64,000 nt of DNA, taken from NCBI GenBank assembly GCA_000827495.1, contig KN817535.1:361631-425630 (forward strand), given 5' to 3'. The DNA is from Hypholoma sublateritium FD-334 SS-4. Its lineage: Eukaryota; Basidiomycota; Agaricomycetes; Agaricales; Strophariaceae. Numbering within the stretch: position 1 is the stretch's first letter; every line of letters begins with the position of its first letter. Position numbers and translations under genes: made by a program. Under the pieces are notes generated by a model. It ran no database searches. It was not told the origin of the DNA and worked only from the letters and a program-made list of their open reading frames with translations. Of this stretch, positions 1 to 64,000 are shown piece by piece.

Positions 1-42
1 CTTGGTGGCGGCTCTGGATGTGCAACCGCGCCTACCGGGTAA
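1..42 (+). CDS. C-terminal end of a small secreted cysteine-containing protein (5' part outside window)
   Basis: The first 42 bases encode the last 13 residues of a protein and a TAA stop. They match the C-terminus of the intact gene at 6412-6717 with one residue change (P-T-G instead of P-A-G before the stop) and keep the final cysteine of the GGGSGC motif. The rest of the gene lies to the left of the window. Similarity to the second copy continues well past the stop codon, so this is a duplicated locus, not a shared motif. The product is inferred to be secreted only because the sister copy has a signal peptide. Its function is unknown. Confidence 0.75.
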   Translation, partial: LGGGSGCATAPTG

Positions 43-430
43 GCTTTCTGAGTAAATTCCATCGTGATGGGATCAAACTAATGGTATGTGTTGGCGGTAG
101 ATTCAATTGGGAGAGCGTTTTCATCATCTAAATCTTTGGTGGGGTAGCCATGGATACAGCTTTTTGGTTTCTCCATGTAAAACGAATGTGTACGAAATTT
201 CAATCGCCCGAAAACTTGCTTTTCCTACTTGAGGCTGCAATAAATAAATATACTTCGGGCCCGAGATACGCGCAACGTTCATAGATAAACAAAAAGGCAA
301 GGTCATCCGCGAAGGACAAAGAAATGGTCAGCCGCGGTGATACATGTAACTGCGCGCATGCGCGGTGGCAGTACTGCACTCCCACCAGTGCATGAAAACC
401 ATGCGAGAATGTGGGCAGAGATCGAATGTG
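43..430 (+). repeat. 3' flank of the duplicated secreted-protein gene, copy 1
   Basis: This flank aligns with 6718-7240. Shared stretches include the GGGAGAGCGTTTTCATCATC block (109-128 here, 6783-6802 there), the CATGGATACA block, the CCGCGAAGGACAAAGAAATG block near 307-326 and the ATGCGCGGTGG block near 358. Copy 1 lacks about 120 bases that copy 2 has around 6930-7060. No gene is seen; the short ORFs on either strand are not conserved in frame. Confidence 0.75.
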
Positions 431-1700
431 CAGGCGAGGGCGTCAGCCGGGCGTCGTGCGATGCGCGCACCGATGGTGGACGCGCAGAAGTGCATGAGGG
501 GAGCGCGCATGTACGAGTGCAAGCTTATAATGTTATACATGCGTGCTATCACTGAAGAGGGACACGGGCGTAACCGTCACCATAGCGGGCTGTTTGGAGA
601 GCGGAAGGCGACGCGTAAAGGGTGCATAGACGCCCAAGTGGACGGGGTCCATGCAAGATTAAACGTGACCCACCTGTAATGAGGTGCACAGAGATATCAG
701 GCGCGAACGCGGCGCATATTTTGAGGCTCGACGCAGCGTATATTCAGTGTTAGCCAGGTCTGAAGTAATCGGGAAAACTAGAAACACTCATCTTCCTCAG
801 TCTCCGCATACACGACATCAGGCGGATTCATATCCGTGTAAGAGGCCTCAGCGAACGTTAAAATATAGGGTAAATAATTGTTAGACACACCAGGCGTACA
901 GCACCCGACCGGCGCAGCTTTCCACGCAGTGTAAACTCTGTTTTTCGAATGACGTATGACGGTAAAGCAACGCGGACGTATATGCTTATCGATGACGGCG
1001 GGTTAGGCAGGGCGTACCGAAGGCGACGATGGAAGAGCAGGCGGAAATGGAGGGACGTGATGCAGAAACAGACGCACCTCGGCGAGGAATATCCACACGC
1101 AGCTAAAGAGCCTATACGAAGCTAAAGTACCCATATCGTGGATCGATAGCTAACAGCGGAGCGCCAGACTACGACAACGCACAAGATCAGATGGATGATA
1201 TGGGATAAAATAACTACGTACCTCATCCGCAGATCGTTTTATGGGCGGAAATAGGAGGTGCATAAGGTAGTAGTGGTGTGGGTCAACCGTAAGAGAATGT
1301 GTTGATGCAGCGAGATAGATACTGGCGGATGCCACGCACAGACCACAACAGCGGGCCGCCTTTCCGGATATCTCTGCCGCGCTCCTATTGTCCTACGCTC
1401 GTGCACGACCCGACCTACATAACTCCCTCATGAATATACCTAAAAAATATACCCGCAGCGTCGTTGATTCACACCAAGTTGATACACCCGCGGCGCGTCA
1501 AGATGACAGTGCGTTCTAAAAATAGATAACATCTCGACGCTCAGTTTGCACGCAACGCTAGCTCGCCTAGAGAATGTTCCCCAGTCTGTCCTTTCCGCAT
1601 AACCAGAATAAAAAATCTCGCAGAATATCTCTGCCTAACGAGCTCCGCGCTAAGGCTCAGCGCTCAGTGTCGGCTGTCATCCTTCGCAGAGCGGCCTGGT
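431..1700. other. gene-free, GC-rich decayed repeat DNA
   Basis: No ORF here has a recognisable domain or a codon pattern unlike random GC-rich sequence. A block near 1510-1610 (ACATCTCGACGCTCAG followed by a GCTAGCTCGCC stretch) is a diverged copy of a module also seen near 3405-3450, 13550-13625, 17765-17815 and 17940-18010. Nothing else was identified. Confidence 0.5.
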
Positions 1701-4460
1701 ATTGCCCCCCCACACCGTGACTTGCTAGCCAAGAAATATGGATGAAGTGCACCCAATTCCTTGGAGATCGGTTAGAGGAAGTGCAAAGGCTCAGCTGCAC
1801 GTCCAGCTCGTACAATATAATTCACGATACAAACACCCCATCTCCCACGCGCGTGCTCTGCGTAGTCTGCAGAGATATCTACGTGCTCCACACGGCGCAG
1901 CGTCCACACATCAACGAGGCACAAGCTGTCCTGTCGTGCGTACCGTCGTTCTGTCAAGTAACATCGACCCTCCCCGTGCCTATTCCCGACGCGCCTGGGT
2001 ATATTACGACACAAAAGATGGAACTCCTGAGGCCGAGGTACAAACTACGATGTACATGTATGCGCGATAATTGCACGCGCCGGCGATGCTTTATCCTCCG
2101 GCTGCAGCAGCTAAATCAGAACGTCTCAAAAAGTATGGTGCAGCGCACGCGTACCACACCCCCCCAAGTCACAGCACGTACGAACGCGCTACCCATACGC
2201 ACGGGCGGCCATGCACGCATTTCCGAGCGCCCAGTCGCCCCGGCGTGTATCTGACACGTCATGAAACGATCACTGGGAGATCACAAGAAGCAGTATAAGC
2301 TCGTTCCAAAATACACGACCCCACTTGGAAGGAATATCGCGACGGCGGACAGATCCCGACGCGTGCAGGCACCGCGCATGGGCAGAAAGCCCAGCCACAG
2401 AACAGACACAGTGCGTGCACGGCACCACCCGCCGTGCGCCACCCCCTCACGCATGCGCACGCGCCCCAACCAGCCGGCGGCGCCCCGCCAGATTACACGC
2501 GTCCGCGCATCGCGCTCCTCCCCGTGCCGCCGCCTCCCGCCGCGCGCGTGCAGCACCTGCCTCGAATACCCCGCACGACGACGGGACTGCAGATCCGGCG
2601 CGGCAGCCGGCCTACGCGGCGCTCTGCGTCAGCGCCCGGCCCACATCCAACACCCCGCTCACGGCCACGGACGCACAGAGCCGCCGACACTTTCTTCCTG
2701 CCGCTGCTGGGACCTGGCCAGCGGCGCTGCGCGTGTAATTCGCACCATGCGACACCGATCCGGGGTGCACTGCGCCGACGGCGTGCATCGCAGATGTGCC
2801 CGACCCTCACAGTGAGACGCCCGGTTGGCATGTGCGCAGGGGGTGCGGTCAGGACGATGGCGGCGCAAGGAGGGGGAGGGGACCGTCAGGCGGCCATGTC
2901 AGTCCAGCAGACCAGCGGATGGGCCAAGGGAGGAAACTGTGCCGCGCGACAGCAGAGTCCGGAAAGCACTGGTCCCACGAACGCAGCGAATTTGACGCTG
3001 AGCGCGCGTCTGGATGGATGCCGGAGGGCGGCAGCCACGCACATGCACGGCGTTGAAGCGAGCGCTCGGAGCCAGCGCTGTGGATGCGTGCGCGGGGTGT
3101 GGGTATGGGAACGAGGGCGGGCATATAGGCGCGAATGGGCGGAGGGGAGGATGGATGAACGGACGGGGGTGGCGGCCACGTGTATGAGGGCGAGCGGGGA
3201 GATAAAGTACATACGAACGAGGGGAGACGCAGCGCAGGGACAGCGGATGGCTGGGATTGGGCTGATGGGGCCACGCACCGGCTTTCGCTGAAACCACGTT
3301 ACGATAGCAGCATCCGGCGAATCCCGGGAAACTACCCACGCACAGCCCACGCTGCGGGCCGCGTCTGCTGTGTTACAGAAAGACTCGATGACACTGAATT
3401 TTGAACGCAGCGCTCGCTCTCCAAGTTCGTCCTCCAGTGCGCCCTCGCCGCATAAATGAAACACCGCGTTCCATGATGGATCTCCGCCTCGGCGCGGCGT
3501 CCACCCCGAAATAAGACACGCCCTGCCCTCGCGTGCGTGCGGTCGCGCGCTAAAACCTCGACACCGCCTGCATCGTTTCTAGCGACGCCTGGCTATATCC
3601 CAATATCAATGACCCATGGAATTTCTGAAATACGAGGTCCGGGGTACACGTCGATGTCGAGGTACCTATCCGCAGGAATGGTATGCGCTGGTGGTGCTGT
3701 ATCCTCCAACGGCAGCACATGTCCCAGCCCATGCGTAGTTCACGCACCCCCATATGAGCAGCGCTTCCACCTCCCTATACGCATGGGCTCGACGAGTGCA
3801 CGACAGCGCACTACGTCGTTCCCGGCGCGACGCTGAACTGAGTATTACCCGCCTCCGGCGCTGCGAACAGAGCACGGGCCATTTATTGAGATATTATTTT
3901 CAGTCTACTTACCTATGAAAGCGCGACGCCCTCGTCCCGTGGACGACGCGCGCAGGCCCAGCGCGCGGATAGCGCGCCTAGCCGCAGATACCGCCGAGCG
4001 AAATGCAGCGTACGCGCATACACGCCGTCCACTAACACGCCGCGCCCTCTATGTAGAATTAGCAAGCCGTCCCACACTCCCCGCCCCCACGTGCGCCGCG
4101 CCCTGACCGCTCGTCCGCCAAGCCGCTCACAGCCTCGGACACATACCGCCGCCACTGACTTCCCGCGCCCCGCCGGCTCGCGTGCTCCTGGACCCCTCCA
4201 GCGCGCGGCTGATGCGCTGCAGCAGCACTGCTCGGGAAGATCGTCGATAAGGTGAGCTCCGCGGATGCGAAATGTGTGTGGAAGATTGAGATGGAGAGAG
4301 CACATACCATGTATTCTCCGATCTTCGCATGTGCGTCAGGTCCTGCGTCGAGTGGAAAGAGGGTCACGATGGCATAAACCACGCACAGAACTGCCTTCCT
4401 GGCCAAAAGCCCGCCCGCGCGCTGCCTAAGCCAGGCTAGTGTCCATCTGGGCACTATAGC
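1701..4460 (+). repeat. decayed repeat unit, partial copy
   Basis: The stretch holds several modules that recur further right. One is at 1838-2010 (also 9750, 10825 and 15995). The 80-bp module is at 3002-3080, the promoter-side anchor with CCCACGCACAGCCCAC at 3331-3360, the AT island at 3881-3903, and the CAGCGTACGCGCATACAC block near 4008-4025. Module order is the same as in the array at 11.2-20 kb, so this is an older, deleted copy. Long ORFs on both strands are rich in R, A, P, S and G and reflect base composition. Confidence 0.55.
3002..3080 (+). repeat. 80-bp module, copy 1
   Basis: It contains GCGCGTCTGGATGGATGCCG, then a CACATGCACGGCGTTGAAGC block and GGAGCCAGCGCTG. Seven further copies lie at 7994, 8606, 11896, 12171, 14409, 16617 and 19277. 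The role is unknown; the module marks each repeat unit. Confidence 0.7.
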
Positions 4461-4814
4461 GAAATATGTATGTATGCAGCTTAGAGAAAGCCTGTAGTAT
4501 GCTCACAACAGCTACTTATGACGCGCCCGGTGGCACCTTCGGCTGGGCGCCAGCGCTACCGCGAGGCGGGCCATGTCAGCACAGCGCAGAGAATGCAATG
4601 CTGCCTACCGACTTGTCCGCAATTGGAGAGCGCCGCCTTCATCGGTGATGCCTCCCGTCGCACGTGGCGGTATTCGACACCATGCCGTTCTTGCTACACG
4701 AGTTTCCATTCGCCCATCTGCTTCCTATCACAAAGTTGCTCTTGGACAATACTCTAGTACATAAATATCTCAACTGCGTCTATACTTAGATTAAGTTACT
4801 CGCCCTCCGCTTAG

Positions 4815-5400
4815 TCAAGGAGCGCTGCCTTTGGGCGTATTTTTAGAAGGGCTTGCCGAGGTTGTCCATTTCGACTGGAATGTCCAGGCAAGAGGTAGAA
4901 TTTTATCCTCTGGTTCTTCGCTCTGGAAAGTAAATAACGGATGAAGTAGACTTTGTTCGTGGCAGTGCCCAGCCCAGCCAGAGAACAACGTACAGCGTGA
5001 GATATGGATCAATATGCATGATCAGGTGGACAAGAAGATGAATATCTTTCTAAAGATATAATGCTTCAGGAGAGTACAGCGGAAATTCGGTAACCTGATG
5101 AGGACCGAATTCAAGCTTCCTCTGTAGCATCTTCAAGCAGTTTTTTTATACGATCACTGCCGCAACGGGTACAAAGAGTTTACAGTGTTAAGCATCTTCC
5201 TGGGCGATATACACCCCTTTTTCCGGTTCTTCGCTCTCAAGGATATTTTTGGGTGGGCACCGACTTCGTTTTCGGGAGCGCCGAGCTCAACAAGGGAACA
5301 ACATATAGCGAGGGATATGGATCGAGATACATGGTCAGGTGTACAAGAGGAGAAATATCTTTCTAAAGCAATAATACTTCAGGCGAATACATAACTTCAA
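4815..5400 (-). pseudogene. two tandem copies of a decayed coding fragment
   Basis: 4912-5078 and 5225-5390 are diverged direct repeats about 313 bases apart, both containing GGTTCTTCGCTCT and ATATCTTTCTAAAG. Read on the minus strand they give the same residue pattern in the same frame: E-R-Y-x-S-S-C-x-P-D-H, then S-I-S-x-A, then C-S-L, then A-K-N. The right copy is open. The left copy has an in-frame TGA just after the P-D-H-A-Y motif. Shared frame and residues suggest a duplicated, now broken, protein-coding exon. A weaker third relative may lie near 5930-6020. The family is not recognised. Confidence 0.35.
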
Positions 5401-5470
5401 CCTTTGCAATGTGTGGCTCCATCACGCTTCGGATTTTTCTACTTCTTTGCCCTCGAAGATGACTAACAGT

Positions 5471-6158
5471 TTAATATATCTCTACTCGTTGCGCCGGTGA
5501 TTGTGAACGCAAAAGCAGCTGGAAACATCGTCCGAGGAAGCTTGAGTGGGTCCCATCAAGTCGCCGAATTTCCGCTGGGTCCGTGAGCAGCTGACTATAT
5601 ATCACAGCGTAAATGAAAGATGTGTGACCATCACTGTCAATGAAAGATACTGGCATTGATATCTTGTAATGTGCATACGCAAGCATTACTAGAATCGCTT
5701 TCGATGATTCGGAGATCAGGAATTGATTCCAATTCCCTTCAATTTCGTGTTAGATGCTGACAGCTTCAACCGATCAAACGCGATACCATGATTTTTATCG
5801 ATCTCTGCTGTACCGTACGTGACACAACGTGCGTTATCCCATAAAAAATGTTTAAAAGCACTGTTGATTAACGCCGAGCTGCGTATATCTTGGGTAACTT
5901 CACTTTATTGTCACACAGGTACTTTTCACTTGGCCCGATCACCTGTATCTGATTTGTCGGCATACCCGGTGAAGGGAAAATATCTTCGAAAGTAATATAT
6001 GGTACATGGATAGTACTATGTACCAATTCAGTTAGTAGTGTATGAAGGGCGGAAGTGAATCTGAAATTGGTGTTACCCCGAGCAGTTTGTATGATGGAAG
6101 GCTTCTTCACGGGACTTACAGATATTCTAAGGCTCGCTGCGACGGCTAACATGACCAA
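5471..6158 (-). other. possible exons of an unrecognised minus-strand gene
   Basis: Two minus-strand ORFs (5471-5686, 71 aa; 5868-6158, 96 aa) lie in DNA of ordinary base composition. The second begins with a hydrophobic MLAVAASL stretch followed at once by a good 5' splice site, GTAAGT, near 6118-6123. A pyrimidine-rich acceptor ending TTTCAG follows about 59 nt downstream, but joining there brings an early stop. The open reading is therefore unresolved. It may be a decayed gene related to the fragments at 4815-5400. Confidence 0.25.
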
Positions 6159-6347
6159 ATGTAACCGAATTTTTACATTGACGAATGTCTTTGCTCACGA
6201 AGAAGCCTTTCCGTCTTGTACGGGTGCTTCGGAATCTGAAGGGAAGGTACGATGGAAAATGTATAAGTACCAGTCCATACTGAGGCTTTTAATTCAGCTC
6301 CTCGCCCTACACTTGATCAGGTTAGCATCAGCCTATCCTTAATCCTC

Positions 6348-6355
6348 TTATATAA
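6348..6355 (+). promoter_or_regulatory. TATA box of the secreted-protein gene
   Basis: TTATATAA lies about 60 bases before the ATG at 6412, followed by a pyrimidine-rich leader (CAATTTTTCGCC near 6372). This arrangement is usual for strongly expressed fungal genes. Confidence 0.55.
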
Positions 6356-6411
6356 CGTTCAACTCACTCCACAATTTTTCGCCTAGTTAGAAGCTGCTCA
6401 ATCTCACCGCA

Positions 6412-6717
6412 ATGCAATTCAACGTTGTATTCATCGCCACCGCCCTCCTCGCCTCCGCGTCACTTGTGATGGCATCTACATCTTTCACTTCCTTTGCAGG
6501 TGCGGACTGCACTGGCACCGTTGAAACGGTGAACACCAATGTGGGGTCCAACGTATGCTACACCGACGGAAGCAACTCGGCGAAGTCAATCAGCTATTCC
6601 GGTGTCAAGAGTGAGATCCAGTTCTTTGTTTCTGGCGGGGGCCACGATAACTGCTCCAATGGACCGAGCTTGACGCTTGGTGGCGGCTCTGGATGTGCTA
6701 CCGCGCCTGCTGGGTGA
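6412..6717 (+). CDS. small secreted cysteine-containing protein, 101 aa
   Basis: The gene is intact and intronless. Residues 1-21 form a clear signal peptide: MQFNVV, a hydrophobic core through ALLASASLV, and a likely cut after M-A at 20-21. The mature part of about 80 residues is rich in G, S and T and has four cysteines (C33, C49, C81, C95), enough for two disulphides. It ends in a glycine-rich GGGSGC tail. The start is the first ATG after a TATA box and sits in a good context (CCGCAATGC). Small proteins opening with an F-x-G-A-D-C-T-G-like motif are common in Agaricomycete secretomes, but I know of no assigned role. A second copy, with its 3' flank, is cut by the left window edge. It is the only intact gene in the first 22 kb. 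Function unknown. Confidence 0.8.
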   Translation: MQFNVVFIATALLASASLVMASTSFTSFAGADCTGTVETVNTNVGSNVCYTDGSNSAKSISYSGVKSEIQFFVSGGGHDNCSNGPSLTLGGGSGCATAPAG

Positions 6718-7240
6718 GCTCCCTGAATGAACATTGTCATGATGGGATCAGACTGATGGTGTGCGTCGGTGGTAGATTTAATTGGGAGAGCGTTTTCATC
6801 ATCTAGATCTTTGGTGGTATAACCATGGATACAAGTTTTGTTTCTCCATGTAAAACAATGTGTACCGAAATTTGTAATCGCCCAGAAATTTGTTGAAGTC
6901 AAATAAATTGATATTTTGCGCTCTAGTGCGCACCTGATTCAAATACCACTGGACCCTCCGCGACCGAAAGGGTTTCCCATTCGATATTACATTATACAAT
7001 AATATATTCAGGCCCGTGCTAGAATTCCCAGAATATGAGTTGCGTAGGATGTGTTGAATCGGAAAATTTAATACACCTTCCAATCCATACATGCTCACGG
7101 CGCGAGATGCGCGGTACGTTCCTGGACAAAAAAATTAGGCAAAGTGCTCCGCGAAGGACAAAGAAATGCGTAGCCGGGGCAATGCTTATACCTACGCCCA
7201 TGCGCGGTGGTAGCACCGCACGCCCACCGTTCACGAATAA
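6675..7240 (+). repeat. duplicated gene end and 3' flank, copy 2
   Basis: From the last codons of the secreted-protein gene onward this segment matches the start of the window (1-430), about 6.67 kb away. It carries an extra stretch around 6930-7060 that copy 1 lacks. The match ends about where the GC-rich repeat block begins, near 7240. Confidence 0.75.
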
Positions 7241-7993
7241 TCCGCCAAAATGGCGCCGTCGCACGGTGCCCGCGCACGCCACGGCCTGACATCCCTCGAC
7301 CTGAACAAACCATCCCGTCAGCACATCCGCCTCCACGCGCACAGCATCCGCGCGCCCGGACCATATGTACCCCGCCATGCACAGGCACGGGCGCATAGCG
7401 CCGCCGACACCGTCTTCGCGGCGTCTGCCGCCTCGCGGGCACCTGGGCCCCGCCTGCGCGCGGCTGATGCGCCGCAGCAGCGCTACACGGCAAGATCGTT
7501 CCGCACGAGAACGAACCTGGACGCGCTGCGCCGACCGCGCGCGTATCTCCCACAGGCAGGCCCCGCGCACGGTGCGCATATACACAGCATCCGCTCGCGC
7601 GCACCGCTCGGCTAACACACCGCGCAGAGCCACGAACGCGTAGGCGCAGCGCTGGCCCGAGACCCGGCCCGCGCGCGGCTGCGCGTGAAGTGCACTCCTC
7701 GCAACACCGATCCCGGGGCTCCGTCGCAGAGCGCACGGGGGCGGTGTTTCGTATATTCGTTGGACTGAGCGAGCGGCTCCGGAAACAGCAACCTATGCAG
7801 TGAGCGGCCGGATAGGTGCTTGTGCGCAGCGTGCGGAGGCAAGACGGTGGATGCGCGCGGGGGCCGGGGGGAGGTCTAAATCAGCAGGCGCCGTGCGAGG
7901 GCCACAGCCGCGGAGGGACCGCGAGAGGAAAAGCGGCACAACGCGATTGCAGAAGCCGAGCACAGCACTGGCTCCACGAGATAATCGGCACGC

Positions 7994-8070
7994 AAACGCG
8001 CGTATATGGATGGACACCAGAGGGCATGCATGCATGCACGGCGTTGAAGCGAACTCCCGGAGCCAGCGCG
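7994..8070 (+). repeat. 80-bp module, copy 2
   Basis: This is the subtype with GCGCGTATATGGATGGACAC in place of the TCTGGATGGATG core; it resembles copy 8 at 19277. Confidence 0.6.
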
Positions 8071-8605
8071 AGGGGCATAGCGTGCGCCGTGCGCCGTGAG
8101 GGGGGGCGTGGGTATGGGAGCGGGGGCGGATATATACGGCTGCGACGACGGCATGCGTCTCTGGCCGTCTCGCGTCTTCCACAGGCACGCGGGCGCCCCG
8201 CCTCCGCGTGCGGGCCGCTCATCTAGGACGGTGCTCGCCACCTCGAACGCATAGCGCCGCCGACAACGTCCTCACGCCGCACGCCCCGCCGTGCCCCTGG
8301 ACGCAGCCGGCGGCGCAGCAGCCGCACGACACCAATCCGGGACGCGCTGCTCCGACGGTGTGTGTCGCAGACCGCACGGGGGCGGCGTGTCGTGAGCGTG
8401 TGTGACTTCTGCGACGGCGATGTACGCAGTGACGGACCCAGTGGGGCATGTGCGCAGGCGGGAGGATAAGGACGGCGGATGCGCCACCCACGGCGCGAGG
8501 AGCGGCGCCCCGCGAGATGAATAATAATACGGTAGAAGGACAGCGGGCGCAAGGGCGACAGCAATATCCACACAGCACTGGCTCGTTATGCCTTCAGCTT
8601 CCCTA

Positions 8606-8690
8606 AACGCGCGTGTGGATGGCTTCCGGAAGGTCACAGACATGCACATGCACGGCGTTTAAGCAAGGTCTCGGAGCCAACGCTGGGGAC
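8606..8690 (+). repeat. 80-bp module, copy 3
   Basis: Preceded by ATGCCTTCAGCTTCCCTAAA, as is copy 7 at 16617. The two therefore share a more recent common ancestor than the others do. Confidence 0.6.
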
Positions 8691-9121
8691 GCGGCGTGCG
8701 CTTGCGACGTGTGTGGGGCGTCGGTATGGGAGCGGGGGTGCGCATGTCGGAGAGAATGTGGGGAGGGGAGGACGGATGAACAGTTGGGGTGGACAAGAAA
8801 ATAACGGCGAGCGGGGGGCGCTGCGGAACGTGCAGGCGTGAGGGCGAACGGGCGGATAAGACAGAAACGCACCAGGGACACGGGCTGCGATGAGATAGTG
8901 CGATACGTCATCGCACGATGGTGTCGGATTATCGAACACGCACCAGGGAACGACACACGTCGCACGAATGGACAACGATGCGGATGGCGGCGATAAGAGG
9001 CTGGGTTACTTCGTCGTACGATGGGACAGGAGGGAGCATCGCGACGGGACGGCCGGCCTGCATGGCGCGGAATAAGGGTCAGCGCAAGGGGGACGGCGTA
9101 CGACGGCGGAGCGCAGTGGTA

Positions 9122-9220
9122 CCGCCGTCCTCATGTTTTATACAAGGTCCGTGCGCACGGGTGGCCAGGACGTGTCAGGAGCACGCATTGCAGCGCGGAC
9201 ATAGTATCCATGGACGGCGG
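9122..9220 (+). repeat. inverted-repeat module, copy A
   Basis: Outer arms CCGCCGTCC (9122-9130) and GGACGGCGG (9212-9220) are perfectly complementary. Inner arms GTCCGTGC and GCGCGGAC pair with one G-U. Between them lies the conserved text GTGGCCAGGACGTGTCAGGA. It is one of about 13 copies in the window. Confidence 0.65.
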
Positions 9221-9390
9221 GGTAAGCGGAGCGGACGTCTGGGACGGGGGTGAAGGATGGGATGACGTGGCCACGCACTAACCATACGACTCGCCGAGTA
9301 GCCGCTGGGTTCGGTCTAAAGGTAATGTAGTCGTCTGAGAAGAAACAGGGTCGCAGCAGATGATAGCTGCATCCGGCGAATCCCGGGTCA

Positions 9391-9420
9391 TCACCCACGC
9401 ACGGCCCACACCTGCGGGCC
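9391..9420 (+). promoter_or_regulatory. promoter-side anchor block upstream of an F-box remnant
   Basis: The block CCCACGCACGGCCCAC followed by TGCGGGCC sits 120 bases before the F-box remnant at 9512. Equivalent blocks lie about 380 bases before F-box gene 2 (26578) and 130 bases before F-box gene 5 (56950). Others are at 3331, 13218, 15620, 17690, 19861, 24869, 31618, 37711, 55609 and 62228. Its constant position at the head of F-box genes suggests a promoter or transcript-start element. Confidence 0.4.
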
Positions 9421-9511
9421 GCCTTCCGAATTGCGGCGAGGCAAGCCACGACCACACCACGCCCCGCGAACCATGCATACTGCCCTGTTTCCCTAAACCG
9501 AGACCCCCACC

Positions 9512-9690
9512 ATGCCGAACAGCGACATCCTCCTGCGCATATTTGCCCCAACGCCGATGTATTCAAGCTTGCGCGTGGAGACGCCCTCGATACAACACGC
9601 GGCGCGTCCCAGGTGTGCCACCCATGGCGCGCCTTGCTGTTCGCTACGCCACATATCTGGGCGAGGTTCGCCGATATACGTGCATTTTTC
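9512..9690 (+). pseudogene. F-box gene remnant (N-terminal F-box only)
   Basis: The stretch starts with ATG and reads M-P-N-S-D-I-L-L-R-I-F, like the F-box openings of the intact genes (N-T-D-I-L-L-S-I-F in gene 5). After a frameshift near 9550 it continues in another frame as N-A-D-V-F, then D-A-L-D-T-T-R, then S-Q-V-C-H-P-W-R and W-A-R-F-A-D. These match the NADIF, HTTR, SQVCRQWR and WARLLD signatures of gene 5. The region after about 9690 no longer resembles an F-box protein. It shows that the GC-rich repeat block once contained, or captured, F-box genes. Confidence 0.75.
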
Positions 9691-9699
9691 CTCTTAATC

Positions 9700-11264
9700 C
9701 CTAAATGGCGGCACGTACATTTGCGTGGATCATCTGCAGAAGTATCACCATGCTCCGTGCAGCGCAGCGCCTCCACATCAATGGACACGGCCTGTCGTCG
9801 CTCGCGCGCCGTCGCGCACCAATACATGGACACTCCCCGACTCCCCTCGGCGTGGGGGCCGCGCTACCTACCGCCGTCGATGCGCATGTGTACGGGTACT
9901 ATACAGTACTATACACACCAACCGCAGAACGCGCGATACCCGAGCGTCACATGCACATGCGCAACCACGGGCTCCATGAGCGCGGCACCCCATTACGACA
10001 TTCTCCAAGCGACGAGGAACGCCGCCAGGGCGAACAGACGCACCGCACCAGCGAGCGGGCGGGCGGGCGCGACATATCGGGACATCATTTCCAGATACAG
10101 ATCACGCACAAGCGACACGCAGCGTACGCACATCCACGAAACGGCGCGCCCCGCGTGTCGTCCACACCGGTCCCTAGCATAGCACGCCGCGCCCCCGCCT
10201 CCAAGCAGCTTCCGCACGTCGTCCCGTACTCATCCGCCCCCGCGCGCCCGGACTGCATCCGCGCCGCTACGCACAGCCACGCACGCACGCACGACGCCAT
10301 CTTCGCGCCGGCCGCGGCTCCCGAGCCCCGGCGGGCGCAGTGCTACTACTGCGCTGCGCTGCGCGGGAAGACCCCCCGCACGAGAACGCGCCGCTCGCCG
10401 CCGCGTCTCACCCACACACACACAGGCAGTCTGGTAATACGCCGCGCCGCCACGTACGTAGCATCAGCCTGCCTGCCCCCAGGTGCCATCCACGGACGCA
10501 GCGCGCCGCCCGCACCGCCCTCGCCCCCGTCGCCCTGCGCCCCGCTCAACGCGCGGGCGGCTCGCGCCGTGCGACGCCGAGTCGGGGGGTGCCTCCCTCG
10601 CCGCCGCCGTCGTGAATAACGCTCGTTCTCGACATAGATTATGTAAATCCCGACGCGCGTTCGCACTGCCCCTACTTAGAACCCGTCCGCCAGCTGTCGG
10701 CGGCGCATACCTCAACCTCCGCGGGCCGCGGTGATCTACGCCCATCGCGTTATAGGGGCGCACAAACAACCCGTGTGCACTGCTTTCCATCGCAGAACAG
10801 CTGTGGAAATCGCGATACAGGCATGCCCCATCTCTCACGCGCGCGCTCTGCGGTATCTACAGAAACATGAACGTTCTCCGCGGGAAAAGGGGCCCCCACC
10901 TCGACGAGACACGGCCTGTCCTCGCTTGCGCGCTCGCGCACCGATGCATCGACACTCCTCGCCCCTCTCCCCACGCGCGCCTGGAATTCACCCAATATTC
11001 ACTCCCACTCGAATTTCGCAGGTACGGAGGTCGGCCGCGCTATATGCTGCTGTCGATGTACGTCGTGTACGCACGGGATCTACACGCGCCGGCGGTGGTA
11101 TCCGCGCGCGCATGCACCCTGCACGCACGCCCAGATCACCAGCACCGCACAGTCCCTGATCGCATGCATGGGATACAATGAGCGCACGACTGCGCTCTGC
11201 GTCATTCCCCGCGCGGCGCTGGACTAAGCATCACCCGCCGCCGGCGTGCGAACAGCGCGCGGGC
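9700..11264 (+). repeat. decayed repeat units after the F-box remnant
   Basis: A CGCAGCGCCTCCACATC module (near 9770, relatives near 1890, 10900 and 16060) is followed by an AT island at 10072-10093 and the CAGCGTACGCACATCCACG block near 10114. A second incomplete unit begins near 10780. No intact gene is present; the 304-aa + strand ORF at 9705-10619 crosses module boundaries and is a composition artefact. Confidence 0.5.
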
Positions 11265-11895
11265 CATTTATCGATAAATTATTTCTAGATCATATACCGG
11301 GAAAGCGCGTCGGCGCCGCCACGCCCGCGCACCACCACGCCCGACGAACGCAAGCCCTGCCCAGCCGAACGAGCGAAACGCAGCGCACGCGCATACACTC
11401 AACGGCGCGCCCGCTACGCCCCATCTCCAAGCCCTCTAAACCTTCCCCCCCATCCCCCAGCACACCGCGCATCCACGCAGCACGCACACGCCGTCCGGCA
11501 CGCACCCGCGCGGCCCGCCTCCACGTGCGGTACATCCCCGCGCGTGGGCTGCTGAACCAACACGCTGCGCACCGCCACGGACGCCTGCCGCACGCCGCAC
11601 GCCGCCCCGGGACGCGTCCAGCGGCGCCGCAGCAGCAGCGCTCCCCGTGAAGTGCGCTCCGCGCCACCGATCAGGGACGCGCGGCGCCGACGGCGTGCGT
11701 GCCTCCGCCGAGAGCGGCCCTCACAGTGAAGGGTCTATGGGGGCATGTGCGCAGTCGGGCGGATCCAGAGGGCGGATGCGCGCGCCCACCGTGCAAGGTG
11801 CAAGGAGGAGGAGGGGACCAGCGGGTGACCAACAGCCAAGGACAGTCCGCTAGAGGAGCGCCGGCACTAGCTTCGAGAAGAAGCCATTAATGATA

Positions 11896-11980
11896 AACGC
11901 GCGTCTGGATGGACGCCGGAGGGCGGCAGGCATGCACAAGCACGGCGGTTGAACGCGCTCCCGAGGCCAGTGCTGGGGGC
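11896..11980 (+). repeat. 80-bp module, copy 4
   Basis: Core GCGCGTCTGGATGGACGCCG with the GGCGGCAGGCATGC block; it lies in the first unit of the 2.4-kb array. Confidence 0.65.
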
Positions 11981-12170
11981 GCACGCGTGCGTGCGACGTG
12001 GGGGGAGAACGGGGGTGGACACGCCGGCGCGGACCGTGCGAGGGGGATGGATGGACAGACGGGGGTGGTGTCCCCGTGCATAACAATGCGCGGCGCGGTG
12101 CCGTGGAGCGAGCGCCGAACGGGCAGACACGGCAGATACGCACCGGGGCACACGCTGGGGACCCTCGAAT

Positions 12171-12230
12171 GAACGCGCGTCTGGATGGACGCCGGAGGGC
12201 AGCGCTCTTCTGGCGCCAGCGCTGCGGACG
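12171..12230 (+). repeat. 80-bp module, copy 5 (truncated)
   Basis: Same core as copy 4, but the CATGCACGGCGTTGAAGC section is missing, so the two ends of the module are joined directly. Confidence 0.6.
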
Positions 12231-12692
12231 AAGCGTGCGCGCGTGCAACGTGCAGGGAGACGGGTATGGGCGCGAGGATGGACACGCAGGTGTGAATGAG
12301 GGGAGGAGAGGATGGATGAGCGAATGGTGCGGACTTGCAAATAACGACGAGCAGGGCGGCGCTGCGGAACACGCAGGCATGAGGGCGAACGGGCGGATAA
12401 GGCGCGTACACACCACTGCGCGGGGACGGCGTATAGCTGCGATGGGAGCTGCGATGTGTCATCGCACGACGGGGATGGATGATCAGACACGCACCAGGAC
12501 GTCACACGCGCTGCACAAATGGATGGCGGGCATGCGGATGGCTGCGATTAGCGGGCGGGATGCATCATCGGACGATAGGACACTGGCAGGGAGAATCGGC
12601 ACGACGGGACGGCCGGTCTGCACAGCGCAGCATACGGATCAGCGCAGGGGGAAACAGTACGCGAGGGCGAAGCACTGTGACGCGTGCATACA

Positions 12693-12796
12693 CCGCCGTC
12701 GGACGAGAACTGGCTCAGGCCCGCACGCGCAGGTGGCCAGGAAGTGTCAGATGCACCCACCGCAGCGCGGACATTAGGAGTAGCCAGGAACGGCGG
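12693..12796 (+). repeat. inverted-repeat module, copy B
   Basis: Outer arms CCGCCGT (12693-12699) and ACGGCGG (12790-12796) pair. The middle carries the AGGTGGCCAGGAAGTGTCAG and CGCAGCGCGGACAT blocks. Confidence 0.55.
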
Positions 12797-12954
12797 GGTC
12801 GACGGGGGCGTCTGGAATGGGCGAGGGGAGAGGATATGTGGAGGAAACGGTGACGTGGCCGCGGCGGATGGGCGGGACGATGCATCACGATGAGGCGGCC
12901 GGCCTACACAGCGCGGCACCGCAACAGCGGCGCGCTGTGACCCACGCATACATA

Positions 12955-13052
12955 CCGCCGTCAATTAGAGGTCGACGACAGGTCCGCGCACGCAGGTGGA
13001 CAGGACGCAGAAGCACCCGCTGCAGCGCGGACATAGTGTCCAGGGACGGCGG
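12955..13052 (+). repeat. inverted-repeat module, copy C
   Basis: Outer arms CCGCCGTC and GACGGCGG pair. Inner arms GTCCGCGC (12982-12989) and GCGCGGAC (13025-13032) are perfectly complementary. Confidence 0.65.
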
Positions 13053-14408
13053 GGTGAGCGGGGCGTAGCAGCGGCAGGGGTCTGGGTTGGAGGAGGGGTA
13101 GCGAATGGCCCGGTCTCTATACGACGGTGTCGGCAGACGAAACGGGAAGACACAGACACAGTCGACGCATGAAGCACGTCGGGGCCGTGTGAAGAACCAG
13201 GGTAGCAGTCCCGATCCACTTCCCACGCAAAGCCCACCCCAGCGGGCCGCCCTCCGAATCGTTGCGACAGCGGGCCGTCCACTGTCACCTTTCCACGACG
13301 CACCTCGACGAGGCGTATGCGCCCGAAGTCGAACCGCCCTTATTCTCGATCGACGGCTAACAGGCAGCGCAAAGGATCGGACAAATTGGAATCAAGTAAA
13401 AACGACCCTCATCCGCAGTACTGTCCTACGATCCGCTGTGCGGCCCGGCCTTCATGAATTCCTCATGCATATAACAAAAATTACGCAGCGTCGTTACCGC
13501 ACACCAAGTGCATAAGCCCCGGCCTGTCACGAAGAACACTCATTCTCAAGATAGATAGCCCATCGACGCATAAGTCTGAACACAGCATTCGCTCTCCTAG
13601 ACGTCCTCCAGCCCGTCCTCGCCGCACAACTGAACCACCGCGCGTCGCATAAAAATTCTTCCTATTTAGTCGCACGCGGAGCCGGGATTCATATCTCGAT
13701 GTACACGTATGCGTAGGATATGCACGCGCCGGCCGTGGCACTGCCGACTGCATGCGCACTGCACGCACCCCCAAATGAACAGTGCGTCCATCAAACTCCA
13801 CATATGCATGCGCTCCACGAGCGCACGACAGCGCACTGTGCTGTTCCCGGCAGGACACCGAGATATCACCCGCCTGCGGCGCGGCGAACAGCGCGCGGGT
13901 CGTTTATTGAGATATCATTTTCAGATTTCTCACCGATGCAAGCGCAGCTGTTACCCCACGCCCGCGCCTCTACGTAGCATCAGGACGCCGTCCTGTGCGC
14001 CCTCCCGTGCGCCCTGATTCCCCGCGCGCTGCACTCCACCACCCGGACAGCACGCCGCTCACAGCCACGAACGCAGAACACCGACGGCGTGGGACCCCGA
14101 CAGCGCGCGGCTGCTGCGCGGGAAGATCGCGCCGCACGAGAACGAGCCTGGAGGCGCTGCGTCGACGTGCGTCCCCCCCCGCTTCTCTCTCTGCTTCGTC
14201 TCTTCCACGCCGTCCCCAAGCACGCTGTGCACATATGCACCATCCGCGCGCCTGCACCGCTGGCCCAACACGCCGCGCAGACCCACAACAGCGCAGCGCA
14301 GCCCCGCGCGACACCGCGCCTGACGCTGCGCCGACGCCATGCATCGCAGAACGCACGGGGGCGGCGCTCCGTCGGTTCGTCGGGCTTCGTAAATCAGATA
14401 GCTTTGCC

Positions 14409-14490
14409 AAACGCGCGTCTGGATGGATGCCGGCGGGCGGCAGGGATGCACATTCACGGCGTTGAAGCGAGCTTTCTGAGCCAGCGCGGG
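14409..14490 (+). repeat. 80-bp module, copy 6
   Basis: Core GCGCGTCTGGATGGATGCCG, then GGCGGCAGGGATGC and GGCGTTGAAGCGAGC. Confidence 0.65.
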
Positions 14491-14958
14491 GGACAGCGCG
14501 TGCGGCGTGCGACGGGCGCGGAGTTGTGGGCATGGGCGCGGGGGTGGACAAATAGGCGCAAATTGTGCGGGTGAGCATGTACGTATCGACGAGCGGGGCG
14601 GCGCTGTGGGACGAGCTGGAATGAGCGCGAATGGATGAATAAGGCACGTACGTACCAGGGGATGGCACACGCTGTGGATATCGCCTGCGCGGCGCGAGGG
14701 CGCATAGCTGCCATGAGAGGCGCCGATGAGCGGGCGGCTGCGATGCGTGCTGGGATGCATCATCGCACGACGGTGTCGGATAATCGCACACGCACCAGAA
14801 CACGACACGTGCCGCATGGATGGACGACGATGCGGATGGCCGCGATGGACGCAGCATCGTACATGGGACAGGGGGGAGCATCGCGGGAGGGCCGGCCGCA
14901 GTGCAGGATACGGGGGGACTGCACGCGAAAGCGACGCGTCGCGACGCATGCGTACATA

Positions 14959-15064
14959 CCGCCGTCCACAGAGCATTCTGTGCCAGGTCCGCGCGGAGAG
15001 GTGTCCAGGATGTGTCAGGAGCACTCGCTGCAGCGTGGACAGAAGGAGCAGCCTGGGACGGCGG
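14959..15064 (+). repeat. inverted-repeat module, copy D
   Basis: Outer arms CCGCCGTCC (14959-14967) and GGACGGCGG (15056-15064) are perfect. Inner arms GTCCGCGC and GCGTGGAC pair with one G-U. Confidence 0.65.
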
Positions 15065-15350
15065 CGTGGGTGGGGCGCAGCGGCAACGGGGGACTGGGAA
15101 TAGGCGCGGGGAGGGGAGGGAGGGGGGAGGCGTCACACACCATGAGGCGCCACGCGCCGCACACGCCCCCCGCACGGATGGATGATGCGGATGCGGTTGC
15201 GGATGGCGGCGATAAGAGGCTGGGATGCATCATCGTATGATCAGACAGGGGGGGGGCATCGCGATGTGAAGGCAGGCCTGCACAGCCAGGGGATCGGGTC
15301 AGCGTAAGGCGGAAGCGCACGAGACGGCGGAGTCCATGCATGCGTGCATA

Positions 15351-15444
15351 CCGCCGTCCACAACACCGAGAATTAGGAAGGTCCTCGCGCGCAGGTGGCC
15401 AGAACCACCCGCCGCAGCGCGAACGTAGTTTCCAGGGTGTCGGG
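15351..15444 (+). repeat. inverted-repeat module, copy E (right arm decayed)
   Basis: The left arm CCGCCGTCC is intact at 15351-15359 and the middle is recognisable (GCAGGTGGCCAGAACCACCC). The right arm has changed to a GGGTGTCGGGCG-like sequence. Confidence 0.5.
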
Positions 15445-16616
15445 CGTAGCAATGGCGCGGGGTCCGGAAAGGGGAGGGGAGGATGGGAGGATGGGGCCAC
15501 GCACCGATTGGGTTGCATCTCTATACGAAAGGTGTCAGCAGAAGGAACGCGAAGGACACAGACAGAGTCCACGCACAAAGGACGTCACAAGCAGCAGTCG
15601 TCTGAGACGACACAGGGACGATACGGCCCACCCCTGCGGGCCGTCTTCCGACTCGTGCCGAGGCAGCCTGGACCATCCCGCACGTAACACGAGCGCGCCG
15701 CGCGCAGCACCCGGCGCTTACAGCCACGGCCACATAGCGCCTCTCGCGCCGCACACCTCTCCCCGGACCCCGCCCGCGCAGCCGCTGCGCGGTGGGATCG
15801 TGCCGCACGCGAACGCGCCTGGGGGTGCATCTCTCGCCGCCTCACACACCCCGCGATCCACGCGCGTTCTAAAATAGGCCATATCCATACGCTCCGCTTG
15901 AAATCTGCGCTCGCACTCCCAGCGCACGTCCCTCGCTAAATAACGCGGCCACCGCGTGCCGCATCGTCCTTCGCAGAGCATCGAGGATTCGTGACGCCTC
16001 ATCTCGCACGCGCGCGCTGCGTTGTCCTCAGCAGTAAAACCGCCCTCCGCGGGGCGCAGCGCCTCCTCGCTTGCGCGCCGTCGCGCACTAATACATCGAC
16101 ACTCCCCACGCCTTGCTCCACGCGCCTGAAAATATTCCACTATTTATCACCAACGGAATTTCGTACGTGTAACGACCGCGCTACTGTCGATGTGCATGTA
16201 TTCAGCACGTCACAGTCGACGCGCTAGCGGACGGGCGGGGTATTATGTTCAAATATCGAAATATAATTTTAAGACTACACACCGAGAACAGGGCGGCTGC
16301 ACCGCCATGCCTGCGCACGACGCACGACCCGCGCAGCCCCTGTGCGCATCGCATGCTCAGCCGCAGATGATGCAGCGCGATATTCAGCGTACGCGCATAC
16401 ACGAAACGGCGCGCCCGCCGCGCTGCATCTCACTCCCGCAGTGAAGGCGGTGGGGTATGTAAGCAGGCGGGAGGGTGCGGGCGGTGGATACACCACGCGC
16501 GGCGCGAGGAGCGGTGCCCCGCGGGATGAAGAATAATACGGAAGAAGTCCAGCGGGCGCGCTAGTGCGATAGCAAAGCCCAACCAGCACTAGCTCCGCTA
16601 TGCCTTCAGCTTCCCT

Positions 16617-16700
16617 AAACGCGCGTCTGGATCGATGCCGGGGGGCGGCAGGCATGCATGCACATGCACGGCGTTTAAGCGAGGCCTCGGAGCCAGCGCT
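16617..16700 (+). repeat. 80-bp module, copy 7
   Basis: Core GCGCGTCTGGATCGATGCCG, preceded by the TGCCTTCAGCTTCCCTAAA block shared with copy 3. Confidence 0.65.
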
Positions 16701-17419
16701 CGTGAGGGGAGACAGCGGTCGACGCGAATTGTGCGAGGGGGCGATGGACGAGCGGACGGGCGTGGGCTCCAAGTGCACAACGACGAGCGGGGCGGCGCTG
16801 GGGACAGAGTAGGTGGACGCGCGTGGAAGTGCGCTCCCGGGACCGGCGGCGCGGACGCAGCGCACGCGCGTGGAAGGTGCGGGGGGCGTGCGCATGGAAG
16901 CGGGGGTGGACACGGAGGCGTGAATGAGGGGGGGACGCATGAACGGATGGGGGTGGCGTCCGCGTACATAATGAAGAGCGGGGCGGGGCGGGGCTGTGGA
17001 CATGAGCAGGGGGGGGTCGAACGGGCGGATGAGGCAGACACGCACTGGGACGCAGAGCTCCCGGGCCAGCGCTGTGGTGCGCCGTGCGTGGACATAGGGG
17101 TCTGGCGGGGCGAGTTGGACGAGCGAGGAATGGATGAACGCACGTATGGGAAAGCGACGCACATAACGGGAGGCTGCGGGGCACGATGGCTGCGATGAGG
17201 AGCCGGGATGCGTCATCGCACGACGGGGGTGGATGACTAGACACGCACCAGGAGACGACACACGTCGCACGGAATGCGGACGGTGGCGATAAGAGGCCAG
17301 GCTGCATCATCGTACGATGGGACAGGGGAGGGCCTGCCTACACAGTGACAAATGGGGGTCAGCGCAGGGGGGAACAGCAGGCGAGACGGCGGAGCGCAGT
17401 GACCCATGCATACAGGTAT

Positions 17420-17505
17420 AACCCAAACTCCGCGCGCACAGGTGTCCAGGACATGTCAGGAGCACCCGCTGCAGCGCGGACATTGACCCCAGGGACGGCC
17501 GGGTG
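17420..17505 (+). repeat. inverted-repeat module, copy F (left arm lost)
   Basis: The conserved middle (GGTGTCCAGGACATGTCAGG, then GCAGCGCGGACAT) and part of the right arm (AGGGACGG) are present. The left outer arm is replaced by unrelated sequence. Confidence 0.5.
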
Positions 17506-19276
17506 GGCGGGGTGTACAGCGGCGGGGGGTCTGGGGGGAAATGTGGAGGATGGGTTGCCACGCACCAAATTCCCGCAGTAGTCGGTGAAGGAGCGAGCAG
17601 CGAATGGGTTGGGTCTCTATACGACAGTGAAATGGGAAGACGGAAGACGCTGTTTAAATTTGATCGATGATCGATGTCCGTAGCGTCCGGCGAATCCCGG
17701 GCCACACTGCCCACGCACGCCGAGAACCACGTCAACCTGTGTTATAGGTAAACTCGATACCGCTGAAGATTGGACGCAACCCTTGCTCTCCCTCCAGTGC
17801 GTCCTCGCGGCATAACAGGACCACCGCGTGTCGCAGTGGATCTCCGCCTATCGCGTTCCACGCGTGCAGACCCAGTGCCCGCCGTCATCTTTCACAGAAT
17901 AAATTAACCACGTACATTATCTGGCGCCGATAAAAATATCCAACACGTCCTCGACGCTGACTCCAGCGCTCGCTCGCCCGTCATTCCGCCTTATAGAGTA
18001 CATCCTCCGCGTTTTCCTCGCCACATGAAATAACTCCACGCGTTTTGAATTTCGGTCAATCCATGCGTGGGGATCCCACTTGGTGCCATTTCCACTGTAT
18101 TCTGCGGGAAATTATCGAGCATACATGCAGCTCGTTATCGACGCATGGCTGCGTCCTCATGCCTCAGAAATTCCATCGTCCATTTGTGTCATCAAGATGC
18201 ACGCCGAGAAATGCTGGGGAACCTCGTGCCGTGGACCGAGCACAAGGAAAAGCGGAAAGTGTAGCAGCGTGTCCGATTCTCCATACGCATGGGCTCCCAC
18301 GAGCGCACGACACCGCTCTACGTAATTCCCGGCGCGACGCCGAGCTATCATACATCACCCACCGCCGGCGCCGTGAACAGGCGCACTAGCGGCCGGGCGC
18401 GTGCTACGTATCGAGGTGTCACGTTCAGACATCGAGATATCATTTTCAGATGCCCATACCAAAAAAATAACGCCATGCCCCACACCACGCAGGACACGCG
18501 CAGGCCCCGTGCGCGGATCGCATGCTCAGCCATAAAATTCAGCGTACGCGCATACACGAAACGGCACGCCCCCCCTCCATCTCGCCGCCGCGTTTCTTCC
18601 ACACCGTCTACGGGCGTGCCGCGCCTCCACGTAGGATGAGCACGCTGCGTGTCCTCGCGCATCCGCCCCACCGCGCGCAGCATCCGCGCACCCGGATCGC
18701 TCATCCACCACGCCGCTCACAGCCACGGACGCAGCGCGCTGCACACAGCGTCTGCGCGCCGCACGTCGCCCTCGCACACCAGCTAGCACACTGCACCTGC
18801 ACCGCGCGGGAATATACCACCGCACGAGAACGCTCCCGGAGGTACTGCGACGACGGCGCGCGTCTCCCGCTGCTTCTCTCTCGCTCTCGCTGCGCCATTC
18901 TTCCACAGGCAGCCCGTGAGCACACTGCGCATATATGCAGCATCCGCTCGCGCGCACCGCTCGCACAACACACCGCGCAGACCCACGAACGCGCAGGCGT
19001 AGCGCTCGCCCGAGACAAGGCCATGGGGCTGCGTCGCAGAGCGCACGAGGGCGGTGTTTCGTCTGTTCGTCGGACTGAGCGAGCGGCGCCGGCAACAGCA
19101 ACCTATGCAGTGCGCGACCGGATAGGGGCTTGTGCGCAGGCGGGCGGAGCCAAGACGGTGGATGCGCGCGGTGGGCGGCGGGCGGGCAGCACCCGTGGAC
19201 GGACCGCGAGAGGCGCAGGCACAGCGCGATAGCAGAAACCGAGAACAGCACTGGCTCCAAGCGACATTGGGCAACA

Positions 19277-19360
19277 CAAACGCACGTATGTGGATGGACA
19301 CCAGCGGGCATGCACGCACATGCACGGCGTTGAAGCGAACGCCCGGAGCCAGCGCTGGGG
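19277..19360 (+). repeat. 80-bp module, copy 8
   Basis: Subtype with GCACGTATGTGGATGGACAC, matching copy 2 at 7994. Confidence 0.6.
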
Positions 19361-20240
19361 ACAGAGCGTGTGCCGTGCGCGGTGCGGGGAGATGTGGGCA
19401 TGGGAGAGGGGGTGGACCCATAGGCGCGAATTGCGCAGGTGAACATGGGCATGTCGACGAACGGGGCGACGCTGTGGGACGAACGGGAATGAGGGCGAAT
19501 GGATGAATGAGGCACGTACGCACCAGGGGACACACGCTGCGGATATCGAGCTCTATTAGCAGCGGCCACTCCGAGGAATGATGAATCAATGAAGACGCAT
19601 GCGGGGATGACATTACGGATGTGCACTCTGTGTGGATGAAGGGTGGGGGCGCCTAGCAGCGGCAGGGTGGAAGAATGAGAGGGTGCAAGACGTGGTGGTG
19701 ACACACCAGTTTACATGTAGGACATGTTTGCTCTAAAAAAAAAAAAAGACCAGTTGGCGAAAGGTAGCAGGAAACGGTTAGGTTGGAATAAATTGGGAAG
19801 AAAGAAAGAAAGATAAGCGACAAGAGAGATGACAGCAGAATGTTTTCGGCGAGTCCCGAAGCACCACCCCACCACGCACAGACCAGCGGGCCGTCAGTCC
19901 GCCCCGCAGCGAACATACACTCTCACGTGCGCGATGCAATTCCCCCTTGCATCATGGCATTCCACCGCTGAGAAATCTATCTGTCATCTCTCAGTCGGCT
20001 GTCGGCGCGCACCTGTCTGCCAAGGTCTCGAAATGCACAAGAAATGCGTCTGAAAAATATCGCGCCACTCCGAGTGCCGCTTTGAAGCTCGAAGTCCAAT
20101 GCGCTGCTCAGCATTCATTAATCGTTAGAGATTCCTCGTCTATAGTTCTATTTAATGTAAATTTCTGTAGCGTCTCTAACACATACACGTACTGAGATTG
20201 AACTTCAAAAATGGGTGGTTACAAAAGTAACTTGCGCTCC

Positions 20241-20292
20241 TAACGTGCGCCTGCGATAAGTTAGCTGGTGCTAGCTTATCGCAGGCACGTTA
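20241..20292. repeat. long stem-loop (23-25 bp arms)
   Basis: The left arm is 20241-20265 and the right arm 20270-20292, with a TGGT loop. They are complementary apart from a 2-base bulge and one mismatch. The core is CTGCGATAAGTTAGC against GCTAGCTTATCGCAG. It is followed by further TAACGCACGTTA and GTTAACGTGCG segments to about 20395. A small non-autonomous element or the end of one is possible; no target duplication was found. Confidence 0.55.
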
Positions 20293-21872
20293 AAATGGAA
20301 TAAGTTAACGCACGTTATTCCTATACGCGGCACGCTACGCGTGTGTGGTGAAAGGTCGGCCTGGCTCGGCAGAGCGCCGTTAACGTGCGTGCCGATGCTG
20401 CCGCCATCACTAATACGCGGAAACGCCTAGGCGGTCCTCTGCATGTTGTGCTTACCTACCGTGTGATTTTGTACATTTTGTAGCTACCGGAATACAAGGA
20501 CGTAGATGAAATTGCAGTCTTACAGATCACCAAAGCTTTCATAAGTAACAAAGAGCGTGAGCGTGACTGGTCTACGAAAAATATTCCATGCACAATTCAA
20601 GTTCGAGTGCATTATCCTATTCACTTGTCGGATATATCTCTTCTACCTATAATATTTTTATGTCTGCTTTGAACGACTAGTGATGAAATCTATGCTTAAC
20701 ACCTGATTTTCCGGCGCCAACTTGCGAGATATGGAATAAAACAGACTGTACAAAAGGCGCACCGAAGGCCGACACTTCGAACTTGATGCAGTGTGATCTG
20801 CGTACCCATTGCGCACGACCGGAATAAATTAATATATTTATTGCTCGGCCAATAGTCTCATATATATATGAGATATAATATGACCTACCAAAGTACTGAA
20901 GACGGGTGATTGATGCCCAAATCAAATGAAAATCAAAGATTGGACGAATATTACGGCAGCTTGGGATACTGCTGAGTTGCTGCTGAGCATTATCCCGTAT
21001 TCAGAAAAGCTTCTTGATACAGAATATACACACTTCGCATTATACTATCCTAATTATACGCAAAATAGATAGCACAAGGTTGTGATATCCAGCTCGCTGT
21101 GCCAGTGCGCAAGTTAGCACGTTAGCACATTAGCACGCGTGAGAATAAATTAATCTGCACCGGCATCTCGGCTTTTGGAGGTTGGTTCTCCCTTCAATAG
21201 GCTGGGTATCCAAAAGAGGAAATGAGGGAGTTCAATCCCCGCGGCACGTAATCTTTTTTGTTTATTGTCATACAGTACCATTTCCTTGCTTTATCGATGT
21301 TCTGACTGTTGAGAGCCTGCGGAGTCACAGTCATGGTAAGGAATTACTCAGGCTGTAGAATATCTTCAAATATAATCATTACTACCATCCAGACCTTCAG
21401 CTTTGAAATTATGTTAAATTCCGCAAACACTGACAGGTTCAGTAAATTTTTGCACCACAGTATTCAACGCCATGTTAAAGTGGTAAGGAATATGCAAATC
21501 TACAAGTGCACATGTCTATCCCGAGTCTAAACTTTGTCCAACCTACCTGCATGCAATGTGCATATTCAGTTAAATACTTGCATCAAGATCCTAACTATAA
21601 TTTTGAGTATTTGTCTCAGAAACAGCTTAGTTTAATGCATGAAATTTTCCAAGCTTCATGGAATCAGGCTTTGTGGACTGCACACAATAATATCATTGCA
21701 TGATATACTAATATTACATGAGGTGAGTTGGAGACAGATTATTTACTTATCTTGTTGATTCAATATGATTTCAATGGCATAGAAAGTAAAATAGACAAGA
21801 ACTGAAGGTATTTATATTTTTTGACAGGTACAACAAGCAGTGAGTCTACGAGATGGGAGCCTAAGATGTGGT

Positions 21873-21948
21873 CATGGCAGATAACATGGCAGGTAACATG
21901 CGTGGGAAAGTGCACATGACCATGTTATCTGCCATGGCAGATAACATA
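21873..21948. repeat. palindrome cluster with a perfect 26-bp palindrome
   Basis: 21922-21947 is a perfect 26-base palindrome centred on CCATGG and flanked by ATGTTATCTG and CAGATAACAT. The same word, CATGGCAGATAACATGG, occurs at 21873-21889, giving a third half-copy. The function is unknown; it could be a protein-binding site or a cruciform-forming repeat. Confidence 0.6.
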
Positions 21949-22373
21949 CCCAGCTTATTGATGGGTAAGCCAGCAAGTTCGGCCAATAAGTAACTTTTTT
22001 CACCGTCTCAAAAATGGCAGTGCTTACACGGCGATCAGAGGAGTGCACTGATTAAGATAATTCTCTTAAGGGAGAATATTAATGCGCACACATACATTTA
22101 CAGAGACATGGCCGCAAGGTCTGTCGCAAGGAAGCTTACTTACGCCGAATAGCTATGTTCCACCTCACCGTTGAAGTAAAACTGTGGTTCGCTAGCTAGT
22201 AGCCGAATCGGAATAAGCCGTGGGTCTAGACCTCACGTGAAATGGGTACGCTCGCCCATGATCGTGATGTACATTATGTAATTGCTGTGTTCATGTGCTT
22301 CGACCACACCATTATCTCTTCCCCCATCGGACGTCACTCAGAAGTACTTGACCAAAGCACATTCCAATCCAAA

Positions 22374-23942
22374 ATGTCTACACCTCCGCCCATTCAGCGC
22401 CTCGACACTGATATTCTTTACTATATCATCAATATGAACGCCGACATGTTCGAAGACGACACGGCCTTGATGACGACTCTGTCTACATCTCGCGTGTGCC
22501 AGGCCTGGCGCACTTTCATGATTAGCATTCCTTCCCTTTGGGCACATCTTATCGACCTCGATCGCCTGTACGGGAACCCAGACGATTGGATCCGTGAACT
22601 CTTTCGCCGGAGTGGGTCAGCGTTTCTGCATATCAAAGCACGGATATGTGCAGCCCATGCATTCCGTGACGTTACTATTCGTACAAAGTATATCCTTGAT
22701 ATCTTGGCTGAGAATTGGGGTCAAATTCAGAAGCTTGAAGCAGTCATCGTCGACATCGAAGATGGCGACCCGGCCAAATGGACACCATTTTTTCTCCCCG
22801 CGCCGCACCTCGAGTCCTTGAACCTCACTTTCTCAACCAGACGTTATCAATTTGAACCCATGCCGCTCTCATTTTTCAGCGCAAAATCTCCAATGCTGCG
22901 TAAATTCTGTTATATGGGGTCGTTGAGATTTGATCTTGCAGCCCCATGGCTGCATCAGCTTCATTCGATAGAACTCGGTATAACGCTGACAGCATACGAG
23001 GTGCTCAACGTACTCGAGTCGACGAAAACCTTGGTCGACCTCAAACTTGATAATCTGGTGGAGTATAAAGATATAATCCCCCCTCTCCCATTCGTTGCAC
23101 TCCCGAAACTCGTCCATTTAGTTTTAAATGTCTTTTACAGTTTCAACGCAGTCGCTGTGCTCCTGGATCACATACAAATACCCGATACTTGCTTACTGAA
23201 ATTTATAGCTCGTTCAATGGGACATCATGCCATCAACGTAATCACTCTGGGACGTATGATCCGGACACTATCTACCTACGCTCGGTGCTACTTCGCAAAA
23301 TACACACCTTCAAAAATATCACTCAGATACTCGCCCGAATTCTTCGTATTTGAGGATCAAACACACCCTGATAGTCACAATATCATATCTCGTATCGGAG
23401 TGGACTTCGAAGACTGCTTCCCATCACATGTATTTCCCATGCTACTGAGCGAGTTCTCACTTCCCGAGTTTACTAAAGTCAGCGAGTTCAGATTCAAATT
23501 GCTCAGCACCAGTACCTACAACCTTCCAGTTTCTGAATTTATTGCATTCATGGCAAGCCTCTCATCCATACACACACTCGACGTCGACCCTTCTGCACTC
23601 TGCTATCTCATGCACGTCCAGAGGGCCATCGAAACAGCGGATACCGGGACCTACTCCGTAATTCCATTCCCCGCACTCAAGGTTCTCAAGGTTCACCCAC
23701 TTCCTGGCTCTTCCTCCCGCGGCGCTTCCAGCCCTATTTCGGAATTTATCCTGGCGCGCATTACTCATGGCCTCCCAATCGACATCCTGGATTTCTCACA
23801 GGGCACTTTGGAAGTCCTGCCGTACATGTCGTTTTTCAGAGATGCATACGGCCTGAAGGTGCTCTGGCGGCGCATGTGGGAGTCAGAGAATGTCGAGTAC
23901 ATATGCGGTACCGGTAGCCCGCTGAATTTGCTGTCTGATTGA
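22374..23942 (+). CDS. F-box protein with LRR-like C-terminal region (F-box gene 1), 522 aa
   Basis: F-box proteins are substrate adaptors of SCF (Skp1-Cullin-F-box) ubiquitin ligases: the F-box binds Skp1 and the remainder selects the target. Here the F-box spans residues 7-65, with L-D-T-D-I-L-Y-Y-I-I-N-M-N-A-D-M-F, then S-R-V-C-Q-A-W-R and L-W-A-H-L-I-D-L. Downstream are leucine-rich strand-like segments (L-E-S-L-N-L, L-H-S-I-E-L, L-V-D-L-K-L-D-N-L, L-V-H-L-V-L). The C-terminal signature is G-L-K-V-L-W-R-R then Y-I-C-G. The gene is intronless. I chose the ATG at 22374, not the upstream one at 22242, because the extra 44 residues have no match in the paralogues. It pairs most closely with gene 2. 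The substrate is unknown. Confidence 0.85.
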   Translation: MSTPPPIQRLDTDILYYIINMNADMFEDDTALMTTLSTSRVCQAWRTFMISIPSLWAHLIDLDRLYGNPDDWIRELFRRSGSAFLHIKARICAAHAFRDVTIRTKYILDILAENWGQIQKLEAVIVDIEDGDPAKWTPFFLPAPHLESLNLTFSTRRYQFEPMPLSFFSAKSPMLRKFCYMGSLRFDLAAPWLHQLHSIELGITLTAYEVLNVLESTKTLVDLKLDNLVEYKDIIPPLPFVALPKLVHLVLNVFYSFNAVAVLLDHIQIPDTCLLKFIARSMGHHAINVITLGRMIRTLSTYARCYFAKYTPSKISLRYSPEFFVFEDQTHPDSHNIISRIGVDFEDCFPSHVFPMLLSEFSLPEFTKVSEFRFKLLSTSTYNLPVSEFIAFMASLSSIHTLDVDPSALCYLMHVQRAIETADTGTYSVIPFPALKVLKVHPLPGSSSRGASSPISEFILARITHGLPIDILDFSQGTLEVLPYMSFFRDAYGLKVLWRRMWESENVEYICGTGSPLNLLSD

Positions 23943-24408
23943 TTAGTAGATAGGTCAACCTTTCAATTATACTGCGTAACATACATGTAACTGCCTGAAC
24001 AGGGATTGGTACACCGATCGTGTTGGGTAGAATGGTATGGACATATTACATAGTGTAGTCTACTTCCGAGAAACGATTCTCCATGTGAGCATAGGCGGCA
24101 GACGGTGAACATAGCTCGCACAGAAATCTGAAATAGACGATCGGCAGCGGCGATTCGCAACGCGCTGGAGTATTCTGAGAGAGCCAGCGCTGTGGAGCTG
24201 AACGCGTGAGAAATGAACGTGTCGATGTGACGAGTACGCACCGTAAGAAGGAATGCGCCACACATGGATTGCAGCAACGCTAAGTAGAAAGGGCGCAACC
24301 GTGAAGGGTTATCGTTAATTGTGGCATAGCAAAGGAGTCAAGACATACGCTGATGTTCGGCCGGCGGGTCGGCGCCGCCTCAGCAGCCGCAAGGGAGGGC
24401 CAAATACT

Positions 24409-24508
24409 CCCGTCCTCCGACGACAGACTTCCAACAATCTGCGTACACAGGTATAGCATGCAGCAGGAACACCCGCTGCTGTTCCGACGTACTTCTCAGC
24501 GACGGCGG
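24409..24508 (+). repeat. inverted-repeat module, decayed copy M
   Basis: The right arm GACGGCGG (24501-24508) is kept. The left arm has drifted to CCCGTCC. The middle is recognisable as CAGGTATAGCATGCAGCAGG. Confidence 0.4.
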
Positions 24509-26117
24509 GCGTACATGGCATAGCTCATTGGCGAGGAAGGCAAGGGGACACGATGCATAATGTAGCGACACACCGGCTTTCGAAGTTTAAAGATGTAGAG
24601 CGATATTAGGCTTCCGCGGAGCTCGGAGTAGTCGCAGGAGACGCGCGAGCGATGTGTGCTATGGTGTTATATGCGTCTGATCTCGGTCTTCGAAACAATA
24701 TACCAAGGACAGAATACACATTACAATAGGTACACGCACTTTATAGAAGCGGATGGGTCTCTGGTGTATAGGGACTAGTTTTCCTAAGGTGGTCCCGAAC
24801 AAGCCGCAGTAGCTGAAGAACGTTAGAGCGACAAAGATAGATGACAGTAGTACAAGTCGGGACCAGGCAACCACTACGCACAGACCACCACCGGGCCGTC
24901 TCCGCACCGGCAGCCCGGCGCCGCTGGCGACACACCGCCGCTGAGTGTCTCCACCGCGTATCCACGGCACACACAGCCGCCCACCCAGTGCAGGCAATTT
25001 CAACAAACCATACACGCATCCCTGCAGGACGGCGCCGGCTACCGGAGTGTATCTGGCATGATGATCGAGTGCACTGCGGCGCGGCGTGCTGGAAATTCGA
25101 CGCGAGGATACATTCGACGCGAGGATACACAAACCTGGGAATGGCGCCATCGAGCTGGGAGCGACTCCATATATACATATCAAGAAATCCAGAAAATCAG
25201 CGCTTCGCTTCCTGCGCGCGCCGCACGCAACTACGTTCCAGCTCGAAGCATCCCGAGATCGAGATGGCCTGCAAACATTTCGCTCTCCTCTTTCACCAAC
25301 ACGCACATCGCACCTGATCGCGCGCTGCACCACCTCCACTCCTTCGCTGCGCAGATCACCATCCCTACGCGCGCCATCGCTCTCGATTCCCGCGTCCCAC
25401 CGCGCCGCGTCTATGCGCCGACGCTCCACGTCCGCGCCAAGCGCGCTCCTTCCAACAATGCGACGCTGGACGCGCATGAAAATCGCATGACAGGCCTCGC
25501 GGTCTCCGCCCTCAGCGCACACAGCGCAGGCTCGCAACGAAAAAACTACCACGCAGGCTAGCATGCGTCGCCCTGGTGCCGTTTCCTACCCTAAGAAGGG
25601 CGTGCTGGCGCGCGTGGAGGGCTTACAGCGTGTACACGCTGTGAGGTGAGCGGACGGTGGAAAGTCCAAGTATATAGCACATGCGGTTGGTGGAAAGGGG
25701 AAGGAAGATGAATAGGTAGTATGACCACGCACCACGACGCCCCGGGTCGGCGAGAGAGTTATGTGTCGAGCCTGCCGCGCGTCTGATGGGATAGGGGACA
25801 GCAATGGAGAAAGATTCTGAGCAGACCAGTACACGGCTGCAATGATTAGCGGGCACGCACCAAGAAGAGACACGCGCTGCGTTTTGCCCGCGCGGATGGC
25901 TGATGGGATGGGCGATGACGGTGAACGAGGGCCGCTATGAGCCATCGCATGACGGGATGTGAGTAGAGACCCCACCACATGCACGCTATCCACAGATCGG
26001 CGAGCCAGCGTCTCCTGATCACCTGCAGGAGAGGGACATCCTGCACGGTGGTGAGAAATAGGGGTCAGCGATACGGAAGACGGGCGATAGCGGAGCCATG
26101 TACTGCACACGGACACA

Positions 26118-26229
26118 CCGCCGTCCAGGGAACGAGCGCGAATTCATCATCATATGTCCGCGCGCATAGGCATCTAGCATGTGCCAGAATCGCTCGCTGC
26201 AGCGCAGGCATGCTTCGCAAGGACGGCGG
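26118..26229 (+). repeat. inverted-repeat module, copy G
   Basis: Outer arms CCGCCGTCC (26118-26126) and GGACGGCGG (26221-26229) are perfectly complementary although the 94 bases between them differ at many positions from copies A-D. Confidence 0.65.
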
Positions 26230-26577
26230 AGTGCTGAACGGAAGCGGCATGGACGGCGTGAAAGGATGGGAGTGAGTATAAGGGAACACGGAACATGCAG
26301 TGGAGGCGCACCATATTCCACAAACGACATGATGCATCCGCCAGTGCCCGAAGTTGGTGAGAAGGAGCGAGTCGCGCCTACGTTCGGGCCTCTATTATCA
26401 CGGTGTTAAAACATTGGAGCAGCTCTAAAGAAAATAATCCACGTACATTCCGGAGGTGCATATTGAAGCCCGCGTGGAAGGGCACCAGGCAAGGCTCGGC
26501 GTAGCGGTCTTGTGCACGGAGGCCGCACATCGTGCGTGGGGGCAGGAGGAAAGGAACGACGATACCGCTCCGCGAAA

Positions 26578-26618
26578 GTACCACGCACAGACCGCCACGT
26601 GGTCCGCCTCGGGCCGTC
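26578..26618 (+). promoter_or_regulatory. promoter-side anchor of F-box gene 2
   Basis: A block beginning TACCACGCACAGACCGCC and continuing CGGGCCGTCTCGCC lies about 380 bases upstream of the gene 2 start. The same block is at 31618-31658 and 37711-37750, and a shorter form is at 56950 before gene 5. Its recurrence ahead of several F-box genes makes a promoter role plausible. Confidence 0.4.
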
Positions 26619-26956
26619 TCGCCTGCCTCGCCTCCATGCTCGAAATCGGCACGGAGAACCGGGGACAAGATATACTACTTTTCTATGGCATGATAAATAA
26701 ATTAGATTTATTTCGAAGTGGGAATTATATCCGGCAAACATAAATCGGTAGATGCAGGTATTAAATTTCACTGTCGCGTTCTGTAAAAAAACGCCTTCGA
26801 CCCAAGTAGACACGTGTCTATTAATGACCTGGGTCCGCTCTCAGGCTCGTCGTAGCTACTAGAATGCTGTGTCTACACGTTTCAATCACTGCTCCTTCCC
26901 TCCATTCCCGCCATAGAGCGTTGTTTCGAAGAACTCAAAGTGTATTAAAATCTAAG

Positions 26957-28504
26957 ATGTCTTCACTTCCACCTGACTCTCCCATCAAACGCCTCAGCAC
27001 CGACGTTCTTTGCTATATCATTAACATGAATGCTGACATGTTCGACGACAGCGCTGCGCTGAAGACGGTTCTGTCGACATCTTGCGTGTGCCGCTCCTGG
27101 CGCACTCTCATGCTTAGGACGCCTACTATTTGGGCTCATCTTATCGACCTTGGTCACCTGCACGGACGCGAAGACGAGTGGAGGTGCGAACTCGTACGCA
27201 GGACTGGGACAGCGTTGCTGTGGGTCAAAGCAAATAGATGCGTCGCGCACGGTGGCTCACCTGACGCTACCCGGAGCTGTACACAGTTTTTCCTCGACTT
27301 TCTAGGCAACAATTTGGGTCGAATTCAGAAGTGTGAAGCAAGTATCGACGGCGTTTACGTGGACCCAGCCCAATGGACACCATTTTCACGCCCCGCGCCA
27401 CACCTCGAGTCATTTGCTCTCTATTCAGATAATCCAGCAGTCAATTCCGAACCTCCATTCCACTCGTTTTTCGGAGGTGGTGCTCCAATGCTACGTAAAT
27501 TCTATTCTAACACGTTTCGATCCAATATTGCGTCCCCGTGGCTACATCAACTTCGTTACATGCACCTCAGCTCGAGGCTAACAGTCTTTGGGACACTTGA
27601 GGCGCTCTTTTTGACAAAAAACATAGTCAACCTCCGACTTGATAATCTGGAAATGGGGGATATGGCCTTTCCGCTCCGTTTTGTCGCACTCCCAAAACTT
27701 TCTTATTTAATCTTGAACTCTTTCGACGAGTGCCACGCAGGCTCAGTACTCATTGACCACATGCAAATCCCAGATTCTTGTATCCTTCAATTTATAGCGA
27801 ATGATATCCCGGCCGAGGAAGTAGCCAGCGACATCATTCTGCGCCATGTTTCCCGGACAGTCTCTACATACGCTCGACGCTACTTCACCTATAAAACACC
27901 GACAAAGATATCACTCACATTCTCGACCACCTACTTTGTGCTTGCAGATAAAACATCCCGCAATGATCTCAACTTCAAATTTACCTTGGATTTAGACTAC
28001 GGAGCCAGATTCCCACCGCATGCATTTTCAACCCTGCTGAGCGAGTTTACCCTTCCCGAGTTCACTAATATCACCGACCTTAAATTTGAAATGAACTACG
28101 GCGTAGACCTTCCGGTCTCCGAATCTATCGCATTAATGACATGCTTCCCATCTGTGCACATAATTGATGTCAACTCTATTGCGCTTCTGCATCTCATCCA
28201 CGTCCAGGAGGCCATCATACGAGGGGACGGCGGGACCAATTCCACATGTCTATTGCCCGGACTCAGGGTTCTCAAGGCGCGCCGCGCTGCGGACTACGTG
28301 TTGAGATACATTCTGGCACGCAAGGCCCACGGCCATGCAATCGATATCCTAGATATTACACGGGGACCTTTGGACGCCCTCCCAGACATGTCCATTTTCC
28401 GAGAAGCAGATGGCTTGAAGGTACTCTGGCGGCGCATTTTTGCCTCAGAAGATTCCGAATATATATGCGGTCCTGGTCGCCCTCAAAACCTGCTGTCTAC
28501 TTGA
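26957..28504 (+). CDS. F-box protein with LRR-like C-terminal region (F-box gene 2), 515 aa
   Basis: This is a close relative of gene 1 and a presumed SCF ubiquitin-ligase adaptor. The F-box is at about residues 9-68 (L-S-T-D-V-L-C-Y-I-I-N-M-N-A-D-M-F, then C-V-C-R-S-W-R, then I-W-A-H-L-I-D-L). The middle keeps the H-L-E-S, A-P-M-L-R-K-F and L-R-L-D-N-L segments, and the end keeps G-L-K-V-L-W-R-R, Y-I-C-G and L-L-S-T. It has no introns. The ATG at 26957 matches the gene 1 start; the upstream in-frame ATG at 26864 would add 31 unrelated residues. Immediately after its stop lies the C-terminal piece of a different F-box gene (28507-28811), which suggests unequal exchange within the array. Confidence 0.85.
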   Translation: MSSLPPDSPIKRLSTDVLCYIINMNADMFDDSAALKTVLSTSCVCRSWRTLMLRTPTIWAHLIDLGHLHGREDEWRCELVRRTGTALLWVKANRCVAHGGSPDATRSCTQFFLDFLGNNLGRIQKCEASIDGVYVDPAQWTPFSRPAPHLESFALYSDNPAVNSEPPFHSFFGGGAPMLRKFYSNTFRSNIASPWLHQLRYMHLSSRLTVFGTLEALFLTKNIVNLRLDNLEMGDMAFPLRFVALPKLSYLILNSFDECHAGSVLIDHMQIPDSCILQFIANDIPAEEVASDIILRHVSRTVSTYARRYFTYKTPTKISLTFSTTYFVLADKTSRNDLNFKFTLDLDYGARFPPHAFSTLLSEFTLPEFTNITDLKFEMNYGVDLPVSESIALMTCFPSVHIIDVNSIALLHLIHVQEAIIRGDGGTNSTCLLPGLRVLKARRAADYVLRYILARKAHGHAIDILDITRGPLDALPDMSIFREADGLKVLWRRIFASEDSEYICGPGRPQNLLST

Positions 28505-28506
28505 AA

Positions 28507-28811
28507 AGCATATTGCTCGAGCGGTCGAAGATATTTTCCCATTCTTCAAAGTCATTTCCGTCCCGAAGTCATCCATTCCACCTTCTGAACTGGGCACTTG
28601 TGCGAAATTCATTCGGTCGAGGGTGGGAGATGGCTGTCCTATCACTACGCTGGACCTAACGAGCGTCCATCCTTTCAAATCCCCACCCAATTTGGAAGCG
28701 TTTGCAGAAGTCAAGGGCCTGAAGGTGCTGTATAAACGCTCATCGGTGTTGGGAATTTTTGAACACACGTGCGGCAGCGACAATCGGGCCAGACACATCG
28801 ATCCAATGTAG
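28507..28811 (+). pseudogene. C-terminal fragment of another F-box family gene
   Basis: In a different frame from gene 2, and starting right after its stop, about 100 residues match the tails of genes 3, 4 and 5. The shared segments are C-P-I-T-T-L-D-L-T (gene 5: C-S-I-T-T-L-D-L-T), S-P-P-N-L-E-A-F-A-E-V-K-G-L-K-V-L-Y-K-R and F-E-H-T-C-G-S. The frame stays open to a stop at 28809. The F-box and middle are absent, so it is a truncated copy and not a gene. Its junction with gene 2 marks a recombination point. Confidence 0.75.
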
Positions 28812-30834
28812 TACGCATACCTATATTGTAATTGTACCGAGAGCGGATATCAGTAGCAGGAGTTTATGTAATTTCCCCTGGCTACCCGAACGATGAGACG
28901 GCTAGAATATATATAAATATGATTCCCCGCACCTCGTTTGTCCAAGCGCGCTAAAACTGGGAACATGAAAGCCTGGACGACCAGCAACAATGTGTCCCAA
29001 CGGCGAGGACGCATGATAGGAGACATCTCTGATTATGGGCGCGTCAGATGTTACCGTCGCTGAGAAGACTCCACAGACGCGCATTCACGTAGAACAGATC
29101 ATTCACAGTAGGACCGGCTGCTGTTGAGGGCCAGGTACAACAAGTGTACCGCGCTGGAAACATGGAGTAGTACACTGCGCCGCAGCATATCCCGAAAGCA
29201 CAGACATATGTGAATGCAACAAGGCGGGTACAGCATGCGTGTTGCTTACGACGTGTTGGCTACCCCATGCACGCAGCCAGCGGGCGATCGATGAGAGGAA
29301 GGGAGAAACACACCGCAGATTCAATGACGCTGAGGTAGGACATGTCGCGGCAGTCGATCACACAAAAGAAGATATGAATACGCATAGGTGAAGGCGAAAC
29401 CTCGACGGGCTCTGCCGAGCTAATCAGATGGACGACTAAATAAAGCAACCAATGTAACGAACACGCACCAGATGGCCGATAAAAGTGGAATAAATGCGAT
29501 AGGAGGCTGGGATAGACCATCGACATGCATCATCGTATGACGGGAGTGAATTCTGAATCGTATGTATGCAAGACGATGTTGGGCCGGCGGGTTGAGAGCC
29601 GCAAAATACGCATACCGCCGTCCAATGGGGGTGCAGCATGTAGTCCACGCGCACAGGTCCAGCATATGCTAGAAACACTTGCTGCAGCGCACACGTTCTT
29701 TTTATGGACGGCGGAGTGTGCAGCGCATAGCGCACGGGGTGGGGGGGACAGTATGGCATAGGGTACATAACAAATGAACGTACCAGCTTTCAAATTTCAC
29801 CAATGAAGTGACAAGCGTCCAGAGCATTCAGACGATTGGACAAGCGCGACGGTGTTCTATAATGAGACCATGTCATAAGACGTGGCAGGACCGTAAAAAT
29901 TCATTCTACGCACTTTACAGCCGCGGGTTGATCTCTCGCAGACAGTGAGAAGCCGTGGTGGGGTGGTCCTCCGTGTGTTATAGTATCTGGAAGACATAGA
30001 GCGACAAGGGTAGACGAGAAACGTATGCGGCGAATCGGGACCGCAAAGATCACCGGCGGTCCCGCGCCGCTCCAGGACCGTGCACGGGCGTCTCCACGGG
30101 GTTGTCCACGATGCACATTTCAAAATAGCCTGCGAGGATCCCATTCTCTCTGTCGCGAATACGCATACCGCGCCCCATCAGCGCCGTATCACCTACACTC
30201 CATCCCTGCGCCGATCACCACCCCGCGCGCGTGGATACCACTTCAATTCTCGCGTCATCGCTGAAGCCCATCCACGCCCCCGGTACGGACATCCCGCGCA
30301 AGCGCACACAACGCATGTAGGTGTATGCCCTCAAACACGCGGGATAGCATGCGCTGTTGTAGCGCATACACCGACCATTTACCGGCCTCAGATGGCCGGC
30401 GCTGGCCGGCGCGTGGAGTGGACAGGACACACGTTGTGAGTCGCAGGGGCAGCGTGTAAGAGGAAGAGAGGGATTGTCTGGATATGATGGGATAGCGAAG
30501 CGGACCACGCTGTCGAACGGCGCACCAGGGGTGTATGGTACGCGTGCCCCGCACCCCAGCGCACAGTACGTACTGTATCCAGCTGAAACATGCGGTTACG
30601 CCTGAACGCATGTACATGTTCATACGCGGCTCTATGCTGATCTTATAGAAGTACTGGCGCTGTGGATGGACTGGTAAGCGTGCCAGCGGTCGGGAAGGGG
30701 CGTGGAAAGGAGGGCAGACAGATATGTTGGGATAGGGTGGGGGATATGAATAGACAGGATGATCACACACCCACGTTGGATCATAAAATAATATTTATGT
30801 CGTGCATTGAACCTGCCACGCGCCCGGAGATGGG
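28812..30834 (+). repeat. decayed repeat modules after F-box gene 2
   Basis: Contains an inverted-repeat module at 29615-29714 and weaker remnants of the neighbouring modules (CATCGTATGACGGGAGTG near 29531). Small minus-strand ORFs (up to 171 aa) show no recognisable domain. No gene is supported. Confidence 0.45.
29615..29714 (+). repeat. inverted-repeat module, copy H
   Basis: Outer arms CCGCCGTCC (29615-29623) and GGACGGCGG (29706-29714) are perfect. The middle retains AGGTCCAGCATATGCTAG and TGCTGCAGCGC. Confidence 0.65.
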
Positions 30835-31188
30835 AACAGGGACCGCGTAGAAGTGGGTGTCCTGATAAGTCGGGGCTGGGGAACAGTTCAACTTCAGAGA
30901 TGAATGAACGGATATAATGGACACGCACCACAACAGTCAGCGCACTGACAACTCATCGGAGGGGCAATGGGGGCGAAGAAGGTTCGCCGGGCGCCATCGC
31001 ACGACGGGATAGGATCCGCGGCTCCACCATGCGTATACGCATCGCAGAACCAGCAACGATATTCCGCCTGATCAATTGATCAGCCGCGGGAGCGGGACAT
31101 CCTGCACAGCAGTGAGAAAGCATAGTTGATGATACGGAAGGGCAGCGACTGCTATCGCAGAAGAGCGTGAAGTACTGCTACAGGCACA

Positions 31189-31286
31189 CCGCCGTGTACA
31201 ATAGTGGTATCAGCCCGCAAGAAGAGGCGTCCAGCATGAGCTAGACGCACTCGCTCCGACGCGGGCATGTTTCTCTGCGACGGCGG
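31189..31286 (+). repeat. inverted-repeat module, copy I
   Basis: The arms are shortened to CCGCCGT and ACGGCGG but are still complementary. The middle has GGCGTCCAGCATGAGCTAG. Confidence 0.6.
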
Positions 31287-32963
31287 GGAGCGGGCACAGC
31301 AGCGGCGGGAACAGGATGAAGGAGCGGGGGAGATGCATCACGAAGTGGAGACACACCAGGTCCCCCAACTACGCGAATCCTCCCCAAGAACCCAGCAGTC
31401 GGTGAAGAAGAGGGCGAGCGATGGGTGACTCTGCGATGGTGTCAGACTAAGAGCAGCTCGATAGGGAATGATACACGTACATTTGAGAGGCGCATCATGA
31501 CGCGTAGGCGAGAAATCCACGGGAAATGTTTGATATACCGGTGCAGTGCGGAGTGGCCGCACATCGTGCGTGGGGGCAGGAGGCAAGTAGCGCGACGATG
31601 ACAGCACCCCCGGGCCACTACCACGCACGGACCACCGCGTGGTCCGCGTCGGGCCGTCTCGCCTGTCCTGGTCGGTTCGAGATGCCTCTTATGATATAGA
31701 CGGTACGCTCTGCATCTCGCGGTGCCTCCATAGAATCCTGAGAGCGGGAGAAGCGCCTCGGTACCCAGAGCCATTCAGGGCGGGTGTCGGTAAATTGCAC
31801 ACGCGCCCGGGGACATACTCCACACGTACATAAGTTATCTACGGCGCCGTGAACGGCGAATGATACGTCGCTTTTCTGCGCTATCGCATAACTGTATTTT
31901 TATCGCGGTTAATTGTAAATAGAACAAAGGAAAAATTAATGTACCATGCAAATATCAGTGTGTATTTTCTGAAAAACACCCAAGAATCTCCTCTGTTCAA
32001 AGACTGCCGGATTAATCGCAGATAATACCGTCCCAGGAGTAGTCCAACCTCGCTGGGTATTGGTACACTGACCAGAGAGCGGTACATTGTCTCCACGATA
32101 GAAGGCTTCGTATGCAAGTCGGGAGAAGTGCCTCCGCACCCAGAGCCACAGCGCGAGCCACAGCGAATTCAACTACACGCACGAGAAAATACACGTAAAA
32201 AGCATAAAGACGCTCATCCCCGGCGTGTAGCAAGCATTTCAGTCGCCGCTATAGTGCACAGGGGTGCTAAGGAGCGCGCGCACGGATGGTGTGAGCACAT
32301 TATATCCGTATTCAGAGGAGAACGTGCAACGGTGGACTGTGGAACAGGCGCTGAAGTACATAAACATATCTATGCACGGCCCCGATACCAACGCTGCGCG
32401 CAGATCAAGCATCGTGAGAACAAAGGAGGGATCGTACTGCGAATTGAACGCCAGCTAGCCTCTACCGCAGTCTATTCTTCACTCGGCTAAGCGCACCCCG
32501 CCGTGTACACTCAGAAGCTCCAAACTCATGATCACCCCGAACATAAATCCACAGCCGCATCGAATAAAGCACCTTTCACCCAGAGTGTCAGAGAGTGTCC
32601 AATGTAGAAAGCCACCCGCATCCCCGCCTCTCCGTTGAGCACACAGCGCCAGGAATACGCAATTTATATGCACGCTCGGGGTGTAAATCACCGCAGCGAC
32701 AAGTGTCCATGCAGCGAGGCGCCGTGTCGGCGCCGCGTCGTGCGAGACGATTCGACCGGGACAACTGACTGTCATCAGAATGGCTGATGGTGAGTGGATG
32801 GGAGGACATAGGGGCTGGCACGACCAGAAAGCGTCCACAGATGGCCGCACATCACACAGCATATTTTATCGAGATGATAGGAGTATCCATGCATACCGGT
32901 AAGGAGACAGGAAGCACGATGTTTATGCGCCCCGAATTCCACAAATGGCGCGATTCAGCTACA

Positions 32964-33058
32964 ACAGTCCAAATGGTGTCATTCCTGTCCTCTTCCAGGT
33001 GTCTCCCCAATCCAGGTCCCTTCGAGAGGATGGGCATGAGACTACTTACAGTCCAAAT
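32964..33058 (+). repeat. 84-bp extra segment between 11-bp direct repeats, upstream of F-box gene 3
   Basis: ACAGTCCAAAT occurs at 32964-32974 and again at 33048-33058. The equivalent place upstream of gene 4 (39254-39264) has a single copy and lacks the 84 bases between. Either gene 4 lost it by recombination between the repeats, or gene 3 gained it. Confidence 0.7.
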
Positions 33059-33210
33059 GCCAAAGCAATCGGTGAAGAAGAGGATCAAGCGCCGGCTTGT
33101 GGTATTCACGTGACCGTGTTGGAAGGTGATGTTGGCACGACCAAACCACGAGCTGGTTGAGTCATTGACCTAACTGCTCGCCATCTTCAACGCTGACCGC
33201 CATCTCAAGG

Positions 33211-34881
33211 ATGGAAGTCTACACACCGTCTGCTCCTATCTATGGCGTCAACAACGACGTTCTCCTGTGCATATTCACCCTCAATGCCAACATGTTCTTC
33301 GACAGGCAAGCTCTCCATACAGCGCGCGCCACATCGCAGGTCTGCCGACAATGGCGCGACTTGATGCTCGAGGCACCATTACTGTGGGCGAAGCTCATTG
33401 ACATGGACATCTGCGACAACGACGGGAAACTTGACTGGATCAATGAGATTATTCGAAGAAGCGGGACGGTTGCCCCACTGTGGATCAAAGCAGAGGTAAA
33501 TGGACGGTTTAGATGGCACAACGACGCCGATAATATCAAGCAGTTCTTCAAAGATCTCCTCGAAAATAATTGGTATCGGATTCAGAAGCTGGTTATACTC
33601 CATGACCCTCATTCCACGCCCAGGTTCAGTCTCACTTTCCCGATGCTGCGCTTTCCAGCACCACAGCTGGAAAACTTTACAATGAGGCGTACCAGTTTGT
33701 ATGGCTATTCTTATCGAAACATTGCTCCAATAAAATCCCTCTTTGCCAACCATGCACCTATGCTCCGCTCCTTGCACCTCGAAGGATTTACTCTTCATTA
33801 CCAGGCGCCATGGATTCATCAGCTTCATACCATGTTACTTGATGGTGCATACAGTGTCCGCGAAGCACTTACGGTACTCTCGGCCACAAATAGCCTACGA
33901 GAACTAAAAATCAATGAGATCACCTACGGCACCAATGCGACATCTCTCCCCTTTGCAGCTCTTCCACATCTGACGTATCTCGAGTTCAGTGGAGAACCTA
34001 CACATTATGCCACGCTGCTAAATCACATTACGATTCCCGCCGACTGTTCATTGATCATTCGGATGCGTTATCCCAGGGAGCAACCAAGACATGCACTGGA
34101 GAAAAAGCCGGAACAAGTTGCTTCTGTTCTCGCTATATTCGTCCGTCACGCCCGGGGTTATTTGGAATCGCACAAATTCGATACCTTTCACATCGATTGC
34201 AAGCCAGGCCTTTACCTCACATTGAAAATTGTAGGCAAGCTCCCGGTTGAATGCGTGATGAGCATATCAACCCCACTGCACGACGATCTGGTTCCGAGGT
34301 GCTTGCATATAATGTCCCGAATAGATCTCTCGAGCGTGACAACATTTCAACTCCGCACCGACGGCCCATTACTACCTCAATGTTTCCGGACATTTTTCAG
34401 GATGCTTCCATCTGTGCACACAATCCACGTTGACCCCGTTTCGCTTAATCATCTGTCGTTGCTCCAGAGTGCCATAAACATTACGAGGAAGCCATTCATC
34501 ATTTTCCCCCGCCTCAAAGTCATCCACTTTTCCATTTCAAATGACACACATGTTCTCAATGTCGACAAGGAATTCTTTCTGTCAAGGTTGGAAAATGGCC
34601 ATCCTATCGAAATTCTAGATATTTCAAATGGGCTGCCTTTCACATCGCCCCCGAATTTGGACGCAATTGAGGTGGTCGAGGGTCTGAAGGTACGGTATAA
34701 AATGCCACAGACGCGGGAGGTCTTTGAACACAAGTGCGGCGGCAGAGATCCAGCGAGAGAGTGTGACGGTAGGGAGCCAGCGAACCAGTGCAGTGTCGGT
34801 GACTCCCGTGGAAGGGAAGTGTGGGTAGAGTGTGGGAGTCTACAAGCGTACGAGCTATGGATAGAGGCTGGTAATCTGTAG
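33211..34881 (+). CDS. F-box protein with LRR-like C-terminal region (F-box gene 3), 556 aa
   Basis: A presumed SCF adaptor of a second subfamily shared with genes 4 and 5. The F-box is at about residues 10-68 (N-N-D-V-L-L-C-I-F-T-L-N-A-N-M-F, S-Q-V-C-R-Q-W-R-D-L-M-L, L-L-W-A-K-L-I-D-M-D). Following it are the F-P-A-P-Q-L-E-N, H-A-P-M-L-R-S-L, L-R-E-L-K-I-N and L-P-H-L-T-Y-L leucine-rich segments. Next come V-H-T-I-H-V-D, then G-L-K-V-R-Y-K and F-E-H-K-C-G-G. The tail beyond the usual family end (W-V-E-C-G-S-L-Q-A-Y-E-L-W-I) is shared only with gene 4. Gene 3 has a short internal repeat there, G-R-D-P-A then G-R-E-P-A, where gene 4 has one. The first ATG is used, in the AAGGATGG context shared with gene 4. 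Confidence 0.88.
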   Translation: MEVYTPSAPIYGVNNDVLLCIFTLNANMFFDRQALHTARATSQVCRQWRDLMLEAPLLWAKLIDMDICDNDGKLDWINEIIRRSGTVAPLWIKAEVNGRFRWHNDADNIKQFFKDLLENNWYRIQKLVILHDPHSTPRFSLTFPMLRFPAPQLENFTMRRTSLYGYSYRNIAPIKSLFANHAPMLRSLHLEGFTLHYQAPWIHQLHTMLLDGAYSVREALTVLSATNSLRELKINEITYGTNATSLPFAALPHLTYLEFSGEPTHYATLLNHITIPADCSLIIRMRYPREQPRHALEKKPEQVASVLAIFVRHARGYLESHKFDTFHIDCKPGLYLTLKIVGKLPVECVMSISTPLHDDLVPRCLHIMSRIDLSSVTTFQLRTDGPLLPQCFRTFFRMLPSVHTIHVDPVSLNHLSLLQSAINITRKPFIIFPRLKVIHFSISNDTHVLNVDKEFFLSRLENGHPIEILDISNGLPFTSPPNLDAIEVVEGLKVRYKMPQTREVFEHKCGGRDPARECDGREPANQCSVGDSRGREVWVECGSLQAYELWIEAGNL

Positions 34882-35260
34882 GATTTACAAAGGGAAGCGA
34901 ACGGTTTAGTAGGTGCATTTGGTGAAGGCGATAAAAATCAGCCTAGCGTGCGATAAAGATAACTTCTTCGATTCGTCGCACCGTTTCTGGGAGACAGTTG
35001 TTTCTAATAGGTGTAAGGAGACCGTCAGGAAGGATAAGAGCGTAACTAATTCACAGGATTCTAGTCGACAATTTTACGTGGGTTTATTCTACGAAAAGAG
35101 CCGCAGAGGCTTGAAAGGGGTGGTGGAGTGGCAAGCACTAGAAAGGCAGAAATTTTCAATGCCTACGCATCCCAGATACGAGACGTGGAAAACATATAAC
35201 ATAAATTCCACGGACCGTATCCTCACGTCCGGGCGCGGATGGATACACGCAGGGAAAGGC
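34882..35260 (+). repeat. 3' flank of F-box gene 3, matching the DNA right of the transposon
   Basis: GTTTAGTAGGTGCATT followed by ATCAGCCTAGCGTGCGATAA, CTAGTCGACAATTTTACGTG and CACGGACCGTAT recur in order at 54336-54630. This is the uninterrupted version of the site into which the transposon inserted after gene 4. Confidence 0.8.
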
Positions 35261-36837
35261 CCCATAACAACGTTGATATACAAGCACCCCGAGATGTATC
35301 GCCCCCACGCGATCGCCCAAGCACCCAGCCATCACGGCGCATCCATCGTATCTCCAACAGCGCCTGATCCGTGGCAGCGCTTGCGGAGCGCTGTGCAGGA
35401 CAGCCTCCAAGACGCCCATTGACAACATGTTGGGATACATTCATCCACTCCTGCGTAGATCGATTTCCGTAGGAATCTGCGTGGAAGATGGACCTCAGTA
35501 CCAGCACAGAAATCGAGACAAAAAAGCAGGAGAACATATGACTCGCCCACTGCGCGCCAAGCTCCACGTGCCATATCCCACCACCAGACGTCCGTACCTG
35601 CGTTGAATCATACCATACAAGACATGGCGAAAAGGCGGCGCTGCGCCCGCGGGAGCCACACAGCGCCGTCCTTCAGCACAGGACTGGTAGTCAACTATGC
35701 CCTCGCAGCCCCTGCCAACGTCGTAGCAGCCGTCTGCGGATAGAACAGCGAGAAACTGCACCAGACCGCACGCCGAGACATTGGGTGAAAGCGCAGATGG
35801 TGCGCACATATGCAGCACAAACACGCCGATGTGCAGAGTATATGCGCGACAGCCCACGCCGCTCACCACGAGGCACCGCAGCGAGGCGCGCTAAACATAG
35901 CATAGCGCCTGCGGCGAAAGAAGAATGCCCCGAACGACCCTCCGGAGCATGAATGAAGCAGCTGCGCGGATAGAAACAGGGATACACATGGCATGAATGA
36001 TGACGTAGCCATGCGCGCGAAGCCTGGGCGCCGGTAGGCGGATATATGACGCCGCGCGTGGGGGCTCGACGGGAGAATCTGCAGGCGTAATATGTCAGCG
36101 ACCGGCGAAAATAAATGATGAGGGGGAAGAGACAGAATATTGGACGACGGAGTGGTCCTACGCACCGCGGACCGCGTTAAGTCCCGCGAGACACCGAAGT
36201 GGGCGTCCCAAAGCTGGAACCAAGGACCTCGCGAAGCGGATCCGCAGCATGTACAGTGCAGCGCCATTGTACAGGTCTATCAATCCTCCGCGAGCACGCA
36301 TAAGTGTCAGTACACAAGCATCAAGTACTTGCGCGGTTGACTGAACAGTATTAGGGCACTGCGCTCTGGGTGTGATGCGCTCGCGGGTGGGCAGAGGAAG
36401 AGCGGTGGAGGTGCGACCGTATTATGACGCACCAAACACGGTATATTGAGTATTTCCATCCATGAGCGTGACGGCGCAACGTGGGGAATAGGGGCGCAGC
36501 AAACGGACGGACAGGAGATAGCCCCCGAAAATACCTGAAGCATGAAGTATTCTAGACATTAGTAGAGACGGGCGCGATGCAGTCGAATCTACGATCGCAG
36601 AAAAGGTGAGATGCGTAAAGCGGAGCAGGGCGGCGACGTACCATAGGCTCGATATGCATCAGAACCCTAAGACCATATCCTCCTGTGTGAAAGTGAGAGA
36701 AAGAATGAGCATCATGACGGGCGGGGAATGTCGAACAGACAGGAGGGCTGTACATGGCACTAGATTAGTCTCGGGCCGCATACAACATGGATGTCAGACT
36801 CACGGACAGCGAATAGGAAGTGGGACGCCGGCGATGG
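35261..36837. other. intergenic DNA between the two duplicated units
   Basis: 35.3-36.4 kb has no counterpart after gene 4 and shows no recognisable gene. 36530-36830 is a repeat of 54680-54980. It shares TACCTGAAGCATGAAGTATT, GCGGCGACGTACC and GATCCTCCTGTGTGAAAG-like blocks. On the minus strand that repeat carries splice-like AG and GTACGTC signals at matching positions in both copies, so a decayed multi-exon gene is possible. Confidence 0.4.
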
Positions 36838-37198
36838 GAACAAGGTCTGCGGAGAAGTGGGTATCCTGAAAGGCCGGGGCTGCGAGAAGATTCAATTGTA
36901 GAGACGAATAAATGGATATACATAATGGACACGCACCACAACATCGAAGAATGCGCACATCTCAGCGCATTGACAACTCATCGGATGGGCGATGGGGGCG
37001 CAGAAGGTTTGCCATGGGCCATCGCACAACGGGATAGGCGCTGCGGCTCCGCATCGCAGAACCAGTAAAGAAATTCTGCCTGATCGATTGATCAGCCGCG
37101 GAAGTGGGTCATCCTGCACAGCGGTGAGAAGGGGGGGTCACTGATACGGAATGAGCGACTACTATCGCGGAAGGGCGGGAAGTACTTCTCCAGGCACA

Positions 37199-37296
37199 CC
37201 GCCGTGTACAACAGTGGCATTAGTCCACGAGAGGAGGCATCCAGCATGTGCCAGATGCACTCGCTCCTGCGCGGGCATTTTTTGCTGGGACGGCGG
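37199..37296 (+). repeat. inverted-repeat module, copy J
   Basis: Arms CCGCCGT and ACGGCGG pair. The middle (GGCATCCAGCATGTGCCAG) is close to copy I, as expected from the segmental duplication. Confidence 0.6.
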
Positions 37297-39416
37297 GGAG
37301 CGGGGGCAGCAGCGGCGGGGGCAGGATGAAGGAGCGGGGAAGATGAATCAGCAGTAGAGACGCACCAGATCCCCCAGCGACATGACTCGTACGCAAGAGC
37401 CCAGCAGTCGGTGAAGAAGAGTGGCGAGCGGCGAGTGACTCTGCAGCAGTGTCAGACCGAGAGTAGGGAATGATACACATACATTTGAGAGGTCCATCAC
37501 GTCGCCTGCGCGAGAAATTCAAAGGCAAGGATCGATACGGCGATCCTCGAAGGGGAATGATACGCGCACATTCCAGATGCGTATTGTGGCTCCTGGGCGA
37601 GAAATGCACGGGAAATGTGCCATAGAGCAGTCCTGCACGTAGCAGCCGCACATCATGCGTGGGGGGCAGGAGGGAAGTAGAGCGACGATGACAGCCAGCA
37701 ATCCCGGGCTACTACCACGCATGGACCACCACGTGCTCCGCATCGGCCCATCAGTAGGCGCTGGGTCAACGCTGGGTCGTTTACGCTTCGTTAAATTGGA
37801 AAAGCCCTTATTTGTTTGTAATTAAAACGGAAGGCCATTGACGTGAGCCGATTGTAGAAACATGTTGATTGACATGTCGCTGTGGCGTTATATAAGTAGA
37901 TGTATTTTCACTACGGCGAAATTCAACACAGGTGAAATGAATTCAATAACGCAAAACCAGTGTCAATGTCTTCGGAAGCACGCCCATATAAATTTCTCAC
38001 TAAAAAAAGAGGACTATCAGCCTATTCACGGATAACGGGCCTCGCGGAACTTGTCCAACCTCACCGGGTACTGATTTATTGATCAGAAAGGGGTACATTC
38101 TCTCCACACAAAAAGACTCGATGAGAAAGTCTCATTAGTAGAATTGCGAACACGCGCCGAGACAGACCCGCAGAAGCATAAAGGAGCTCATCCACAGCCT
38201 GTAGCTAGCTTTTCAATCTTTGGCATTGTGTACAGTCTAAGGGGCGCGAACGAGAGGGTGCACGGATGGAGTCATGATATATTCATATTCAAAGGAGAAA
38301 CGGGCGACGGTGCAAGAGCACGGCAGAAGCACATGAACGGTATATGCGCCGGCCCCGCTACCAACGGCGAGAACACTGCATGCTGATTATACTTTACGAA
38401 GTGAAGGGCGTGATCGCCGGGCGCCCCGTGTGCGCTGCACGCCAGCGAGCCTCGACCAAAATCCACTCCTCACTCGGTTAAGTGTACACCGCCACAAAGC
38501 GAGCAGTAACTTCGAGTGCATGCGGACACAGATACCTAGCCACATCCACCGCCTCTTTACTTCCTTGTACACAAAGTACCTTGAATGCGAAATATTAACA
38601 GCATACATGTCCGGGCGCAGGATACATATCGCCTCGGCGGAGAGTACGCGTGCAGGGAGGAGTGTGGAGCGGAAATAATCGGATAGTGCGCCCACGAGTT
38701 TCGTGCGAACGGGCGCCAGGGAGTGGGTGGAGTGATAACTGCAAAACGAGAAGGATTGGTCGTATAGCAGGACAGCGGGAAGTACGCCATATGTGCAATA
38801 CACATCCACAAGGGGCCGCGGAGCACACAGTGTCGTTTTTCCAGCTTAAATCACGCGAATATCCTTGCATGCCAGTGGGCGTCTATGTACATATACCTGT
38901 GCCATGTTTATAACCTTCTTGATTTCGGCGCTACAAAATAAGCGTGCGGCCATGTAGGAGCAGTCTTTCAGGTTTTGTTCAACACACTCGCAACATGATC
39001 TCCAGCGGTCTCAGTCTCCGTAGAAGGAGGCACACGCGGACATTATGGGGCATCGATGAAACGGAGAGAGGGCGTGACGGCACTTCACGCCGATAAATTG
39101 GACGAAGAAGGTATGGATAGGCTTAAAATCTTCCTGTGTAGAGGCGAGAGCGGAAACGTACTTATGCCGTCTGGCGACAGTGGGAGCGGTAAGAAGCCAG
39201 GAAGAACGATGTTTATACGGCTCAAATTCAACAAATGGCGCGATTCAGCCGCAACAGTCCAAATTCCAGAGCGATCAGTGAAGAAGAGGATCAAGCGCCG
39301 GCTTGTGGTATTCACGTGACCGTGTTGGAAGGTAAGGTTGGCACGACCAAACCACGAGCTGGTCGAGTCATTGACCGATCTACTCGCCATCTTCGACGCT
39401 GACCGCCATATCAAGG

Positions 39417-41045
39417 ATGGAAGTCTACACACCATCTGCTCCTATCTATGGCGTCAACAATGACGTCCTCCTGTTCATATTCACGCTCAATGCCGACATG
39501 TTCTTCGACAGCCAAGCTCTCCATACAGCGCGCGCTACATCGCAGGTCTGCCGACAATGGCGCGACTTGATGCTCGAGGCACCATTACTGTGGTCGAAGC
39601 TCATTGATATGGACATTTGCAATAACGACGGGAAGCTTGGCTGGATTACCGAGATTATTCGAAGAAGCGGGACGGTTGCCCCACTGTGGATCAAAGCAGA
39701 GGTAAATGGACGGTCTAGATGGCGCAGCGACACCGATAATATCAAGCAGTTCTTCATGGATCTCCTCAGCAATAATTGGTATCGGATTCAGAAGCTGGTT
39801 GTATTCCAAGACCGTTATTCTGGGCTCTGGTTCAATCTCACTTTCCCAATGCTGTGCTTTCCAGCGCCACAGCTGGAAAGGTTTACCATATTGCGTACCG
39901 ATGGCTACTCTTACAAAAGGAGTCCTGCAACCGAATCCATCTTTTCCACCCATGCACCTATGCTCCGCACCTTTCGTCTTCCGGGCTATGCTGTTCACCA
40001 GGAGCCATGGATTCGACATCTTCATACCATGTTACTTGACAGCGCATACGGTATCCGTGAAGCACTTACGGTACTCTCGGCCATGAATTGCCTTCAAGAA
40101 CTAGAAATCAACAACATCACCTACGGCGACATAGCGACATCTCTCCCTATTGCAGCTCTTCCACATCTCAAGTATCTCAAGTTCGATGGCGAGCCTACAC
40201 AAAACTATGCCATGCTTCTAGATCACATGACGATTCCCGTTGGTTGCTCATTGGATTTTCGGGTGTCTTATCCCCACGACCATCCGAGAAATGCGGAGAG
40301 AATGTTAAAAATTGAGCGGGTTTTCGAGGTATTTATCCGTCGCGCCGAGGGCTATTTGGAATCACACAAATTTGATACCTTTCACCTCGATTACAAGCCA
40401 CATGATCGCCTCACGTTGAAACTTGGAGGCAAGCCGCCGGTTGAATGTATGCTGAGCATATCAATCCCACTGCACCAAGATCTGGTTCCGATGTCCTTGA
40501 GGAGAATAAATTACGCAGATCTTGCGAACATCACAACATTCCAACTCCACACCGAGGGCGCGTTACCTCGATCTTTCCGGTTATTTTTCCAGGAGTTTCC
40601 ATCCGTGCACACAATCCATACTGACGATCTCTCGTTTCATCATCTGTCAACCTTCCAGCGTTCTATAAACGCTACGAGGAAGTCATTCGCCACATTTCCC
40701 CGACTCAAAGTCATCCGTGTTTCCATTTCAGATGACACACGTGTTTTCAATCTCGACAAGGAATTCTTTCTGTCAAGGTTCGAAAATGGCCATCCTATCG
40801 AAATGCTAGATATTTCAAATGGGCTGCCTTTCACATCTCCACCAGATTTGGACGCAATTGAAGCGGTCAAGGGTTTGAAGGTACGGTATAAACTTCCCCA
40901 GACGCAGGAGGTCTTTGAACACACGTGCGGCGGCAGGGATCCAGCGAACCAGTGTGGTGTCAGTGACTCCGGTGGACGGGAAGTGTGGGTAGAGTGTGGG
41001 AGTCTACAAGTGTACGAGCTATGGATAGAGGCTGGTAATCTGTAG
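39417..41045 (+). CDS. F-box protein with LRR-like C-terminal region (F-box gene 4), 542 aa
   Basis: The tandem sister of gene 3: the two are nearly identical over the first 100 residues and diverge more in the middle. The F-box is at about residues 10-68 (N-N-D-V-L-L-F-I-F-T-L-N-A-D-M-F, S-Q-V-C-R-Q-W-R). Leucine-rich segments and the V-H-T-I-H-T-D, G-L-K-V-R-Y-K and F-E-H-T-C-G-G signatures are all present, and no stop or frameshift is seen. The presumed role is an SCF ubiquitin-ligase adaptor. The sequence divergence of the central ligand region against a conserved F-box fits diversifying target recognition, but this is inference. The transposon inserted 38 bases after its stop codon, inside the likely 3' untranslated region, so transcript ending may be altered. 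Confidence 0.88.
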   Translation: MEVYTPSAPIYGVNNDVLLFIFTLNADMFFDSQALHTARATSQVCRQWRDLMLEAPLLWSKLIDMDICNNDGKLGWITEIIRRSGTVAPLWIKAEVNGRSRWRSDTDNIKQFFMDLLSNNWYRIQKLVVFQDRYSGLWFNLTFPMLCFPAPQLERFTILRTDGYSYKRSPATESIFSTHAPMLRTFRLPGYAVHQEPWIRHLHTMLLDSAYGIREALTVLSAMNCLQELEINNITYGDIATSLPIAALPHLKYLKFDGEPTQNYAMLLDHMTIPVGCSLDFRVSYPHDHPRNAERMLKIERVFEVFIRRAEGYLESHKFDTFHLDYKPHDRLTLKLGGKPPVECMLSISIPLHQDLVPMSLRRINYADLANITTFQLHTEGALPRSFRLFFQEFPSVHTIHTDDLSFHHLSTFQRSINATRKSFATFPRLKVIRVSISDDTRVFNLDKEFFLSRFENGHPIEMLDISNGLPFTSPPDLDAIEAVKGLKVRYKLPQTQEVFEHTCGGRDPANQCGVSDSGGREVWVECGSLQVYELWIEAGNL

Positions 41046-41080
41046 GATTTACGAAGGGGAGCGAACGGTTTAGTAGGTGC

Positions 41081-41083
41081 ATT
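41081..41083 (+). other. candidate target-site duplication (left)
   Basis: ATT immediately precedes the left terminal repeat and ATT immediately follows the right one (54333-54335). A 3-bp duplication is typical of CACTA elements. Confidence 0.6.
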
Positions 41084-41095
41084 CACTGCGTTTTG
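41084..41095 (+). repeat. left terminal inverted repeat
   Basis: CACTGCGTTTTG; identical to the reverse complement of 54321-54332. The identity stops after 12 bases. Confidence 0.85.
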
Positions 41096-41169
41096 ATCAA
41101 GCTGTCGAGGGGGTGGATTGTATGTAGATTGTGCTACTTTCGTGGGAGGATCCAGGGAGTGGATCCTCC

Positions 41170-41380
41170 GACAATCGACCCCATGGTTTCTGATATATTT
41201 AGCCTGTTTCTAAGCAATCCTGTACCTCTGGATTTACCAGCAATCCCAACAATCACTACGTGAAATCTGATGTTTCTGAAGGATCACATGCGTGACACTC
41301 CAACGATCCCAACAATCCAAATCCCAGATCTTTGGTCCATCCACCTCATGATTGCAGCGATTTTCGGACAATCGAAGGAC
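41170..41380 (+). repeat. left subterminal repeats
   Basis: GCAATCCCAACAATC (near 41240) and GATCCCAACAATCC (near 41300), with further CAATC words (41173, 41371). The reverse complement, TTGTTGGGATTGTTGGGA, is near 54258-54276. Such arrays bind the transposase or its helper in CACTA elements. Confidence 0.6.
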
Positions 41381-41834
41381 ATGATATATTGGATGGGCAG
41401 ACTATCATGGGGCATGATAGCCTTGTGATAGTACATGCAGGATATTTGAAATATTCGGCATACCGCCAATTGCGGTCCGCCTGCACTGGGGTCATTCTGG
41501 GCTGTACGGAATCGCACAAATCATTTTTATTACTGTAGATATATGGTATATACATTGTACACCAGTATTCTAGTAGTCAATGAGGGCCACGGAATAGGTT
41601 CACCGACTTGAAACCAAGAAATCGTGGACTCACAAACGGTAACAAAGCTCCTATACCCAGCATTGTATAACCATGCTGACCTCCCATCCCACTAATTGCA
41701 CGTCTTGCTTAGCCTCGTAATACACGTGTTTCAGGCCGCAATTGACTGATAGACACAGTACGGTACCTAGATAGAAGCAATGCATATATCAGTATGCCGC
41801 CATCCCATATCGCCCGCCCACTTTACCTTGGACA

Positions 41835-43809
41835 ATGGCCAGTCAACCCCCCATGCCTCCCACCCCTCCTCTCCTCTCCTCGCAGCCTGGTCATGCACCA
41901 CCAGCTCCTTACCAGCCACCGTCTGGGGGACATCAACCTGGAGCTGGTCATTATTCTTCCCATCCGAATCCTGGAAGCCATGCACACAGCTACCCAGCCT
42001 TTCCATCAGCATTAACAATGTCACAGGCTCCTGTAAGATCGCAAAACCCTTCAACTGGACCATCGACTGACACTGCTATTGTAGAGCGCACCTTTTCCCT
42101 TGCCTCCTAACCGAGATGGTACCACCTATATGAATCAGCCCACCGTTAGTCTTCCAGTCATCGCAATACAATTCAGCTTACCGACAGCAACAACAGAACA
42201 GGCCTCACATGTACCAATACAACCAACCTCTTGTCAGTTTTTCTACTATAGCAAAATTAATTGGCCACTAACCTATGCATTCAAGCCGTATCCGACACCT
42301 CCAGGGACCCAGGCCCCCATGCAAGACATGTCCGTCAATCAGCAGCATTTACAAGACAACATCGACCACCTGCAAGCTCGCCTCGAAGCCCAGGAAACGG
42401 CTAATCAAATTCAACAAGCTCGTCTCGAAGCACAGGAAGCCACATTCAGGATGCAACAAGAACGAATCGAGTCTGCTACCCTGGCTCAGCAAGAGCGATT
42501 GATCCAACAGGACAAGATGATCAAAGACTTACAGGTTAATCAGTATCAGAAGGCCGCGAAAGAGAGCAAAGGACCAACTAAACCTGCTGTTAGCGTAAGT
42601 TGAATGTTCAGACAAAATACTTTGTGGCTTACTGCTTTATAGGCATTCATTCATAAGATCATGTTGCGCCTTCTCGGTGTTACCCTCCTCAGAAGAGGGA
42701 AGTTGCCTTCGTTACCCCGTCCTCTTGATGCTGGCGAACCCTCTAGGAAAGCCCAAGATGGAACTGACCTCCACAATCCGGACTGGACAGTTGGTCTTCT
42801 TGCACCCACCAGCCGTGCTTTCATTGAGATGGCCGCTGCACTGGCACTGCAGCAGGAACAGGTATAACTTATTTTGATCAATTGAAATGATGACTCATTT
42901 TATTTGTAGGCGACACCCACCTGTTCACTTCCTGCCGAGGAACTCAACCTCAAGACATTTCAAGTGGCAGCTAAACAATACTTCACTCAGTTACGCAAAT
43001 CATACAAAGCTCAAAACTCACCAGGTACTCGTCGGAAGCAGGACATACATCGCATGCAAAGCCGAAGACGCAGCCGCAAGTCCCAGGTGAGATATTCTTT
43101 TCTGTTAATGTATACTGTAGTGACCACCCCACCCGTACAGAAAGCTGATATGTGCCGTGCTGCGATCCCAACCATTATCGAGAAACATGGCAAAGAGAAC
43201 GTTGTCGGCATTGAGAATATATTTGAAACCGACAATATGACATCGGAATACTCACAGGAAGAAGGCGGTCTATTGTCCGAGAGGTCTTGGGCAGCACACA
43301 AGGCTAAATTCGTCAAAGGCAATATACGAGCATTTGAACAACGTCGGAAAATGTGGAAAAGCAGTGATGTACATACCTCAATCTCTCCCGTTGTTCATCA
43401 ATTAATCTCTTCGTAGCATCGCCGTCTCCAAATGTACGCTTTCTCGATTGGACGGGAAATTGCACTCCCTGAAAATGGCAAAAACCGGGAACTTGCCCAA
43501 ATTCCTCGATTCCCCTGTGACAACCGCAATGTTAACGACGAACCACCCAAAGCAAGACGTCTGTATGGCAAACCAGTCTATGAAAAGTGCGTTTCCCAGT
43601 CATGGCTAGCGAGGACTCGCAGCCCAATGGTGCTGGAAGCAATGCCGCCTTCCTTTACTGTGTTCAACATTGCGATTCCGGACAACCTGTTCCGCTCTCG
43701 TGACCTTCAGTATCTTCAAGAACACAATGAGTTGGAGCAAGAGCTGAAAGCCCAGGCAGACCATGATGCAGAGTATGCAGCAGATGACGAAGGTGAACCC
43801 GAAGCTTAG
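41835..43809 (+). CDS. transposon-borne gene B: Pro/Gln-rich coiled-coil protein, 542 aa, unknown function
   Basis: My splice model has eight exons: 41835-42032, 42085-42144, 42188-42232, 42286-42594, 42643-42861, 42910-43086, 43141-43368 and 43417-43809. Every intron is 43-54 nt with GT-AG ends and the frame is kept throughout. The 43-nt and 53-nt introns at 42145 and 42233 are the least certain, because the frame is also open without removing them. The N-terminus is rich in P, Q, S, G and Y. Residues about 118-178 form a Q/E-rich coiled coil (repeats of A-R-L-E-A-Q-E). The middle is basic (R-R-R-S-R-K) and the C-terminus acidic. Proline-rich coiled-coil proteins of this kind often sit beside such transposases in Agaricomycetes, but none is characterised as far as I know. 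A DNA-binding or helper role like TnpA is conceivable. Confidence 0.65.
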
Positions 43810-43859
43810 AAAGTACAACCCATTGAATACTTTACAATTCATTAGATGCGAACAAAAGA

Positions 43860-46800
43860 CTATATATTACTAGAGAATGAAATGATTTCGGAACAAGTTC
43901 TGCATGATGATTTTGTGAGACACACCTGTTTACGATATACTGTTGCCCAGTAATTGGAGCCGTGGCTTTTAACCGTGGCGCGAATAGCATAACAATTGAT
44001 TTGGTCAAGAGAGATCAATGTTGGCCTTCCTACACCTACCTCTGTATATTGCTGGTGCTGCCACAGTCGGACACCTGCAGGTTTGCTGGAAGCAGTCAGT
44101 CAGGTATACGAAGACAACATATTAGTACTTACAATTCGCCCCACAGTCCCGGCGCCTCCAACACGGGAACTAGCCAACGAACTCGTGCCAGGCGTTGCAA
44201 ACCCCCAATTTCCGTTTGGTCCAAAGCGAATATATCCATGATTTCTGCCGCATGGAGTTCCGAGCCCAACAAGATACCAACGGTGGACTCGGCCAATGAT
44301 TTCATACGCCGAGATGCAGTATATCGATTAGAGTCAACAATTACATTGTCGTAGAATATGGTTCTTGGACTGAACATGACACTCTGAGGGGTTGGCGGAA
44401 GCGCAATATATGAATGAATGGTCCCAACAGCCAGCCGGGCTGTCCAGTATGCAAGGACCTCGAAATACATTGTCTGGTCCATGTCACCTATTTCAAAGTT
44501 CGGGCTTAAGCGGAAAGCTACACCTGCAGTGTCTTGGTGATGATCAAGCTCTTGCGTAAGGCTTTGAACAGTATCATGATCCTGGGCAGCCAGCATCTGG
44601 ACTGTACCGCGATCGTCAGCGGATGCTTGTCGCAATGCCCCAGCCACTAAACGCAGATTGATGTCATCCGATGTAGCTGCTGCCGCAAGCAGACGGCTCT
44701 CTTGAATAGTGCGATGATACTCGCGAAAGAATGATGTTTCCAGTTCGCCGTGGCCATGATTGTTGGACTTATAGGATTTGAGGACCTTGTTGAGGCGTTC
44801 AAACAGGAAGGTCCAGAATTCCTGGAATGGGCCATAGTCTCGAATAGAATCAGCGGTGTGAATGGCAAAGTGATGGTTTGGACGGATGACTGATGGGCCA
44901 TACAGCTCCACCAATTCCAGACAGTAAGCCCGCAGCAGCAAGTCAGCTTGTTGCAGCTCGGCCTCGGTAACACGACGTTTCCCAAGGATTTGAATGGCCA
45001 GACAGAGCTTCAGGAAATTTCCTGGATCTCCGGGAAGCAGATTGACTCCTGTGGCATCATCCTCTTCAATTTCCTCAGTGGTAAACTCCTCAGCTCTACG
45101 CCGTTTCCTAGGAATGGGTTCATCGAAGTCAGAGTCACCAACTCCAAGATCATCCTCAACATGTGGATCTGGGACAAAGTCATCACCGTCACCGTCACCG
45201 TCGCCCTCGCTATCAATACGTTCATCGATCTCCACAAGCTCAGCTACACGTTCAGCCATTTCAGTAGCTTTGGCGGTCCTCCTTCTTGCACGCTGTGGTC
45301 GCACCTGGCTACTGGTTGCTGCAGCGGGACCCTCACCGACTGGGGCCTCTGATGGAGCTGGCGGGACAACTGTGGGCGCTCGTCTCGCTCGTGTTTTGGC
45401 TTGCTTTCTATGAGCACAATCGGCCACTCGGCGTGCAATTGCATCATGAGCCGTGACATTTCCGGGCAGGAATTCTTCCCATATTTGAGGAATGACAAGT
45501 GGCGCAACAACTGTGGCAAAGATCAGCCATTGATCTGCAGTTAAGGATCCCCCAGCAGGTTCACCGATCATGGCTGGCAATCGTCCAAGCTTCTTGGGCA
45601 TTTCGATCTATTTGATCGTCAATAAGTATCTAGGGTTTGATGCAGTAAGGGACATAATTACCTCTGCTATTAGGATGTGGAGTCTGCGTAGCTCTTTGGT
45701 TTTGCGGAGGACATTGTTTTGGACCCAAATGTGATAGAAATGAGTTTTAACCAGTCCTATGGAAGTAATTAGCGATAAAGTTAAAATGTACAGGAGAAAG
45801 GTATTACCAAGGAACAAATTGTGCATGGGATCTATCACAATCATATGGACCATATTGAAGTAAGGAAGGCGCGAGAGCTCCGAGTACCGTGTAGCATACA
45901 CCTTGACAAATTTTTCGCGAGCAGATTTCGATGTACATTCAGCATATGCTGCCTGTTTCGCGCGATGCTCTGCGTCCGTGCGGGCCGGAAATCCTCCCGC
46001 TGCGAATGACTTGGGTGTCGCCTTTTCAGATTGCTCTACAGAGCATTTTGTACAAAATAATCGATGACTATGAGAGGCAAACCCCCCGAGTTTATGAGCC
46101 GCAGGCTTGTCACATACGAGAGCAACCAGAATTACTCGGACTAGGCGCCCATTTGGGTATTTGGGTGTTTTGATTACCACGCCGTTCTCCCATAAACGTA
46201 GCAATTCATTAACGACAACGCGCATATAATGATGTACTTGGTCAAAATCAGCTTCCTTGGGCCCTGGCATAATGCCACTTAGAAGTAAATTAGAAGTTCG
46301 ATAGCTATTTTCAATTAGTCAAGTGTTAATAACAACTTTGTGTAGGACATACCGTAGGTGAGGAGGGAGATTAACAACACTAAAAGACATAGGACACGAT
46401 GTATGCGAAGGCGCGATTTGACTTCTTAGGTACGAAAACCTGTGACAATGGGGTGTAATGAGCACTTTGCCTTAGAAACATGAATATAATTCATTTACCA
46501 ATCAATGCCGAGGGCCAGGCCTATACGCAGCTCGCCAGAATCGCATACTTCATCACTTGGATCGAAGAATAACGACCCATCTTTGCAGGGCAGTGTATGG
46601 CAAACGCGCCCATCAAAGATATTGGTATATTCACCGGGCGTCGTGGCACGTAGTTTGACGCGCGATTTTTCGATCTCGGTTTCGATACCAGGTACAGCTA
46701 ACATGGTCGCTAACTGCTCCTCAAGTAATTTGTACGGGAACTGCAGGCGAGGTTTCGGGATCTGTCGCTGTTCGCGTCCTTGACGTTGGTCAGCCGCTGT

Positions 46801-47813
46801 AGGCTTGGTGTGGAACAGAGGTTCATTACAGCAGAGTTCCGTGCTTTCAGTGGCAGGACTGAACACCTTCTGGCATTTGGGACACACTGGGCAAACACGG
46901 AAGCTCGGCTCAGCATTTAATGCATGCATGACACCAGGTAGTGTAGTTTTGAGGTCTAGTGGTCCCACTCCACATACATTTAGTATCACGGTGAACGTGA
47001 CCAGGATAGCTTTACACGCGCGAAAAGGTAAATGGCATTGTGAATGAAGCCAGAAGACAAGTAAATAAATATAATAAACCACGGGATTCGGATGAACTTG
47101 CGCCGGGGTCGGTATGGCATTCTCAACGGATGTGGATGGAGCGTAGTAGAATGGATCTTCAATGGGGGGAATTGCTGATTGCCCTCCCAAGCTGAGAGGA
47201 GGATCTACGCCCTCAAGCAATTCGTCATCCGGACCATGTTCATCCGGGCTGTCCTCCGCTTCATCGTCCAAGTCCGAGTCAGCACGGGAAATGAGCCCGA
47301 GATCGTGGACCGCTGGCACGTACGGCTCCGCACCACCAAAGACGCCGTCCAGCCATTGCGTCAACTGTTCATCCATATCATCGTACCACGTCGCGTAAGG
47401 GTTCGCTTCGGTCGGCTCTGCTGGGACTGACTGCGCAGCGCGAGGGGATTCCACTGGCAAAGGAGAGGCTCGGTCGGGTGGAGGTGATGCAGGAAGCGGA
47501 GGAGGAGAGGCCGCTTGGGGCATATCGAAAGGCAGAGGCGTATGACCAGCTTGAGAGGCTGGCGCTGCAGCCACGGACGGTACGTTGGGAGCCGTTTGTT
47601 GGCTGACGGCGGGCACAAATGAGTAGGTGGCATGAGGGCGGTTGTATGCCTGTTGTCGCCGATCTCGTTTCATGTGCTGTTCGCGCGTCCTGGCATTGGC
47701 TTGCGCGCCAATAGGCAGACAGGTGGTACAGGGGCAGGGTGCCTGTAGCAAATCGGTCAGAAAGATATGGCCGCGGACTAACAGACACGGGAACTTACCA
47801 GTGGAGGTGCCAT
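43860..47813 (-). CDS. Tnp2/Plavaka-like DDE transposase, seven exons, 1212 aa
   Basis: Exons on the minus strand: 47813-47799, 47742-46499, 46439-46353, 46304-45808, 45756-45662, 45607-44133 and 44085-43860. Introns are 47-59 nt, all GT-AG, and the frame closes exactly. The tiny first exon (M-A-P-P-L) is chosen because the second begins at a clean acceptor and lacks an ATG. Residues 6-35 hold a C-x-C-x2-C motif. A Cys-rich ribbon (C-P-V-C-P-K-C) is near 289. Core motifs are W-F-S-Y-L-R-S-Q, M-P-G-P-K-E, C-D-K-P-A-A-H-K (D514), D-P-M-H-N-L-F-L-G (D607) and F-E-R-L-N-K (E916), a plausible DDE triad by position. An acidic and basic insert (D-G-D-G, P-R-K-R-R-R) lies between 770 and 830. The enzyme should cut and move the element. 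The last exon is the least certain. Confidence 0.85.
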
Positions 47814-48761
47814 ACGAGCAAACCGGCGCCGGGATAGGAGACGCTAAACCGCGTCGCTACGGGATAACGAAACGAGGGGCGAGGGCCACGAAACCCACGC
47901 AGGGTAACACTGTCCGCGAGATGGTGGTCCGGAACTTAGGTAGGGCGCCCCAACGACACCCACCGCTGGATCGTAGGTTGGGTTCGAGCAGGGCAACGGA
48001 GCTGCGAGCCTGGGCAATCTACAGCGGTGACACCCACCGCTGTATCGTGCGCAAGGACGCCAGCAACGAGCCAGACGTAGGTTAGTTCTAACGCAAGCAC
48101 CCGCGTTAAAACTAGGCCTATGTCTATGCAGCGGCACCCACTGCATAAACGTTCGGCGAAGAAACGAAGAAAGCGTGCAAAAAAGTTCTAAGTGCGTTTC
48201 GAACTCCGACAGCAACTCCGCCGGAAGTTCAGTTCACGATGGTTTCCGCCATCAACGGTCTGTTTACCACTTCCACCTCTTCGTCCTCAGGCGGGTGCCG
48301 CCTGCAGGATGTGGGGGTCGTGTCGTACGTCGCAGACGGACAGGCTGCGTCGGGTGTTCGCCGCAGCTTGCTGGATACGCCGTGCTTTACCCCTCCGAGC
48401 CCGCTGCACGCCTTTCATCAGCCCCACTCACATATAAAGCGCCCTCGCCCCTCCGCACTCGTTCCGTGGGCTGTGTCGTGTGTCGTCCCAGCCCATAGAT
48501 CGATCGGCGCGCATCATGCTATCGTCCGTGGGCCGGACCTAGCTTGGCTGGGCACATGCCGCTCCTAGCGACTGCAAAACATATCCACCGGGTATCATTT
48601 CGCCGCATATAGATTATCAGGGGGCTCTACTTTCCTTAAGGTGCACCCCGCGGGAGTCTGAGGCTACGTTATCACCCTCCCCCCATCGCAGGAGCATCTC
48701 ACAACAGTAAGTACGCCCCACCTCGATTGCTCGACATTTTACCGATGTTTTTAAAGCAGAT
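47814..48761. promoter_or_regulatory. divergent intergenic region of the transposon with hairpin series
   Basis: It lies between the transposase start (minus strand) and the next + gene, so it should hold both promoters. It carries small hairpins with a shared CACCC-containing loop at 48021-48043, 48090-48107 and 48125-48147. Others are at 48346-48369 and 48467-48495. A CATATAAAG word is near 48431. No gene is supported; the ORFs are short and proline-rich. Confidence 0.5.
48021..48147. repeat. three hairpins with different arms and a common CACCC loop
   Basis: ACAGCGGTG/CACCGCTGT around ACACC (48021-48043), AACGC/GCGTT around AAGCACCC (about 48090-48107), and TATGCAG/CTGCATA around CGGCACCCA (about 48125-48147). 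A fourth, imperfect one is near 47948-47967. Arms differ in sequence but each pair is complementary. Confidence 0.55.
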
Positions 48762-49139
48762 ATGGACGTCAAATACATGGAGGCCCATCCGTTCCAGAGT
48801 GCACATCCCCCAGCCCCCGTCAAACGTGAGCCGCTCGCCGACACATTACCCGACAACACCACATTATCCATCGCCGAATCCGTGGCACAACCGGCGTTGG
48901 AGGCCTTGGAGAGTGACAGCGAGACGGAGGACGAGACCGACTCCAATGAATACATCGACAATATCATCCGTGACATCAACGCGTTGGTGGCACGCCTTCG
49001 CAGCTCCCGCGACTTCGAACGAGCTCGGCGAAGGAACAGGGAAAAGGATCTGGCACGGGCTAACCGGAGACTTGCGCTCCTGGACGGGCAGGTTCGCGAG
49101 GCGTTAGAAATGGCACAGAGGCCCAAACATAGAAGATAA
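48762..49139 (+). CDS. transposon-borne small acidic coiled-coil protein, 125 aa, unknown
   Basis: A single-exon frame, M-D-V-K-Y-M-E to P-K-H-R-R. Residues 45-65 are strongly acidic (S-D-S-E-T-E-D-E-T-D-S-N). Residues 66-120 are a charged, heptad-like helix (I-I-R-D-I-N-A-L-V-A-R-L, then R-A-R-R-R-N-R-E-K-D-L-A-R-A-N-R-R-L-A-L-L). This looks like a dimerisation segment of bZIP type but without a clear zipper register. The opposite strand is open over the same stretch (48617-49150), but that product is a Ser/Leu/Arg-rich mirror of the helix and is less plausible. It could be a helper or regulator of transposition. The hairpin series lies on both sides. The family is not recognised, and an upstream exon cannot be excluded. 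Confidence 0.45.
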   Translation: MDVKYMEAHPFQSAHPPAPVKREPLADTLPDNTTLSIAESVAQPALEALESDSETEDETDSNEYIDNIIRDINALVARLRSSRDFERARRRNREKDLARANRRLALLDGQVREALEMAQRPKHRR

Positions 49140-49334
49140 CATAGATTCATGAAGTTATTACACGTTGAAATGTCGTTTACTGGTTACAATTCCCGCCTGC
49201 GTATATCTGGGAGTGTGTGTGCGTGCGCGATATAAAATATGGGTGGTATGTGCGTGGGAGGAAGCTTAAAGTCGCGTCGATTTATTTGGCGCGACTGGAT
49301 CAAGGCCTGATCTCTTACCACCATCACTCCCGGC

Positions 49335-49513
49335 CAGCGTTGTGTGTCGACACTGTCCCAGCCTCGCCAGTTGCTCGAATTGCGTCGTGTGTCGACTCAA
49401 TTCAGCACCGTGCTCTTTTCGCGCTGATTGTGGAGTAGAGTCGTGTGTCGACTCTGCTCTCATAATCGCGACTCTTCGCGCCGTGCTGCAGAATTGATTC
49501 GTGTGTCGAATCA
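49335..49513. repeat. hairpin series with constant GTGTGTCG loop and varying arms
   Basis: GAATTG...CAATTC (49377-49403), AGAGTC...GACTCT (49437-49455) and TGATTCG...CGAATCA (49495-49513) each enclose GTGTGTCG-type loops, with centres 56-58 bases apart. A weaker member is at 49335-49355 and a distant one at 48467-48495 (TGGGCTG...CAGCCCA). The stems differ completely yet stay paired. Confidence 0.65.
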
Positions 49514-49542
49514 GCTCTCAGCTTGGAAATCGTACCTGAATA

Positions 49543-49706
49543 CGTACCTTACGCCGCTGTCCTAGCTTGACACAGGTATGTGTATGGAAGCGCTCTGAAA
49601 TGTTCGATGACTGACGTACTTCTCAGCTTGATAACACTATCTGGAACGTACCTTGCAGCGAAGTTCTAGGCCAACACAGGTGCGTGTATGAAAAGCTCTG
49701 AAAGGA
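49543..49706 (+). repeat. duplicated 5' leader of the large transposon gene
   Basis: CGTACCTT, then CTAG, then ACACAGGT and TGTATG-AAGC-CTCTGAAA occur at 49543-49602 and again at 49647-49706, a period of 104. The first copy gives ATG-GAA-GCG-CTC-TGA, a four-codon upstream frame. The second supplies the possible start at 49688. Confidence 0.6.
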
Positions 49707-49732
49707 TTGACAACTTAATCCTCACATCGCAG

Positions 49733-52700
49733 ATGCCGTACGACCAGGAGCCGCCTGTTGATTGGTCGCGGGGACGCGTATTCGTGCGCAATGGAACGAT
49801 ATTCTGTTCCCCGAATTCTCAGCGCACAGTCTTTATGCCGGATGAATCCTTAGCCCATACTAGCCCGTTTCATGCTGTCAACAACCCAAATCCTCCCGAC
49901 ATCCAATTATTTCAGCCAGTGTGGTGGGACTGGAGTCACGGCTGGCTAGCATTTGTACCACTCTCTCCGTCCTTCCTAGCATTACCGTTCAAAGTCCTGT
50001 CGTGGAAACCACGAATACTCGAACACCTCATCTTCAACGGCGAACGGCGCTTCCAGGTGCACTGCGAGGATTCCATGCCGTGGTTCCAATGCCAACAGCA
50101 ACTGAAGCGCATGGCCGATGAACTACGGATGCACTTTCACATCCCAGGAAATCTGCCGCCTTTACCTTTGTCATTCGGCCTGGATCTCATGCACAAGTCT
50201 CGGAATGATGCAGAGAAAGCTGTCGACAACTGCCGTCGATGGTTTGTGGTGTGGATGGGTTATCTGTCATATGCTATTGCTCAAACTTCGAGACCGGAAT
50301 ATCTCAAACCGGTCTCAGGCCCATTACCTTGTTGGTATGAGCACCTCGCAACGAAAAATTTTGGGGCTGCGTGGCTAGATGGGCTATCTAGATCAACCGT
50401 GGGCGCTTTCGATACCCGTACTACTCGTAGCGGAGTAATTCTAAACATCAAGACCAATGACCATCACCAACCCCCTGTTCAATGGTTCCTAGCGCACAAT
50501 ATTCCCTGCTGGTACGCATTGACCAAACAAACAGAGGAGTACATGAATGCAGATCCGTTTCTGCGGAGACTCATTCCACCATTTGCAATGGTGCAAGCTG
50601 TTCTCACAGACCTTTTGGCGGAATCACGCCTGCCACTAATATGGGTCATTATTCATGGTTATGGCGCCTGGGATTGGGCGGAGTACACAAACCAAGCACG
50701 CTCTCTGCTGGACATGCAGCGCAGCCCAACCATGATTGGCCAACTTCTGTCTGAGCAGCTGGGCACTGTCCACCCCAACACTAATTGGGAGCTGGTCGAC
50801 CCCACCAAGCGTGAAGAGACTCTCGTAAAACTCAAGGGCTTCCTCTCCGAACGGGAAAATAACATTCTCTCCCAAATCAAAGCTGACGAAGTCACTCTTG
50901 CGGAAGGAATGGTTGACAGGGAATTGTTTGATGGCGCATCCACTACCCTTTTCAAACATTGGACTGATTTTTTTGCGAAACGTGCGGCGCGAGAGGAGGA
51001 ACTCCTCAAAGCTGAATCCAGCAAAGACCGCCAGGCGCGTCTTGCGAGAGAGAGGAACCCTCCCACCAAGAAATGCCAAATGTATCTTTGGTCCAAGGTC
51101 CAAACTACAGGAGGGGAGTCGCTATATGCTCGCACATTACAGCCCAAGCGAGATCATTCCTCGCTGGTCACCACATATTGTCCTGCACAGACCAAGTTCT
51201 ATGCTCGTAAAGGTGATTGGGACTTTTTCGAAGAATTCGATTTGGAAGAAAGGCAGCCCTACGATGACTTACTGGACCCTGACTCAGAGCCGGATCTACC
51301 ACATAATAATCCTCCCCCAGAGCGAGAGGAGCGTGCACCTAGCCCACTTCGACCAAATGCTGACCTGTCTGTGCCTACCGCGGTTCCTGGCCGTTCGCCT
51401 TCCCCAATTCTTCAGCAGGATGAAGAACCAATCCCAGAAGCATTTTATTTAAAAGCTACTGTTGATGACTATTCCCCAGAATCTCCAACACCACGCCCGG
51501 AAGAAATGGACACAGTGGCAGATTCCGACACTCTCCCAGAAGAGATGATCATGTCGGAAACGCGCATCCTGGAGAGAGTATATTGGCAGTTTGGTTTTGT
51601 TCCGCCTCTCGGAAAGGAATACCCACCTGCACCCCTGCAATGGTCTGAAGTGCTCCACATGCTAGGGCATGTCGGTGAGGATCCGGTGAGCCCCTCAGAC
51701 AAGCTGGCCTTGCAGGCTTTCTTCTATGCTCTGGTTCGCAAGGAGGCCATTCCCGAGGACCTGGACGACCTCTCCACAAACAACCGCTCCTATCTGCTGG
51801 GCAGGATCGGTCTGCAAAGCTTTTCTGTGCTGGGGAAATATTTTGTATTCTGGGGCCTGCATTCTGCGACCACGGATTGGTTGTTGGGGGTGGATAGCGC
51901 AGCTGCTGTGCTATATATCCTACGTGTCTTAGCGTCAGCAGACCGGACATTCACATCGCTAACGTTGGGCCACCTTCTTGTGCAAAATGGTGTGCGATTC
52001 TACACTTTTCTGCAACTCCCACATGGTGTCCACTATGGCCTTGAAGCGCCTTTCAAACCGGCAGCATATCGTCGAAATGGATATAATTTCACGGCCCAGG
52101 ACTTCGAAGAGGCCCTCCTTGAGACACGAGCTCTGGTGCGCACTCATCAAGGGCGTGCGGCTTTGCTACGTGGTGGAATTATCGGGCGAATTGCACGTGA
52201 ATTCCTGGATACAGACGATGTCTTGGACGGCCCTTCTCTTGAGGCTACGTACTGTCGCCATGGACTCTGCGTGAATGCAGAGGACGGGGAACATGAGCTC
52301 TGGGATGATGATCTGACTGAGAATGAGATTGCGACCATTTGCGGTACATATCTCATGTATACTGGTAAGTTTCCTCTCGTTTCTGCCAAAAGCAAAGATG
52401 CTGACACTCCATGAATATTTCTAAGGGTCGGGTGAGCAGACGACCAAAGTGTCTTGGTTTCCGCCACCCCATACAGTCGAAACCAGTTCCTATGATTCTG
52501 TGGAATGGACACCTAAGGCGGAAGCTCTCTTCCAAAAGATCTTTGATGATGCAAAAAACGGAACTTTTCAGCCATTGAACGCAAAAAAGTGGCGTCATGT
52601 CTTTCGTGACCTCAAGAATCCTCGTGTTGCATTTGACAACAACCGCTCACGAGCTCATAATTTTTTGGTAGAACGTAAGGGGCCAATTGGGGGGGTGTAG
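49733..52700 (+). CDS. transposon-borne large protein of unknown function (about 968-983 aa)
   Basis: Two exons, up to 52364 and 52426-52700, with a 61-nt GTAAGT...AAG intron; the frame closes across it. The start could be 49688 (983 aa) or 49733 (968 aa, M-P-Y-D-Q-E). I prefer the second because 49688 lies in a duplicated leader whose sister copy is a dead-end upstream frame. Sections in order: W-S-R-G-R-V-F region; a conserved-looking W-F-V-V-W-M-G-Y-L-S-Y block near residue 195; a charged helix with R-N-P-P-T-K-K-C; acidic and proline-rich linkers; a hydrophobic-rich domain (W-G-L-H-S-A-T-T-D-W-L-L-G); and a C-terminal W-F-P-P-P-H-T plus W-T-P-K-A-E-A-L-F-Q-K module. I recall similar uncharacterised Agaricomycete proteins with the N-P-P-T and W-x-P modules, but no biochemical role. 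No membrane segment or enzyme motif is visible. Confidence 0.7.
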
Positions 52701-52795
52701 TTTTTTTGATAGCGTACTCATAACGGTCTCTTTTTAAAATATATCATTCACATTTTGGACTCATTTTGGACAGACTAAGGAATGTGAGGAGCTGT

Positions 52796-53894
52796 CTAAA
52801 CCCATCGAGACCCAGTCACCCGCTTCTGGCGGGTGATCTGGTTGTAGTTCACTCGGAGCAGGTGTGAACGTCGCTCATCAGGTTCTCGGTAGGACCCGTC
52901 TGTACTCTCGGTGTGACGAAGATATGCGGGCCTTGCTCTCCCAACAGGGTATGGCGGGTGAACGGCATCCAAAGTAACTCGCTGTGAAATATAAGTACGT
53001 GATTCATTGATGAACAGTATACAAAAACTCACAGAAACACATCTTGTCCAGTCATAGAGCTCGTTGCGCAGGGTGGGGTCACCTTCAAGGCGGGCGGCAG
53101 CAGACATGATCTCCACCATCAGAGTGCGAGGCTGCCAAAAGGGGCGAATGCGCCATGCAAGTTGAATCCAATCGGGGGCCTCAACAGCAACCCTTGCTCC
53201 CTGGAAAGTTGCCAAAGTGGCAGTGGGGCTTGTTGCGAAGATACGGTGAAAGCCAGCAGTAGCAGGCATTTCAATCTCGGCCTGGAGGAAGAACTTTGTT
53301 TCTTCGTCGATGTCCTGCCACTTGCGCCACCCAGGTATCAGGGTTTCGCCTTCGCGGGGTTGTCTCGGGGGCGGGAAGTTCCTGTTTTCCGGCTAATATG
53401 CATGTCAGTTGATCCATTGCTCCCTTGAAAGCTGACATGGGTACTCACTGGGTCTGTCTTGACTGACAGTGTGACTTTGACGTCGTCGTAGCCGCGCAGC
53501 AAGTAAGAGACGTCTGTGGCGCTACCGCGAACGTCCGCGGGAACTGGAATGCACTCAGTGCGCTCTTTGTTCGCAGTGATCCACTCGCCATGTGCTGTTA
53601 CCAAGTGGCTGGATGGCGATGTGACTAGCCTGAGCCCAGGCATAAGAACTGACGTGACCTGATTACGGTGAGTCCTTTTGCAACGTGAGTAAGTAGAGGT
53701 GCTGCTCACCCTTTCACTTCGGCGCGGGGCAGTCTCAGCTGACGCAGGAGTCGGCTCAGAGGTGGACCATGATGCAGGCAACACGCGCTTCTAGATAGAA
53801 TTTTTCAATGAAATGAAATAAACGATTAAGAAACACTTACACGTTTGGTGCCAGCCTGAGTAGTCTTGGAGGGGGAGGTATCAGACTGGGGCAT
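52796..53894 (-). CDS. transposon-borne gene D, 296 aa, unknown function
   Basis: Five exons on the minus strand: 53894-53841, 53790-53710, 53658-53449, 53392-53033 and 52981-52796. Introns are 50-56 nt with GT-AG ends. Two of them (51 nt each) could be retained without breaking the frame. The product starts M-P-Q-S-D-T-S-P-S-K, a Ser/Thr/Lys-rich low-complexity head. A compact region with W-I-T-A-N-K-E-R-T, Y-L-L-R-G-Y-D-D-V-K and W-Q-D-I-D-E-E-T-K-F-F-L follows. The end is basic (I-T-R-Q-K-R-V-T-G-S-R-W-V). Its 3' end is 96 bases from the end of the convergent large gene. It sits next to the right terminus, where accessory transposition genes are often found. The family is not recognised; a nucleic-acid-binding role is only a guess. 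Confidence 0.65.
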
Positions 53895-53899
53895 GGCCT

Positions 53900-54320
53900 T
53901 TTCGAAAAGATAATAAACGAACTCAGCGTGCTGGCTTAAATGTGGCACGTCACCTCAGCGAAACCCCTGTCATATTGCGTAGGTCGGACAGTATGTCCTT
54001 CTGCTCTATCATGCTGCTGATATTTGGGCCTTCCTGACCATCAGAAGTTGAAATTCGGTCTTTCTTAATAATCTCACCACGCGGATTGCTGGACTTTCAC
54101 TGCAACAATCATTGCCCTTAGATATTGCATGTATCATGGCCTGGATAATTGAGATAGTGTGACCGTCTCATGAATCCTAGGGTTGGAAATACGATAAATC
54201 CCGGGCCAATGAAAGTCCAACAATCCTACTACATGATTGTTGTGTTCGTACTCCGATCTTGTTGGGATTGTTGGGAAACCCGCACAATCCCGGCTATCCA
54301 TGCCCCTTGGCTATTACCGC
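53900..54320. repeat. right subterminal region of the transposon
   Basis: No gene. It contains the promoter of gene D and several CAACAATC/GATTGTTG words (near 54100, 54216, 54232 and 54258-54276), mirroring the left end. Confidence 0.55.
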
Positions 54321-54332
54321 CAAAACGCAGTG
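54321..54332 (-). repeat. right terminal inverted repeat
   Basis: CAAAACGCAGTG, the exact reverse complement of the left end; followed by ATT (54333-54335). Confidence 0.85.
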
Positions 54333-54980
54333 ATTGTTTAGTAGGTGCATTTAGTAAATGCGATAAAATCAGCCTAGCGTGCGATAAAAATAACTTCTTC
54401 GATTCGACGCCCTGTTTCTCGGAAACAGTAGGTTTAATTCACTGAATTCTAGTCGACAATTTTACGTGGGTTTATACTATGAAAAGAGCTGAATACGCTC
54501 AAAAGGGGTGGTGGACTGGCAAGCGCTAGAAAGGTAGAAAATTGCAATGACTGCGCATCCCAAATATGTGACGCGGAAAATATATAACATAGATTCCACG
54601 GACCGTATTGTCACGCACAAGCGCGGAGTGCAGATGGTGCGCATAGGATGAATGGAAAATGATGCAGAGATCGATGTACGCACCTCGTAATACCTGAAAC
54701 ATGAAGTATTCCAGAAATTGTTAGTGACAGGCGCGATGCGGTCGAATCTACTATGGCAGAAAAGGCGAGATGCGTAGATTAGAGCACGGCGGCGACGTAC
54801 CTTAGTCTCTATATACCTCAAAACCTTAAGGTCAGATCCTCCTGTGTGAAAGCGAGAGAAGACACGGGTGTCGTCGGACGCGGGGGATGTCGAACAGGCA
54901 GGAGGGCTGTGCACGGCGCTATATTAGGCTCGGGCAACATGCACCATGGATGCCAGACTCACGGACGGCGGGCAAGAAGG
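54333..54980 (+). repeat. displaced 3' flank of F-box gene 4
   Basis: 54336-54630 matches 34903-35250 (downstream of gene 3). 54680-54980 matches 36530-36830. About 1.2 kb present between these two parts after gene 3 is missing here. No gene is supported, though the minus strand keeps splice-like signals in both copies. Confidence 0.75.
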
Positions 54981-57082
54981 CCGGGGAAGCAAGATTCTGG
55001 ACGGGCTCGCGCAATCTGAGCAGGTGGAAGGACAAATTCATGAACATGAGACGCACCGCGATGGTAATGGGGCGCAAACGCAGGGACCGACGACGAGAAG
55101 GGGGGCGACAGTGCATCATCGAAGGACGGAAACGCGGTCAGGAATATGCGAAATAAATGCTGCTTTTGGACCGCCAAGATAGCGTCGCGCAGTCGTCCGT
55201 GGGGGAGGGCCATCCTGAGCATCGACGACATATAGGTGTCAGCGCAGCGTAAGCAAGGCGGCGACAGCGAGCGCAGCAACAGGCTGTAGTCAAACCTAAA
55301 CACACACCGTCGGCCCATTGAGTACAATGAAACCGCGCGCCCAAGTGTCCAGCGTGTTGCAGAACCACTCGCCACAGCGCGGACGTACTATACAGGGACG
55401 GCGGGGTGGGCGGAATGACGGCGTGGCGGGGTGGAGAACGCGGTGCAAGGTGTGGCGGCGCACCAAAGAGTCTATGGAGCGGAGTAAACGAGGGATACGC
55501 TCGAAGTTCCGTGCGACGGTGCCAGAGGATGAGAAGAGCTACTGCGATAGGTCGGCGATAGACAAGATCATGATCAGGGCGACCACGATGATAGTGCCGG
55601 AAACTCCCGGGCCACTACCACGCACAGGCCACCACGTCGGACCGGACTGCTAAAATTACATATCCTGCTCATTACAAAGTACTACCGTCGTCGGCTCCAT
55701 GAATTCGCCACGAAGGACAAGCACCTAGTATTGCAAAACAATGTTATAGCCACAGCAGTACGCACACATGTGCACATTGTTCTGCGGGACACGGGGCGCG
55801 GAGCGCGGAGGGGATTCGATGCAATTTGCGTGGTAGCTAAGTTAGAGGATTCTAGAGCATACCATTATTAGCGCGATGCGTACTTGCGTGCCGCACATAG
55901 ATAAAAATGATAGATAGCGGAGAGGCGAAGGGACGACTGCATCAGCCACGGCCCACCATTCGCGTTACACGTCAGCACGACCTGCTGCGAACGGTCCGGT
56001 ACGCCGGCGTGCTGCGGTGCGGATGAGCACAATGTACACAATAGCAGAAATGAAGACCTACCCACTCTTTCTCCAGGCGAGCGGCAGCAGACCGTAGACG
56101 GGATGCAGTGGATATATGTGGTAAATGTAACGTTTATTTCAGCGACTGTCGAAATCATAGATAAGGCAAACAGACAGCGGTACGCACGGCGTGGAACAAG
56201 GGAGGTGTAAGAACCAGACGACGACGCTTCTAAGAAGCATTGCATGTTTCCTGCATGAACGGAGTGAGCCGAAACAGAAAGAGGATTGACTTACCATGAT
56301 ATTCGCACGATCTCTTCTCGTTCCTCGACGACGATGACAATCAACATCGGCTGCAACATGTCAGTCAACAACGCGGCATCGGTGACTTACCAATGCAAGC
56401 ACAAGATCTGACCTCCTCGCCAGCGTCTTCGAGTACATTCAGCTCTCCCGCCGGCCTTAGTTGATGTTGTCCCGACCCCTCCCGCCAGTGTGAGCGCGCG
56501 TCGGTGCCCGCAGTCGCGCACCGCTCAGGTTCCCTTGCTATCTTTCTTGCTTTCCGCGCCCAATGCGCCCTCTTTCACTGTGACTCCCAGCTCCAACCCG
56601 GTCCCCAGGCTGCTCTCACATTGTCTCGGTCCTTTCCAACGGCTTCGCGTTTCGGAGGTTTGCCCTGACGCGACATCCCTTGCCATTTCTTCGAAGAACA
56701 TTCCGTCCTATAATCAGCAGGCCGGGCGATCATGGTCATGGTGATGCTCGAACCTAGCGTTAGAGATGTAGATAGAGAGTGATGTAGCCGCATGTGATGT
56801 GAAAACACTTTTGTACTCGATAGCTCCGCGTCCTGTTCACGTCAGCGACTTGTGCGGTGATGAACCAGGCCAAGCGCAATGAGATATTCGTTAAGCGCTC
56901 ATCAACATCCCGCGTTTCTGGCGCTGCGTAGATATTATATCCGGTAAATGCCGGTCACCACGCACAGACCCGCTGCTGCGCGTTGTAATAAGCGGGCTGC
57001 GGCCACGATTGCCTTCAAAACTGTTCGCACTCAAGTACTCATTAATCATTCCTTGTCTTTCATATCAAGCGCTTCGTCAACG
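54981..57082 (+). repeat. decayed repeat modules upstream of F-box gene 5
   Basis: Contains an inverted-repeat module (55307-55404), an anchor (55609-55640) and a second anchor at 56950-56985 close to the F-box gene. The minus strand at 55868-56245 has a hydrophobic frame with a GTAGGTC donor-like site. It may be a remnant of a membrane-protein gene, but no family can be named. No intact gene. Confidence 0.45.
55307..55404 (+). repeat. inverted-repeat module, decayed copy L
   Basis: The right arm GGACGGCGG is intact. The left arm has drifted to CCGTCGG. The middle keeps AGTGTCCAGCGTGTTGCAG and CACAGCGCGGACGT. Confidence 0.5.
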
Positions 57083-58661
57083 ATGCCAGCCAATTCATGG
57101 ACGCCAATCCACGTGCTCAACACCGACATCCTCTTGTCCATATTCACCATGAATGCCGACATCTTCTCCGACAGACATGCTATCCATACCACGCGCATTA
57201 CCTCACAAGTGTGCCGCCAATGGCGCGACTTGATGCTCGATACACCATCCCTATGGGCGAGACTCCTTGATATGGAGGCACTCTATTACATCTCGGCCCA
57301 TGAATGGTGGAACGAACTTATTCGCCGAAGCCGGGACGCACCGCTGTGGATCAGAGCATACTCGGCCCTACATGCGAACCGCACCGACAGATCCAAACAT
57401 CTGAGGCAGCTCTTCATCGATATTATCCACGGGAACTGGCACCGCATACAGAAACTATACATAGACGACCACTATTCCGGTTTCGGGCTCAGCCTCGCGA
57501 TGTTGTGCTTTCCAGCACCGCAGCTAGAAGATTCTGACGGCTTTCTGCCAAAGAAGACGGCGCACGCCGAAAACCACGATCAAAAAAGGGAAATAACACC
57601 TATATTTGCAGGACATGCCCCTATGCTTCGCACATCCCGGTTCAGAGGCCATACCATCGCGGATCAACACGCTCCTTGGCTGCGAAATCTTTGTTCCATT
57701 GAACTCGATTGCGAGTATGGTCTTCGCGATGCACTTGCAGTACTCTCAGCCGCATCTCGCCTTCAAGATTTAAAAGCGTATGGAATAGTCGAGGGATATG
57801 TATCCAGGCCGCTTCCCACCGTCTCTCTTCCACATCTGAAATATTTTCAATACCACGGTTTCCCTCAGCCTTGCGCCACACTTCTGGATCACACGATAAT
57901 TCCTCTGGGATGCTCATTGACCATCCAGATTGTCGGTTACAACATACGTGAACTTGCACAAGAGATTCAGAGAAAACTTATTTCGGTTTTCAACATATTT
58001 ACCGATTATGTCGAGCGCTACCTGCAAGCAAACATATTCAACGCCATTCACATCTGTTATTGGTCAAATTGTTCCATTTCTGTTGGAATGCAGAACTGTG
58101 TTTCCGGAAGAATGCCTGCTCAATTTGTGCCTTCCGCTGCACAACACTTCACATTCAAATCAGGCTGAAACGATTTTTAACAAGCTAGCTTCAATGGATC
58201 TCACAAGAATCACATCATTTGATCTCAGAGGGGACGTATACTCGCTCGAACCGTTTGTCAAGTTCTTTCTCCTCAACCTTCAATATCTGGACACCATTCA
58301 CATCGACAGCAGCACTCTGCAGAGTTTGATGTACCTCGAACCGGAAACCCTCACACACAACACTAAGAACGTCATTAAGTTTTTCCCCTTCCTGCGAGTC
58401 ATTGTCGGTTCCGTCAATAGTCATTCCTTTGCCCGACAACTTAATGTTTTCGTGAAATTCATCCTATCAAGGGCGCGAAACGGGTGTTCTATCACCACAT
58501 TAGACTTGACAAGAACCGCACCTCTCAAGACCACACCTAACTTGGACGCGCTTGCGAAGGTCAAGGGCCTGAAAGTGATATATAAACGTTTGCAGATGAA
58601 GGGGACATTTGAATATAGATGCGGCAGCGGCAGCCGGCAGAAACACATCTATACGACTTAG
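57083..58661 (+). pseudogene. F-box gene 5, broken by one frameshift
   Basis: It starts M-P-A-N-S-W and has an intact F-box at about residues 9-66 (N-T-D-I-L-L-S-I-F-T-M-N-A-D-I-F, S-Q-V-C-R-Q-W-R, L-W-A-R-L-L-D-M-E). The leucine-rich middle resembles genes 3 and 4. The first frame runs on to a stop at 58168, but homology leaves it between about 58065 and 58110. It resumes one base out of phase as E-E-C-L-L-N-L-C-L-P-L (gene 3: V-E-C-V-M-S-I-S-T-P-L) and continues to G-L-K-V-I-Y-K-R and the stop at 58661. No GT-AG intron explains the shift. Either the gene is newly dead, or one base was miscalled. The first half alone could still make an F-box protein without its C-terminal third. Confidence 0.8.
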
Positions 58662-59190
58662 CTACGTATCCCATTGTGAACTTCTTTAAAACAAGTATCG
58701 AATATTGAGTTGCGTCGTTTTAAAACGTACCTGTCAAGCACATCCACACCAACGATAGCGTTGGTGATGGTAACACAGATGTGTTTGCGTGTCCAGAAGA
58801 TTGACACAAGGAGAATATAACAGGACATAGGTGTGAACGCGCCAATGCACCTTTAAGAAATCGACCAGCGCATAGCTTCTCCTTGTATTGACGATACGCA
58901 CGCTCAAGGCCCAGGCGCACGGCTGTTAACTCCGAGCGCGTATATGCGGCCGGAACGACGGCGGTGGCCAGTCTGAATCCAGCGCAGCATTGTCATACTG
59001 CCATGCGGGCCATACATCAACGTCCCATACTCCTAGAGAGCGACTGTGGCTTGAATTCGTGAACCATATCCAAAATATGAGGTGAGGAAAACATGATGTA
59101 GCCAGTACGCCACGCACCGTATCCGCACCCCCGTGCCCGACGATCAGAAATTACGCGCTCGACAGTCCTGCTGAGAGAGAATGACGTGAG
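58662..59190. other. intergenic DNA after F-box gene 5
   Basis: A perfect stem-loop CACCAACG/CGTTGGTG around ATAG is at 58747-58766. Otherwise no gene is clear; a minus-strand open stretch at 59017-59268 begins with a hydrophobic L-V-S-V-L-G-T-I-G-G-V-V-G segment. Confidence 0.4.
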
Positions 59191-59194
59191 CGGT

Positions 59195-60475
59195 TTATTC
59201 CTGTTGAAAAAGTAGCAGAAAAATGTACCTACGACGCCGCCGATCGTCCCTAGGACGCTAACAAGCATAGCTCGCCTCTCCAGCGCTCGTCAAAAATGCG
59301 GCTCCCCGCGCGATAGCACGAGCGCACGACTATCAGCGGGAATCTAACTCATCTCCGGCGTGCCCATGCGCCGCAGCACGCCGAGGAGCGTAAAGGAGAG
59401 GGAGCTGGGGTCCCGGTGGCATCAGCTACAACTCGCCGCTGACTCTTTTAAACCACCTAGTCCGCACGAGCACCAGCCAACGTGCACACCGCACGTCGTG
59501 AGCAGCGCGGACGTATGCTCTTCAAAAGAAACGGCGAGGGGGCTGGACCGCACGGCGAGAACGGACATGTATGCGTGCAGAAACAATCTGATAGCACGCG
59601 TGGGGCGTGGGGGCGGATAAGAGTTCCGCCAGAAGCGAAGACAGACATGCAGATGCAGAGAATGCGGGATGCCGCCAACACGGCGCCTTCGTCCTCCGGA
59701 CGCTGCGTAAAGGGTTGAACAGGTACGTCAGTGGAAGTCCGAGGGCGTCGAGCATAGAGACATCGCGACAGACGCACATGGGGGAATAGCCCATCAACGT
59801 GGCATACATGATATAATACATGCACGGAGGCTGGGCAGCGGACTGTGGCGAGCGGCGGACACCGCGTGGATATGGCGTTTGGCGGGGGACGGCTTACGTG
59901 GGACTCTGCAGAGGAAATGGCGCGTCAGCGACCGCTAAGCGTAAGTTAACGTGAAGAAAACAGGGTCCACCCCGCGGCGGGGACACAGGAGCGTGCATAA
60001 GACGACATGGCATATACGCGAGTCAATGCCGAGCGCACCCACAGCACCAAAACAATCGACACAATACACAGTGCGAAATCAAGCATGAACATGCGTGTAT
60101 TCCAGTATACAAGTATCTGCATACCGCGTATGTGACCAAGATTACAGAGTGCTGCGGGGTAGGCGGCGTGCCATCGCGGCAAGGGGAGGGAGAGAGATAG
60201 TTGAGGAGGAATATGACGACCACGCACCCGCGGGCGCGCCGTACGCGATCCATGCCTGGCCATCTGCGGGTTGCAGGCATCACGCGAGCACGGCACTCAG
60301 TACCTGCGCGGGCGCGGTATTCCAGCGTCAATGAAAGCACCGCGCTGGGAGGATGTGAGGGTCCTTACCTATCCCACAGCATGATACGCTCCGGCGTCCC
60401 TGCGTGCCGTACCGCAGTGTGAAAAATGGACGGAAAGACATTACGCACACAGTGCTGCTCGGAAAAAATGACTTG
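59195..60475. repeat. right-hand repeat family, copy 1 (incomplete)
   Basis: Starts with GTAGCAGAAAAATGTACCTA (59211-59230) and GACGCCGCCGATCGTC, then GCGGCTCCCCGCGCGATAGC. Later come GCACGAGCACCAGCC (near 59464) and AAAGAAACGGCGAG. The same order is found in copies 2 and 3. No intact gene. Confidence 0.6.
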
Positions 60476-62975
60476 AGGATGGATCCCTTTTCAAAAAATA
60501 GCAGAAAAACGTAGCTACGACGGGGCCGATAGTCCCCTAGGGCGCCAACAACGCCGCCCGCCTCTCCTACGCGCGCCGAGAAATGCGGCTCCCCGTGCGA
60601 TAGCACGAGCGCATGGCTCTCGGACGGTGCGCATGAACACACGCCCATATCGTTGTGCTGCACGGCTGAGGCAGCACACCGCAGAGCGCAAAGGCAGTTA
60701 TCTAAAATAAACGCGGTATCAGTGGCGGGCGCGACTGAGCGGAGGAGACGCACAGAATTGAGTGCTCACCTAGCTCCTGCGTCCCGACATTCCACAGCCG
60801 GCTTCAACCGAGAAGGAAATACAGGAAAGAGGGGCCGAGCGGCATCAGCTACCACTCGCCGGTATAAGCTTCAAGTCAGTCCTCACGAGCACGAGCCAAC
60901 GTGCGCAGCGCACGTCGTAGGCAGCGCGGACGTATTCACTGCAAAAGAAACGACGAGGTGGGATACGACGCATGAGGAGGGAGGGAGGTACGTATACGCG
61001 CGCAGAAACGGCGCGGATGCAGACGGGGCGTAGATAGAATACGGGACGTACGAAACACGATGCATGACGCCTTGCGCTCCGGACGGCATGATGAGGGGGA
61101 GAACAGCTACGTGCGTGAAAGTATCAACCATAAATTATATATATATAGGCATAAATCAACGCACCTGAAAAGCACAATTCTGCAGTATTCTACGTGCACA
61201 TCAAGATTGGGCGGGAGGCGCACAGCGCGTACATGGGGGCTTCGTGGTGGAATGGTTCGATGGGGGACCTGCAAGGGAACGGCATGTCAGCAACCGGCAA
61301 AGGTTATCCAGAACGATGAAACACCAATGTACTATCCCGTGCGACGCTGTCCCGCGCGTGCGGATGCAGGCGACAGACATAGGATAAGCATGAGCCACCG
61401 GCGGGCGCACCCACAGCCTCAAATATATCAAAGAAAATACACAGTATGGAATCACGCACGAACATGCGTGTATTCCAGTATACAGCGTATTTAACCAGAA
61501 TCAGAGTGCTGCGGGGTAGGCGGCGTGGCGTCGCGGTAAGGGGAGAGAGAGAGATAGTGGAGTAGGAAGATGCCGTCCACGCACCGAAAATAGGAGGTGT
61601 TGGCGTGTAGAAAGAGGACAGGACGACATGTCGTGGGTTGGTGGGTTGGCGGGGCAGACAACATGCGGAAGGGCCTATCATATCTGGAAATCATCAGTGA
61701 AAGATATGGTCTCATACAGAGGCAAGAAAAGTGGGAATGAACGGAATATAGGGTAGGGAACTGCGAGTGGAGACATCGGTCGGCCGCCAAACGCATACGC
61801 CGTCCGACTATACAGAAATTTTCAGTTCGCATGCAGATGTCCAGCATTGCGTGGTGCACCCGTGGTAATGCGGACGTATTTCGCAGGGACGGCGGGGGTG
61901 CGTGAGGCGTAGCAGCAGAGGAGATGATGGGATGAAAGTGGGATGCGTCAAGACGATGAGGCGACGTACGCACCACCACGACAACATCACGACGACCAAC
62001 AGCAATCGATGGCAAAGATCCAGCGCGAGCGGCTCGTTCTATGACAGCGCAGATGATGAAACGGGCGAGGATAACAAAAGCATCGAACTATTGTACTTTC
62101 CATGGGAGCGGGAAGTACACGCGATGCCTACGTCGTGGCTGCATTGCCGCAGGCAGGCTGCAAGCTGGGAAGGTAAACAGAGGGTTACGGTGGGATTCCG
62201 TGGGATTCAGAATATCATTGACAGGATCCACGCACGGACCACAGACACGGGCCGCCTGGCGCACCGGCATCACACGGCGTCCCTGCACGCCTATCTCCCG
62301 CTCTCCTATTCGAATCGCCGCGGCCATTGTAAATGATTGTCCCGATCGTACTCTATTTGCCAAAATCCAATGTAAGTAATATATACCAGGGCTAGAACAG
62401 TAGAATAATCTGGCCAAAATAATGCCTCTTTCATCCGTACACTTCCAAACGCCCCGCCTCCGCGCACGGTGCCTAATTCAACTCATGGGCATGGATAAAT
62501 CGCTGTACAGAGCGTGCTCACGGAGGCCGCGTGTTACCGGTGACCGGCTGCCTTCTCTTATAGGCAGTGATATACACAAGTAAATGATGGCCGGTCCACA
62601 CCAGGAAAGACACCCGCGCTTTGAATCCCGAAGATCAGACGCTGAAGAAATCAGATAACACCAACGCGAAAAAGCGCGCAGTAAAAGATATATTCGAAAG
62701 AACAGCAAGGAGCATAGCTACGGCAGCCCCAATAATGCGCTGTGACACCCAAAAGTCTACTGCCCCACGCGTGTCGACTCCCCTCGCGACAGCACTCGCA
62801 AACGATCCATCGCGTGGTCATCGCGTATGCCGATCTTCGATATGCGCATGCGCCGCAGGCACGTCATTCGGGTGCTATTTGTGTGGCCAGCCGCCGCTTG
62901 CACGTATCGCGCGAGTACGGGCAGTCGGTTCCTACGCAAGCTCATATTCCACAGCGGTCCATCTGAGAGAGAATA
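60476..62975. repeat. right-hand repeat family, copy 2
   Basis: The AAAAAATAGCAGAAAAACGT head near 60494 is followed by GATAGCACGAGCGCATG, CATGAACACACGCCCATA, CACGAGCACGAGCC (60887) and AAAGAAACGACGAGG. The copy also includes ATCAACGCACCTGAAAAGCA near 61156. It also contains an inverted-repeat module (61799-61895) and an anchor (62228-62256), linking this family to the rest of the locus. No gene supported. Confidence 0.6.
61799..61895 (+). repeat. inverted-repeat module, copy K
   Basis: Arms GCCGTCC and GGACGGC (with two more G) pair. The middle has AGATGTCCAGCATTGCG and GTAATGCGGACGTA. Confidence 0.6.
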
Positions 62976-64000
62976 ATGTGAGCGTTTGATTCCTGTTAGA
63001 AAAATAGTAGAAAAATGTAGCTACGACGCCGCCGATCGTCTCTAGGACGCGAACAAGCGCCGCTCGCCTCTCCCGAGCTAGGTAAGATACCGCCTCCCGC
63101 GATAGCACTGATCATCGTGAGTCAAGCACGTCTTCAGTGTGACCATACGTCCTGGCAGCACCGTCTGCGCGCCGCGCGGGCTAGCCGCCGGGGCGAGCAA
63201 CGCCGCGCATGAACACACGCCCATAACGCTGCGCCGACCAACTTCGGCCGCACGCGCAGCGTAAAGGCCGGTATATACAACGTGCATCTTATTAGCTCCG
63301 GGCGCGACTAAGCCGAGGAGGCGGAATAAATTGTGTGCTCACCTAGCGTCTGTGTGCTCCGTGCCTTAGCAAACTTTTAACGAGAAAGCAAGACAGGGAA
63401 AGATGGATTGGGCGGCATCAGCTACCACTCGCCGTTGACTTTATCTATGTAAGTACGCACGAGCACCAGCCCAACGTGCACAGTACACGTCGTGGGGAGC
63501 GCGGACGTAGCTTCTACGAAAGAAACGGCGAGATGGGCTACGACGCGTGGGGAGGTAGCAACGTGCATATATGCGTGCAGAAACGGCGCGGATGCAGACG
63601 GCGGGCAGATGTACAGGAGGCGGGACGTAATAAACATGTCGCCTCATGCCCTGGACAGCACCATCAGCGGGAGAATAGCTACGTGGGTGAAAGTATCAAT
63701 TATCAGTCATAGATACATATGGATAAATCAACGCACCCGAAAAGCACACTTTGCGGTATTCTACATGCACATCGAGATTGGGCGGGAGGGCGCACGACGC
63801 ATACATGGGGGCTTGATGGTGGAATGGAACGACGGGGGACCTGCAGGGGAACAGCATGTCAGCAACCGACAAAGGTTATCCAGCACGATGAAGGGACAGA
63901 TGTAATATACCGTGCGACGTTGTCCCGCGCGTGCGGATGCAGGCGACAGACATAGGATGAGCGTGAGTCACAGCTGAGCGCACCCACAGCGCTTGAAAAA
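62976..64000. repeat. right-hand repeat family, copy 3 (cut by the window end)
   Basis: Same module order as copy 2 at an offset of about 2.5 kb: the TAGTAGAAAAATGTAGCTAC head, the CATGAACACACGCCCATAAC block, CACGAGCACCAGCCC (near 63460), AAAGAAACGGCGAG, and ATCAACGCACCCGAAAAGCA. The GCATGTCAGCAACCG block follows. No gene supported. Confidence 0.65.

Follow-up and report, generated by a model that had tools for sequence, protein, structure and literature searches.

The usual layout of CACTA transposons is a pair of genes, tnpA and tnpD, and in plants the TNPA protein binds subterminal words. Two further groups, KDZ and Plavaka, were reportedly named in a paper of 2014. In fungi, CACTA/EnSpm transposons with a Transposase_21 (Tnp2) domain are described in one study (PMC1636069). 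A second study reports that a TET/JBP gene occurs in more than one lineage of mushroom DNA transposons, EnSpm and Plavaka included, that the PE-type TETs are very distant, and that Plavaka elements have the ends TGT..ACA or CATCA..TGATG (PMC12730594).

Here we analyze a locus of Hypholoma sublateritium FD-334 SS-4 (genome of 46.1 Mb in 281 contigs) in a window of 64,000 nucleotides, which is the whole stretch of DNA under study and corresponds to positions 361631-425630 on the forward strand of contig KN817535.1 (hereafter C18). Positions 41084-54332 of the window are a complete and intact CACTA/EnSpm element of about 13 kb with extra genes beside its transposase. Like other elements of this superfamily, it has CACTG ends, a 3-bp duplication, a Tnp2 transposase and subterminal repeats; it differs from the tnpA/tnpD arrangement in having four further frames (three if the one termed D lies within B), none of which is recognizably TNPA. 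As in the TET/JBP transposons, an extra gene is common to several lineages; here, however, the shared gene is B, labelled PF28437 and not a recognized TET/JBP, and two of the elements show a breakpoint between them at the DNA level. With Plavaka (transposase family PF18759) the locus has the B family in common as well as a weak similarity of the transposases (22.7 bits, under the cut-off of 26.3), whereas its ends are CACTG..CAGTG and its own transposase is of the Tnp2 type. No account of a B-like shared gene was found in the literature on fungal CACTA elements with extra genes, Plavaka, accessory-gene exchange, this species and PF28437, as represented by a collection in which subscription journals are thinly covered.

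Element boundaries and insertion site

The left terminal inverted repeat, CACTGCGTTTTG, lies at 41084..41095 on the plus strand and the right one, its perfect 12-bp reverse complement, at 54321..54332 on the minus strand; these two ends are the only exact matches to the 12-mer within the window. They are bordered by the two copies of the target duplication, ATT, at 41081..41083 and 54333..54335; a relative on contig C44, which has AGT at the corresponding place, carries the same 12-mer at both of its ends, and it occurs again on contig C59. Taken alone, the 12-mer is not rare, having eight exact places in 46.1 Mb against about 5.5 expected for random sequence with equal base use (its reversed pattern has none in the genome), and the case for the C18 ends thus rests on the clustered subterminal words, the 3-bp repeat and the relatives. 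The words in question, CAATC/GATTG, number nine in the left subterminal stretch (41084..41483) and six in the right one (53933..54332), compared with 0.63 per 400 bp window-wide.

The element is inserted within a tandem array. The 16-mer GTTTAGTAGGTGCATT immediately precedes it at 41068-41083 and recurs past the right ATT at 54336-54351, forming a 16-bp flanking repeat in addition to the ATT; the sole other place of this 16-mer in the whole genome is 34904..34919 on the plus strand, in a related tandem unit. On its left side the flanking sequence is matched by 33048-34919 (82.7% over 1878 columns), and on its right side by 34904-35239, the next part of the same unit (75% over 336 columns), which lacks the insert at 34904 and hence represents an unfilled related site. 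Like the clustered words and the C44 copy, this site is more than chance would explain. On the simplest reading, the target would have had two tandem 16-mers, and the insertion would have duplicated the ATT.

Transposase and accessory genes

Gene T, which codes for the Tnp2 transposase, occupies 43860..47813 on the minus strand and comprises seven exons (1212 aa) separated by introns of 47-59 bp; all its splice junctions are GT-AG, and the seventh and last exon is conserved in C44. The splice models of the C18 genes in general are based on sequence, the C44 relative and the deposited models. The pN/pS, motif, Pfam and BLAST comparisons of T used a six-exon version of 1138 residues, which scores 44.7 bits against PF02992 (Tnp2; cut-off 28.6). 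The motifs D419, D514, CTKC (533-536), HFAIH (892-896) and E916, which our analysis assigns as putative catalytic residues, are retained, as judged at the motif level only, in C44 and contig C30. The Pfam scores of T for DUF4218 and DUF1258 were below cut-off, and these matches were set aside.

Gene A (41835..43809, plus strand) has eight exons and encodes a 542-aa protein with a coiled-coil-like middle that belongs to no known family; the deposited version, HYPSUDRAFT_200339 (533 aa), is 99% identical and starts six residues later. On the other side of T, gene D (48762..49139, plus strand; 125 aa) is followed by gene B (49733..52700, plus strand), which has two exons and encodes 968 aa. The PF28437 label, which B carries in the protein database, is found on 24 of the 30 matches to B there, and the named sources include Pholiota, Panaeolus, Crassisporium and Psilocybe. 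Gene C (52796..53894, minus strand; five exons, 296 aa), likewise of no known family, is identical over its full length to the deposited HYPSUDRAFT_53571.

A Pfam search of A, B, C and D gave nothing over the cut-off: neither a TNPA-like nor a TET/JBP family was recognized in any of them, nor a DNA-binding domain in B. Sub-cut-off matches to SCAPER_N for D, bZIP_C for part of A and SBDS domain II for the A protein of C44 were not used. When B was searched as a profile, a single DNA-binding protein came up, at the very weak E of 0.41. The C-terminal domain of B is confidently predicted, and the predicted models of the protein, including this domain, had no match among solved structures. The interval between T and B in C18 also contains five hairpins with a TGTGT loop. 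Among the hairpins of the six T-to-B intervals compared, this loop is limited to C18, and the exact hairpin core is absent from 75 examined loci, among which the C18 array itself was not included. We leave these hairpins out of the proposed mechanism.

A sequence-only reading of the same DNA had recognized perfect 12-bp CACTG ends with an ATT on both sides, shared subterminal words and a seven-exon, 1212-residue transposase, all of which are borne out by the above observations. It had also proposed four further open genes: A, D, B and C are indeed open, but most of D forms the start of the deposited B model (1085 aa). Thus, D may be a 5' part of B, which would leave three extra genes instead of four.

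A second, anciently diverged copy

Contig C44 has, at 50121-62926, the same 12-bp ends with AGT on both sides and five genes in the order and orientation of C18. Its subterminal stretches contain seven and eight of the words, such that the four ends of the two copies have 6-9 per 400 bp against a background of 0.63. The identity between the proteins of the two copies in BLAST pieces is 48-71% for T, 36-47% for A, 48-54% for B and 45% for C, with D being 50% identical over 72 residues. Synonymous sites have reached or nearly reached saturation (pS 0.70-0.85), and pN/pS is 0.28 for T, 0.39 for both A and B, 0.42 for C and, on 71 codons only, 0.52 for D (interval 0.38-0.71). Such values at saturated pS indicate that all five genes have long been kept by selection. 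The five-gene layout is old and not a nested accident, its two copies having separated long ago. Genome searches with probes of 707 bp and 453 bp from the ends of the C18 element recovered no copy other than C18 itself.

These results bear on the remaining claims of the sequence-only reading. Its view of a complete CACTA-type element with intact genes agrees with the recurrence of the ends, a target duplication and the gene layout in C44, which also passes the check that it proposed, namely a search for other copies with the same ends and the five genes in the same order. The supposition of a recent copy finds no support, given the failure of the end probes to find a close copy and the ancient divergence of C18 and C44. 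The extra genes had further been taken for a conserved passenger or helper set; the conserved order and the pN/pS values of 0.28-0.52 uphold the conservation, but the set is modular rather than fixed (see below).

A third end with the same 12-mer and four subterminal words is present at C59:244011, close to where that contig ends. Past it lie a C-like gene (26%) and then a B-like gene (28%), in mirrored order, and no second end was seen in the stretch examined. The places of the 12-mer on C21, C72 and C94 lack a partner at up to two mismatches within 7-kb stretches, have 0, 0 and 1 subterminal words, respectively, and are probably chance occurrences.

Two modules and their exchange between Tnp2 elements

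Matches to gene A in the genome are confined to C18 and C44, and in the protein database there are two, both from this species, among the 7998 best-sharing candidates. D is found in C18, C44 and C32 and weakly in C37, and gene C has 11 matches on six contigs, with B within about 5.3 kb on every one of the six. At the DNA level, C44 and C37 match in ten BLAST pieces of 65.5-85.4% identity. These start at C44:56062, which lies within the 5' part of T, take in the promoter and the genes D, B and C, and stop at 61744; the piece covering B is 75.9% identical over 3086 columns and that covering C 77.2% over 303. To the left of C44:56062 nothing aligns to C37 at E 1e-5, even though C37 was covered from its first base; on the right C37 was compared up to 12400, and the breakpoint is accordingly mapped at the left edge only. 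The transposase of C37 is a different Tnp2, with 22% identity to the T of C44 in a single matching stretch. This constitutes direct evidence for the joining of the D-B-C half to a different Tnp2 transposase. Given that A is restricted to C18 and C44, and that D-B-C stands beside another Tnp2 in C37, the element can be divided into two modules, one of T and A and the other of D, B and C.

As a separate observation, C32 has D, B and C, and no transposase match was seen there; this arrangement counts against an explanation in terms of a modular element.

The B family across the genome

The 88 matching pieces of B in the genome merge into 46 loci. The linkage of these to transposases was counted with a distance limit of 15 kb, using 73 of the 88 B matches (the other 15 fall inside the same loci), 75 listed Tnp2 matches, 144 Plavaka matches cut by hand to 83 loci and 68 KDZ matches cut to 40 loci; the expected values assume an even spread and disregard contig ends. 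On these terms, a Tnp2 lies near 9 of the 46 B loci versus 2.2 expected and a Plavaka transposase near 16 versus 2.5, while the KDZ transposases, which served as the control, lie near 2 versus 1.2. One or both of the former types are near 24 of the 46 loci; the remaining 22 have neither, and B may thus also stand alone or beside transposases that were not found.

Ten B loci, C18 itself included, reach at least 50% identity in the genome search for B: Tnp2 accompanies three of these (C18, C44 and C37) and Plavaka six, while at the last, C32, no transposase was seen. At C76, which is Plavaka-linked, a Tnp2 lies 11 kb away as well. Five of the six close Plavaka-linked B genes are divergent, the exception being that of C62. 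With a limit of E 0.01, T matched nothing in the stretches from C39, C182 and C211, where B is about 50% identical. C39 and C182 have a common block of about 10 kb containing both Plavaka and B. The Plavaka-B locus of C211 offered no convincing end pair, and an 11-bp pair with GT at 209716/220719 of C39 was rejected as the Plavaka-B ends because C182 has no counterpart.

In a tree of B from hand-picked representatives (20 of the 46 loci and 14 of the 30 database proteins), the six Plavaka-linked genes group beside those of C44, C37 and C32, with C18 falling outside (split support 98); the Plavaka-linked versions are thus nested among the Tnp2-linked ones. At least three switches of transposase are required among the 18 labelled tips, a number as low as which was seen in 20 of 2000 label shuffles, and two are needed when the count is limited to the 13 tips that lie nearest their transposase. 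The dN/dS of B is 0.13-0.23 in seven pairs chosen for closeness (C32/C37, two Tnp2-linked and four Plavaka-linked), indicating that B is under purifying selection.

A modular element and the competing explanations

We estimate the probability that this locus is a complete CACTA/EnSpm element with a modular, selected gene set at roughly 80%. Besides C32, the points that weigh against it are the 22 B loci near neither Tnp2 nor Plavaka, the Plavaka-B loci with unproven terminal repeats, the exceptional C62 and C76, and the small number of codons and wide interval behind the D estimate. From its anatomy and family, T would cut at the 12-bp ends and reinsert the element with a 3-bp duplication. The order of A-D in two diverged copies and the purifying selection on them show that they are maintained parts of the element rather than fortuitous cargo. 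T with A forms one module, and the divergently transcribed D-B-C half a second one that recombination has joined to other transposases. The similarity breakpoint shows such an exchange between C44 and C37, and for Plavaka a putative exchange is supported by the repeated linkage and the nesting in the tree. The dissimilarity of the transposases next to which B is found makes a general helper its most likely role, perhaps a factor that counters silencing or interacts with the host in another way, rather than that of a reader of the ends of this element. An anti-silencing role, suggested by analogy with the TET/JBP transposons, is a tentative idea to which we accord somewhat less than an even chance. 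A may be a better candidate than B for binding the subterminal words in the manner of plant TNPA, to which its linkage weakly points.

It is possible, if doubtful, that B, together with C and D, is instead a transposition co-factor analogous to TNPA, acting in the transposase complex or binding DNA near the ends for several related transposases. This would accord with the persistence of B beside transposases under purifying selection, with its very weak profile match to a DNA-binding protein, and with the assignment of both partner lineages to the CMC kind in PMC12730594. Nevertheless, the partner transposases are barely similar, making a reader of particular ends less likely, and no DNA-binding domain was recognized. 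The association with Plavaka could also reflect nested insertions or clustering in repeat regions rather than membership of B in Plavaka elements, given that the Plavaka-B ends are unproven and distances of up to 15 kb were allowed; we regard this as unlikely in view of the divergent orientation at five of six close loci, the block common to C39 and C182, and the lack of an excess for the KDZ transposases, which dwell in repeats as well.

Even less probable is the proposition that A-D are mere passengers of the element, with functions for the host or for their own benefit. They do lack any transposition domain recognized by Pfam, but their order is maintained in two diverged copies, C is near B on six of six contigs, and B is found beside unrelated transposases. 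Finally, the commonness of the 12-mer might be held to favor a nested or chimeric insertion with ends from different elements; this is exceedingly improbable, being already contradicted by the same ends, order and orientation in C44, and both the unfilled related site and the absence of any further exact 12-mer in the window stand against it.

Implications

Extending the modular element, D-B-C may be a helper module that is mobile among at least three transposase lineages of mushrooms (two Tnp2 and Plavaka), with B acting as a general anti-silencing or host-interaction factor for any such element, a proposal that we advance as speculative and rather less likely than the alternatives to it taken together. 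If the B family, as a second family with a recombination breakpoint in view, passes between lineages in the way of the TET/JBP genes, this would suggest that the exchange of helpers is a common route in the evolution of DNA transposons. B, with 46 loci in one genome, is a named protein whose role is directly testable.

Hairpins within and beside the gene set

The interval between T, the Tnp2 transposase gene of the CACTA/EnSpm element, and its further gene B contains five hairpins (window 48476, 49340, 49385, 49441 and 49499) that all share a TGTGT loop and differ in their stems; compared with shuffled sequences, four of the five fold well (z about -3.1 to -5.8), the remaining one scoring -1.3. 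A separate 26-base hairpin sequence is identical 5' of D in C44, the second complete five-gene copy, and in C37, whose DNA aligns with the D-B-C half of C44 (at approximately C44:56696 and C37:7410), and these two elements have differing transposases.

Relatives of T and B

In C30:1-6000 a T relative (45-58% in the better pieces) is divergent to a B-like gene (27%), the first part of which lies at the contig edge. An extra open frame (C39:210000-210600 and C182:7400-7800) lies left of the Plavaka transposase, within the block common to the two loci. For P0021, a relative of B in Psilocybe cubensis, the database entry carries the name 'Enhancer of polycomb-like protein 1', which is probably wrong.

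Insertion site

The element is surrounded by a tandem array of similar units (window 30001-41083 and 54333-64000). One pair, 39254-41083 and 33048-34919, aligns with 82.7% identity over 1878 columns and includes a long open frame (39375-41045). Both flanks of the element carry a 16-mer (41068-41083 and 54336-54351) which has three copies in the genome, the third being at 34904-34919; its presence on both sides exceeds what a 3-bp duplication accounts for.
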